A DNA stretch of 64,000 bases from Hypomyces perniciosus (taxonomy: Eukaryota; Ascomycota; Sordariomycetes; Hypocreales; Hypocreaceae): positions 744,001-808,000 of the forward strand of contig SPDT01000004.1 of NCBI GenBank assembly GCA_008477525.1, written 5' to 3'. A program made the position numbers and the translations under genes. This document shows, one piece after another, positions 1-64,000 of this stretch. Positions within the stretch are counted from its first letter, which is position 1; every line of letters starts with the position of its first letter. Under the pieces are notes generated by a model. The model worked only from the letters and a program-made list of their open reading frames with translations. It had not been told where the DNA came from and made no database searches.

Positions 1-291
1 GTATTATTAGCGATAGCTGGTATAGTTAGCGGGGGTCTTATAGGTTATGGCGTTACTGAGAAATGCATTAACCTACTTTTAATTACTGGTTTTATTATTG
101 TTTTTGCAAAAGATACTGCTTATATTGCTGGGCTAGTAGTATTGTTTTATTTCTTTACTACTGATATTGTTTATAGAGTAAGGGAGAATATTTTTTTTTT
201 CTTTTACTGTAACTGGCTTGGCTGTATAGCTGAAGGTGCAGGTATTATTAGTATAGGAAGTTGCATTTTAAGTGCTGGCTGCTATTATTGA
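1..291 (+). other. Open reading frame running in from left edge, unidentified
   Basis: The first reading frame is open from the first base for 96 codons to a TGA, with no ATG in frame, so it could be the 3' end of a gene that starts outside the window. The conceptual product is very hydrophobic and rich in Ile, Leu, Val, Gly and Phe, with two or three stretches that could be membrane segments. I do not recognise it. The stretch has more G than the sequence that follows. An open frame of this length is unexpected in such stop-rich DNA but could be chance, or the antisense of a decayed transposon. Confidence 0.22.
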
Positions 292-1825
292 AATCTTTTT
301 CGGATATTTAAAAGTAAAAAGGCAATTAATTATTAAAAAAGACTATTATTATAATAAATTAACTTATTCTCTTTTATAAGGTTATTTACTAGTATTTTTA
401 AGTCAGTTAAGTATTAACTATTAATCTTTATTATATTCCTTTTATAAGTTATTTTAAAAGGAGCCTATTAGCTTTAATTTAATTCGATTAAATAGTATTT
501 AATTGAAAAAGGTAAGATATTTTTAATATTTATTTTAGAATTTATAATAGTAAATTTATTTACTATTAAAGATTAATGTAAAATTTAAATAATATTTATA
601 TAGCTTTTAGTTAAGTATTTAAAGTATAGGTATTAATATTAATTTTAAAGTAGAAGTTTAAATCCCTCTAGGTTAATTATTCTATACTTTTTAAGGCTAA
701 AAGAGATAGGGATCCTGCTTAAAGGTCCTGCTAGTTAATTTAATTTAATATTAATAAGTCTATAAAGCGTTTACTGGATCTAGAATAAGCTTAAATAGCT
801 ATATTTATTAGCTCTAGGTTATTCTATATATAGGACTATATAAAAGCTGAATAAATAGGGAAATCTGGCTTTTTTAACTGTATAGGCCTATAAATTAAAA
901 AACTGCTGCGCTTAATACTTGCAGTTATATCTATAAAAGTTAAAGTAGTAAAGGTACCTACATTTATTAAAAATATAAATATATTAATATTTAAGGAAAT
1001 AAATTAACCCTATAAGAATTTATTATCTTTTAATAAAGTGCTGGAAGTTTTATAGTCTATTAGGAATACTGAAAGTTTAAAATATTATTTAATTAAAGGC
1101 AAGGGTACTTTTAAAAGTATCTATAGGTACTATTATTTTAGCTTAAGCTGCTTTAATAGTCGCTAATCTTTTTACTACTATATAAAGTATTGCCTTTAAA
1201 GTAAAGTTTAATATTTATCTTTTACAGGAAAGGTTATATAAAAAGTTATAGATATCTTTAATATAAAAGCGCTATTTATTTACTTTAAAGTTAAGTATTA
1301 ATATAAAATTCTTATAGTAAATATAGCTTAAAGTAATTATTATTTTAATTAATAGTTATAGGTAGCTAATAGTATATTAATTAAATTAAAGGTAGATTTA
1401 TAATAGTTAATAGCTATATTAATTTATAATAGGACTAATAGTAAGGTTTTATTTATTTAATTTAAAGAAGTTTTTAATATAGCTTAAAGATACTTAGCTA
1501 ATATAGTAGGGGAGTAGAGTTTTTAGTTTATCTTTTATAGGCTAGAAAAATAAAGTAAGAGGGTAAAGGTTTTTCTTTAAATGGGATATTATAATAGAGA
1601 AGGAAAAAAAAGTATAATTAAATAGTTTTAGAGCAGGATTTAAAGTAAGGGTAATATTTTAGTTATAGTGAGATAGGATTATATTTAGGTAGATAAAGAG
1701 AAGAAAAAAAGGCAGAGTATAATATTATTTTTGTTTTTTTATAGGTATAGGTATATAGTTTAGTGTATAGGGTGGTTTTTTTATTATATATAAATTACTG
1801 TTCCTTTAAGGTAGCCTCTATAACT
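292..1825. repeat. AT-rich degenerate DNA, unclassified
   Basis: Very AT-rich and rich in TpA, with stops in every frame, as expected of RIP-mutated repeats. I see no LTR, terminal inverted repeat or recognisable domain. It may hold the missing 3' end of element A, but no copy of that element's LTR can be seen here. Confidence 0.5.
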
Positions 1826-1900
1826 TGTTTATTTTTTGTCTTCCTTTCTCTCTCTCTCTTTTCTCTTCCTTTTAATCCTTCTTTAACTATTATTTAATTA
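1826..1900 (+). other. Pyrimidine-rich tract before a possible decayed start codon
   Basis: A CT-rich run of about 60 bases (polypurine on the other strand) ends just before an ATA that could be a G-to-A mutated ATG. A frame starting there reads about 25 residues with one TAG and ordinary amino-acid composition before it decays. CT-rich leaders are common upstream of fungal start codons. If real, the gene would lie antisense to element A, beyond the end of its pol. Weakly supported. Confidence 0.25.
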
Positions 1901-3379
1901 TAGAGGATCCCGCTAAAAAAGCCTGCTATTAGTTGCTTAATATAGCCGACCTTGTCAATATACCTGTTATAGGCGAGAAAACCTTTGGCGAGATTTCTTT
2001 ATTTTAGAAAGGTTAAACCTAGCTTTATCTCTCTGTTTAGCCGTTTACCTTGGATAAAGCTTTAGTAAGTAGGTATTATTTGATCGGCATCTTTATTCTA
2101 ACTTTATCTAAATTTAAAAGTATTTTGCCATTTAGATTATAGGTAGTGTTAATATTAGTTAGTTAAATTTGCCAATTTATTTAAAGATTGCTTTCTCTTT
2201 TTTATTTACACTATCCTTATCGCTCTTATCGTTTATAAAAGGTTATACCTTTAAGGAATATTTTTAGCGCTATACTTTTAAAGGCTTTTAATTATATCTT
2301 TAAAACATTATGCGCGCTATTAAAGGAAAGCTTTTTAAGCCTGTCTATATCTTGGCAGAGATTTTATATATTTATAGGTAGTTCTTTTATATTTTTTTTA
2401 AGCAGATAGAGTATATTAAGGCTTTATTTATATTGTTTTATAGATAGTGTAATCTTTAGTTTTGCTAGGGGTGCCTTTAGACTTAGTCTATTACTGTTAT
2501 AACTGTTATAGAATATATTTTATTCTTTTTTCATAACTATATCTTTATTTTAGGTTTTTAATAAAAGGACTGTTTAAATTGCCTTTAATTTAAGGTTTTT
2601 TTTTATATTTAGCGATATTCTTTTAGTTATTAGCTTTAATAAAGTAATTAAAGTATAGCTATTACTGTTTTTAGGAAAGATTAAACATTTACTTTTATTA
2701 AACTAATAGTTTTTAGCTATTTTAATCTTTTAATAGCCTTTTATTTTATAAAAGACTTTCTTTATTTTAAAGGAAATAAAAAGGCAGAGAGTTAGGTAAT
2801 TTAATAGGTTTAAAAGTTTATTTTAGCTTTTACTATTAAAAAATAAGCAGTTAATGGGGAAATGTAATTAATGAATTATTTGATTTTGCAGTTTTTTTCT
2901 TTATAGTGTGCCTAGGTTATATTTTTTATAGGCAGGGCAGTAAACTTTAATTAGCAGCTGTCTCTTCCCCTTTAAAAACAGCACTTAATAGCTGTTTTTT
3001 AAAAATATTGCTGCTTATCCTCCTTTATATATCCTTTATATAAAGGTAGTTATCCTGATTTATTTGGTTTATTTTAGGAATAGCTACTTTAAAGTATTAT
3101 AGGGGACTGTATTTTAATCGGAATATCTCTTTTTCCTTTAATTTATAAGTATATGCCTTGGTTTTTGGCTAGACTATTTAATTTTATTAACTATATATTC
3201 TTTTAATAGCTAAAGAGTTACTGTAAAGCTTTTCAAGTTTTTGGTTATTAATAACTTTAATTGTTGCTTTATTAACTGCTTTATCTTTAAATAAATCTTT
3301 ATCTGCCTTTAAGTTTTAATTTATAAAAGTCTTTTTATTATTTTCAGCTATTTACTAGCTAAATTTATCTTTTATAAAC

Positions 3380-6300
3380 TTCTTTAAATATTTACCTAGG
3401 TAAGTTTTATTAAGCGGGACCCTATTTAATGTTTTTAGTTTATATACTTTTATTATATCTATTTAAGACTTAATCTTAAATAGGCCTAGCTAATGCATCT
3501 TTAATTTTATATTTTTTAAAAGGTCCCTTTAACGCTTTATATTATAGAGTAAAATAAAGTTATTAAAGAGGAGTAGTTTAGCTGTTTTCTATAATAAATA
3601 TTAATTGTTAGCATTTATCCTTTTAGCTAATATTTAGCGAAATACAGTTACTTTTTCCTAGGCTATTTTAATATCTCCCTTTTTTCTTTTAAGTATATAG
3701 ATACGCGCTATTAATTAATCTTCCATTATATAGACTTTATCTCAGTTAATTAACTGTTAAATAGGTAGTTTTACTTTTAAGGGAAAAATCAGTTCTTAAT
3801 TAAATAATAGGTAAAACGTAAAGTACCCTATTAAGCTTTTTACTGTATATCTATTAGCTATAATCGCTTTATCCAAGTTCTAGAACTACTTTTTATTAAG
3901 CCTGGCCATTTTTACTAGTGCTGATATTAAGCTTTAATAGCTAACCTTTACTGCAGCGTTAATTTTAGGGTTATATACTGATATCTAAATAATCTTAACT
4001 TTTAGATTAATTAATACTTTTAAGAGTATTTTTTTTATTTTTAGTCCTTTATCTATAATAGCTTAAATTATTATATTAAATTAATATATTTATTTAAATA
4101 TAAACTTTATTATTACTGCTAATAATAAAGTAGGTATAGGTTTTACTTTTATTTATTTATAAAAGTTATATTTTCCTTTAAATAGGTAAATGTATTTATA
4201 GTTATTTAGGATATATTAAGCATTAAAATAGATTTTCTTTATAGGCCTGGTTGGTTCTGTTGCGATAGCTGGCTCTTTAAGGCGGTATAGATTAAAGCCT
4301 TAATATTAGGGGTATAATATAACTGCTTTGTATATATTATTCTATATTTGCAGCCACTAGTATTTTTCTTTTAAGAACTGGAAAGTTATTCTTTAGCCTT
4401 TATAGCCTATTTTAATATAGTACTGCTAAATAGCTGTTTTCTTTAAGGTTAGGCTGTTAAAGATAAATGCAGATTAGCAGCAGTGTTTTATTGGTTTTGC
4501 CTATAATTTCCTATCTTTTATAATAAACCTTTTTACTTTATTTTTAAATTGCTAGAAGTCTGCAGCTAAAAGATTAAATAGTCTCTGTATTATCTAAAGG
4601 TATTGCATAATCTATTAAAACTTTTTACTATACTTTTCCCCTAGCGGTATAAATAAAATTATATTTAAATGTATATTTATAAAATCTTTTAAGTCCTTTT
4701 TTTTTTAGCTTTAGCTTTATTTATAGTAGTTACTAGTTTATTGGATAGAGTATCTGCTATAATATTTTCTTTTTTAGGGATATATTTAGCAGTAAAGTTA
4801 AAAAGAAGGATATAATTAATTTATTAGGTTATATACCTGTTAAGGATATTATTGATTTTACTGTTTATTTAATTAATAATTATTTTAGCGTTTATTTTTA
4901 GTGTAAATAGAAGCCTGTAGATATAAATATATAGCTTTTTAAAGGCTTAGAGTAAGGCTTTACATTCTTTCTTTATAGCGTTATACTTTATTTCTAATAA
5001 AAGCTAATATCCACTTTTATATTAGATTGGTTATTTTTTCCTTTTTATAATCTGTATTAAAATAGCCCTTTAGCCTACTATACTGGCATTAACTATAAAG
5101 ATCACTTCCCTATATCCTTTATTTACATTTAATATTACTAGTATTAGGGCGGAAGTAATAAGCTCTTTAAGTTTATTTATAGCTTACTATTGTTTTTTAG
5201 TCTATTTTTAAAGGGCGTTTTTCTTTAATAGGGTTGTTAAGGGCTTGGTAATTTACGCGAAATGTTTAATCTAGCATTTATAATAGCTAACTAGACTAAA
5301 GAAAGATTAAATTTTATTAATAGTTTTATAGTTTTTTTATTTTTTAATTTTAATAATTTTGCTTATAGCTAGTTAGCGCCTTTTTATTCTATATAGGTAT
5401 TTTATTAACTTAGCGGATTCCTGATAAAAGATTAATTTTACTGCTAAAATTATATATCCTAATAGTTTAATATTTATTAAGGTTTTATCTAGGTTTTACA
5501 GATGCTTTAAGATATAGCGTTAAACCTTAAATATTACTTTTTTACCGCTATATATAGACTTTAAACCTTATATTGTAATATTATTTAAGAATAGTTGGCA
5601 AATTGTAGGTATAAGATTAAATAGTATTTAAAGAATAATACATTAAAATTGCGCTATTGAGTTTATGGCGCTTATTGGAAAAGTATAGTATTTTAAGAGG
5701 CTAATAGGGCTTGTAAATATAATTATATTTTGGCTTTTTTTGTTAAAAGGGATTTAATTATAGCCTAAGAAAAAGTTTAGTAATAATAGTATTGTATAAC
5801 CCGCGAAGTCCTTACTGAATTAGTTTGCGCTTAAGGGAATAAAGGCGTCTTTAATAGTTATTTTATTTATTTGTATAATAGAGTTAATAAAGCGAAGGCT
5901 GCTGTCTTTTTTTTGCATTAAGAAAAACAGGTTTTTATATAGCCTATAGCCTTCCTTTAAAAGACTTTTTTTAATATATATTTATAGTAGGTTAACTACT
6001 TTTTTTTTATGCCTTTAAGGATTGGGATATTACTGCTCTGCTAAGTGTTATATTTTACTATATAAATAGTTTATAGTGGGGTAATCTTAAAGTTTAGCTT
6101 TTTATATTCTATAAAATCCTAGGAAAGTGCTATTTCCCTATTTTTTAGGATCTGTATTAAGATTGCGGTTTCTTATATTATTAGTTTCCTTTTTACTGTC
6201 TTTAAGATTACTGCTAGGCGGTTTAGTGTAAGTCTTAACTTAGCTTTAATTAGTGAGAATTTTAGTGTAATATATTTGGCGAATAGGGTATTAGGGTTTA

Positions 6301-9300
6301 AATTATCTTTAACTTTATTTTACTTTTTCTATTTCTAATAAAGACTCCTAGTAGGAATAGAACTGTTAGACGGGGTATTATCTACCAGATAGATTTTTAT
6401 GCCTTTCTTTTTATATATAGTATTAGTTCTAATCCGCTCGCGCTTCTGCGCTCTTTTTTAAAACCTTCTTTTTTATTCCTTTACTCCTTTAAATTCTTTT
6501 ACTGCTTTTTTTATTACTTTTATTTAATCTTTTAATTTATCGGCTAATAGTAGCCGAATTAAGTCCTCTTTAGTTTACTTTAACAGTCTATATAAGACCT
6601 CTTCTTTAAAAGTAAGGTAGGGGTTTTCTAAGCTTTCTTCCGCTTTATTAACTTTATACTTAAATATAAAGTTAATATTTATTTTAGCTTTAAGTTATGC
6701 AATACCTCTGTTTTATATTCTTAATAGATAGCTTTAATAGCTAAGGCAATAACTTAAATATTCCCTATTCTGCATTTTATATATAAATCCCTGTTCTTTA
6801 GCGTATAATTAAATGTTAACTGCGCGGCCTAAATAAATGGCATCTTAAGGATAAAGGGCATTGAGATATTATTAAGTGTAATATAAAATCTAGCTGCTAT
6901 CTAGGCGTTACTTATATATACTTAAATAACAGTTTCGCTATATATATTTACTTACTTATTATTAAATACAGTACTGACTGTTTTATAGGAGTATATTATT
7001 ATATTATATTTTATAGCTAGTTAATAAGAGATAATGTTTCCTTTTAACTTTAAGTCTATAAGTGCTTCGATAAATATACTATTAGGCTCTTTTAAATATA
7101 CCTGTATTTACAGTAAGTTCTATAAGTAATAGAGGATCTTTCCTATTTAAACTATACAAATCTAGGTTATAGACTTTTATAACTAATTTGCCTTATAGTT
7201 AATAGCTATATATAGTTGCTCTAGCTTATAAAAGTATATTTTTAAAGGTAGTAATAGGTTTAAGTCTTTAAGATTAAATAACTTTTTATTTAATAATCCC
7301 TCTGCTAGTAGGGGTCGCGAGGTTATAGTTTTTAGGAGGTTAATCCTATAGCAACTAAATAATTTACATAGTTAATTCTGCGTATATAGCTATTATATCT
7401 AGTCTTTTTAACAGTTCTTTTTTAAAGGATATTTATATATAAAGATAAACGTTACTTAATATAAGGTATATTTAAAGACAGTTAAGTTAGTTTTCCTATA
7501 AAACTGTATTTCAGTAATCTTTTATAATTTTGCAATTAAATCTACTTTTAAAGCGTTTGCGAGTTCTAAAATAGTATTTAAAAGAGTGCTAGTCTTAAAC
7601 TTAATCGCGTTGTCTAGAATTGCTGCTTAGATTATTATCTTAGCTTATTCTACTTTTAATAATTCCTCTTTATTTTTAGCGCCTTTAATTCCGCCTTCTT
7701 TATTGTATTGCAGTCTAGATAGTATAGCCTTTAAGGTTATAGGTATAAGGTTTAAATGCAGTTGCTTTTTCTCGATTAGTTTTTTTACTTAAGGCGGCAA
7801 TAGCTCCTTTTTAGCTTACTTTTCTGCTTTATTAATTATATAAATATACTTTTATCCCCTGCTAGTTATAAAGTTAGCGAGGAGAGTTTAATTAAATAAT
7901 TCCTTGGTTAAACTAGCCTAGTTATATTTATCTAAAGGTTTTTCCAGGGAGGCTATTTTAGCTAGGTTTATAGAAAAGATTTTAACCCTTTCTGCTTATA
8001 TATTATCTTTTTTTTCAGTAATTATTTAATCTCTGCCTATAAAGTATATAATATTTATTATTAGTCCTTTTATAGGAATTATATCTGACCTTTATAGTGC
8101 CTAGATCTTAAATATTTCTTTATACGCTATTTTATTATAAACAGTACTAAAGAGTTTAGCTTTATAGGTGGTCAGTTCCTAATTAAAGAAGCCAGGTTCT
8201 ATCTTTTTCGCAAATAATAGGCTTAAAGAAACTTTATTTTAAGCTTTAAACGATTTTATTTAAAGCGCTAGTATTTGTTATATATAAGTCTTGATAGTTG
8301 TAATTAATATAATAAGTTAAGGCGGGACTAGGGTTTTCTGCGGGCTTACTTAAGCTATTCTTGCTGCTAGGTTATATATTATAAACCTATAGCCTTTATT
8401 ATAGGCTAACTTGGCGCAGTTTTAAGGAAAATAGTCTTTGTTTTTATAATATTAGTAGTATTTAGTATTAGTAACTGCCTTTAAGTAATTAATAAAGAAG
8501 GTGTTTAATATATTATTATATAAAGGGTCTATTATATTAATATTATTGATAGTAATTGTTAAAGTAAAAGGTCCTTATTTAGGTTTATTGCTACTAGTGG
8601 TAATATAATAATATTCTTTTTCTTTTAGGTTAATTGCTATTTCCTTTTACTAAAGGAGCTAAATTGCTAGTTTATTAAATTTTTCAGATAAAGCGTTTAT
8701 TTAATCTTTAAGCTGCGAAGTTATAGTTAATTCCGCGGGTTTAGGCTGTTTTTCTTTTTACTTTCTTATCCTTAGGCTTAACTTTAACTCAAATAAATCT
8801 AATAAATCCCTAGTCTTAAATAGTCCTTTATTAAACTCTTAAAAATAGGCTTTTTAAATATTAAGCTCTGCTAGTATTCTATTATAAAAAAGTATCTAGA
8901 CTTTAATATATACTAGATCCTTAAAATTGTTAATTTCCTTAATCCCTTTAAAAGCTCTTATTAGCTAAAGCAGCTCTGGTAGTATTACTTTTGCGATATT
9001 ATAAGAATATAGTATTGCTATCCTTTAATTTTTTTTATTCAACTTTTAATAGAGATATTAGTATTAAAGTAATTAATTTATTGTAGACTATATTCCTGTA
9101 GGTTTATAGTAATAAAGGTTTTAGAGTTATACTGTATATAATTTTAATTAATCTTTATTTTATTGCTTATAGTATTATAAAAGTTCTTTTTTTATTTTAT
9201 TTTAGCTAATACTTTCTTTAATAAAAATCTAAACTATTTTTTATTCCTTTACTTTTATAAATAATTCTAGGTACCTCCTTTAATCTTTAATTAAGATTCT

Positions 9301-10300
9301 TTGATCTTTTATTTTTTACTTATAGTTTCTTAAGAACTAGGATATATTTTTACTATTAAATTTGCTTGTAAGGTTAGTCCCTATTAATGGCTTTATGCCT
9401 TAAATATTTTTAAAGGCTTAAGTAAAGAAGAGGAACTTTTAAAATAGTCATTTCCCTTTTTCCGCTAAAGAGCTTAATCTTTTTTTAGATTTTATTATAA
9501 TAGATATAGATATTGTTAATATTAGGTTAAATATATGATTAAATAATTCTTTAAGTTTAAGGGTTAAGGATAAAGTTGTATCTAGTATCCTAGTAAAAGG
9601 AGGTTATCGGTTTAATTTAGATTCTTTTACTTTAAGTTAGAGTAAGTTATTAGAGTCTTAATTAAATAATTCTTTAATAAAAGAATACCCTTTCTTTTAT
9701 AGATTAGAGTTATTTAACTCGGATAACTGGCCCTTAAAAGAGTATTCTTCTTTTAGCTGAAAAAGGGATATGTTCCTTTAGTAATAGAGCTGTAGCGATC
9801 TATTCTGCTAATATAAGGAGTTTTTTTATAAAGAAGAAGGGTTATGTTTATCTGTCTAAGATAAAGAAATTAGCTGGTCTTTTAGGGATAGCTTCTTGCA
9901 TTAATGCTGGTTGCGAGATATTAGGTTATTATTATTTTTATATCTTTTTTAAATATCTTTAATATAAGTAAAGGCGGCCTATATACTGGAGATTGTAAAA
10001 GCAGTAAGAATAGTGCTTTTATTTAGAGTTAAGAAAAACCTAGTTAGGAATATTAGTAAAACTAAAATAAAGTCTTTATATTAAGAGATTAAATGATTAG
10101 TATATCCTTTATCGGCCCTTTATAGCTGTTTTATCTGCTAACCTATTTGCTGGTAAGTAAAATAAAGGTTATAATAGTGTATTAATAGTTTAAGGGGGCT
10201 TAGGTTATATAGTACTGACTATTTTACTTATATATTTGCTTTTACTGTAGCGACTAGTCTTTTAGTAATTTTCTTTAAGATTTCAGTTTTTAATTGGCAG
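3380..10300 (-). pseudogene. Gag-Pol relic of element A
   Basis: A broken polyprotein, recognisable only by conceptual reading through many TAA/TAG stops. An aspartic-protease relic (ALID motif) lies near 7.04-7.08 kb. The reverse transcriptase covers about 5.3-6.0 kb, and its catalytic F/Y-x-D-D reads as FLNN near 5,580-5,592 because GAT codons became AAT. RNase H is about 4.7-5.1 kb (a relic of the ADxLS motif is visible) and integrase about 3.6-4.5 kb. The integrase ends in the usual gypsy tail, with a relic of GTYxLxxLDGxPL, near 3.4 kb. Every stop examined is TAA or TAG, as C-to-T change of Gln/Arg and G-to-A change of Trp codons predict. Non-functional. Confidence 0.75.
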
Positions 10301-10869
10301 GTATTATTGACTGGTAGTTTCTTAAGGTTCTATTTTTTTATTATATGTTGGCGCGTTATACTTAGGTTAACTAATCTTAATATCTTTTTGGAAATTGCAA
10401 TTAAATAATTTGCGTTTTTAGAGTTAAGTATTATATTAATTTATATTAAATGGTTATAGAAGGGGTTTTAGGCTTTTTCCTTTACTTAATTGTTTTGTAT
10501 TTATATAGAGACTGGGTAAAGCTAGCCTGTAATTCTATTAGTAGTTAAGTAAAGGTAGGTTTTAGTGGCAGTATAGAAGTGCCTTTAGTAATTACTTTTT
10601 AAGATGTAATTTTTGAGATTTCCCTTTATTTTGGTTATTAGTTTTATTAAAGGGGAATTAATACTTTAAAATATATATATAATATATATATACACTTATA
10701 TATAATGACTGGTATTAAGTGTGGGAACTGCGCTCCTAATAGAACTATAAAGTGGCGATTGAGTAATATAGGGGCTAAAAAAATACTGTAGATTATTTGA
10801 TTATAATGCCGGCAGCTAAAAGCAATTAACGGTTACCTTTATACGCTTTAGCGACTGTGTTTTTATAGG

Positions 10870-11047
10870 TGGGGTTATGTGTTAAAGGGGGAAGAAGGTT
10901 ATTGTTTATTAAACTAGGTCTATCTGTATATCTTTATACTCCTGTGCTTTCTTAATCCAGTAGCTGCTTAAATAAGCAGCCAACCTTTCTCAGGTAAGCT
11001 AACAAGAAAAAATTCTGGTGCGTTGGGCATATCAGTTACCCCCGACA
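10870..11047 (-). repeat. Candidate 5' LTR of element A
   Basis: On the minus strand this begins TGTCGGGGGTAAC and can end at CATAACCCCA, giving 178 bp bounded by TG and CA with imperfect inverted ends. An alternative end at CTTTAACA gives 168 bp. It has a TATTTAAG-type promoter motif and is clearly less mutated than the element body. No second copy is visible in the window, so the call rests on position and end structure only. Confidence 0.4.
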
Positions 11048-11049
11048 AA

Positions 11050-11069
11050 GCAGGTTTAGTGCTGTAACA
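11050..11069 (-). repeat. Stub of 3' LTR of chromovirus B
   Basis: The 20 bases after the purine-rich tract match the start of the B/F LTR. Similarity then stops abruptly at the candidate LTR of element A. The rest of this LTR would be expected beyond the far end of A, which is not visible here. Confidence 0.6.
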
Positions 11070-11229
11070 GTACTCCCCCCTTTTAAACTCTATTTGCCCT
11101 TAAATAGCTATTTTAAGACTATATATATTCTAATCCTTTTATTATATTAATTCTATTATAAGCGGCTACTATATCGCGGGTCTAGCTAGTTAGTTATTTT
11201 CTTTTTCTTAACCTAGGCAGGCAGGCCTA

Positions 11230-14200
11230 GCTTATTAAGGTTTTTTATATAGTATTTTAAAAGGGCCACGTTTTATCCTTTTAAGTCTTTCGCGGGTTGC
11301 CAGCTTAGTGTATAGTGTTTCTAGGCTATATAATAGTATAGGCTATTTTTATTATAGTAGTTAAAGATTTTATTAAATTCTTACTTTTCTATTACTTTAT
11401 TTATTTTATTATCTCTTTTAAAGATTTATCCCTATATATTCTTATTCTCTTATTTATTAATAGCGTTTTATTTTAATAAATATATTTATTAGCCTACTTT
11501 ATTAACTACTAGTAATTTAAAGAGAGAGTTATAGAATATAGGGAAGATATAGATATAGTTAAAGAGTTTAAGTTAATAAACTTAAAGGTATATATTAAGG
11601 ATTCTATATAGGTTTACCTATTTATTATCTCTTTTTTTTTTAGGCAGTTTATTTTAAAGTATTTAATCTTTAACTATACCTTTTTATTAACTATAAATTA
11701 ATATAAGTCCTCTTTTAATATATTAACTGCAGCTTTATATTAGGCGATTAACTATACTATAAAGGCTTTTAATTAGTTTAAGATTTATTGGAAATATTTA
11801 GCTATAGTGTTTACTTTATAAAAACTCCTCTTTTAGGCAATAGATAGGTTTAGTAGGTAAGGGTTTAAAGGCTTAACTTTTAAGCGTAGGTAAAAACAGT
11901 AATTTATAAAGAATAGTAAGGTTTTTATTATTTTAGATATTGAATTATTTTAAGTAAACTCTATAAATAGTAATTAATTTATTTAATTATTCTAGTAAAA
12001 ATTTATAAATTACTTAAGATATTACTTTACTTTTATATTTAGCTATTTAATTTAGCTATTAATTTTTAAATAATAGGCTAAAGAATATTTAAAGTGAATT
12101 TTAAGTTATTAAAATAGCTACTTTTAAGATTTAAGTATAAACTAGGTACTTTACTTTAATATAATTATTTCTGGGGCTTTATATAAGGCATAAATATATA
12201 AAATAAAGGCATTAGCGAGTTCTTTAACATTAAATGTATAGGTAGCGATAAAATAGTATATCTTTATTAAGTAGTATATTACTATAAGGATATTTTCATA
12301 AATTAAGCTTTATTAATTATAGTTAAGCAGTAATATAACATAGTTTATTAAGATATTGCTTTAGGCTTAAAACCGTATTAGTAATAGTTTTAGGAATCTT
12401 AAAGGAGCGGATTTATTTAATTTTATTTAAAAGTATAGGTTATAGCCTTTAATAAAAGTATTAATATTAGTTAATATTTGCGGCTATTAGTATATATAGT
12501 TAAAGAGGTTTAGCGTTTTTATTTATCCTAGTTATCCCTTTAGCCTAGAAAAGTGTATTTAATATATAATTTATATTTTTACTTTATTTATTAGTAAAAG
12601 GAAAAGTTATTTTTAGTAATATATTTAATTGCTATGGATTTAAAAGTCTTATATTGCTGCCTTTAAGTTACTTTAAATGCTTTTAGGCTATTATTAAATA
12701 GCTAGGTTTTAAAGCGCTTATATTATAATATTTTTTATATTTAATATTTTATTGGCTTTATTAATTATTCTATTAATTAATGTTTTTAAGTTTAGGATTA
12801 AAGTGCTAGTTATTATAGTGAGTAGGTTTTTATTATTTATACTTTTTATAATATTAGTATAAGTATAAGGATTAAAGCGGCTTTTTAGGAGTAAAGTTCT
12901 TTTCTTTTCTTTTAATTAGTTATTATTTTAATTTAACTTTACTAGGATATTTTAAAATCTTTTATTTAATATATTAAATTTTACTGCTTTTAATTTAAGC
13001 TAGTAAATAATTTAGAAATTATATTAGCATAAGAATTTAGATTAATAGACTTATCTTTAATTTAATACTTTAATAGTTATAAAGTATTTTAGGTTTTTAT
13101 AGTCTATAATAATCTTAAATTTATTTTCTATACTTTAAAGCTTAAAGCGCTATTTTTTTAATAATTTAATAATAGCTAGCAGCTTTTTATTATAGATTTT
13201 ATAATTATATTTAATAGGTAAGTATTTTAATAAAAAGTATACTATTAGTTGTAAGATATTATCTTTATTATATTAAAAGAGAATATTACTAGATATTTAG
13301 TTTGAAGTATTTATTTCTAGGATTATCTTTTTATTATAGTTAAAGAAGGCAAGGATTAAGGTAGTTATAAATTAGGTTTTAAAATAGTTAAATGTAGCGG
13401 TATAAAATTCTATTTAATTTTATAGTATATCTTTTCTTAAAAGGCTATTTAAAGCTTTATAGATATTAGAAAAGTCTTTAATAAACTAGCAATAAAAATT
13501 CGTAAAGTTTAAGAAATATTAAAGTTTATAGAGGTTGAAGGGTCTCTTTTAATTTATAATTACAGTTACTTTCTTAAAGTTTATTTTAATACTATTGCTT
13601 ATAATAATTAAATTAAAGTATTTTATTTTTATTATTTTAAATTTATATTTTTAATATTAATTTAAAGACCTATATTAATTAATTTATCTATAACTTTTTA
13701 TATATATTATTAATATTCCTTTTATATAGCTAAATAAATTAAAATATTATTAAAGTAGGCTATATAAATTCTATTAACTAAATTATATAAAGTATAGTTA
13801 ATATAGTATTAGAAAAAGGCTAAGGCATTATAAAGATTAAAAGTTATAATAAAGGTTTTAAATAACTTAAACTGGGTTATAAATATTATTTTTTATTTAT
13901 ATCCTTTTATAATTTTAAGTTTAGTAAAGGCAGCTATTATATCTAGCTTAATATAAAATCTAGCATTATATAAATTATTTAATATTTCCTGGATTAGCAG
14001 TAATAGGTAGCAATTCTTTATAGTAATATTATTAAAGCTTTAATAGTTTTAATAAATGCAAACGCCTCTTTTAAGTTTTATAGCGAAAAGTAAAGGGGCA
14101 GTATATCTTACTTTCGATTCTTTAATAAATCCTTAAGCTAGGTTTTTATCTAGCTATTTCTTTATAACCTAAAGTTTATTTAGTAATATTAGGCGGTTTT

Positions 14201-16400
14201 TTTAATATAGTGGTTTTTTCTTTAGTAAAAGCTTAATTTTATAGTTTTATAATCTTTTAAAGGGAAGTTTATTTATTAATTATAAGAGGAAGTTAATAAT
14301 TTTATTTTATAGCCAGTTAAGAAGTTTTTTTAGATATTACTTTTTATTAATTCTAGCTTTATTTCTATAAATTTATTAATATTAGACTTTAATATCCTTC
14401 AAAGGTACTTTCCGCTATAGTAGTATATAAGGAAATTATAGAAAGCTATAGGGAATAATACTTATACTGCTGCAAAGCTGCTTTATCCTTGCAATACATT
14501 TATAAAAGTATCCTTATTAAACTCTAGTAGTTAATATACTTTATATTCCTATTCCTATATATCTTTTACTAAATCTGCCTAAGTTAGTTTTATATATTAG
14601 GCAAATAAGTCTTTATAGAACTAGATAAATAATATTATAGTGGATATTTAGATATCTATTAAATTACGTTACTTATATAGCACTACTGCTGCAGTTTTAT
14701 CAGGTATTAATATACTTCGCTCAAGGAGTTATACTAGGTTATATTAATATAAATATTAACGGCTACTAGCTATAAATATTATTATTAATATTAAAGGCTT
14801 ATTTAATATTATTTATACTTTAATTTCGAGTTTTTTACAGTTATTAAATTAATAAATATAGTAGTGATTTTATTTTAGTATTAGTATAATATTAATATAT
14901 AGGTCCTTTTCTCCCTATTAAAGTATTGTTTATTTTAATATATTTTCAATATAGGCTTAAAATTTAACTTTCTTTTTAACCTTTTTCTTTATCCTTTTTA
15001 ATATATTATTTTACTTCTCGTTAATAGTATAAAGTATTAACTTTAAAGGTTTATTTAAGATATTAATATTATATAGAATAGTTATTAGGCTAGGAATTAT
15101 TAGTGTAGTGCAGGTTTAAAGGCAATAATTTATTAAATAGTATTGTAAGTTAAAGGTAACTATTAATATAGGCTAGTTAATATTAGGATTATATTGCTAT
15201 AGCTATAGCATTTTAAAGATAAAGGGGTTTTAATTTAAGAGGTTAATAATGAAAAATATATATAGCTTTCTGTATTCCCTTATTCCTATATTTAAGATTA
15301 TATAGTTAATAAACTATACTGCTGCTTTGCTATTAGCTAAAATAAAGCTTTTTAGTTTAGGTAATTGTATTATTAGGATTTAGGACTTTTAATAGAAATA
15401 CTAGTCTATAAAGCCTTATATTAAACCGCTACTATTAATAAAGGTTAATATAATTACCAGTAAATGCGCAAGGAATAATATAATATAAAGAAATAGTAAT
15501 TTGCTATCTATAGTATTTAGAATTAATAGTCTATTATTAATAATAATCTATTATATTTATAAAGGCATTAGGTTTATAGGCTATTTTAATGTTTTATTGC
15601 ACTTTTTGATGCAATATTATTAGGAAACTACTCTTTTCCCTGCCTTTTTATATCAGGGGTTATATCTTTATAAGCAAATATATCGCTAAACGTAATTAAT
15701 CTTTTAATAAAACTGGTTTTATTAATATAATATAGGAATAGGTTTCTGTAGTATAATGGGTTTCTTTAGGCTAGGAAATACTAATACTGCAGGAATTAAA
15801 GAATAGGAATTTATAATGCCGGTATACTTTTTCTTTAACTTAAAATATACGCCTTACTTTAAGGCACTATAGTGCTATTGCCTTAATATATTCCGCGTTT
15901 TAGGAAGCCGCTACTATATCCCTATAAAGTTTAAAGTCTTATAATATTAGCTTTCTGCTTTTTTATATAATTATTAACTGTATATTAGCTGCTATAGTAG
16001 TAGTATAGGTTATAGAGTTATTAGTATTTTTTATATTATAAAGTAAAGGATATAGTATTTAACTGTATAGGATTGCCTATATTGTTTTACTTTAAAGGGT
16101 TTAATTTATTTTAAAGTAAAGTTTATTAAAAAGTATAGTTACTGTTTAGCTTTTTAAACTTATAGTTGCCTTTAAATTTAGTGTAATAAGCCTACTCTTT
16201 AAGGTTATTATAAACTTTCTAACTAAAAATTCTTTAAATAAATTAGTTATCTTTATTTATAGGCTTATTACTTTTATTAGTAAAGGCAGCAGCTATTTCT
16301 TTTAATACTTTAAAGTAAAAGGCATTAACTTTTTAAATATTAGTTTTACTAGTTTAAGCTATTAGTTTATAAAATTTAATAATAAAATTCTAAAATAATT
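11230..16400 (-). pseudogene. Gag-Pol relic of chromovirus B
   Basis: A conceptual reading of the minus strand gives gag-like sequence (about 16.4-15.3 kb), reverse transcriptase with the Y-x-D-D site changed to FNN at about 13,745-13,757, RNase H, integrase (about 12.6-11.9 kb) and a C-terminal chromodomain-like segment near 11.23-11.38 kb. The assignment is supported by the inverted relative F, whose same segments read as the same domains. In-frame TAA/TAG codons are everywhere. No functional product. Confidence 0.75.
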
Positions 16401-17339
16401 TATTTACTATATAGTAAATATTAAACTTTTAGGCAATAGATTGCAAGAGGTTAAAAGTTTTATACTATAAGTCTAGGTATTTAATAAAAGTTTTACTATT
16501 TTTTTATTTTTATATTATATAGTTATCTTTTTTTATTATAATATTATTAAATACCTTTTATATTAAATTATAAGTATTATTATTTAGTTTACTGCTAATA
16601 TAAAGGATATATTTATAAAGGGTATTAAAGTATTTAGTATTAATTATAATGTTATATAGTATAATAGAATACTAGTTTATATATTTCTATTAATAGGTTT
16701 TTATATCTTTATCTTTAATATTAAATTTATCTTTAAACTTATTAATTTAATACTTTAAAATATTATTACTTTTAGCTTTAATAAATTTATTAATTATATT
16801 ACTTTAGCTTTAAACCTTATATTAAACAAGCTTTAAGTTTTTAATAATAGCAGTATTTTTAAACTCTTTTTATTTTAAAGCTATATTAAAGTTATACTTT
16901 TAATTCTAAAAGTAGTTAAAGATAATATTAAAAAACTGCTTAAATTCTAGTATTTAAAGCTATAAGGTTAAGTTATAATTATTATAATAAACTTTTAAGA
17001 TAATATAGATATAAAGCTAATTACAGAAGTAATTAATAAGCTTTACTTTTTAACTAAAGTCCTTTTCTATACCTTTTATTCTTACTTTAATATTTTTAGG
17101 TTAAATATAAGCTAGGGAATTAAGTATAGGCTAAAAAGTTAGGCTAAAGTATATTCTTTACTGTAAAGATATAGGCTTTTAGGCTTAGGGTTTTACTATA
17201 GTTAAAAGATTAGTGAATTTCCTGTAAAATATAGGGCTTTTATAGTATTATAATTAAGCTATTAGCGATTTTATTAATTCTTTTTAGGCAGGGTTAAAGG
17301 CTAAGGGTAATAGCGCAGTTATTATAGGAAGGTATAAAC

Positions 17340-17501
17340 TATTATAGTATATAGAATAGCGGGTTAAGGTAATATTTTTATTATACCTTAAATAAGGCAA
17401 GAGGCTATAAGAATATGATTTGAAGGTATAGGACTAAGTTATTACGTGAGAATGTATATAATGCTGATAAGTTATTAGAGGGCAGGTTTGGTGCCGTGAT
17501 A
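17340..17501 (-). repeat. 5' LTR of chromovirus B (162 bp)
   Basis: On the minus strand it starts TATCACGGCACC (from TGTCACGGCACC) and ends TACTATAATA (from a TGCCGTAACA-like end). It aligns over its full 162 bp with the element F LTR at 58,149-58,310. Differences are mostly transitions. Confidence 0.85.
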
Positions 17502-20500
17502 TAGGGGCTAGCCCTTTATTATTTTGCGAAGTAAGTTTGCTTTTTTTTCCTGTTAAAGGGTTTTTATTTGCGCCTTTAGCTGCAATTATAGCTTATATAA
17601 CTCGCTTGAGGCTATTAGTTGCCGGCAAGGCGCCTAGGTTAGTCTAAGTCGGAGGGTAGGGTTTAGTTTATTATTTCTTATCGTTTTAGTAGGTCTTTTT
17701 ACTGACTAGCTATATAGTTGTTAATTGGGCTGGAAAAGGCAAGGCAGTGCCTATTATCGGAAATTAGTATTATTATAAATAAAGCAGCACTTTAGCTTAC
17801 AATCACTCTAAGTATTTATCCTAAAAGGCAGTTAATTATTTAATATAGACTTAACGTCCTTATACCTAACAGTTAACTAGACCTAACTTACTATTTCCCT
17901 AATTATCTTAAGGGAAATATATAAACCTCCCTTTACACTATTTTCCTTAAGCCTATAAATCTTAATTTATACTAATCTAACTAATAAATAACATAACCCT
18001 TAACCTACCTAATATTAAATATATATAGCTATACTAAAGACAATTTTAATTACGCAAAAAATAAAGTATTACCCTAACCATTATATAGCCTCTAGCTTAA
18101 ACTATTTATCTAGCATTATAAGATAACTAAATATAAAGCAATAATAAATAAAGTACTGCCTAAATAAAATATAAGTTTAAAGTAGCTGGCATTAAGCTTT
18201 AAGGTTATAGTTATTAGCTCTGCCCTTTGCCCTTTACCTATTAATTTATAAGATATAGACTTTGCTTTATAAAAATAGAAAGAGTATAAAGGGCCTATAT
18301 TAACTTATAAATCCTGCTAGCTATAGTAACTTTACAGTACTTTACGCTTAAAACATAAAAATATATATTAAAAGGTTAAAGGGCGAAATAATACTATATT
18401 AATCTCTATTATTTATAGGCTAGCAATTATCTATATAATTATCTATTTTAATCCTTTCATTACAGCTTATTAGCTTAAGCGGATATATATCTTTAAACTA
18501 TTAACTTAGCGGAAAAGAGGTATAATACTAGTATAGACCCTGTAATATAAAAATAACTAAGTTAAGCCTTTTATAAATAAGCCTACTATATATAATATTA
18601 TATATTAGTTTATTATTAAAATCCTGTAAAGTATTTAGTTTAAAGGCTTTAAGCTAATAGTATAAATATATATCTATATTTTAAAGGTTAGCTTATAGTA
18701 ATCTAAACAATTTAATGTTTTTAAATAGACCCGCTTAAATTATGTAGCCTAAGCTTTCATTTTACTAGGTCGGCCTAGCTATATAGCTATAAGCTTTACT
18801 ATACTAAAACTAGGTTTTATATTTTAATTTAAATTTAAGATTAAATAAAATATATAAATAGTTATAGCTATAATAAAATAAAATAAAAATAATTATAGGT
18901 ATCTATATAAAATAAAAAAGCAGAAAGGTAAACAGCTTTCTCCTTTTAGCCAAGGACTTTTAAAAGAGACTTAATAATATTAATATCTATTTATAGCTTT
19001 ACTAGTAACTTTAAAAAGAAAGGTTAACTTTTAAATAAATAAGAAAAGTTATCTTTTATTTCTTTTTTTCTATATTTAATTATAATATATTTAATATTCC
19101 TGTCTTTATCTATTATAGCTGCCCCCTTTAAATTTAAAATATATATTCTTAAATTATAAAAGCTGTTTAAGCTAAAATAAATAGCTCCTGCATTAAAGAT
19201 ATATAAATAGGATCTTATATTATTAAAAGCTTATAGTAATAACCTATCTTCTTAATATATTATAAAAGACTTTAATTTTAATTACCTAAATAATATATTA
19301 TCCTTCTTTTACTTTATAGACTAATACTTTAGTTTTAATACAAATAGTAAAGTAGCTTAAAACTTTATAAGGGATTTATTTATTCCTATTAACTAATTAA
19401 CTTTAGCGATTAAACTAATTTTATATAATAACTAGAATTAAAGTAGCTATTTCCCATTATACTTATATAATAAAAGATACTAATAAAATTATAAATAAAG
19501 AAATAAAAAATAAAAAGGCTAATAATATATCTTTAATGCTAATTAACTTAACCCCTACTATAATAACTTTTAATTTTACTATAAGGCAGTAAATTACTAA
19601 TAATATTATAGAGTATATAGGATTTATTAAGTCTAGAGCCGCTATTATTATATAATCGCTAAACTAAACTTATAGTATTAACTTATATAAAGTTTATTAT
19701 AATACTTTACTTTCCCTGCTAGCTTTCAGTATATCCGCTTTTACTGTTATAATTTTTAAAAGTCTCTTTTTAAAAAACTATCTTAATAATAATAAAGGTT
19801 TTTAAGACTAAAGCTTTATAATTATTTTTAAGCAAATAAAGTAATTGCTAAATAATAGCTAGGATAATAATAATATTTATAATTAAGTAAAAGTAAAACA
19901 ACTAAAATTATCTTTTACTGCTAAATATAGCGCTTTATTATATTAGCCAGGCACCTACAATATTGCCTTAATACTAGCTAATAATATAAATATAGCTTAT
20001 AATAATTCTTATTATTACTTATTATTAACCTACTATAACTATAATGGCAGTAACAGTATTTATAGCGAAATTAGCTTAGCTATAAATATATATGCCTATT
20101 ATCCTAAATATATCTATTTAGCAATAAATTTAAATAGCAGCCCTATTAATCCTTTAACAGTCTAAGTTAATTAATGCAGGTTATACTTAATTTTTTTTTT
20201 AGCCCTCCTTAAAGCCCTATACTTATTGCAAAGTCTACTATCTAAGGATAATATATATTACACCTAACCTAAATATAATATCTTGAAATAGCATTATAAT
20301 CTGCGCAGACCTATAACTCTGTAAAGTAATTGCAAAAAGGCTTTAAATAAAGACTCTTTAAATTATATAGATTAGTAATTAAGTTAAACTAATAACTATA
20401 TAATCTTTAATATTAATAAAATTAATAATTCCTTAAACATTAATAATAAAAGCGGGAATATATAAGGCTAATAATACCTATAAACCTTACTAAAAAAACA

Positions 20501-20830
20501 CTAGTTAAAAGTATAGAAAATAAAAGATAAATTAGAATTATAAATTGCCTTAAAGCTTAATTAAATAGCGTTAACAGTTAAGTAATAATAGCAGAAAATA
20601 AACTGACAGTAATAGCTTAAGCAAGGAGATAAATTTTATAGCTAGTGAAAAAGGACTATATAAATGACAATATAACCCCTATCTTAGACTGTTTAGATAC
20701 TTGCAAAGGTGCCTTTAAATGTATTAACGACCTTCAGCCATTAAGCCTAGCGATACTGCTAAGGGCAGTATAAAGCATATTTATTAGCTTCCATTCAGGG
20801 TAACCATTATTAAAAAGGGAGAGGGGTGGG
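17502..20830. repeat. AT-rich degenerate DNA, unclassified
   Basis: About 3.3 kb of RIP-like DNA with stops in all frames. The first 300 bp are less AT-rich than the rest. I found no LTR pair, terminal inverted repeat or protein domain that I could defend on either strand. Confidence 0.5.
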
Positions 20831-21109
20831 GGGAGGTGGATAATAATAATGATGAAGGTATTCCAGCTAGGCCGGTCTTAAGTTTGCAGGGCCATGTAGA
20901 GGTAACAGAATATTTTATCTACGGATAGGATAAAGACCTTGACTGGCTCCTACCAACATATTGCTCAGATATGGATCTTGTACTTAGTTGTATACATCTC
21001 TCTGCTCCTCCATTCTTCTATCACTCGACAACTTTTTCCAATCCTCCTCTACCCTATTAAGAAAACACCCCCAAATCCCCCTTCGCCCTTCCTAGGCCCC
21101 TTAAGCAAG
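20831..21109 (+). promoter_or_regulatory. 5' leader of the LINE
   Basis: A G-rich run (GAGGGGTGGGGGGAGG) is followed by a CT-rich, only lightly mutated leader that ends at the ORF1 start codon. It is much less AT-rich than both flanks. LINEs of this type carry an internal promoter in the 5' leader, so promoter activity is inferred from the family. Confidence 0.4.
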
Positions 21110-21900
21110 ATGGCAACCGCCTCTATCCTCTCGGACGCCTAACCCACCCAAATCACTACCGCCGCCAGGCTGGCAATAAACCCCTAAAATTAAAGAGAGG
21201 CTACCCTAGCTTTCCCGGGTATCGCGAACCTGTTTACACTGCCTATTACACCTAAGAAGTGCCCGATTAAGGAAGTCTACTTTAGAAAGGCTAAAGACTT
21301 AAAAATCGACTTTAGTAATAAAACCCTTAAACCTAGCTTTAAAGGAATAGCCAGCCTATATAAACCCTTTAATATATCTTTTTATAGCTATTTAGTAGAG
21401 TAGTATATAAAAGAAAAGGAAATTAAGAATGCCTGCAGGAAATTACTGCTAGGTACCTTTAAAGCTATTAAGGTCTATTTCGCTATATTTAAAGGGAAAT
21501 ATTATAAAGCCGCTACTTTATAAATTGCAAAAGCCCTTTAAAGATTTCTTATTAACTTTACTATTACCTAGCATTATAAACTAAAGGGTATTTTAACTTT
21601 TAAAAAATTAAGTATTAATAATAATAATACTTAATATTTTAAAGCTATAAAGAAATAAGCTTTTATTAGCCTATTTAACCTTATAAGCCCTACTTTATTA
21701 AATAAAGATAGTTTACTTTTACTTATTAGTAAATTAAGTAAAGGCTTTATAGCGTTTTATATTAAAATAGTTAAATAAAGGATTTATTTTATAAAACCCC
21801 CTTTTACCTTTAACTTTAATAGTATAAAATAAAATAAAAATAAATTTATTAATAAATTAATAAATACTAAAAAGAATAAAAAAAAACAATATAATTAATA
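21110..21900 (+). pseudogene. LINE ORF1 relic
   Basis: The frame starts at an ATG (Met-Ala-Thr-Ala-Ser) right after the CT-rich leader and can be read for about 170 codons. The stops in this stretch are TAA or TAG, at places where Gln (CAA/CAG) is likely to have stood. The product is basic, as expected of an RNA-binding ORF1 protein. I see no zinc knuckle before the frame dissolves into AT-rich sequence. A retained CG-rich start beside a wrecked downstream frame suggests that RIP acted unevenly. Confidence 0.55.
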
Positions 21901-22908
21901 TTAATAATAAGGTTTTCTTTTAAGTTTATTTAAATTATAACTAAAAAAGGTTTTAGCTATTAATATTAAAAATAAAGTTATTTAAATATATAATATTATA
22001 TAAATATTATTTATATATATAAACTATATTTTAATTTTATTTATAAATTAAAAACTAAAATATTTAAATAAAGCTATTTCTTTTTAAATTAATATATATT
22101 AAAAAAGGAATAAAGTTAAAACAAGCAGAAAGTTAATAAACTTTTATAATATAAAAAGTCCCTTACTATTATATTAATATTAAAGGGATTTACTTTATAG
22201 ACTTTATAATTACGATTAAAGCTTAACTTTAAACTAAATCTATTAACCCCTTTACTATATATAAACTATTTTAATATAGTAAAATAATTAACTTTTAAAA
22301 TTAAGTTATCTCTTTTTAAAAAAAAATTAAGCCTAGCTTTAAACTATTTAAATGCTTTAGCCCAATAAAATAGCTAACTCTAAAAATATAAATTATTTAA
22401 TATAATTACTACCTAAACTTTTATAATTTTAAAGTTTATAACTATATAAAATACTATAAAAAGTATAGTAAGCTATTATATAAAGAATATATAAACTTTA
22501 AATAATATAGTAACTATAATAGACTTTATTAATCTATAATGCTAAATTATATAATATATTTAAAGTATAAAGATAATAGAATTAAATAGCTTATTAAAGA
22601 CTTAACTTTAAGTTACCTAGAAATTTAAAATAACCAAGTTTATTAAAATATACTTAAATATTAATATAAATAGACTTAAAGTAATCCTTTAAAAAATAAC
22701 CTAAAATAAAATACCGATACTTATATTTATTTTATAAAAGCTATAAAAGTAATATAAAACCTATATATAAAGGGCACCCTTATTTTAGCCCTTTAAAGCT
22801 AAAATAAAAGGCTTACTATAAATAATAATAAAAGTAAATTAATCCCTTCCGCCTTAATAAACAGCCTTTTTATACCTTAACTTATAGGCCCTGTAAACCT
22901 TTATTTAA

Positions 22909-22913
22909 GCCAG
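22909..22913. repeat. Target-site duplication of C, left copy (GCCAG)
   Basis: Exact match to the five bases following the 3' LTR at 29,580-29,584. Five base pairs is the expected length for gypsy integrases. Confidence 0.85.
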
Positions 22914-23085
22914 TATCACAGCACCGACCATAACGCAATATTGACGCCCTATTACATAAGCTCCGGTCATATAACCAGGCCCCAACGCGTTCCTAGCTAT
23001 AGCTTTCTATTAAGCCTTAAGGCTTTCTTGCTCTTTACAGTATAATAATAATATTTACTTTAATCTGCCTTTCTATATAATAATA
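22914..23085 (+). repeat. 5' LTR of chromovirus C (172 bp)
   Basis: Starts TATCACAGCA, a decayed TGT(C/T)ACAGCA. It aligns without gaps to the 3' LTR, sharing the block CCAACGCGTTCCTAGCTATA. It is more AT-rich than the 3' LTR, and most differences are C-to-T or G-to-A. Confidence 0.92.
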
Positions 23086-26000
23086 ATTTATACTATCCCT
23101 TAACTTAACTGCACTATTGCAAGGTATATACTTAATTAATTATTAATTCCCTTAAATCCCCTTTTATTCCTAAACCTATAATAATGCCTTTATAGCCTAG
23201 CTTTTATCCCTTAAACCCTATATCTATAAAAAATTAATTATAAATAAAATAAATATAAATACCTTAAACCTTACTTTACAGTTTAATTTAGCTTAATAGA
23301 CTATAATTTTAACTACAAAGCTAATACTTTTCCATTTACTCTTTAAAACCTTATAAAAATCTAATATTAATAGTAATTATATATATTTAATAAATGCAAT
23401 TATTAAAGATAATAACCTTTATTATTAATTCTGTGTTTTTACTTAAATAATAATAAAAAGCTTAGTTTAATTAAAAAAATAAAAATAAACCTTTAAATAG
23501 GAAATTTTAAAATAAATAGCTAAAAATTAAAACTTTAAAGTATAAATTAAAGTTTAGGTTAAAGCTTGAAATATAGCTTTACTATTAAGCCTTAAAAATA
23601 ATTATTTATTTAACTGCTATTAAATTAAAAACCTTAAATAATTTAATAGTAAATTAAAAAAATATTATTAAATATTAATAAAAATATATTAATTAATATT
23701 TTTAAATTAATATTACCTTTATAAGCAATTAATTAATCTTTTAATTAAATTTAAAAAAGTCTTATATATTATAAGTCTTTTAAAGGGAGATATATATTAA
23801 TTATAATAAAAAAACTTTAATACTATTATTAAAAGTTTTAATAACTTTATTTAATAATATTACAAGATTAATATAATAATTTTTATTAATTTTAATAAAT
23901 AATATAAAATGATTTATTTATTTTAAAAGGCATTATAGTCTTTTAATAACCTACATATATTAAATAAACTTTTTTGAAACTTTATAGCCTTTATTATTCA
24001 TATTAAACAGTAAATATAATAAAACTATTTAATAAATAATAAAGGCTTTAAAAATAAAAATGTCTTAAAAGCTTATTAATACTATAAAGATTTAAATAAT
24101 TAGCTAAATAAATCTAACTTTATTAAATAATATTAACTTTACTAAACTATTTATAATAAATATTAAAAAGGCGTTTACTATAATGCCTTTTATATTACTT
24201 AAATAGGCTAGTATTAATAAAGCTATTAATAGCAGTAATATTAATATTAATAGTAATATTATTTATACTAATAAAATAACTAAACTGTTACCTTAGCGCT
24301 AGCTAATAACTTAATATAGTTAAATACTATATATACCCTATTACTTTACCATTAAATCTTTTATAAAGAATATATCACTAAAAGATTTTATTTTTATTAT
24401 AATAAAGTAAACTATAGCTTTAATAAATGCAATAAAAAAAAGCAGTTTAATATATATTAAAGAAATCTATATTAAATATAAAACTAAAATCGCTAAATTT
24501 AACTATATTAACTATACTTTAACCTTATAGTATTTTAAAGCTAATAATAAAATAGTTTAGTAAAGTATAATAATTAAACCTTAATAGTGTATTAATATTA
24601 CCTATAATGCTTAAATAACCTATAAATTTAAGCTTTAAATAATATATCCTCTTTAAGTATTAATAAAGATAATAAGAATAGTACTATTTTATTAACTTTT
24701 AATTTACTTTAATTTAATTAGCTTTACCTATTAAAAACCTAAACTTAACTTATAAATTAAAGAAAAAACTAACCTTTATTAAAAGTTATAAATAAAGGTT
24801 TACTATAAATAAAACTATTATCTTAAAATAAATCTATTATTATCTTGTTAATTAAAAACCCTTTAAATTTAAATTAATAAATAGTAAATCCTTTTTAATA
24901 TAAACTATACTATTTCTTATATATAATATTTATATTAATATAAAAACTTTAATAGATAGCAGCTATATACTTTAAGCTTTTATTAACTATACTTTTATTA
25001 AATAATTTAATATTATTACTTAATAACTGCTATTTCTTAAAAATCTTTTATTTATTAATAAAAGTATAGCTAATAAAATTTTAATTTTCTTTATTATATA
25101 AATAATAATTAACTTTTATAAAAAACTTAATTGTTTTTTATTATAAGTATATTTAATAATATATTTATAATCTTTAGCCTTTTATAGCTAAAAAAATATA
25201 ACCTTAATATTAATTAAAAAGAGTTAACTATTACCTTTAAATCCTATTACTATTATAATTATTATCTTTTAAAAAGTATAGCTGGCTTTATATAAATCTT
25301 AATAGCAATTAAAATAACAAATAACTTTATTAAAGTTAATATAAAAAATGTATATTGTTAGTAACTAATAGTTAAAAATGCCTTAAATAAAATAAAGCTT
25401 AATTTAATTAAATAAAGAATTATATTATACTAGTAACTATTAATTAAAAATCCTTTAAAAGAAATAAACTATACCCCAATTAAAAAAGGAGCCTTTAAAT
25501 TATATATTCTATAAACTTTAATATTAACTTAAAATTACTATATAACCTATAAATATAGCAGAATTAATAATAAAGAAATATAGGTATAAATAATCTTAAA
25601 TTAAATATATATAAAGCTACTGCCTGCCCCTATAATTTATAGTTAACAATAAAAAAGGAAACTTTATTAAAACTATTAGTATTACTTTTTAATATACTAT
25701 TTCTATAAAATTAAATTAAACTTTAAAATTAAAAGATATATTTAAATATAGCGGATATATAAATAATAATAGCTATAAACTTTATTACTTTTTATTAATA
25801 ATTATATATCTATATAATAAAAATAATTTAACAGGAGATTAATTAAATTATTAAAACTAAAAGCTAATATTTACTACTTTAATAAAACTCTTAAATGAAT
25901 TTTTTAAATAAATACTTATAAAACAGGGAAACTATATTAAAGTAAAAATAATATTATTTAAAGAAATATATAACTTTATTAATAAATACTACTTTTTAGC

Positions 26001-29000
26001 ATAATTAAAAAAGATTATAGCCGCTAATATTAAGAAATTTATAGTAAAGAAACCTAAACTAAATAAGCTAGATATCTTAAAAAAGCTGCTATTTTAACTA
26101 TATAATTTATATAATACTTTCCTATTAAAAATAGTAAATAAACTTCTTTTATAATAAACCTAAAACTATAAAATTAAAATACTGCTTGGAAAAAACCTAT
26201 TATATTAAAAGAATAAGCTATTTTTATTTAATAAAGTATAGGTAATAAAAGAATAGTTAAATAATAATTGAATAAAAGGATTTATCTGCGAATTATAAGT
26301 ATAATATATTACTCCCCTTTTTTTCGCCATAAAATTAAAAAGTAGTATTTATATTTATTAAAACTATTCAAAGTTAAATTATATTACTATTAATTTAAAA
26401 AACCTTTAATACTTTAAATTATATAAAAGTATATATAAAACTTAATATTATTGCTGCGTTTAATAACTTTCATATTACTAAAAGGGATATATAAAAAACA
26501 GTATTTATTATAAGGTTCAGCCTCTTTAAGATATTAATTATACCTTTTAGCCTTTATAATACACCTATTATATTTTAATATTATATTAACTATACTCTTT
26601 ATAACCTCTTTAACTTTATTTATATAATATACTTTAATAATATTTTTATATATTTATTAAACTAAAAAGAATATTAAAAATATATATATAAAGTAATAGC
26701 CTGCCTTTAAAATATAGGCTTTTAAATTAATATTATTAAATATAAATTTAAAACAATAAAAATAAAATACTTTAATTTAATTATTACTTTAAAGGGATTA
26801 AAAATAAATTTTAAAAAAGTTAAAGCTATATTAAATTAATAATTATTTAAAAGAGTAAAGGATTTATAAAAGTTCTTTAACTTTATAAATTTCTATTACT
26901 ATTTTATTTAAAAATACTTTAAAATAGCAATACTATTAAATAAACTTTTAAAAAAATACTAATTATATATTTAAAAAGAGAAATAGCAGGAAGCCTTTAA
27001 TTTAATTAAATATACCTTTAAATTAGCTTTAGTTTTAGCCTGTTTTAACTATAATAAATAAGCTATCATTAAGATTAATACCTTTAATTAAGCATTAAAT
27101 AGTATTTTATTATAGTATAATAAAAAGGGTATTCTATACCCTATTATATCTTTTTCTATAAAGTATAACCTTTAAGAATATAATTACAGAATTAATAATA
27201 AAAAACTTTTAGCTATTATTAAAGTAATAGAGGAATAGTGTTTAGAATTATAAAGCTTATAAGAGTTTGATATTATTATAGACTATAAAAACCTTAAATA
27301 CTTTACTTTAATTAAAGCTTTAAACTAGTAGTAAATCTAATAATTTCAATTTCTTTTTAACTTTAATTTCTATATTATTTACTAACCTAAATGTAAAGCT
27401 GTAAAGCTTAATACTTTAAATAAAAAAGTAAAAAATAGGCCTATAAAATTAAACCCTTTTAATAATTAAATTAGAAACAGGCAATATATAATCCTTTTAT
27501 AAAGTTTTTTTAACTTTAAAGTTTAGGCAATATTTTAAAAAGAAGTTTTATTAAATATAAACCTATCTATAAAAGCTGCCTTTATAGCTATAATAATCCC
27601 TATAAAAAACAGATTAATTAATAACTTAATTACTATAGTATAGAAATAAAATATTATAGTAAGAGAAATAAGAATTGCGCTTTAAAACCTTAATATTTAT
27701 TAATAGCTAAAATAGCTTTATAAAAAACTTTAAATTATAATAAATAACTGCTAAGTAATAAATAATAGAATTTACTACTAAAAACAGCTTTTTATTCCCT
27801 TTAATAATAAGCTTTATATATAGATCCTAGTTAGAAACTATTTAAGTGGCCTAGTTAAATACCTAGGCAGGTTTAAAACTCTAAACCTTATTAGTTAAAT
27901 ATATTAATAGCTATAGATTTTAAAAGATATTAAAGTATTTATATAAGCTTATAAATTATGTATTAAAATAAAGGCCTTATAATCTTTACTATAAAGCTTT
28001 TTTAACTATTACTAATTTTATTTTATATATAATGAGATATCTCTATTAATTATATTATATTACTGCCTAAATCCTATTACTATAATATTATTGATTAGCA
28101 TTTACTAATAATAGTCTATTACTTTATAAAAATATATTATTTTATACCTATTACTTTACTATTAATAAAAAAGCTAGCTAATATATTTAGCAATAAGATT
28201 TACTACTTTTATAATATATTTAATAATATTATATTAAACTGTAATATATAGTTTATATTAAAATTCTGGGAATAACTATTAAAGCAATTAAAAGTTATAT
28301 TAAAATAGTTATTAGCCTTTTACTTTAAAATTAATAGCTAAACTAAAAGAATTAATATAAACATAAAATAATATTTATAAGCTTTTTTTAACTTTTACTA
28401 GAATAATTAAGCTTATTAGCTTTTATTAATTAAATTTATTATAAATAGTATAATATTTAAAACTATTAATATATTACTGTTATTTATTAATTATAGTTTT
28501 AACCTTTACTTAAAAATAAAGCCTTTATAGCCTTACCTATTAAACCTTTTTATAATAAAAAAAAGAAAATTCCTTTATATTAATACTATTACTAGGCAAT
28601 TTAAATATATTATTATACAGCTAAAGGCCCTTACTAAAGCTTTAAAAAGAAAATATAAAGAAAATATAAATATATAAAGAAAGGCATTACTAGTCTATAC
28701 AATAAAGTAAAAAGTCTTTATTAATGTATAAAATATAAAGATTAATTAATTAATAAAAAAGCTAGATAATATATAAGTAACACTGTATATAATAATAAAA
28801 GTATACTTATAAGCCTATACTATTAGCCTGCTAAAAAGTATAAAGATTTTTTTAGTTTTATATAACTCCCTTTTATAACCTAAAATACCTACTTTACTAT
28901 ATTTTAAATAAAAAATAATTAATAAAATTAAATTAAAAAATATTTAAAGTAAAGTATTAAAAAAAGAAAATAGTATAGATAAAGTATAAAAAGAATAGGA

Positions 29001-29407
29001 GTTTAAGTGCTTTTTAAATTATTATAATAATAGATTTTATTATTTTATTAAATAGAAATACTATAGTATTATATAGTAATTAGCTAAAGACTTGCAAAGT
29101 TAAAAAAAGGTAATATATAAATTTTATAAAAGAAACTTAAAAAAGCTAGGCTTACTGTAAAAAATATTAAAAGGAATTATAAAAGAAAAAGAAATAGCTA
29201 AAAAGAAACTAATAGCTATAAAGCATTAACTAAAAACTATATTACGCTAAAGCCTATAATTAAATGATATATTACTAATACTAAAAACTATATAATTCGC
29301 TTTATTTACCTTTATATTAAAAGTATTAAAATAGATTACCTAGAATTTTAATTTATACAAGCAATATAGCTATTTGCGGCCAAATAGCGCAATAAAGAGG
29401 TAGCTAC
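23086..29407 (+). pseudogene. Gag-Pol relic of chromovirus C
   Basis: The plus-strand reading gives reverse transcriptase at about 26.2-26.7 kb, where the Y-x-D-D site reads YFNN at about 26,630-26,650. RNase H (about 27.0-27.3 kb) and integrase (about 27.8-28.5 kb) follow, then a chromodomain near 28,985-29,135 with a relic of the W-x-P-A-K-D-L-Q-S motif ahead of a basic, proline-poor tail. The first 2.5 kb should be gag and protease but are too decayed to delimit. TAA/TAG codons interrupt every segment. Confidence 0.8.
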
Positions 29408-29579
29408 TATTATAGCACTGATTGTAACGCGATATTAATGCCTTGTTACGTGAGCTCTGGTTATGTAACTAGGCCCCAACGCGTTCCTAGCTATAGCTTT
29501 CCGTAAAGCCTCAGGGCTTTCTTGCTCTCTACAGCACAACAACGATATTTGCCCTAACCTGCCTTTCCGTGCCATAATA
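29408..29579 (+). repeat. 3' LTR of chromovirus C (172 bp)
   Basis: The same 172-bp unit as the 5' LTR, bounded by TATTATAGCA and TGCCATAATA (decayed TGTTACGGCA and TGCCGTAACA inverted ends). It keeps more G+C than its partner. Confidence 0.92.
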
Positions 29580-29584
29580 GCCAG
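29580..29584. repeat. Target-site duplication of C, right copy (GCCAG)
   Basis: Exact copy of the five bases before the 5' LTR. LINE sequence resumes here. Confidence 0.85.
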
Positions 29585-29639
29585 ACTCTTGCCTTATTGC
29601 AATTAAGATTAAAAGTCTTAATAAAGTCTTTTATTTATA

Positions 29640-30540
29640 TCCTATTAAATGCTTTATCTTTATTAAAGTTAACTATTTAAATTGCTAATAATAATATTAA
29701 TATAAATATTAAATAAATAGTATACCTTAGCAATTAAACTATTAAAAATATAGCCTTTAAGTCTTATAAGTAAATATAGGATAAAGACTAAAATATTATA
29801 ATACTGTATTCTTTTTTATATAAAAGGGCGGCTTTAATATTATTTTAATATAGGAATTATAGATAAAGTGGGATTATACCTCCCTATATAAATAAATAAA
29901 AAATTACTTAAAGTATAAAACCTTTAACCCTTTAAAGGACTAAATATAAAACCCCCTTTTAGTTTTTATAGATATTAAGATTTTACTTAACCTATTAATA
30001 ATTTAACTTTAATTAATTAACTTTAAAGATTATAATGTATACTAGATATAAGTCTGCGACTATATTATTATTAATATTTACTTTAAAGTAATAGAAACTC
30101 TTATAATAGATATCTTTAAAAGGTAAAGGCGCCTGTTTTTTAAAAATTATTATAGTAAGGGACTTTAATGCAATATACTGGACTTAATAACCTAATAGCA
30201 GGATTAATACTGCAGGAAACTAAATAGAAAAATAAACAGAAAAAGCAAATCTCTCTCCCTCTTTTATTAATATATTAATTAACTAATATAGTAATATAAT
30301 TAATTTAATCTTTATTAATATAACTATTTAAACAGTAGTAGATAAATAATTAAATATAAGGTTAAATTACTTTATATTTATTATTACTTTACTAAACTTA
30401 ATAATCCTATTAACTATTAAAGGCAAGCTTTATATTTTATATAAATCCCTTTTAGACTTTAACTAATTAATATATAGCTATAAATCCTATTTACTAAACT
30501 CAAACTTTAATAGTATTTGTTAAAAAGGAGGGCTAAAAAG
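29640..30540 (+). pseudogene. LINE ORF2 relic: AP-type endonuclease domain
   Basis: The conceptual translation carries the endonuclease/exonuclease/phosphatase motifs in the right order. These are a G-D-F-N-A site (reads RDFNA at about 30,156-30,172), a following PNSRINxAG block, an I-D-L-V type strand (reads INLIF) and a final S-D-H that now reads LNY near 30,360. The Asp-to-Asn changes are what G-to-A mutation gives. The reading stops at the GC-richer insert near 30,546. Confidence 0.7.
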
Positions 30541-30545
30541 CAAGG

Positions 30546-31092
30546 ATTTCTGTGTAATTGGGTAACCTTCCTATTCTGGCTAGACCCGGAATTAGGCCCG
30601 ACGCTAGGACCGAGTTCCGGAGGAACTTCGGTGTAAGTCAGGAAATTTCTGTTATCCTCAACGATAACAATTGAGCTAGGATCGGCTACCCCGCCTACCC
30701 TAGACTCAATACAATGGGCATAATGGCCATTGTGAAAAATCTGACCAAAATGGTTTCCCGTTTGTATGGCCGTGAGTCGATTTGACCGATTTTATATATA
30801 AATGAATTTTGCGGAAAATAGGAATGCGGCCACAAACCCAATTCTGCCACCATACACCTATTATTAGGTCGGAGGACTATTGTAGAAGACAAAGCATCGT
30901 TCTACAATCACTTCTACAGCAGCCGCACATACACTAGATATTCTATAGCTTTCTAGCTATTAGTTCAGTTACAATTCAATTGTTTATCTATTGTTAACCC
31001 AATTAGACTCTCTGTCGTTTCCTCATTGCTGCGTTGTGTGCAGCTTCCTAGAAGCTACATATAAATGAGGTTCAGTATAACCTTGTTATTTT
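30546..31092. other. GC-richer insert in the LINE, unclassified
   Basis: A block of near-normal composition interrupts the LINE between its endonuclease and RT parts. It contains one inverted repeat, TAATTGGGTAAC at 30,555-30,566 against GTTAACCCAATTA at 30,993-31,005, and an ATATAAATGAG near its right end. It could be a short DNA transposon (about 450 bp between those repeats) or a solo LTR. I found no convincing target duplication, so both edges are approximate. No credible gene inside. Confidence 0.45.
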
Positions 31093-34010
31093 AACAGTAT
31101 TATATAAAAAGACTTAAATAAGGCGGCCTAAGCTTTATAAAACCTTTTTACTACTGCTATAATAGATACTAGGAAAAAAGGCATTAAAATAGCTATAGGG
31201 CCCTATAGTAAAACTATAACTATAGAAAGGTATAAAAGGCTATAATAGTAACTATTAATATATTTAAAGAAAAAAAAACTATTAAAAAAACCTTATATAT
31301 AACTGTTTTATAAAAGAAATTAGCTTATTAGGATTTAATTATTACTGTAGTAAGATTAGGTAAAAGTATATTTTAAGTAATTAAATAAAAGAAGGCTATT
31401 AATTGATTTTAACTATTACTTTTAATAAATAAGGATTATTAGGTTATAGATTTAATAAATAAAGCTGCCTTTTTACAGAAAATAGTCTTTAAATATAGGG
31501 AAGTATTTAAAGATATTAATAACCTTTAAAATTACTTAGTCTACCCTTTTAAAAATATTTTTTAAAATAAAGAACTAAATAAAGAAAAGTAATAAAAGCT
31601 ATTATTAAAGTAAAGAATACTGTCTTTAAAGTAAATAAGATTTTAATAAAACTTTTTAAAATAGCTTAGCTAGTAATTTATAACTTTATATATAAACTTT
31701 TTAAAGGATACCTAAAGATTAAATATTACTTAGCCTTTTTTTAAAAAATTAAAATAACGTTTATACTTAAGCTAAATAAGTTAAACTACTTTATATATAA
31801 AGCTTAATAGCTAATCTTACTTTTATTATATATAGGCAAAGGCCTAAAAGAACTATTAGTATAAAAGGTTATAATAGATATATTTAAATATAAAGTGCTT
31901 TTAAAGTAATACTTTAAAACTTTATTAAAAAAGAGTACTATAAACTTTTTTGCCAGCTTTATTTATAATATAAAACTAATATTCTTTAAAGAAAATCTTT
32001 TTTAATTTTAACTTTTAATATTTTAAAAGCTTTTAATATTATAATAAAAAACTATATAACCTTTTAATTTAAAGAATAGGGGTAGTTAAATTAGTTTATT
32101 AAATAAATAAAGTCTTTTTTAAGTAACTATATAGTCTTTATCTAGAAAAAAGGATAGTATTACTTTCCTTTATAGTAAACTTAAATATAAAACTTTTTAA
32201 AGATCCCTTTTTTTAATGTTATTTATATTATATATTGCCTTACTTTTAAGAATCAAATAGGCTAGTAATAAACACTTTAACTATATAAAGAAGATTACCT
32301 TTATAGCTATAGGCCTTTATATAGGCTATACTTTAATAATACTATAAAATAAATTAAACTAAGCAGTTTATTAAAGTTAAGAAAATATAATCTTTTTCGC
32401 TTTAAATAAAGCTAAACTCTTTTACTTTTATAAAAGATATAGGCTTAATCTTTAATATTTAATTATATTAAAAAAAGATAAGTTAATTTAAATAATATAT
32501 AAAATAGTTTAGTATTATCTTTAACTTTAAGTTAATATTTAAAAAATATCTAAAAACTTAAACAAATAAAGCTTTAAAAATAGTTAACTTCTTTAAAAGT
32601 TTAAATAAAACTTAAAAAGGTTCCCCTTTTAATATAATAGCTATAGCAGCTAAGGCCTATATATTACCAGTTACTTTATATAATATAAAAGTATAGTAGT
32701 TTAGTTTAAAGAGAGAATCTAGGAATAATTTAGGCAGGATAGTAAATATAGGCGTTAATAACCTTACAATAAAACTAAATAAAGCCTTTAAAACTATAGC
32801 CTATACTATTTTTTTTAGCTTAAAAGACTACTTTTATTTTAATACTTTATAAAAAGTCTAGCGTTTTGCCTGCATTTATAGTATTTGCCTAGGTAAAGCT
32901 AAGAAACTCTGCTTAATTTATAACCTTAAACTATTTTTATTTACTAGCTAATAAAATTAATAAACTAACTGTCTAGCTCCCTGTTATATATTTATAAAGG
33001 GCAGCTAAATATATTAATAGGTTTATTTAATTTACCCTTTTCGCCTATAAACTTTATTTTATTAAAGCTGGTTTAAGCTTTAAAATATTTAGGAAAAAGA
33101 TAACTATATAAAAGTACCTTAAACTAATAGATTTATTACTAACTTTAATAATTACAGTTTATTTAAATAGCTTGTAATTTAATAGAAAAATAAAATAAAG
33201 AGTAGTAGTATATTATAAAGCTAAAGTCTATAAAGATTATAGGCTATTTACTAATACAGAGGTTTATAATATAAAAGCTATAAAAGCTGTTTAGGCAATT
33301 AAAATAGCAGTTAAATTTGCAAGGAATAACCTTAAAATTAATAAAATATATTCTTTTAATAATATATTAATAGTTAAAGGCCTATTAGGCAACGCTTTAA
33401 CTTTATTATAAAAAGAGTTTATATAGTTTTAATATATAGCAGAAAAGATATACTTTTATAAAGTATTTATTTTTTAAGTGTTAGGCTATAAAGATATATA
33501 AGGCAACAAAATAATAAATCAAGTAGTAAAAAAAGGGATGGCTTATAACCTTTTTTTAAAATTAAAGTACTTTAATATATATTAAATACTAAATACAAGT
33601 AGAAAGAATAACCCTTTAAAAAAAGTACTAGGAGGTAAATGCCTTAAAAAGCTATTAACTATAAAGCCTAAAAGTACCTATAAATCCCTTAAAACTAAAA
33701 CTCCTTTAATTTATTTTATATAGGCTGCTAGTAGAAAAGTCTAGTTATAAAGACTTTTAAAGCTATTATAGCTATTTTAGCTATAATATATAATCTTATT
33801 ATAGATATAGCTCTTTTAAAGAGTTAGGGCATTTTACTAAATGCTATATAATAAAAAGCTTCCTCTTTAAAATATTAAAAGGCAAAAGACTAGTTATATA
33901 TTTACTAAGACTTAAAGGGAGCAAGGCTTTTTAAAAGCTGGTAAAGGAGGTAAACTTATATAGCCCCCCCTATAAAATATAGATTAAGAGTATACTAAAA
34001 CTTTCCTTTA
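31093..34010 (+). pseudogene. LINE ORF2 relic: reverse transcriptase and RNase H
   Basis: After the insert the frame resumes. The RT is recognisable at about 31.64-32.4 kb, with a relic of the ISLLxxIGKGLE block near 31,810-31,850; the catalytic Y-x-D-D is not readable. A C-terminal RNase H follows at about 33.2-33.6 kb. It shows an acidic residue followed by a V-Y-N-x-K-A-I segment, a decayed D-N pair and a terminal GNE-x-AD motif that reads GNKIIN near 33,502. A downstream tail runs to about 34.0 kb. The protein would copy LINE RNA at the nicked target. This copy is dead. Confidence 0.7.
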
Positions 34011-34140
34011 TTTAGCGAAATGTAGTAAATAGGGTCTAGACCCCTGGCTTTTACTAACCTATTACCTAAATAGGGCTATTATACTTAGATACAGAGTGGT
34101 CGTAAATAGTAATAATAAATATAAAAATAAAAAAACTTCT

Positions 34141-34550
34141 TAAAGGCCCTTACAAGCCGCTATACAATAGTCTTTCATCCTACTCACTCCAATTATTGTC
34201 GTATAGTATATAGCTTTACCGCTGCTACTACTATTATAGAGCTTGCTATAGAAGAAACGCACTGCACTAAGTGTAACCGAAAATTTTCATCTACTATAGC
34301 CCTTTAAGAGTGCCTAGAGAATTTAAGTCGATATAGTACCCTCTATTGCTCTTAGTGTAATAAGTCTTGTAAATTAAAAAAGACTTTTAAAAGTATATCT
34401 GTAAATCTTTTAAGTATAATATCTGTAAAAAATGTCCCCGTAAACCAGACTTTTATTTAGTAGAAAAACTTGGGAAGTATATAAAAAGGTTTATTAAGAG
34501 TAAGAGATACCGCTTGATTGCTTCTTTCTATTCTTTTAAAAATTCAAATA
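34141..34550 (+). other. Cys-rich frame fragments ahead of element D
   Basis: This stretch is less decayed than its flanks. One plus frame reads a C-x2-C pair near 34,273, then more cysteines with in-frame TAA/TAG. A second frame, from about 34,400, is open for some 55 codons: it begins C-x8-C-x2-C, continues with a Lys/Arg-rich segment and runs up to the D target site. Together they look like a decayed zinc-binding protein with a frameshift or an intron. After the insertion the frame meets a TAG within a few codons. Identity unknown. Confidence 0.3.
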
Positions 34551-34555
34551 TAATC
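34551..34555. repeat. Target-site duplication of D, left copy (TAATC)
   Basis: Identical to 49,411-49,415, on the far side of the other LTR. Confidence 0.85.
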
Positions 34556-34942
34556 TGTAACGATCCGGGTTAATTCTTAAGGGATAAACCGAGGTTTATG
34601 GGTTTATATTAACAGGGAGGTCAGGGATAAATACTAAACAGGGTAATATAGTTACAATTTTATAAAACAGGCAGTTCTAGTAAATGCAATTTATTAACAA
34701 CTGTTTAAGTAACTATATTAACAATTATAACTTATCTAGTTTTATATATAAAGGAGATATATAGTAAGTATACTTGGATTATTTAGATTATAGCGATTTT
34801 AGTAATCCTGGATTATAGTTTTATACAGTAATCCTTTTTATAGGATTGCGCTTATAGTTGCAATCTGTTAATAATTAGTTGAAGGCTTTAATATTCTGCC
34901 GTAATCCTATAACTAGGTTTTCGATATAGTTGGGTTATAATA
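34556..34942 (-). repeat. 3' LTR of chromovirus D
   Basis: About 387 bp, related throughout to 49,022-49,410 and to the solo copy at 49,548-49,935. Against the solo copy nearly every difference is C-to-T or G-to-A. A purine-rich tract of the minus strand (GGGAAGGGGA) lies just outside it, at about 34,946-34,958, in the position of the plus-strand primer. Confidence 0.92.
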
Positions 34943-37363
34943 TAATATCCCCTTCCCATTAGTTTTATCTTTAAGACCTATTAGTTTTTTATAAGTTTTA
35001 CTTATTTTTATTTCTCTCCCCTTTCTATACTAATATTATAATAGACTGTATTATTAAACCTTACGCTTATAAATCTAATAAGTATACTTTACTTACTTCT
35101 TTAATTCTTTCTAATAGTAATCCTGTTAATATACCTTACACTTTTTACTTCTAAAAGAAATTAGTTTATCGGATAACAAGTAATTCTTTAAAGTATAATA
35201 AATATATATATTAGGGCTATTCCTATAATAGTATTTTAATTGCTTTATCCTATATATTCCTCTTTTTCTTTTTCTGTATTTTTTTATTAACTTTTCTAGT
35301 TATGCATATACTTAAGCAATAGAAAAAGCTTAAACTGGAGGAGGATAAAGTAGGCGAGAAGCTAGAGGGTCTTTATTCTTATTTAGCGGAGTTTTAGTTA
35401 TAGATTGCAGTATCTGCGGGGCAGTTAAACTGTATTTAATGTATTAAAAAGAAAGTATATAAGTGATATACTGAATTTTTTAAATAAGGGTTATAAGGTC
35501 TAGACGAGGAGGATGGCGTACTGCCCTCTTTATCTGTCTAAGAGGCGGAGGTAATAACTAATCTTTAATCGCTAGGGGTGCCCGCTAAAGTAGATTAAAC
35601 TTTTTTAGGGTTTAGCGATAATTTTGCAGATTTAGGTCCTTTAATCTTAAAGACTAGTGAAACTGCTTGAGTTTGGTTTTGGCGTTTAACAGGTGTTTAA
35701 TAGGTTCCTAAAAGTTATATTCTTCTTTATAGTTTTTCCACTTAATTAAGTACTAGCGTTTATTATTTTCTGTGCATATAGCCTTAATTTCTTTAACATT
35801 ATATTCTTTTTAAATTAATAAGACTTTAATTAAGTTTATAATTAATTTATTTTTTAATTTATTTTATAATACTTTTTCAAGTAGCGAAATATAAAATACT
35901 AGGTAAATTCGGATATTATCTAATAGTATAAGTTTATAAGTGACTTTTAAAATAACCTTTTTAATTAAATAGGGTTTAAATTTCTTAAAGTTTAATTTAT
36001 TATTTAATTGCATTATTTTAATATTTATAGTTTTTTTCTTTAGTAAATATTAATATAAGTAAACTATATCTCCCTCTTTAAAAATTAGTCCCTTTTATCT
36101 ATATTTATTAATATATTTTTTTGTTTTTTCCTATATAAAGTAAAGGTATACCTGCATTTCTTTATATAACTGCTTTATATTTTCAGCTTTAATTTATACT
36201 TTATTAATATATACACCTTTCCTTAACACTTTATATATATTTAATATAAAGCTATAGTTAATATATAGGGCTAAGTCTAGTTAACTCTGAAATATCGCTA
36301 TTATAAAATATCTATACAATTAGTAATTTCTTTACTTAATTGTTTTAGTTAATATTAATATAACTTCTTAGATAAGCTTTAATAATCTAGTTAATGCATT
36401 TTATTTAATTATCTATATATAGGTAATATATAGTATTAAGCTTATAATTTATATTTAACTAATTTATAAGTATTTGCTAGAATTTAAATATAAAGGTTAA
36501 TTTTTAGTTAGAAATAATGTTAGCTAGAATTATATAGTTAGCTATAATAAATTGCAAGAATATATAAGCTAGTATTTCTATATTTATTACTTTTTTATAT
36601 AAAAAAAAGTAAAAGTATTTAATAAATTAGTTTATAATTACTAAAATACTATTATATTTAATTTTTAATCCTAGTTTAATAGATAATAGTAGTTTAATAA
36701 TAAAGTCTAATAAAATTAACTTTTATAGTTATTTTAATACTAGTAAAAGTTAGAGTTTACTGTATAGTTTATATTTTAAGGGTTTAATTGTTTTATATAT
36801 TATATAGCGAGAAATAATATCTTATATAATTTTCTTAAACCTTTAAAACGTAAAGTACCTTTATATTTATTTACAGGTTTTACAAATATTTTTATATCTA
36901 TATACTAGGTATTAATAAACTTCTATAATTATATTTTTCTAAAGTTTATTTAAAATCTAAATCTTTTTATTTTATTATTAAATTCCTTTATTATTAAACT
37001 TTATATTTTCTAAGAATCTATTATTATCCTAGATAATATAATGCTTTTTAATACATTAAAGTATAATATTATTATTAAATACTTTATATATAGCTTAAAT
37101 TATTATTTATTGGTAATATCTTTTAAAAGTTTATTTCAAAATTTGCCTAGTATACTTAATCTTTCCCTAGTTATAGTCAGCTTATTTGCTAAGTATATCT
37201 ACTTATTTATTCTCGGATCCTTTCCAGTAAATCAGGATATAGTTAAACTCTAAAAGGTATTCCATATAGCAGATCTGCCTTCCAGAGAGTTATTAAACTA
37301 TCGCGAAATACGCGATATTTTTATAGTTAATATATACCTTAACTTTATATATTCCTTTTAATA
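34943..37363 (-). pseudogene. Chromovirus D pol relic, 3' part: RNase H end, integrase, chromodomain
   Basis: Directly at the Copia edge the minus strand reads the second half of RNase H, with relics of the Y-x-D-x-K-N-L and G-R-Q motifs and an R/K-K-G-S-E-N end. Integrase follows but is very AT-rich. A chromodomain is readable at about 35,660-35,815, with an R-Y-L-I-K-W-K core and a W-x-E-P-I block (one Trp now a stop). Chromodomains at the end of integrase steer insertion to H3K9-methylated chromatin. After it come some 600 bp of low-coding tail. Confidence 0.75.
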
Positions 37364-37368
37364 GTTAA
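37364..37368. repeat. Target-site duplication of Copia E, left copy (GTTAA)
   Basis: Exact match to 44,498-44,502 beyond the 3' LTR. Confidence 0.9.
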
Positions 37369-37390
37369 TGTTGGGTTAAGTAGGCCGGGG

Positions 37391-37503
37391 CCCTACCGCT
37401 TATCAGCGCTAGGGAGCTCTTATCTGCTATGTAAGCAGATACGAGCTGACATACACATCGCATAAGCGATGTGTCAGACTAGGCAGGCGCTTACAGCGCC
37501 TGC
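37391..37503 (+). repeat. Four consecutive hairpins in the 5' LTR
   Basis: Stems: 37,391-37,400/37,405-37,414 (one mismatch, loop TATC); 37,421-37,428/37,434-37,441 (perfect, 8 bp); 37,453-37,461/37,466-37,474 (perfect, 9 bp, loop ATAA); 37,483-37,491/37,495-37,503 (perfect, 9 bp). The same array lies at 44,256-44,368 in the 3' LTR. There the last loop has three different bases but the stem is unchanged. Confidence 0.85.
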
Positions 37504-37533
37504 ACACAGCTTCTTCTTTGTGTTAGCTATATG

Positions 37534-37541
37534 TATATATA
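37534..37541 (+). promoter_or_regulatory. TATA box of Copia E 5' LTR
   Basis: TATATATA about 100 bp from the LTR end. The equivalent in the 3' LTR is at 44,399-44,406. It probably directs the genomic transcript; inferred from position. Confidence 0.5.
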
Positions 37542-37632
37542 GTGAGGCCACTACAGCATATTCTCTTTCATAAAATCAAGCTTCGTTTCCTATCTCTCTA
37601 TACTCCACATAACTGTGCCGCGCTCCGCCACA

Positions 37633-37650
37633 GTTATAAGCCCGGGTAGT
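37633..37650 (+). other. Primer-binding site of Copia E (tRNA-iMet anticodon-half type)
   Basis: The bases directly after the 5' LTR read GTTATAAGCCCGGGTAGT. Apart from one G-to-A change this resembles the complement of a CGGGCTCATAAC anticodon stem-loop of initiator tRNA-Met. Copia-type elements are known to use a cut half of that tRNA as primer. Confidence 0.5.
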
Positions 37651-37744
37651 AACTATTAGAGTTACTAGAAACTTCTACTTCAATATCATATCTCTCCTTA
37701 TACCCTTTACCCTCGCCTTTAAGCTGCTGAAGCTATCTTCTATA

Positions 37745-40700
37745 ATAGATAGCGCAAAGGATATCGCTTTCATAAAGCTGGAATCAATAGTCCAGTGGAT
37801 TGAGTGGATCACTATTCTGACCAACTATGCAACCACTGCTAAGGTCTGGAACAGGATCAATCCTGATCTCCCCAATCAGCCGAACGACTATTTCCCTGCT
37901 ACTAGGCCACCTACCTTAGCAGAAGCAAGGGAGTACGCGGTATAAGAGTTTGGTCCTAATGCCTCTGCGGCAGATATCTCTGCTTGCTATAATGGTATGC
38001 TCCAGGAGCACCAGTTCGACATCACCTCAGATAAAGAGAAGAGGAAGGCAAGCGATGCAATCCTGAATTGGATCTAGAAGACGGTTAACTCCGGCATCTA
38101 CACTTTAGTCTTAGCAGACCTCAAAGCCGCAGCCCCAGCCTCTGCTGCTACCGGAGCAGCCCATAATAACAACGGGGACTCCAACGCTAAGTTTACCATT
38201 CGCCAAATCGTTAGGAAGCTTAGGGACCGACTAGCTCCTCGCGAGGATACAATACGCGAGGAAGTACGCTTATCCTACCAACGCATACTGCATGAAGCAG
38301 AGCGCAGGAACGTTAAGCCAGAAGTGTAGTATACCCACTAGGCGCGTGTCTACGCGAGTGCAGTGAGGTATAAGCTTCCAGAGGTTACAGGAACAGCTTC
38401 CCGAACGGCTTTCCTTAAAGCTATCGGAGCACGCTTTACCCCAAGCTTCGCTGCCTACCACTTATACTATATGGACGGCCTGATCGAGAGCGGTAAAACG
38501 AATGAGATCTTCTCCCTCGATCAGCTTAGACAGCTTTTCCTAAATACTCTGAAGAACGCGGAGAACTATGCTCATAGCTCTTACGCAACGCTTGGCAACC
38601 GCTCCGACAACGCATCGGGCAGTAGCAATACACGCTCGAAGCCTCCTGTTAGTAAAGAGTGCCCTTGTAGACCTGAAAGGCACGCTTAGCCCCTAGACGA
38701 CTGTAGCAAGGTATGCGCTGCGCTCGCTGGAAGGCCTAATAAGAAAGGGAAATACGCTCTTACGCCCAAACAGGCTGCAGAGATTCGCGCGCGCCTGCGA
38801 GAAGACAAATGGCAGGTTACCCGCAAGAAACTCAGCAAGAGGGGTATTAACCTCACTGCCCTAGCACAGGGAGAAACAGCCTTAACCGTTATAGCTGCCT
38901 TGATCTCCCCGGACCTGATTGATGAGGAAGATGCGAGCCCTGCAGTGTACTCGATAAGCGTGTTGATATACATTAACGCATAGGATACACCTTACCGCCT
39001 CTCTCAGAGCACCCTTTTCGACACGTGTAGTGCTATTTATCTTGTAAATAGCAGGAACTACCTTATTCCCGGCTCCTTTATCCCGAGCACGGAAAAGGAC
39101 TACATTAAAGCAGGAGGAGCTAGCTATCCAATAATTGGAAGAGGTCGTTATCTGCTAAAGGATACTCTCTACGATCCACATCAAAAGATAACGCGCTCTA
39201 TCGAGCTTTTGGATATAGCTGTGGTTAAAGGATTTTATGTCAATATTGTATCTTCGTCAAAGCTTCAGAAAGCAGGGATTTGGCTAATAGGGTGCAATAA
39301 TACACTTTGCACCGGCACGGCCAATTCGAACACTATTGTAGGGAAGGTAGAGTATAGGTACAATCTTCTGTTTCTTCAATATAAGCCCCTATCGCTCTAC
39401 ATTGCCCCTATCCCTAAGTATACTATACTAAGCAGCTTGACAGCTCTTTTCGTTCTTCCTGACACAGACTACGGCATTTATGCAGCGTTAAAAAGCAGGA
39501 GAAGACCGATATATGATCCCCTAGTACCACGACATGACTCTAAACAGCTCTGGCATCTACAATCAGGACATCTAGGCCCAGAAGCGCTTAAAGCGCTTGT
39601 AAAAAATACGAGGAATATGTGCATTAAGGGAACTACGCGTATAGAATATAAGGCTTGTGCTTTTACGTACGCGAAACAGGTTATCTCTTGCAGATTGTCT
39701 GATAGACGAGTACTAAGACCGTTCTTCAGAGTGCATTAGGATCTTCAAGACTATCCTAAAGGCTACAATAAGGATAACTGGCTTCTGGTGCTTAAGGAAG
39801 AATACGCTGCATAGCTATATATGCGCCCTTTACCAAATAAAAAACAGGAAACTGTTTTTAGTGCTCTGTTTAACTTTATAAGTATAGTAAAGACGCAATA
39901 TAACGTCTCTATATACTTCCTTAGGCAAGATAATAAGAAAGCTGTAATCGCGGTTAGGAGCTTGTCACACTTCCAGATCTAGGCTAATATAGAGGGTATT
40001 ATCCTAGAGCTTGCCCCTTCCTATATACATAAGCCGAACGGCGCTTTGGAATAGGCAGGACAGGAAGTTATAAACAAGTCGATCAAAATACTGGAAGCTG
40101 CAGGTCTCCTAACCGACTTATGGCCTGAGAGCGCAAGAGCTGCAGCGCATATCATCAATATAAGTCCTACGCGCAGCCTTGATATAATATCACCCATCGA
40201 CAAATTGGAGCAATGGTTCCGCGACTTTGCGCCCCTTCCGATAAGGGAGCCTTCCGCGGACCTACAGCCAGATTAGAGCGGGCTCTATGCATACGGCTGC
40301 CGCGCCTATGTGCTGAATAGAGACTGCGAGGCTGGCCGGAAAAAGAGAGAATTTAAGACTAAGCCTAGGGAGCTAATTGGATATCTTGTTGGCTACACTG
40401 CAAACAATATATATCGCATTTGGTTACCCCGCCTAGCGAAGGTAATTATTATAAGGAATGTGCGGTTTAATAAGACTAGCTTCTTTAATAGCAATAAGGA
40501 GATCGCGGATGAGCTGTCCGTGGCCGAGTTAAATAAGCTGTTCGACGAGGTTGAAGAAGATGAGCCGGAATTCAAACTCTTCCCTATACACATTCCCGCA
40601 GCAAGGAACACCTTCATAGGTAACACGGAAGAAGAGAGCATACCTTTAGGGGTGGCAGAGACACAGAGCGTTAAAGACAGCTTAACAAACGCTCTAAGTA

Positions 40701-42952
40701 AGCCACCAGCGCACCCAGAAGGACCTCTCGGTCTTCAAACACCAAGGGCTACCCCAGAACAGTCAATCTCTACAGATAATACCAGCGCGCTAACAGGAAC
40801 CCTGGGCAACGCTTTAGCGAGCGACCCACCCCTCTCTGCGGAGAGGGATATAACGGAAGAACAGCCTCGCACGACGGGGGTGCACGACCCAACGAAAGAG
40901 GATAGTCCGCTAAGGCTAGAAGCAGACCAGCGTATAAAAGACTCGCCTACTTCTATAAAAGAAAAGCAGACCTCTAAGGAAATACCAGCTAGTAATCCCT
41001 TAAGCGGCAGAGCAGTAGCCGATACTCGTAGGAGCTCAAGACTCTAAGGGAAGCAACCCGCGAGAAAGGCCAACGAGTACCTCCCGGTGCATAGGACTAA
41101 GACGCGCACCCCAGACACTGCTCCTGAGGATAACAAGCCCAGCATATACTCAACAATCACTAGGCTCTTTAGTTCAACGCTATATCGACTGCTGCCTAAT
41201 CAACAGAAGCCGACAAGCAATAAATTAAAGAGCGCGGAAACGGTATTTGCTGTTCTTAGTGCAGCAACAGACCGTAAATCTTCCTCCCGGAAAAGCATAG
41301 CTCTTAACAAGCCAACTGTTCACTAGGAGGACTTAGCGAAACCGCTAAAAGACTGGAAGGAGCTTATGAAACACCCACTCAAAGATAGGTTCGAGCAAGC
41401 CGCGCGTAACGAGATTAACTCTCTGCGCGCAAAAGGGACCTGGCAAGAGATACCACGCTCAGAGGCGACGACAAAGCCACTACCGGTGCGTTGGGTTTTC
41501 ACTTATAAGTTCGACCAAAACGGAAACCTAGAACGCTGTAAAGCTCGTCTTGTAGTCCGCGGGGATTTACAAGAGCGCTCTACTATAGAGAGCACATACG
41601 CAGCTACATTAGCAGCGCGTTCTTTCCGTGTGCTTGTTGCTCTTGCAGCAAGATTCGACCTTAAGTTAAAGCAGTACAATGTCAAGAACGCTTTTCTCAA
41701 CGCCTCGAGGGACGAGAACTCGAAACCAGTTGTATGTGAGCTCCCCAAGGGTTTCAAGCAGCCGAATGTCTGTCTGAAGCTCGCGAAAGCCTTGTATAGC
41801 TTAAGGGACTCACCAAAGCTGTAGTTCGATAAACTATCTTCGACCTTGAGGCAACAAGGGTTGATCTCAAGCTCTGAAGAGCCCTGTCTCTTCTATAACA
41901 AAGCTCGGAAGATCTTCGTTGTGTTCCACGTAGATAATATCTTAATTGCATATCATCGTGACGACGAAGCTCTTTACACTAAGCTACTGAACGCTCTAAA
42001 AGCGAAGTACAAGCTCTATAGTGGAGGAGACGCGCAGTAGTTCTTAGGGATTAAAATCACCCGCAACCATGTAGAGCATAGGATATACCTTTCCCATAAG
42101 ACCTATCTTAAGAAAATTGCGAAACGATTCGGGCTTAATAAAGGAACGTAGCTTCCTATGATTCCGATACCCGTTACAGAGCTCCGGAAGAGTACATCGC
42201 AAGCTTTAAAAGCAACCATTAAGATATATCAAGAGAAAGTGGGATCAGTGCTCTATACAGCTATTATGATAAGGCCTGACATGGCTTACAGCGCCTCGGC
42301 TTTATCACGGTTTCTAACTAACCCCAGCAAGGAGCACCTTGAAGCAGTTAACCAGCTAATCCGCTATCTGTATATATGGCGTTTCCTAGCTCTTCAGTAT
42401 GGAGGGCAAGGAGAAATACAGGTCTTAACCGCTTCGAGCGATGCTTCCTTCGCTGATGATATAAATACTCGGAGATCATCTCAGGGGTATCTTATCACGC
42501 TTTTCTCAGGCCCTATCCTATGGAATGCAACGCGCCAAAGCACTGTCAGCACGTCTACGACAGAAGCTGAGCTGCTTGCCCTTACCTAAATAGCGAAGGA
42601 GGCTATAGGTTTGCATCGCCTTTTCTAAGAGATGAAATTCAAGCCCGGCGCTAATTGGAATATCAATTGTAACAATCAACCAACTATACGTCTTGTGATT
42701 GGAGAGAGCACGCGAATTAGCACTCGCCTGCGTCATGTTGATATACAAAATATATGGCTTCGGCAGGAATACCAGAAAGGATCGTTTACAGTTTCCTATC
42801 TTTCCACTAACCTTATGCCTGCTGACAGGCTCACCAAAGCCCTACCACGGCAGCGCTTCGAGCACTTCAAAGCACTGTTGAACTTGGCAGATATACGGTC
42901 ACTGGAATGGAATACACAAGAACACGGGAAACCGGTCAATTCTGGCCCGTAG
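37745..42952 (+). pseudogene. Copia E Gag-Pol polyprotein, one frame with about 18 stops
   Basis: A single uninterrupted frame of 1,736 codons, with no frameshift. About 18 internal stops are all TAG or TAA (for example at 37,943, 38,687, 39,737, 41,045, 41,822, 42,587), where Gln or Trp stood. The putative start is ATA for ATG. In order it has a copia-type Gag (37.75-38.7 kb), a GAG-pre-integrase segment with a QLWHLQSGHLG motif (about 39.53-39.67 kb), an integrase core (to about 40.2 kb), a Ser/Pro/Glu-rich linker, the copia RT from about 41.37 kb with a catalytic V-D-N in place of V-D-D (about 41,930-41,940), and RNase H with the S-T-T-E-A-E-L motif (about 42.55 kb). It would reverse-transcribe and integrate the element but is now inactive. 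Its stop lies 26 nt from the stop of the convergent antisense gene. Confidence 0.93.
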
Positions 42953-42978
42953 GCCGCCAGCCACAAGGGCATATCCTA

Positions 42979-43882
42979 TCACCGCAACAACCATTCTCCG
43001 AGAGCTTTCCAGCCCTCGCGCGCCTGCGCGCGAAGGGCGTCGTTGTCGTTGTCGCTGCTGCCCGAGGCAGCAGCCTCCTCGGGGTAAACCGAGTTCTCCT
43101 CCTCCAACAGGTCAAATTAAAGGCGCAACGCCTTCTTGCACCGGGTTGCCATCTAATTACGTAAGCTTGTGAGCGTACAAAGAAAGGAGAGTATGCTTAC
43201 CCGGTCATCCTCCTCACTCACGGCTCGAAAGAGCCGGCACGCAATCGGTGCGAGCACCGAACGACTGTAGAGCATACGATTAGATAGAGCAACACAGGCA
43301 AGTCAAGGAGGAGCTTACCAGGGGGCACATCGGTGATTACCACCGAAGCAAGCAGCGCACCGCCGAGAGCGGGCGACGGAAATACACTGGGAGAAGTCTC
43401 CCTTGCCGGCGATTGCCGACTTCAGACAACCCTCACAAGGAGGGGACAACGGCACGGCAGCAGGGGCAGCGGCGGGAGCAGCAGGAGGAGCAGCAGCAGC
43501 AGCGACGGGCGCAGGGGCCGGGACGGCAGCAGCAGGAGGAGGAGCCGATGAAGACGAGGATGAAGCTGCCTCAGCAGCAAGGCGTGCTTCACGAACAGCA
43601 GCCAAGCGCACGTCAAGAGCGGCAACAGCCGCAGCACGCCTGGACCGGCCGGGACCAGCCGGCGCAGGAGCAGGAGACGGCGCGGGAGCAGGCGCAGGAG
43701 CAGCAACAGGCGTGGCCGCTCGGCCAGCCGAGCGACCAACGTCGCGACGAGCCACCTTCGGGGGGCGACCACGACCACGCTTCACCGACGAGGTATTCTT
43801 CTTCTGCGATTTCGCTGTCAGCTAACAAACACGCAGCGCGAAGGGAATCAGTCGGAAGCGTGATACTTACAGCGGGGGCCAT
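42979..43882 (-). CDS. Antisense four-exon gene in Copia E: AT-hook and Cys-cluster protein
   Basis: Predicted exons on the minus strand: 43,882-43,871, 43,803-43,319, 43,264-43,201 and 43,152-42,979. They join to 735 nt, exactly 245 codons including TGA. Introns are 67, 54 and 48 nt with GTAAGT, GTAAGC and GTAAGC donors, CAG, CAG and TAG acceptors, and branch-like CTGAC, CTAAT and CTTAC. The product (244 residues) has a basic start with an AT-hook (KRGRGRPPK, residues 12-20), an Ala/Pro-rich linker, eight cysteines (C127-x2-C130-x13-C144-x8-C153-x2-C156-x6-C163-x2-C166-x8-C175) and an acidic, possibly helical tail. It probably binds DNA or chromatin; zinc binding is inferred. A TAA at 43,117-43,119 (codon 199, likely from CAA) would truncate this copy. 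It is GC-rich and overlaps no pol domain. The family is unknown to me; other fungal Cys-cluster domains of unknown function are possible relatives. Confidence 0.7.
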
Positions 43883-44130
43883 GTTGCTGTTGATGTTGTT
43901 GTTGATGTTGATGATGATGATGTTGATGACTGAAGAAGAAGAGCGAGGAATAAGGGCCGGGGGGGCAGCTAATATACCCATTCTAGCTGTTCAGGACCGA
44001 TTCACCTGCTTGGGAGCTTTATTGTTCAACTTCCTATTGTCACAGAACAACAATAGTTACGGCGCTCACATTCCTTTCACCTCTACAACAGAATATCGAT
44101 GCGTGTTCACAACAAGGAGCTTCTGACTAA
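43883..44130 (-). promoter_or_regulatory. Likely 5' leader of the antisense gene
   Basis: Upstream of the predicted ATG, the minus strand has a CA/CAT/CAAC-rich leader without another ATG close by, preceded by a CT-rich stretch. This is a normal fungal 5' leader. No clear TATA box is visible. Read on the plus strand the same bases give a long Gln-rich frame, which is an artefact. Confidence 0.35.
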
Positions 44131-44195
44131 GCAAAAGAGGCTCTAGGAGCGCGGCCAGTCAGTCACAACACCATGGATAGGCTAGAGTAGCAGTC

Positions 44196-44221
44196 AATGA
44201 GGCATTGGGAATAGCCTCATT
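44196..44221. repeat. Inverted repeat next to the polypurine tract of Copia E
   Basis: AATGAGGC and GCCTCATT separated by 10 nt, ending at the polypurine tract. It could act as an RNA hairpin at the 3' end of the genomic transcript, or as part of the antisense gene's promoter. No function can be assigned. Confidence 0.5.
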
Positions 44222-44233
44222 AACTGGGGGGTG
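44222..44233 (+). other. Polypurine tract of Copia E
   Basis: AACTGGGGGGTG immediately before the 3' LTR, the standard position of the plus-strand primer. Confidence 0.75.
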
Positions 44234-44497
44234 TGTTGGGTTGAGTAGGCCGGGGCCCTACCGCTTATCAGCGCTAGGGAGCTCTTATCTGCTATGTAAG
44301 CAGATACGAGCTGACACACACATCGCATAAGCGATGTGTCAGACTATGCAGGCGCTGTAAGCGCCTGCACACAGCTTCTTCTTTGTGTTAGCTATGTGTA
44401 TATATAGTGAGGCCACTACGGCATATTCTCTTTTATAGAATCAAGCTTCGTTTCCCATCTCTCTATGCTCCACATAGCTGTGCCGCGCTCCGCCACA
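44234..44497 (+). repeat. 3' LTR of Copia E (264 bp)
   Basis: The same length and ends (TGTTGGG to CGCCACA) as the 5' LTR, retaining more G and C at most differing sites. It keeps the four hairpins (44,256-44,368) and the TATA box (44,399-44,406). Confidence 0.95.
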
Positions 44498-44502
44498 GTT
44501 AA
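44498..44502. repeat. Target-site duplication of Copia E, right copy (GTTAA)
   Basis: Exact match to 37,364-37,368. Chromovirus D RNase H sequence resumes here. Confidence 0.9.
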
Positions 44503-47500
44503 TATTACTATTCTTTAAATGCAAAAGTAATAGCAAGGAATTCCTTATTATATATTAAATAATTTAATTCTATACTATATAATACTTTAAAGTAAAAGGC
44601 AATAAAGTATAGTTTACTGTTTTTATCCTTTTAATTAAATTAAACTCTTATAGTAAAGTTAAAAGCATTTATTTTAACTTCTATTTCCTTAAATAAATTA
44701 AATATAATAAGTATAGGTTTTTCCGAAATAAACTGCTTAAGTTTATTAAAGGCTTCCTGTATATTTAATGCCTATAGGACTTTCTAGTCCTTTTTAGTAA
44801 ATTTATAGAGAGTTTATATAATACTTTTATAATTTTTAATAAATTATTAATAATAGTTCATAAATTTTAAAAAGCTTTAGACTTCCTTAACTATTATAGG
44901 TATAGGCTAGTCTTTTACTGCTTATACTTTTAACAGATCTATACAGATTTTTCTAAAAGTAATAATATACTTTAAAAAGGTAACTTTTTATATATAGAAT
45001 TTGCATTTCTTTAGTTCTATAAATAGTTTAGCATTTTATAGTATCTATAATACTTTATAAATATATGCTTTATATTCTTTAAAGGTATCTAAAAAGATTA
45101 AAATATTATTTAAGTAAACAACTATAAAGATATTAAAGTACTTTTTTAATATATTATTAATTATCTTTTAAAATATTATAGGGGCGTTAATACGACTGAA
45201 AGGTATAACTAAGTATTTAAATAAACTATATTTAGTTTAAAAGGCAGTTATTTATTTATATCTTTCTTTAATTTAGATAAGGTTATAAGTGCCTTTAAGG
45301 TCTAGCGCTATAAACTATTTTTTTATATAGTCTATCCTGCAATTCTATAATTAATAATAGTAGAGTTTTATCTTTAATAGTAGCTTTATTAAGCTATTAG
45401 TAATCTATAATTAACTATAGTTTGCCTTTTTTCTTTAATATAAATATAATAAAGTAGCTTGCTTCTAATAAAGAGGGTTAGATATACTTTTTAGCTAGTA
45501 TATTGTTCAAATAGTTATATAGGCTTTTAAGCTCTTTTTTGTTTAGATTATAAACTTTATAGAAGGTAGTGCTTGTATTATCCTTAAGCTTAATTATACA
45601 GTCTTATTAGCTGTATTCTAGTAGTTTTATATTAAGTATTTCCTTAAACAGCTTATTATAGTTCTAGTATTCTTTAAAGATATTCTGCAGCCATTTTAGT
45701 AACGCTACTGTTTTAGGGTTTTTTATCTTAAGTATTTTATTAATATTATTAAATGCTTTCTGTAAAAAGGCAATTATTTTTTAAATTTGTTTATCTTTCC
45801 CTTTATTTTGTTTGGGTTTTATTTTTAGGTATTGTCTCTATAATTAAATTAAAGGTAACTTTTTTAGTTCCTTTTTTCAGTATATTTAAGGGTTCTATAT
45901 AGGATTTCTACCCTGCAGCTAAAGCCTTTTTAATAATTCTAATCGCTAAAAGAGCTTTACTATTATATTAATAAAGCTAGCTTTTCTTTTAGTTAATATT
46001 AAAGTTATTGCATTTTAATTAAAAATAACTGAAAATAATATTATATTTATTGATATTTGCTATATTATAAAGAATTACTTTTTTATATTTAGCGATTTTA
46101 AGTTTAAAATAATTAATCTTTTACTTAAACTATTTATTATTATATATAAAGGCTCTTCTTTTTATTTAATAAAATTAATATAGTCTGGTTTTCTTTTTAT
46201 AAAGTAATTATAAGCAATTTATAGTTATAAGTATAATAAAATTATTTATTGCTTTACTGTTTATTAATATATATATAATTAATATCCTTTAACTATTATC
46301 TTTAACTTAAAATATAGTAAATCTTTATTATTATTTTTATTATTTAATATTTTAAAAAATATAATTTATTAATTGTTACTTTATAGCCCTTTTATAAGTA
46401 ATATCAGTTATTTTTTAATTTTATTTTTTTTGCATAGATTTTGCAGTTAATTAAGGTTCCTTAAAGTAAATATTACCTTCTTTTATTATAGATAGTTCCT
46501 TTATAGGTAATAAAGTTAAATTGGTTTTAGTACAGCTCTTTTATAATTTAATTAATCTCTCTGTCTTTTAAAGTAGGTTTATACTTTATATAATTTTATA
46601 TTTATTATTTTTAAAGTTTTTTCTATAAATAAATAATATATTTATCCTTTTAATAGTATATATAGTCTAGCGATAAGTATAAGGTATTATTAGTTTATTA
46701 TAAATGTTAGTCTTGCAATTTATTTCGCTTATATATAATATATTTTAAGCTATTGCACTTTAAATATTATTATTAATTGCATTTAAACCTTTTATTATAG
46801 CAGAAATGCTACTCTATTAATTTCTCCTAGCAGTAAATATCATATCCTTTAAACTTATATCCTTTAAGTCTTTATAGCTAATAATATTCCTTTAAAGTTT
46901 TACTATTTAATTTAATAATAATAATCTTAAAGTCTTAATACTATATAGTTATAATCTATTCTTTTAAACGCGTTATAATCTTATACTTATTTTATAAAGT
47001 AAAATAGGATTTTAATCGGAAATATATTATACTTTACTTTCTCTTAAAAGTATACTATATACCTATATATAATATAAGTAACCTAAGATATAGTATAATG
47101 CTCTTTATAAATAATGTTATTTACAGTATAGTCTTTTTATATATAGAAATATATAGGTTCTGCTTATATAGCTAAAGTAGCTGGGATAGCTTTAATGGCT
47201 ATTTTATTATTAGCTCTATTTTACGTATAGAGCTGTCTATATAGATGTAAGTTTAACCTATTTTGTTATATGCCTATAGTAACTCTTTTAATTAAGTTTA
47301 GGTAATATTTATTTAGCTTACCTTTAAGGTTACTGTTTATAAATAGTATATTTTCTAATTCTAAAAGTATAGCACTATATAGTAATAGTCTATATTATAA
47401 AAGGTTATTTTTATCTTTATTATTAAAGTTATTACTGCTAGTTTATCTTTTATTGCCTGCAGTAATTTAATTAAAATGTCAGTAATTAATTATAGGGACT

Positions 47501-49021
47501 ATTTATCTATTTAAGATACTATTATCCTTATCCGACTTTATATAACTAGAGTTTAGGTTTTATTTTATTAACCTATTTAGGTGTAGTAAATACCTATTTA
47601 CTTTACCTTTTTCAAAGATACCTTTAAGAGTTAAAGATTTAAGTCTTAACTAATATCCTTTTTAGTTTATTATAAATATCTTTCTAAGTTATTTTAAGTA
47701 TTATCTGCTTTTATCTTTATTACATTTATAAATAAGGCAGCTATTATTATAGTATATAGTCTAGTTAAATAATATATAATTAATAGTCTTTAATATTATA
47801 TTAACTTTTTATCTAAGTTCTAGTATAAGTTTTTAAAGTTTATTAGTTTTTAGCTTTTATAGAGCTTTATAGTCCCTCGAAAAGTATTTTAGCTTATTAC
47901 AGTTATAATAAATAACCCTTACTTTTCTTTTCTAGATAGCATTTAAATTTATTTAACTAGGTCTTTTATTATTAGAGCTAGCGATATATTCTTATCGCTT
48001 TTTACTTTAGTTTATATATCCTTAATATTTGTGAACTTATCTAAATTGTTATTGTTTTTTTTTATATTTAAGTAGAGTTTATAAAGTAAATTATCTATAT
48101 TTATACATTTTTTAATAAACTTAATAATACTTTTATTATAAAAGAATTTATAGGCTTTCCTTTTAACTTTTAGCTTAAATCTGTTATAAAAGCATTTAAT
48201 AAAAGTAAAGTTTCCTTATTTAACTTTAAAAGTATAGTTTTTAAAGTATATAGTATAGTTAAAGTATTTTCTTTTCTAGATTAAATGTATAAATTTATTT
48301 TTTATAGTATATTCTTTATTAATATTATTAAAGATATTCTTTAGTTTTTCTTTAAATTAATTATAATTAGCGAATATAAATTATATTTATTTATTAGCTT
48401 TGCTTTTATTATTAAAGAAATCCCCTTTAAGTAGGTTTAAACTACTTTAAGGTATTCCTTTTAAGTTATTTAATAGTTAAAAGGACTTTACTAGTCTCTG
48501 TATTAAGGCTAATTAAAAAGTAAGTGAAATAATTGTATAATTAAGTAAAAAATGGTTAAAGCGCTATAATGCTTCCGTTAAAATGCTTAAAGGGTTATAT
48601 TTTAAATAACTCCTTTAAATCCCTTAAATATCAGTTCCCTTTATAGTTTAATATAAGGTTTAGGTTAAATGCAGGCAGTATTTAATTTTATAAATCTATA
48701 ATAGTCGCTCATTATTAATAAATTATTTAGTTAAGCTTAGTATTTTTAGCAATTAAGTACTAATAGTATTACTTTTATTCTATATAGTTAGCTTTTATAT
48801 ATCGGAAAGCTTCCTTTATGTAAATATATAATTATTCTGTTTTATTAACTTTATCTTTATCTTCACTTTTACTTATATTATTATTTTTATTATTATCCTG
48901 CCTTTAGCGAGGAGGTGGAATAAAGGGTAGAGTATAAGGGTTATTAGAAGAGGATACTGCAGCGGATATATTTGCAATATTGCTTAGGATTTTTAGTGGC
49001 TTTTTAAATAAGAGTTATTAA
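44503..49021 (-). pseudogene. Chromovirus D Gag-Pol relic, 5' part: Gag, protease, RT, start of RNase H
   Basis: The minus strand reads a hydrophilic Ser/Asn/Lys-rich Gag start near 48.95-48.8 kb, then a long decayed stretch. A well-preserved gypsy RT follows at about 45.6-45.1 kb, with a relic of L-R-L-V-V-D-Y-R-x-L-N and the catalytic YLDD changed to YLNN at about 45,096-45,120. RNase H begins near 44.75 kb and is cut by Copia E just after the N/D-K-E-F-L-A-I-T-F-A-F-K-E block. The other half continues at 37,363. Stops are TAA/TAG from Gln and Trp codons. Confidence 0.78.
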
Positions 49022-49410
49022 TATATGACAATCTGGGTTAATTTTTAAGGGATAAACTGAGGTTTATAGGTTTATATTAATAGGGAGGTTAAAGATAAAT
49101 ACTAAGCAGGGTAATATAGTTATAATTCTATAGAATAGGCAGTTCTAGTAAATACAATTTATTAACGACTGTCTAAATAACTATATTAATAATTATAACT
49201 TATCTAGTCTTATATATAAAGGAGATATATAGTAAGTGTATTTAGATTATTTAGATTATAGCGATCTTAGTGATCCTGGATTATAGTTTTATATAGTGAT
49301 CCTTTTTATAGGATCGCGCTTGTAGTTGCGATCTGTTGGTGATTGGTCGGAGGCTCCGATATTCTGCCGTGATCCCGTGACCAGGTCTTCGACATGGTCG
49401 GGTTGTGACA
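49022..49410 (-). repeat. 5' LTR of chromovirus D
   Basis: 389 bp. The minus strand starts TGTCACAACCCGACC. It is RIP-mutated mainly in its low-coordinate two thirds; the high-coordinate 100 bp keep near-original G+C, matching the solo copy closely. Confidence 0.92.
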
Positions 49411-49415
49411 TAATC
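49411..49415. repeat. Target-site duplication of D, right copy (TAATC)
   Basis: Exact match to 34,551-34,555. Confidence 0.85.
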
Positions 49416-49547
49416 CCACTTTACTATTAGTAACATTATACTGCTAGCTGCAAAAATGCATAAACTGGAAAAAGGGCGATAATAATAGCGATAAAGCTTA
49501 GTTATAATATCAGTAAGTATTGAAAGATGAAGTTCGCATATGGTTCG

Positions 49548-49935
49548 TGTACCGATCCGGGTTGATTCTCAAGGGATAAACCGAGGCTCGTGGGTTTATG
49601 TTGATAGAGAGGTCAGGGATGAATACTGAGCAGGGTAACGTAGTCACGATTCTGTAGAACAGGCGGTTCTGGTGAACGCAATTTATTAACGACTGTCTAA
49701 GTAACTATACTAAATGATCGTGACTTATCCAGTCTTATATACAAAGGAGATACATAGTGAATGTACTTGGATCGTTTGGATTATAGCGATCCTAGTGATC
49801 CTGGATCACGGTTCTATACAGTAATCCTTCTTATGGGATCGCGCTCGTAGTTGCGATCCGTCGGTGATTGGCCGGAGGCTCCGATGTTCTGCCGTGATCC
49901 CGTGACCAGGTCTTCGACATGGTCGGGTCGTGACA
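49548..49935 (-). repeat. Solo LTR of the D family, nearly free of RIP
   Basis: 388 bp, colinear with both D LTRs and in the same orientation, bounded by TGTACCGATCCGG and GGGTCGTGACA on the plus strand. It is much richer in G+C and serves as an unmutated reference. The five bases on either side (GTTCG and TCTAC) do not match, so no target duplication is seen. It lies 137 bp from the D 5' LTR. Confidence 0.88.
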
Positions 49936-50660
49936 TCTACAGTACTCAGTATAGTACTAGATAAAGTATTTCGAAAGACTAGTTAACAATAAAGTTTTAC
50001 TTATAGTTTATACCCTATCGCCTATAATATATAAGTCTTAAGTAAAGGATCCCTACCTTTATAATTTAATTAGTTACAGCACCTAAATGTTTAGTTCCTG
50101 TATATTATATAGGTATTATTGCAGTAAGAAAAAACTATCTTTACTTTTATATTACTTTACTAGTAACTTACATCAATCTATATTTAAATACACTTATAAA
50201 CCCTATACTACCCTAACATCTACCTATCCCTGCGCCTAGCCTTAAATAAAAAGAAAATAATAATAAATATAAAAGCTAATAAAATGCACATTAAATTGCC
50301 TAGGGCATTATAATCGCATCTTAAATTGCTTATAATATAATATACTAAAGCTTCTTAGTATATTATATTACATTTAAAAGCAAATCTCTGCAAAAAGATC
50401 CAATTATCTGCTAGACATTAAAGGCTAATAGGCGCGGATATTTTAATATATACAGTCGGCTTAATATATAAGTAGAGGACTAGGCTGTATAATAGGTATA
50501 TATATTGGCCTCGTTCTGTTTAGGCGCTGGCTTATATGCGATAGCTGCACTTAACGCTTACTGTTTAGCCTATATGCAATATTAGCTTATACCAATTACG
50601 CTACGCCGCATATAGCGCAGATATATAGGGCTCGGCTATTAACGCTAGCCATATAGATTA
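49936..50660. other. AT-rich intergenic DNA, nothing recognised
   Basis: Moderately AT-rich; the part from about 50.4 to 50.65 kb has more G+C. No domain, LTR or inverted-repeat pair that I can defend. Confidence 0.4.
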
Positions 50661-50670
50661 ATACAGTAGG

Positions 50671-51170
50671 TGTTTAAAAATGTATAAACGGCTTACAGTA
50701 TACCACCTATTTACATTAAAAACTAAAGAATTGAAAATTTATATAAATTAAATACTAGGTATTAAAATAAAATATAATAAATTAATATATAAGTTATATA
50801 AATAATTTCTTAATTTCTATTTTATTAAACTTTTTTATTAGTTAATAATAAGTTATATACAATTAAAGTATAAGGGTTAGGGTTAATATAATTATAGTAA
50901 GTTACAGTAGAAAATACAGTATTATTTATACTATATATCCTAGGATATAGATTTAAAAATTTATATTTTAATTTAATACTTAAGCTAGTCAAACAATAAA
51001 TCTTAAAATAAATTATAAAAACCAATATATATAAATTTAATCATTAATTTACCTATAGTATTAATTTAATTTTATATTTAATTTTTCTTGAATATATATT
51101 TAAGATTATAATATATGCATTTTAATATTTTAAGGTGGTGTACTGTAAGGCGTTTGTGTTTTTTTAAGCA
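50671..51170. mobile_element. Possible MITE: 38-bp inverted repeats around AT-rich core
   Basis: 38 bp at 50,671-50,708 and the complement of 51,133-51,170 match at 31 positions, best in the 17 bp ending CACCT (one mismatch). The core is almost pure A+T, with no credible gene. The strongest match lies on the inner side of each repeat, so which end is outermost is unclear. No target duplication identified. The CAGTRYACCACCT motif recalls Tc1/mariner-type ends, but this is not proof. Confidence 0.4.
50872..50885 (+). repeat. Short telomere-like motif
   Basis: GGGTTAGGGTTAA, about two units of the fungal telomere repeat TTAGGG, inside the AT-rich core of the candidate MITE. Too short to indicate a telomere. 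Confidence 0.3.
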
Positions 51171-51731
51171 GTAAGGTTATATAGCTTATCAGTTAATTAA
51201 AATTTAAAATCCTTTAATTGACCCCAACTCTCTATTTTTACGCAGCAATGTTATACTAATAAATATACTCTTAAAGAGTTAGCTGCATCTTAAATAAATT
51301 TCCCCCTTTATTTATATTTCGTATATCCTCCCATAATACTTAACTCTATGACTTATACAGTCCACTTAGTTAGGCTATAGTTAACGTAAGCCAGCTTAGC
51401 CAGAGCTGTCTAGGCAGCTTTGTAAAAGTAGTCCTAAGCATCCTTATCATAGGGTCTTGCATATACTGGCATACAGATAATGGTAGACAATTAACTGGCT
51501 TTTTAATAAACAGCCACTCAATAACGCTGAGAGATTAAGTGTTTATTAATTATAGTTAAAAGACAATAACAGATGCCTGACTTGAATTCTTTAATGAAAA
51601 TCGGCTTTCCTATTAACATATACTGCAGCTGCACCTTAAACGAGTTCGAGGCGAAACTTCAAGCTTACAACGCCAACCACAATACACTAAATTAAATCCT
51701 AACAGTTAGAATTCAGGTAAAAACTTATAAA
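51171..51731. other. Intergenic DNA, nothing recognised
   Basis: Less AT-rich than the surrounding retroelements and without strong RIP appearance. No frame or repeat recognised. It may be old host sequence between insertions. Confidence 0.35.
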
Positions 51732-51802
51732 GGAGATAGGATTCGAACTTACAATCTTGCAGACAAGACCGCCAAGGCCCAGGTGCTATTATAGCTATAG
51801 CC
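51732..51802 (-). ncRNA. tRNA-like relic or tRNA-derived SINE head
   Basis: The minus strand contains an exact B-box core, GTTCGAATCC (51,739-51,748). About 50 nt upstream is an A-box-like TAGCTATAATAGCACC. The 3' end TATCTCC has no matching 5' acceptor strand, and the anticodon arm is irregular, so it is not an intact tRNA. A decayed tRNA or the head of a tRNA-derived SINE is most likely. Confidence 0.4.
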
Positions 51803-52520
51803 AATTGAATTTCAAATAAAGAGCTTATATTGCACCACTTTAGGTATTTTAATTCGCTATATTATTAAACCCTGTCTTTAAAGGCCTTATATATAGTAAT
51901 GCTATTAATAGCGAGTACTGCCCTGCCCATTATACCATACAGACAGGTCGCTTAGTACCCTTTTCTTTTACTCTCTTAAAGAATGCATAAGAAAGAAATT
52001 TTCCAACTAGCTACAACATCCTTAACTAGCAACCCATTTCAGTAAGGTACTAGTAAATTTACACACCTTTATAGCTCAATTTTAAGCGAGCCATTAATAA
52101 CAGTCAAAGAGGACTCCCAATAGTATTAATTATCAGTAATCCTAACACTACAATTACCAATATCTCCATAAATTGCGCAATAGACTAAGTTCCTTTAACC
52201 CTAGATGCCTATAAGATCACTAAGATTACCTGATTTTCCTATTAATTTTAATTTTTCTGCTAGTAATTTACTATATGCCCTTTATCTTTAGATATAAAAC
52301 GCATTTAAAAAATAAAAAAAAATAAGTAAAGGATTTTTAAGAGATACTATAAGATCCTTGTTTCAGTATTATTAAGATAATCACCTAAACTAGTCTTACT
52401 ACTTTATATATCTATTATCTCACCTATATTATTAGCTATTTTCGAGAGTATATTCTTTAAAGTAAAAGTATATAAATAGTATTCGCGTCCCGTTATAGGG
52501 CCCAATATATAATATATTAA
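51803..52520. other. AT-rich intergenic DNA with a second tRNA-like 5' part
   Basis: On the minus strand near 51,920-51,950 the sequence CTGTATGGTATAATGGGCAG resembles a tRNA D-arm and A box, with no matching 3' half. The remainder is AT-rich with no recognised feature up to the truncated edge of element F. Confidence 0.3.
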
Positions 52521-52829
52521 TAAAAGTATATATATTAGTGTTTTATTATATTATATAATATTATAATTAATATTAAATATTTTAATACCTTTTAGAAATA
52601 TATTTTTTATATTAGCAGTTAACTAAATAATAATACCTATAATTTAATATAAAAGGCATTTAACTATATTATAATAAAAAAGGATAACTATATAATATAA
52701 AAATAAAGAAATAGTAAAACTTTTATTAAATTTTTAAATTTATAATATAAAACTCTTAACCTTTCGCGATTTACCCCTTAATAGTTTAATACCTATTATA
52801 TAGTAAATAAGCTATTTTAAAACTTTATT

Positions 52830-55800
52830 ACTAAGTTCTATAAACTAATAGCCTAAGCCAGCAAAACTGATACCTAAAAGGTTAATACTTTTTACTTTAA
52901 AGTATTTAAAGACATAGCTACTGCCTTTACTAATAAAAGCAATAAGCCTATAAATAAAAATAACTAGTCTACTTAAAGAACTTTTAATTAAAAAGTTTAT
53001 AATAACTTTAAAGAGTAGGCCTATTATATTAAATTTAAAAGTAACTATAAGTTTAAGAAGCTAAATAGTAACTATACTCTTTAATAAACCTTGCCTTAAA
53101 ATAAATTAAACCCTTTAAAGTAAAAAGATATAAGCGATTTTATACAGTTAAATACTATATCCTTTACTTTATAATATAAAAAATATTAATAACTTTATAA
53201 CCTATATTATTATTATAGCAGTTAATATATAGTTAATAACTATATAGAAAAATAGAAAGCTAATACTATAAAACTTTAAACCTTATAGGGATATAATAGC
53301 AGCTTTTTTTAAAACACAGAATATATTAAAGTAATAGTATTATAGTACTTTAAGGCAGGGTATATATTTTAAGCTAGGGAAAAGGTATACTAGCACTATA
53401 AGTTCCTATTCCTTAATTCCTGTAATATTAGCACTTTTGAATTTAAAGAAATAACCTATTATATTATAAGAATTTATTTTTATACTATATTAATAAAACT
53501 AGCTTTATTAAAGGATTAATTACTTTTAGCAATACACTTGCCTATAAAGATATAACTTTTAATATAAAAAGGCAGGGAAAAAAGTAACTTCCTAATAATA
53601 TTATATTAGGAAGTATAATAGAATATTAAAATAGCCTATAAATTTAATGCCTTTATAGATATAATAGATTATTATTAATAATAAACTATTAATTTTAAAT
53701 ACTATAAACAATAAATTACTATTTACTTATACTATATTATTCCTTGCGTATTTCCCAGTAACTATATTAACCTTTATTAATAATAGCTGTTTAATATAAG
53801 GCTTTATAGATTCATATTTTCTCTAAAAGTCTTAAATTTTAATAATATAATTGCCTAAATTAAAGAGCTTTATTTTAGCTACTAGTAAAATAGCAATATA
53901 GTTTACTAATTATATAATTTTAAATATAGGAATAAAGGAATATAAAGAGCTATATATATTTTTTATTATTAATCTTTTAAATTAAAACCCTTTTATTTTT
54001 AAAATACTATAGCTATAGTAATATAATCTTAATATTAACTAGCCTATATTAACAGTTACTTTTAATTTATAATATTATTTAATAAATTATTACTTTTAAA
54101 CCTGCACTATACTAATAATTTTTAGCCTAATAATTATTTTATATAATATTAATATTTTAAGTGAACCTTTAAAGTCAATACTTTATACTATTAGCGAGAA
54201 ATAAAATAAGATATTAAAAAGGATAAAAAAGAAGGTTAAAAAGAAAGTTAAGTTTTAAGCTTATATTAAAAGTATACTAGAAGAAATAATGCCTTAATAG
54301 GGAGAAAGGGATTTATATATTAACTTTACACTAATACTAAAATAAAATTACTATTATATTTATCAACTTAATAACTATAAAGGATTAAAGACTAAAGTAT
54401 AGATAATATTAAATAAGCCTTTAATATTAGTTTTAATAATACCTATAGCCAATAGCTGTTAATATTTATATTAATATAACCTAATATAATTCCTTAAGCT
54501 AAATATATTAATACTTAATAAGCTTATAGCAGTAGCGTTATATAAGCGACCTAACCTAATAAATATTTAAATATCCGCTATAATATTATTTATCTAATTC
54601 TATAAAGACTTATCTACTTAATATATAAGACTAATTTAAGCAGACCTGGCAAAAGATATATAGACATAGGAATATAAAGTATATTAACTATTAAAGTTTA
54701 ATAAAGATACTTTTATAAATATATTATAAAAATAAAGCAGCTTTACAGTAATATAAGTATTATTCTTTACAGCTTTTTACAATTTCCTTATATACTGCTA
54801 TAGTGGAAAATACTTTTAAGGGATATTAAAGTTTAATATTAATAAATTTATAAAAGTAAAGCTAAAACTAACAGAAAGTAATATTTAAAAGAAATTTCCT
54901 AACTAGCTATAAAATAAAATTATTAGCTTCCTTTTATAATTAGCAAATAAGCTTCCCTTTAAGAGATTATAAGACTATAAAATTAAGCTTTTACTAAAGA
55001 AAGAACTACTATATTAAAAGAACTGCTTAATATTATTAAGTAAACTCTAGGTAATAAAAAAATAGCTAAATAAAAACCTAGTTAAAGGATTAATTAGGGA
55101 ATTTAAAGCAAGACATACTGCCCCCCTGCTTTTTACTATAAAACTTAAAAGAGGTATCTATATTTATTAAAATTACTAAAGCCTTAATAATATTACTATA
55201 AAGAATCGCTATTTATTGCCGCTAATCTAGGAGATATTAAATACTCTATATAATACTAGATTTTATATTAAGCTAGATATAATAGCTGCTTTTAATAAAC
55301 TTAGAATTATAAAGGGATATAAATAGAAAATAGCTTTAATAACCTGGTTTAAGCTATTTAAAACCTTTATTATACTTTTTAGTCTTTATAACGCCTTAGC
55401 CTCTTTTTAATACTATATTAACTATACTTTATATAATTTACTTAATAAAATTTATATAGCCTACTTTAATAATATTTTAGTCTCTTTAACTATATAAAGG
55501 AATACTAATAATATATATAAAAGGTTATAGATAAATTAATTAATATAAGTCTTTAAATTGATATTAAAAAATATAAATTTAAAATAATAAAAATAAAGTA
55601 CTTTAGCTTAATTATTATAAATAATAGTATTAAAATAGACTTTAAAAAAGTAGCTGCAATTATAAGTTAAAAGAGACCTTTAAACCTCTATAAACTTTAA
55701 CGCTTCCTAGGCTTTATAAATTTTTATTAACAGTTTATTAAAAATTTCTTTAATATCTATAAACTTTTAAATACCCTTTTAAGAAAAGATATACTATAGA

Positions 55801-58040
55801 ATTAGATAGAACTCTATACTGCTGTATTTAACTATCTTAAAACCTGGTTTATAACCGCCTTAATCTTTACTTTCTTTAACTATAATAAAAAGATAGTCCT
55901 AGAAATAGATGCCTTAAACTAGGCATTTAATAGTATTCTTTTTTAGTATAATAAAGATAGTATTTTGCAATTAATAGTATACTTTTTATTAAAGTATTTA
56001 TTTATTAAATGCAATTATAAGATTTATAATAAAGAATTGCTAGCGATTATTAAATTATTAAAAGAATAGCGCTTTAAGCTTTAAAGTATAAAAAATAAAT
56101 TTAAGATTATTATAGACTATAAAAACCTAGAATATTTTATAACTATTAAAGCATTAAATTAAAGATAAGTCTGCTAGTTTAAATTTTTATCTTAGTATAA
56201 TTTCTAGATTATTTATTAGCCTAGGTTAAAAGCAGTAAAGCTTAATATATTAAGTAGGAGATTTTAAGATATTCTAGTAAAGTTAGATTAAGATAATAGC
56301 TAATTAAAAAAAAAAAGAACCTTACTCCTAGAAAGCTGCTTTAACCTTTATACCTATATTAATATTATAGGAAATATAGATAATTAGAATTTATATACTA
56401 TAACGACTAGCACTTTAATCTTAGACTTAGAGATATTAATTAATAGAATAATTAATAAAGCCTATAAAATATTAAATATAGCGAGTATTATAATATAGGC
56501 GCTCTAAGACCTAGCTGTTTAATAATAGCTTAAAAGTATTTAAGGTAATTTAAAGGCAGCAATATAAGACTTTTAAATCTGCGGTAATTAAATATATTAT
56601 TAAAAATAACTTTTCCTTTTACTAATAGATAAAGTAAAGATATAAATTATATATTAAATATACTTTTCTAGGCTAAGGGGATACTTAAAATAAATAAAAA
56701 CACTAAACCTCTTTAACTGTATATACTAATAGCCGCAAATATTAACTAATATTAATACTTTTATTAAAAGTTATAACCTATACTTTTAAATAAAATTAAA
56801 TAAATCTACTCTTTTAAGATTTTTAAAACTATTACTAGTATTATTTTAAGCTTAAAGTAATATTTTAATAGACTATATTATATTACTATTTAACTATAAC
56901 TAATAAAGCTTAGTGTATAAAAATATCTTTATAGTAGTATACTGCTTAATAAAGATATACTACTTTATCGCTACCTATATACTTAATACTAAAGAATTTG
57001 CCAATACCTTTATTTTACGCGTTTATACCTTATATAAAGCCCTAGAAATAATTATATTAAACTAAAGTATTTAATTTATATCTAAATTCTAAAAGCAGCT
57101 ACTTTAATAACTTGGAATTTACTTTAAATATTCTTTAGTTTATTATTTAAAGACTAATAGCTAAACTAAACAGCTAAATGCAAAAGTAAAGCAATATTTT
57201 AAGTAGTTTATAAGTTTTTATTAAAATAATCAAGTAAACTGGTTACTATTTGCAGAGTTTATTTAAAATAATTAAATATTTAAAATAATAAGAACTTTAC
57301 TGTTTTTTATAAATTATAGTTTTTACTTACACTTAGAAGTTAAGCCTTTAAACCTTTACCCGCTAAATTTATTTATCGCTTAAAAGAAAAGTTTCTATAA
57401 AGTAAATACTATAGTTAAATATTTTTAATAAATTTTAAATTAATTAAAAGCCTTTATAGTATAATTAATTACTTAATATAAAGCTATAGCTAATATATTA
57501 AAAAAGGATTTATATTAATTTATAATTAGCGAAAAGGTATAATTAAAGATTCAATACTTTAAAATAAACTGCCTAATAAAAAAGGGAGATAATAAATAGG
57601 TAAGCCTATATAAAATCCTTAATATATACCTTTAAGTTTACTGACTTAAACTACTTAACTATATCTACATTTTCCTTATATTTTATAACTCTCTTTTTAA
57701 ACTATTAGCAGTTAATAAAGCAGGCTAATAAATATATTTACTAGAATAAAATACTATTAATAAATAAAAAAATAAGAATATATAAAGATAAATCCTTAAA
57801 AGAGATAACGAGATAAATAAAGTGGTGGAAAAGTAGGAATTTAATAAAATCCTTAACTGCTATAACGAGGATAGCCTATACTATTATATAGCCTAGAAAT
57901 ACTATACATTAAGCTGGTAACCTGTAAAGGATCTGAAAGGATAAGACACTGCCTTTTTAGAATACTATATAAAAAACCCTAATAAGCCCGGCCTGCCTGC
58001 TTAGGTTAAGAAGAGGAAGATAACCGACTAGCCGGACCCG
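52830..58040 (+). pseudogene. Gag-Pol relic of chromovirus F
   Basis: A conceptual reading gives Gag-like sequence (52.8-53.9 kb) and RT (about 55.1-55.6 kb) with relics of the F-x-K-L-D, A-F-N-x-L-R-I and F-x-L-Y-N-A blocks and a catalytic YFNN at 55,461-55,475. RNase H (about 55.85-56.2 kb), integrase (about 56.5-57.5 kb) and a chromodomain near 57,835-57,980, which keeps an L-S-W-x-P-V-K-D-L-K-G block, follow. The chromodomain tail with N-P-N-K-P-G is the best-preserved part. Stops are TAA/TAG throughout, and Asp codons have become Asn. Confidence 0.8.
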
Positions 58041-58071
58041 CGACGCAGCAGCTGTTTACAATAGAATTAAT

Positions 58072-58310
58072 ATAATAGGAGGATTAGAATATATATAGTT
58101 TTAGAATAGCTATTTGGGGGTAAATAGAGTTTAAAAAAGGGGGGGTACTATTACAGTACTAAACCTGCCCTCTAATAACTTATCAGTATTACGTGCGTCT
58201 TTATATAATGACTTGGTCCTACACCTATGAATTATATTCTTATAGCTTCTTGCCTTGTTTAAGGCACAACAAAGATATCACCTTAACCTGCTGTTCTATG
58301 TGCCGTGATA
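58072..58310 (+). repeat. Tandem unit 1: element F 3' end plus 162-bp LTR
   Basis: Consists of 77 bp of element end (AT-rich stretch plus G-run) and the LTR at 58,149-58,310, bounded by TATTACAGTA and TGCCGTGATA. It matches the B 5' LTR in length and sequence. Confidence 0.85.
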
Positions 58311-58548
58311 ATAATAAAAGGATTAAGATATATATAGTTTTAAAATAGTTATTTTAAAAGTAAATAAGGTTTAAAAGGGGGGGGGTATTCTTATAGCATT
58401 AAACTTGCCCTTTAATAATTTATTAATATTATATATCCTTATATAATAACTTAATCCTATATCTTTAAACTATCTTCTTATAGCTTCTTGCCTTATTTAA
58501 GGCACAATAAAGATATTACCTTAACCTGCTGTTCTGTATACCATAATA
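58311..58548 (+). repeat. Tandem unit 2: diverged copy of F 3' end plus LTR
   Basis: 238 bp that align with the preceding unit from its first base (both begin ATAATA), with an LTR of 160 bp at 58,389-58,548. It is clearly more C-to-T/G-to-A mutated than unit 1. Two small gaps account for the LTR length difference. Confidence 0.85.
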
Positions 58549-58642
58549 CTCTCTATATATACCCTTTTAGGGTTACGTGGCTTTATAAAGGGAGACTAGC
58601 TCCCTTTATTACCCCTTAGCCTTCCTGACTCCTGACAAACAG
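58549..58642. other. Short unique stretch with a hairpin
   Basis: Contains AAAGGGAG and CTCCCTTT separated by 5 nt (about 58,596-58,616), an 8-bp perfect stem. No further feature. Confidence 0.35.
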
Positions 58643-58767
58643 TGTCACGGTCCAAGCACGTTTTCCTTATATACCATCGGTACTGTCAGGGCGATTACTC
58701 GTACTACAAACGCGATTACTAGCCTATTCTTTCGCCTATTGGCGTGACGGTATGACGGTTCGTCACA
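58643..58767 (+). repeat. Possible 125-bp solo LTR
   Basis: Begins TGTCACGGTCC and ends GGTTCGTCACA, with AACAG on both sides (58,638-58,642 and 58,768-58,772). This is the structure of a small solo LTR with a 5-bp duplication. The direct repeat can be extended to ACAAACAGTG, so it could also be a simple duplication. It has a TTATATACC motif and no RIP. Confidence 0.45.
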
Positions 58768-58987
58768 AACAGTGGCTAGTGCCGCAAGATTCAATGAGAG
58801 ATGTGGGGAGAAGATCATAGAATTACTCTTACAGTATTATCAAGAACATGAGTTCAAGTTGACCCGGGCGGCTCTTGAAAAAATTACAGTCAACAAGGGT
58901 GGATCAGGTGCATTGCTATCTCCTATTAAATATAAAGAGTATTCAATATAGATTGAATATCTCAAGGATATGGAGGTACTGATGTTA
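58768..58987 (+). pseudogene. Host-gene fragment with one repeat-like module, cut by hAT
   Basis: A plus frame is open from the LTR-like sequence for some 60 codons. It reads an amphipathic helix (E-K-I-I-E-L-L-L-Q-Y-Y) followed by E-F-K-L-T-R-A-A-L-E-K-I, which resembles repeat modules of large fungal ankyrin or NLR-associated proteins. A TAG interrupts it, and the frame then runs to the hAT target site. Beyond the transposon (62,222 on) the same frame continues about 15 codons to a TGA. It appears to be a decayed repeat fragment; the family is a guess. Confidence 0.35.
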
Positions 58988-58995
58988 TAGATGGA
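58988..58995. repeat. Target-site duplication of hAT, left copy (TAGATGGA)
   Basis: Exact 8-bp match to 62,214-62,221. Eight base pairs is the hallmark of hAT insertions. Confidence 0.92.
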
Positions 58996-59017
58996 CAGGG
59001 CTGTATCCCGATCAAAT
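58996..59017 (+). repeat. Left terminal inverted repeat of hAT
   Basis: Starts CAGGGCTG, the common hAT end. One mismatch to the right end over the first 20 bp. Confidence 0.88.
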
Positions 59018-59037
59018 AAAGCAAATCTGGACCTTAT

Positions 59038-59082
59038 ATTTAACTGTTTAATTGAATTTCGATGCCACATTTAACTGTTTAA
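59038..59082 (+). repeat. Subterminal repeats of hAT, left
   Basis: Two copies of a near-palindromic ATTTAACTGTTTAA(T/C)T motif lie about 20 bp apart. A third sits at about 62,126-62,142 near the right end. Repeated subterminal motifs are transposase binding sites in known hAT elements; that role is inferred. Confidence 0.5.
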
Positions 59083-61753
59083 CTAGATTTGATTTAATTT
59101 AATATATTTAATTAAATAATACTATTCCTAATTCTTTAATGCCTTTATCTTTTAATTCTTTTAGTATTAATATTAATTTAATTACTTTACTTTTCCCTTT
59201 TAAAAATAAAATTCCCTTTAAATATAATTATACCTTTTTACAGTTAATTCTTTAAATATTATACCTTTTTAAATATTAATAGCTTTATAAGAAATCGCTA
59301 AAAGGTTAATATTAATATAGTAAAATTAAAAACTTTTTAATAGTTAACTATTATAATAGGAATTATTAATATATTAAAAGTAAGTTTATTAAAGGTTAAA
59401 AATATATATTAATATAATATCTACTATTATATTAAATTATTAACCTTTTAAAGTAAATTAAAGTAATTATATTCTTTAAGTTTAAAGCTATTATTAAATA
59501 ATTTCACTATTTTATAATTAAATTATTATTAATAGCAACTCTTTTTTTTATTTTTCTTTAATATTGAAAAAAGTTTTTTAATATTAGATTTTAATTAAAT
59601 ATACTTTTATTATTTTAGTTATAATATTAACGCTTTTAATATATAATAAAACTATTTTTAATATTATAAAGCTATATAAACTAATCTTTACTATTTTAAT
59701 AATTCTCTAATTATTTAATATTTAAGCCGAAGTATAGTATAACTGCTGCTGTAAATAAAGGTAATTTTTTAAGCTAAATACAATAAATATTAAACTTTTA
59801 CTATATCATTATAATAGAGATTTAAAAGTATACCTTAAAGTCTTCTTAAAAAATAAAGTTTACTTTATTTATAATATCTAGCTTATTTTAATATAATTAT
59901 TTTATATATAGGTAAAAAAGCTTTATATTATATTTAATTAAAATATAAAGGATTAAAAGGGTTACAAGAAGGTTATTATAAAAGCATTTTATTATATATA
60001 CTTTAATTAAGTTAAATTTATAATTTATACTTAGCTTTAAGTCTATTGAATCTCTTTATTAGTAAATATAATATATAATATCTTCTAGTCTTTAAAGGAT
60101 TTAAAAAAAACTTAATATTTATTATAATCTTTTAAAGTTAACTATAGCTGCCTTTAATCCTTTTACTTTAATATTATATTATTTAACTATAGAGAGGTTA
60201 AAGGATTTTTTTAATCTTTATAAAAAGCTATTAATCTTTAAATATAAAGATATTTTTAAAAAATATATTAAATATTTAACTTTTTTTAAAGTTATCTTTA
60301 TATAAGAATTTCTAAATATACTGCTACCTTAATAATATTTATTTAATTATTAAATATATTAAATTCTATTTTATTTTATTATTAAAAATAAGCTTTAATT
60401 TAAATATAAATTTACTAGAGATTTAAAAGGTATTATTTTTATTAAATTCTTAAGCAAGCTCTTTAAAATATTTATTTTACTAAAAAGAAAAATAAATAAA
60501 TATAATAATATTATAAAGTTTATTAATAAAACTTTAATATTTTTAATAGCGAAAATTATTATTAAAGCAATTAGCGATAATATAAAGTTATAATTTTTAT
60601 TTAAAAGCTTTATAATCCTCTTTAAATAAAAAGGCCTAGCTAATAAAATTTAAAATATACTTATAATATTATATCTGCCTCTTTAATATATTATCTTTAA
60701 TTATTTATAGATTTAAACTATAAAAGAATTACTATATATATATATTATTATTTAATATATTATTAAAAATAATTATATTAATTTAATCAATAAAATTCTA
60801 GTTATTTATAATTTATTAAAAAGCATTTATAAAATTCTTTTTTATATAACTTTTAAGCTATTACTAAAAAGTAAAGAGATATTATTATTAATAATTATAT
60901 AAATTAAAAGAATAATTAATAATTACTATTATTATATTTTAATTTAAAGAAATCTATAAATTAAAACTAAAATAAATTTATAATAATACAGTATAAAGCT
61001 TTACTTTAATAAAACATTTTTAAAGGAAAATACTATATTAAAAGAATTATATTAATTTATTTTACTTTAAAAGATTTATTATATAATATTAAAGTTTATT
61101 TAATATATAATAAATTAAAAGTATTTATTTTTAAATACTTTAAATAAAAGATTAGTATTAATAATATATATAATATAAAGCTTATAAACTTTCTATATAT
61201 ATAACTATTAATATAATATTTTATTACTATTATTTAATAAAAAGTAAAGTAATATTATAAAAATTAAAACTTATATTTAAATTAATAATATTATATTTTA
61301 ATATTTTATATTGCTTTTTAAAGTAGTTAACTATAAAAGTTATTATTAATGCCTTAAATAGCTTTAAAATAGTTACTTTTTTATTATAGTAGCAGTAAAT
61401 TTAAAAGTATTTACCAATAAAAATTAATATAAAAAGGGATAGGAATTTAAAATAATATATTTAAAGTATTATTAGTAAAGATTTTTTATATAAATCGCTT
61501 TTCCTTTTTAATTTAATTTATATAGCTTTATAATCTTTTTTATAATATTAATTTATTAAAGATAAAGCAGTAATTGCGCTAAATTACTATTAAAATATTT
61601 TTAATTATTTTATAGCTATGAAAGTAAAAAATAAAAAAAAGATAACTTTAAAGGTATTTTTAAATTATAATAAAATATTATAATAAAGAGATGAATTAAA
61701 AATTAAAAGATTTATTATATTAAAGGTACATATATAAATAACGTTATATTATT

Positions 61754-61791
61754 AATATATTTAAATAGCGATAATATATTTAAATAGCGAT
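61754..61791 (+). repeat. Two 19-bp tandem repeats inside hAT
   Basis: AATATATTTAAATAGCGAT occurs twice in direct succession, identical. Probably replication slippage. Confidence 0.8.
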
Positions 61792-62191
61792 AATATATAT
61801 AATATTATAATATATATAAAGTAGTATTACTAGGCTAAATTTATATTAAAGGCTAACTAGGCTATATAGTATATAGATTATAATAAAGGGTATAGTTAAT
61901 AATTAATAAAAAAGCTTATATAATAGTATAATCTTTAAAAATAACTATTATAAAGAGGTTATAAGTTTAATTCCTACTATAGGCTATATATATTTATATA
62001 AGCCCTTTTAAGGCTTATATAGATATATTGTTTTTTTTTTATATATTTAAGCCTAGAATAATAATATTCTAAAGGAAAACTACCTTAAATTATTTAATTA
62101 AATAAGTTAAATATCAGGCTTTATATATTTAACTGTTTAATTATTGGGAATAGCTTTATTTATTTGTTTGTTTGATAGAATATTTGATTTG

Positions 62192-62213
62192 ATTTGATCG
62201 GGATGCAGCCCTG
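62192..62213 (-). repeat. Right terminal inverted repeat of hAT
   Basis: The inverted partner of the left end, ending CAGCCCTG on the plus strand, with GATTTGATTT subterminal repeats inside. Confidence 0.88.
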
Positions 62214-62221
62214 TAGATGGA
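62214..62221. repeat. Target-site duplication of hAT, right copy (TAGATGGA)
   Basis: Exact copy of the eight bases before the left end. Normal-composition DNA begins here. Confidence 0.92.
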
Positions 62222-62417
62222 AGGTCAAAGATGGTTGCTATTAAACGGACTTGGGGTTACTGGGTGCATGTATTTCTGAGTCAATGCTATTCAATATTAC
62301 CACCACCGCAATAATAGCCCTCAGTCTAATGACTTCAAAACCCGTGTATATTATTTCTCCATCCCTATCTGCGCTTCTAAAAAAAAACAATTGAGCCTGA
62401 GTCAAGGATGTGTTCCT

Positions 62418-63068
62418 TCACTCCCTGGGAAACTTCAGCTCTTGTTTCGCGCCCTCACAGCCCTGCAAATAGTCCACACGGTTCGTGGTGTACAACTCAG
62501 CCTTAATATTGTTGCCCAAGCTCGCAGCGCCGTTATCCAAGCCACCGGCCTTGATAGTCATCAGGGTAGGCATGGTTTCGGGTTCGGTGTACAAGCTAGA
62601 TCCGCAGGTGCCGCAAAAGAAGTGCCTATTCGTCTTGTCCGAATCGCCGATGGAGCTCCATACCTTGGGTGTGCCTATATACACACGCACGCTATGAGAG
62701 AGTGGTAGAACAGGGGGGGGGGGGGTATATAAGGAGACCATACCCTTTGTAATTGTAAAAGCGGCCCTAGGAACAACAGCGTTGGATGTAAAAGCACTTC
62801 CAGTCCACTGATAGATCCATCACCCGTCAGCACGGGAACCCAATCCTTCAGCCGAGAGAGGTGTATAAGTGCCCACCCATACATACCTTTTGGCAAAACC
62901 CGCAGTGGCACAAGACAGCAGCAGCCACCTCACCTGTATAGGAACTAGTCAGCACGTCATCTCAGGCCTCACGATATTAATATTCCGAGTGGGTCTATGC
63001 ATGTAGTGCTTACCAGTAAACTGGTACTCAATCTCCCTACACGCGCAGCTACCCGTCGTAGTCGTCAT
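62418..63068 (-). CDS. GFA/CENP-V domain protein, four exons
   Basis: Predicted exons on the minus strand: 63,068-63,014, 62,933-62,887, 62,807-62,744 and 62,674-62,418. They total 423 nt (140 residues plus TGA). Introns of 80, 79 and 69 nt have GTAAGC, GTATGT and GTATGG donors and AG acceptors; the first has a GCTGAC branch site. The protein matches the glutathione-dependent formaldehyde-activating enzyme (GFA) fold: zinc ligands C8 and C10, the CHCxxC block (C27, C29, C32), K-W-T-G-S-A-F, then N-R-H-F-F-C-G-T-C-G-S with C76 and C79, and an I-K-A-G-G-L-D segment. Family members are small zinc proteins, in bacteria linked to glutathione adducts; most fungal ones have no known substrate. The start codon gives the usual short N-terminus. 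Intact, with normal codon use, so probably functional. Confidence 0.9.
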
Positions 63069-63793
63069 TGCGATAAGTCTAATGCAGCTCTTTTCTTCGG
63101 CTTGGTCCGGAATTTGTTCATCAAGGTTCTCTCAGGGGGACCATAGGCCATATAAATAATCCTACGAAAAACCCCGCCGATCTCTTCTTTCTTCGTCATG
63201 CGGGGTGACAAAGCTGGGGAGTGGGGTTATGCAGTGATTGGACGACTCGAACTTGAGATTCAGGAATCGTTGAGCGGATTTGGGATCATACGTGGCCTTT
63301 GTTTTCCCCTCTCAGCTGTGGGAATATCGACTTGGTGGCTGTGCCGAGCAATCTCGTCCGAAACTTCCGTGTCTTGTATGGGATCTAAAAGATACATTCT
63401 CCCAGACGACAACTGTGGACTATCTGCGTGACATATCCAGCCGGACGATATTATCGTATGTTTGCTTTTTTTTATGTTACATTTGCTTTCCGTTGAAGTC
63501 TCCACGCAGCACCCACATCGCGTTAGGTGTTTGTGTAGTCATCAATCATAGCACATCATGGGGGACTTCCTGCACCTCAATTTCCATTTCTATTTATCTG
63601 TCCTAGTCCAGATAATTACAACTTTCTCGTATCTCCAATAGTTCCCCTCGGAAACGAAACGTGTTCTTTATACATGTGGCCTGGGAGCCTTGGCAACGAT
63701 CCACCCCATACTGCCCTGCCCGTATCTAGACCTTCTTCCAACAGCCAGGTCCATATTATCCGACAGCTCCCTAGGATCTAAGAAGTTTGGACA
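63069..63793. other. Intergenic region between two minus-strand genes
   Basis: Normal composition. It should hold the GFA promoter: on the minus strand a TATTTATA-like motif lies about 85 bp before the start codon (near 63,150-63,160). Several overlapping frames of 70-108 codons exist on both strands here, but none shows splice structure, domain or codon bias that would support a gene. Confidence 0.45.
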
Positions 63794-64000
63794 TTAAAAG
63801 CATTTCTTTGCAAGGCCACTGACAATAGCGTCACGGCTCCTCTTGTCATCCCCGACAGTGAAGGTGCAGCTTGTGCCTTTTCCCTCGGGGCTGATGACGT
63901 AGGTAGTAGACCCGTCAGAGTTAATGGTCCAGCTGTAAGTGTAGGCACTTGACGATGAGCCAGAGGGGGGTCTTGTCCCTTCGACAGCCACAGTCTGAGG
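63794..64000 (-). CDS. 3' end of an unidentified gene, running off the right edge
   Basis: The last 68 codons of a minus-strand gene, open to the window edge and ending in TAA. The C-terminal part is Ser/Thr/Gly-rich, with a hydrophilic Y-S-W-x-I-N-S-D-G-S segment, one Cys in a G-T-S-C-T-F context and a terminal K-K-C-F. Two cysteines and a compact polar make-up would suit a small secreted protein, but the signal peptide, if any, lies outside the window. I do not recognise the family. An internal GTG in the frame is not a start; the frame stays open beyond it. Confidence 0.55.
   Translation of the reverse strand, partial: PQTVAVEGTRPPSGSSSSAYTYSWTINSDGSTTYVISPEGKGTSCTFTVGDDKRSRDAIVSGLAKKCF

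Follow-up and report, generated by a model that had tools for sequence, protein, structure and literature searches.

A probable intron-bearing antisense gene for a predicted AT-hook/cysteine-cluster protein in a Copia retrotransposon family of Hypomyces perniciosus

The Copia retrotransposon described here as element E probably carries a real gene on the strand opposite gag-pol. Judging from the sequences of the element and its copies, the reading that we favour, and hold to be fairly probable, is that the Copia family as a whole carries a minus-strand accessory gene with its own promoter, at least two introns, and a product that would combine an AT-hook with a cysteine cluster. The gene would be driven by a Pol II-type promoter and preceded by a leader, the two adjoining the 3' LTR, and its two or more introns would be spliceosomal; the product would be basic, with an AT-hook, a linker of low complexity, and a cluster of six cysteines that probably binds zinc. 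Introns placed in this way would survive reverse transcription, since splicing of the genomic RNA cannot remove what is antisense to it; this follows from established retroelement biology. A protein of this composition could have a nuclear role, acting either on the chromatin of the LTRs or on target DNA rich in AT. The original prediction was of a four-exon antisense gene inside the Copia element; a minus-strand gene with introns and an AT-hook, present across the family, is retained here, but the four-exon product is not open.

Anatomy of element E

Element E lies in a stretch of 64,000 nucleotides, the whole of which is referred to as the window. It is a complete LTR insertion, assigned to Copia, with plus-strand LTRs at 37369..37632 (5' LTR, TGTTGGG...CCACA) and 44234..44497 (3' LTR) that begin with TG, end with CA and are 95.1% identical over 268 aligned nt. 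The insertion is flanked by a 5-bp target site duplication, GTTAA, at 37364..37368 and 44498..44502. A single gag-pol frame (37637..42952, plus strand) extends from behind the 5' LTR to the stop at 42952, ending in PVNSGP in the as-is translation, and is broken by in-frame stops, of which there are 20 with the final one included. Within this frame, a Pfam match to SH3_retrovirus in 40310-41047 lies upstream of the block 41327-41821, which from its motifs we take to be the reverse transcriptase (RT). Copia elements have the integrase region ahead of RT in one gag-pol frame, an order that this arrangement may reflect. The distance from the gag-pol stop to the 3' LTR is 1.28 kb. A search of Rfam over 37300-44600 returned nothing at gathering score. 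Elsewhere in the window, two inverted segments of about 5-6 kb each (11075-16695 and 52515-58142), one to each side of its midpoint and 84-87% complementary piecewise, are perhaps two oppositely oriented copies of another repeat.

Structure of the antisense gene

The minus-strand gene extends at most from 43882 to 42979, between the pol stop and the start of the 3' LTR, and is arranged tail to tail with pol, with 26 nt separating the stops if exon 4 is fully used. A TATA-like box, TATATTA, can be read directly at 43970..43976 (minus strand), 87 nt upstream of the ATG at 43882. Next comes a leader (43883..43945, minus strand) made up of a CT-rich tract and then CAAC/ATCAAC repeats, the number of hexamers differing among copies, and the ATG has the context CAACATGGC. 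We presume from such motifs that the box, the CT-rich tract and the CAAC leader together represent a promoter and leader. A bacterial promoter scan of the region was set aside, the host being a fungus.

All exons and introns are on the minus strand. Exon 1 (43871..43882) reads ATG GCC CCC GCT and is followed by intron 1 (43804..43870, 67 nt, GTAAGT...CTGAC...GCAG), exon 2 (43319..43803), intron 2 (43265..43318, 54 nt, GTAAGC...CTAAT...ACAG) and exon 3 (43201..43264), which would run on to a stop at 43155-43153 if intron 3 is retained. Intron 3 (43153..43200, 48 nt, GTAAGC...TTAG) is doubtful, having no CTRAY branch, and exon 4 of the earlier model (42979..43152) is GC-rich and interrupted by a TAA at 43119-43117. 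The four exons, with coordinates that we reconstructed from the 245 codons originally predicted, do add up to 735 nt, but because of this TAA the frame is not continuous, and the three-intron product of the window copy as it stands has 198 residues. GC content is 67, 64 and 61% in exons 2, 3 and 4, and 52, 46 and 40% in the introns, with 47% in the leader and in pol.

A strict intron scan, requiring a donor, a CTRAY branch and a YAG acceptor, calls exactly introns 1 and 2 on the minus strand, intron 1 with two acceptors in the same frame, the alternative being TTAG at 43822. Fungal signals had been predicted for three introns; they are complete in introns 1 and 2, whereas intron 3 is missed by the strict scan. 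On the sense strand, the scan finds zero such introns, and the longest ORF is of 192 codons. The real minus strand has two full-signal donors; of 2000 dinucleotide shuffles, 16 have at least as many, so that the intron signals are above chance. When such introns are allowed, the longest ORF on the minus strand has 241 codons, counting from an upstream ATG, and one of 300 shuffles reaches this length; the two-intron product from the ATG at 43882 is 202 residues long. Six copies (L010, L016, L021, L031, L040 and L041) form a subgroup in which intron 2 has lost the same 1 nt and the second donor is of GTAGGC type.

The sense strand of the region also carries an open frame of 237 aa, at 43413-44126. 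It is disrupted by deletions of 1-2 nt at 43953-43959 in 14 of 39 compared copies.

Copies of the element in the genome

A search of the genome (44 Mb in 23 contigs) with exon 2 yielded 157 matches. Around these and the matches of a further genome search, 115 stretches were taken; one of them had no long match and 12 fell outside the limits set on length, leaving 102 aligned copies, including the window copy. Compared with the window copy, the others show on average 22.8% transitions and 0.37% transversions outside the linker. Such an abundance of transitions with hardly any transversions points to a recent burst of amplification followed by RIP-like damage, the degree of which varies among the 102 copies and is least in the window copy and L010. 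The start codon of exon 1 is ATG in 8 copies, ATA in 93 and ATC in one. Exon 2 is without a stop in 4 of the 102, and its length is in frame with that of the window copy in 94. The exon 2 matches listed include no obvious free-standing progenitor that has escaped damage.

The association of the antisense region with the element was examined in the best 100 of 150 listed RT matches. In 83 of these the opposite strand carries the region at a distance of 1.2-3.2 kb downstream, and one has a match to it nearby on the same strand. Four of the 17 unpaired RT matches were inspected: L131 and L132 carry the region in strongly damaged form, and L129 and L130 are other Copia lineages, where only pol aligns and the antisense region is unmatched. 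The region thus accompanies no fewer than 85 of these 100 RT matches, and so most copies. Within this genome the region and its strand are family-wide, and the exon 4 TAA is nearly fixed among the aligned copies. In L129 (C20:21800-26800) and L130 (C9:178500-183300), Copia-like pol is open over more than 550 codons, with long minus-strand frames downstream, which look helicase-like in L129 and pogo/Tc1-type transposase-like in L130.

The 3' flanks of the insertions have a median GC content of 18%, with values below 30% in 41 of 49 measurable loci. This count of insertion flanks fits insertion into AT-rich repeats and does not in itself demonstrate targeting.

Exon 4 and the acidic tail

The codon at 43119-43117 is TAA in 100 of the 102 aligned copies and in eight of the nine least damaged. 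The copies without a stop at this position are L059, the fifth least damaged of the 102, and L064, which ranks 88th. Because of the in-frame TAA, the acidic tail of the original prediction is cut off, and is not reached by the four-exon model in the window copy. In six of the nine least-damaged copies (the window copy apart), 13-43% of comparable CpA sites are mutated, an estimate biased low by the choice of sites, at which CA is intact in the window copy or in L010. From this modest damage it is likely, if uncertain, that a large part of the amplifying lineage had the stop already. Past the stop, the frame has the best codon score of the six, with a GC3 of 0.80, scored against codon usage in three long ORFs at host loci, putative genes that total 1591 codons. 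The good score suggests that the tail could have been coding at one time, or that another acceptor may lead to it.

Substitutions and length variants among copies

The copies stem from a burst so recent that they are nearly identical beneath the RIP-like damage, which deprives dN/dS of any power. Shared transversion sites, defined as those with the minor state in at least three copies, number 74, of which 61 are inside the linker; outside it hardly any occur, whether in exons, introns or flanks. By codon position, the shared transversions of exon 2 are distributed 27, 10 and 25. This was considered as a sign of selection and rejected, since shifted Ala/Pro repeats can yield the same pattern. 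Single-copy transversions in exon 2 are even across the three positions (29, 26 and 25).

Linker length deviates from that of the window copy in 58 of the 102 copies. The difference is a multiple of three in all but four of these 58, and lengths range from -159 to +129 relative to the window copy. Length variants in multiples of three make up 0 of 10 in intron 2 and 0 of 9 in intron 3. In the exons outside the linker, the corresponding counts are 0 of 2 at the start of exon 2, 0 of 3 at its end, 0 of 3 in exon 3 and 7 of 10 in exon 4. The linker repeats of the window copy are in register for 573 of 668 pairs of 4-mers, 312 of 342 pairs of 5-mers and 169 of 178 pairs of 6-mers (86-95%). Selection was rejected as an explanation of the in-frame linker indels, as slippage among the linker repeats predicts them, the non-coding repeat of the leader behaving alike, and the indel pattern is neutral evidence. 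Codon scores in exon 2 do not favour the predicted frame over other frames.

The predicted protein

The ATG-Ala-Pro-Ala start, the AT-hook, the Ala/Pro linker and the cysteines of the original prediction are all present. The AT-hook, KRGRGRPPK (43756..43782, minus strand, as read in the window copy), has an R-G-R-P core with basic flanks, the signature of an AT-hook; the Pfam family PHF20_AT-hook scores 12.4 bits, under its cut-off of 25. The Ala/Pro repeat linker (43440..43720, minus strand) is hypervariable in length. After it in the protein comes a DUF3716-like cluster of six cysteines, C-x2-C-x13-C-x8-C-x2-C-x6-C (43327..43437, minus strand), which is probably zinc-binding. The cysteines of the product as first modelled, given as eight, come to nine.

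The cluster resembles DUF3716 (PF12511) in the order of its six cysteines and in the motif G-x-G-x-[FW]-x-x-C-[IV], as in the host protein L049. The Pfam profile search gives 12.4 bits (E 0.16) for the window copy and 17.0 bits (E 0.0059) for copy L010, neither of which reaches the curated Pfam cut-off of 22 bits, and the 50-aa cluster piece of the window copy alone has no Pfam DUF3716 match. Among ten shuffles of the cluster with cysteines fixed, none matched DUF3716 and three matched other families, at E 0.03-0.08. A profile of our own, built from 117 close DUF3716 orthologues and three loci, scores 3.7 bits on the cluster, a value equalled by 989 of 20000 cysteine-fixed shuffles. The link of the cluster to DUF3716 is tentative, and is taken as a lead. 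The genome holds five DUF3716 loci above cut-off. The L049 protein is nearest to Trichoderma proteins (75% identity to the top match), and its gene has a GTAAGT donor just after the last cluster cysteine, near the position of intron 2 of the element and in another phase.

In a protein collection that includes fungal proteins, the 7996 candidates sharing most words with the whole product were scored and no homologue was found at E<=1, the words probably being swamped by the Ala/Pro linker. A search limited to residues 118-167 gave 11 candidates, none at E<=10; both searches need shared 5-residue words, so that remote relatives may escape. There was likewise no homologue of the antisense product among viral contigs, nothing close to cut-off in NCBIfam, and no match to the cysteine cluster in a PDB sequence search. 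The structure model of a host DUF3716 relative, P0002 (mean pLDDT 67.6), had no PDB match at E 0.001 or better, the top one being at E 5.5.

Comparison with known antisense genes

In the passages of PMC7264820 that treat them, antisense accessory genes of LTR elements are mostly reported from plants, and their roles are described as still unknown. Among the plant genes classed as aORF-3R are gene23 of maize Grande, and those of rice RIRE2 and Silene Retand, with gene23 having its own promoter and a nuclear product, and TRP28 of Retand being predicted to bind DNA (PMC7264820, PMC11963269). The gene of element E has the aORF-3R position, between pol and the 3' LTR on the opposite strand, and resembles these plant genes, as those papers portray them, in occurring in most copies. 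It differs from them in protein family and in host kingdom, and splicing of the antisense ORFs is not mentioned in the relevant passages of the two papers.

A closer parallel in host type is the antisense gene brtn of Boty-like elements in Botrytis cinerea (Zhao et al. 2011, Virology 417:248, cited in PMC7264820, PMC8365987 and PMC4227169), likewise a single extra gene antisense to gag-pol in an LTR retrotransposon of a filamentous fungus, and grouped in PMC7264820 with genes between pol and the 3' LTR. The likeness is drawn from these published descriptions, and Boty is of Gypsy type (BcGypsy1 in PMC8365987, with a CHROMO domain in PMC4227169), whereas element E is Copia. The original remark that no such spliced gene was known from a fungal Copia needs narrowing, as on these accounts an antisense gene in a fungal LTR element was already known. 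A literature search, its coverage taking in few subscription papers, turned up no case in a fungal Copia of an antisense gene that is spliced.

HBZ of HTLV-1 is a spliced antisense gene that encodes a bZIP protein. Element E resembles it in having a candidate spliced antisense gene for a protein of DNA-binding type at the 3' end of a retroelement. The two differ in that the product predicted here has an AT-hook and a cysteine cluster and not a bZIP, and in that the promoter-like signals of element E are outside the LTR, while the antisense promoter of HTLV sits in the 3' LTR (PMC7264820).

Alternative explanations

We favour a gene because two full sets of intron signals occur on the minus strand and none on the sense strand, GC content steps at the proposed exon/intron boundaries, and the ATG, in a good context, is preceded in order by TATATTA, the CT-rich tract and the CAAC leader. 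The reading also draws on the region being at its expected opposite-strand place in those 83 RT matches, on the AT-hook sequence, and on the post-stop frame being the best of six by codon score. We count against it that selection could not be demonstrated and no homologue turned up in the protein collection or viral contigs, that most indels in the non-linker parts of the exons shift the frame and exon 2 codon scores are unfavourable, and that the exon 4 stop is near-fixed and the second donor poorer in one subgroup. Some of these points would also be expected if the region were a GC-rich repeat tract with an opposite strand open, and splice-like motifs present, by chance, any antisense RNA acting as RNA. 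The 237-aa sense frame is also open, exon 2 codon scores are no better than in other frames, linker repeats explain the in-frame indels, and the sub-threshold DUF3716 match is near chance. We nevertheless think it very unlikely that there is no gene, given that the two introns with complete signals connect exons in a single frame, given the GC steps, the ordered promoter-like features and the AT-hook, and given that the competing sense frame is itself broken in over a third of the compared copies.

It is rather unlikely that the region is a passive passenger, a host gene fragment captured once and amplified with the element without ever being useful to it. Such an origin would account for an exon GC content far from that of pol (67% versus 47% for exon 2), for a stop shared by nearly all copies, and for the even single-copy transversions, by which inserted copies evolve neutrally; the host moreover has its five loci of the distantly similar DUF3716 family. 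It sits less well with the presence of the region in at least 85 RT matches, with the joint retention of promoter-like leader, ATG and introns, and with the fact that no intact progenitor is evident among the listed matches. A further possibility, a variant of the favoured reading whose probability overlaps with it, is that the acidic tail belongs to the working product, either because intron 3 ends past the TAA or because the stop is shared later damage. The codon score and GC3 beyond the stop point this way, as do the two copies lacking it and a branch-like TTGAC at 43115, shortly after which a GAG-ending acceptor would preserve the frame. GAG splice acceptors are rare, and the stop is found in eight of the nine least-damaged copies even though CpA mutation there is modest by our low-biased estimate, so that we consider this variant unlikely.

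Implications

A bolder and decidedly speculative form of the favoured reading is that a spliced, self-promoted gene derived from a host DUF3716-like gene serves as an HBZ-like regulator in trans, or as a guide to AT-rich DNA made by RIP. If that is true, the antisense placement is what allows a gene with introns to be inherited through reverse transcription. Were a fungal Copia to carry an antisense gene that has introns, promoter-like signals of its own and recognisable DNA-binding features, there would be a definite protein on which to run tests. It would also illustrate a way for retroelements to keep introns in a gene, by placing it on the strand where they are never removed from the genomic RNA.
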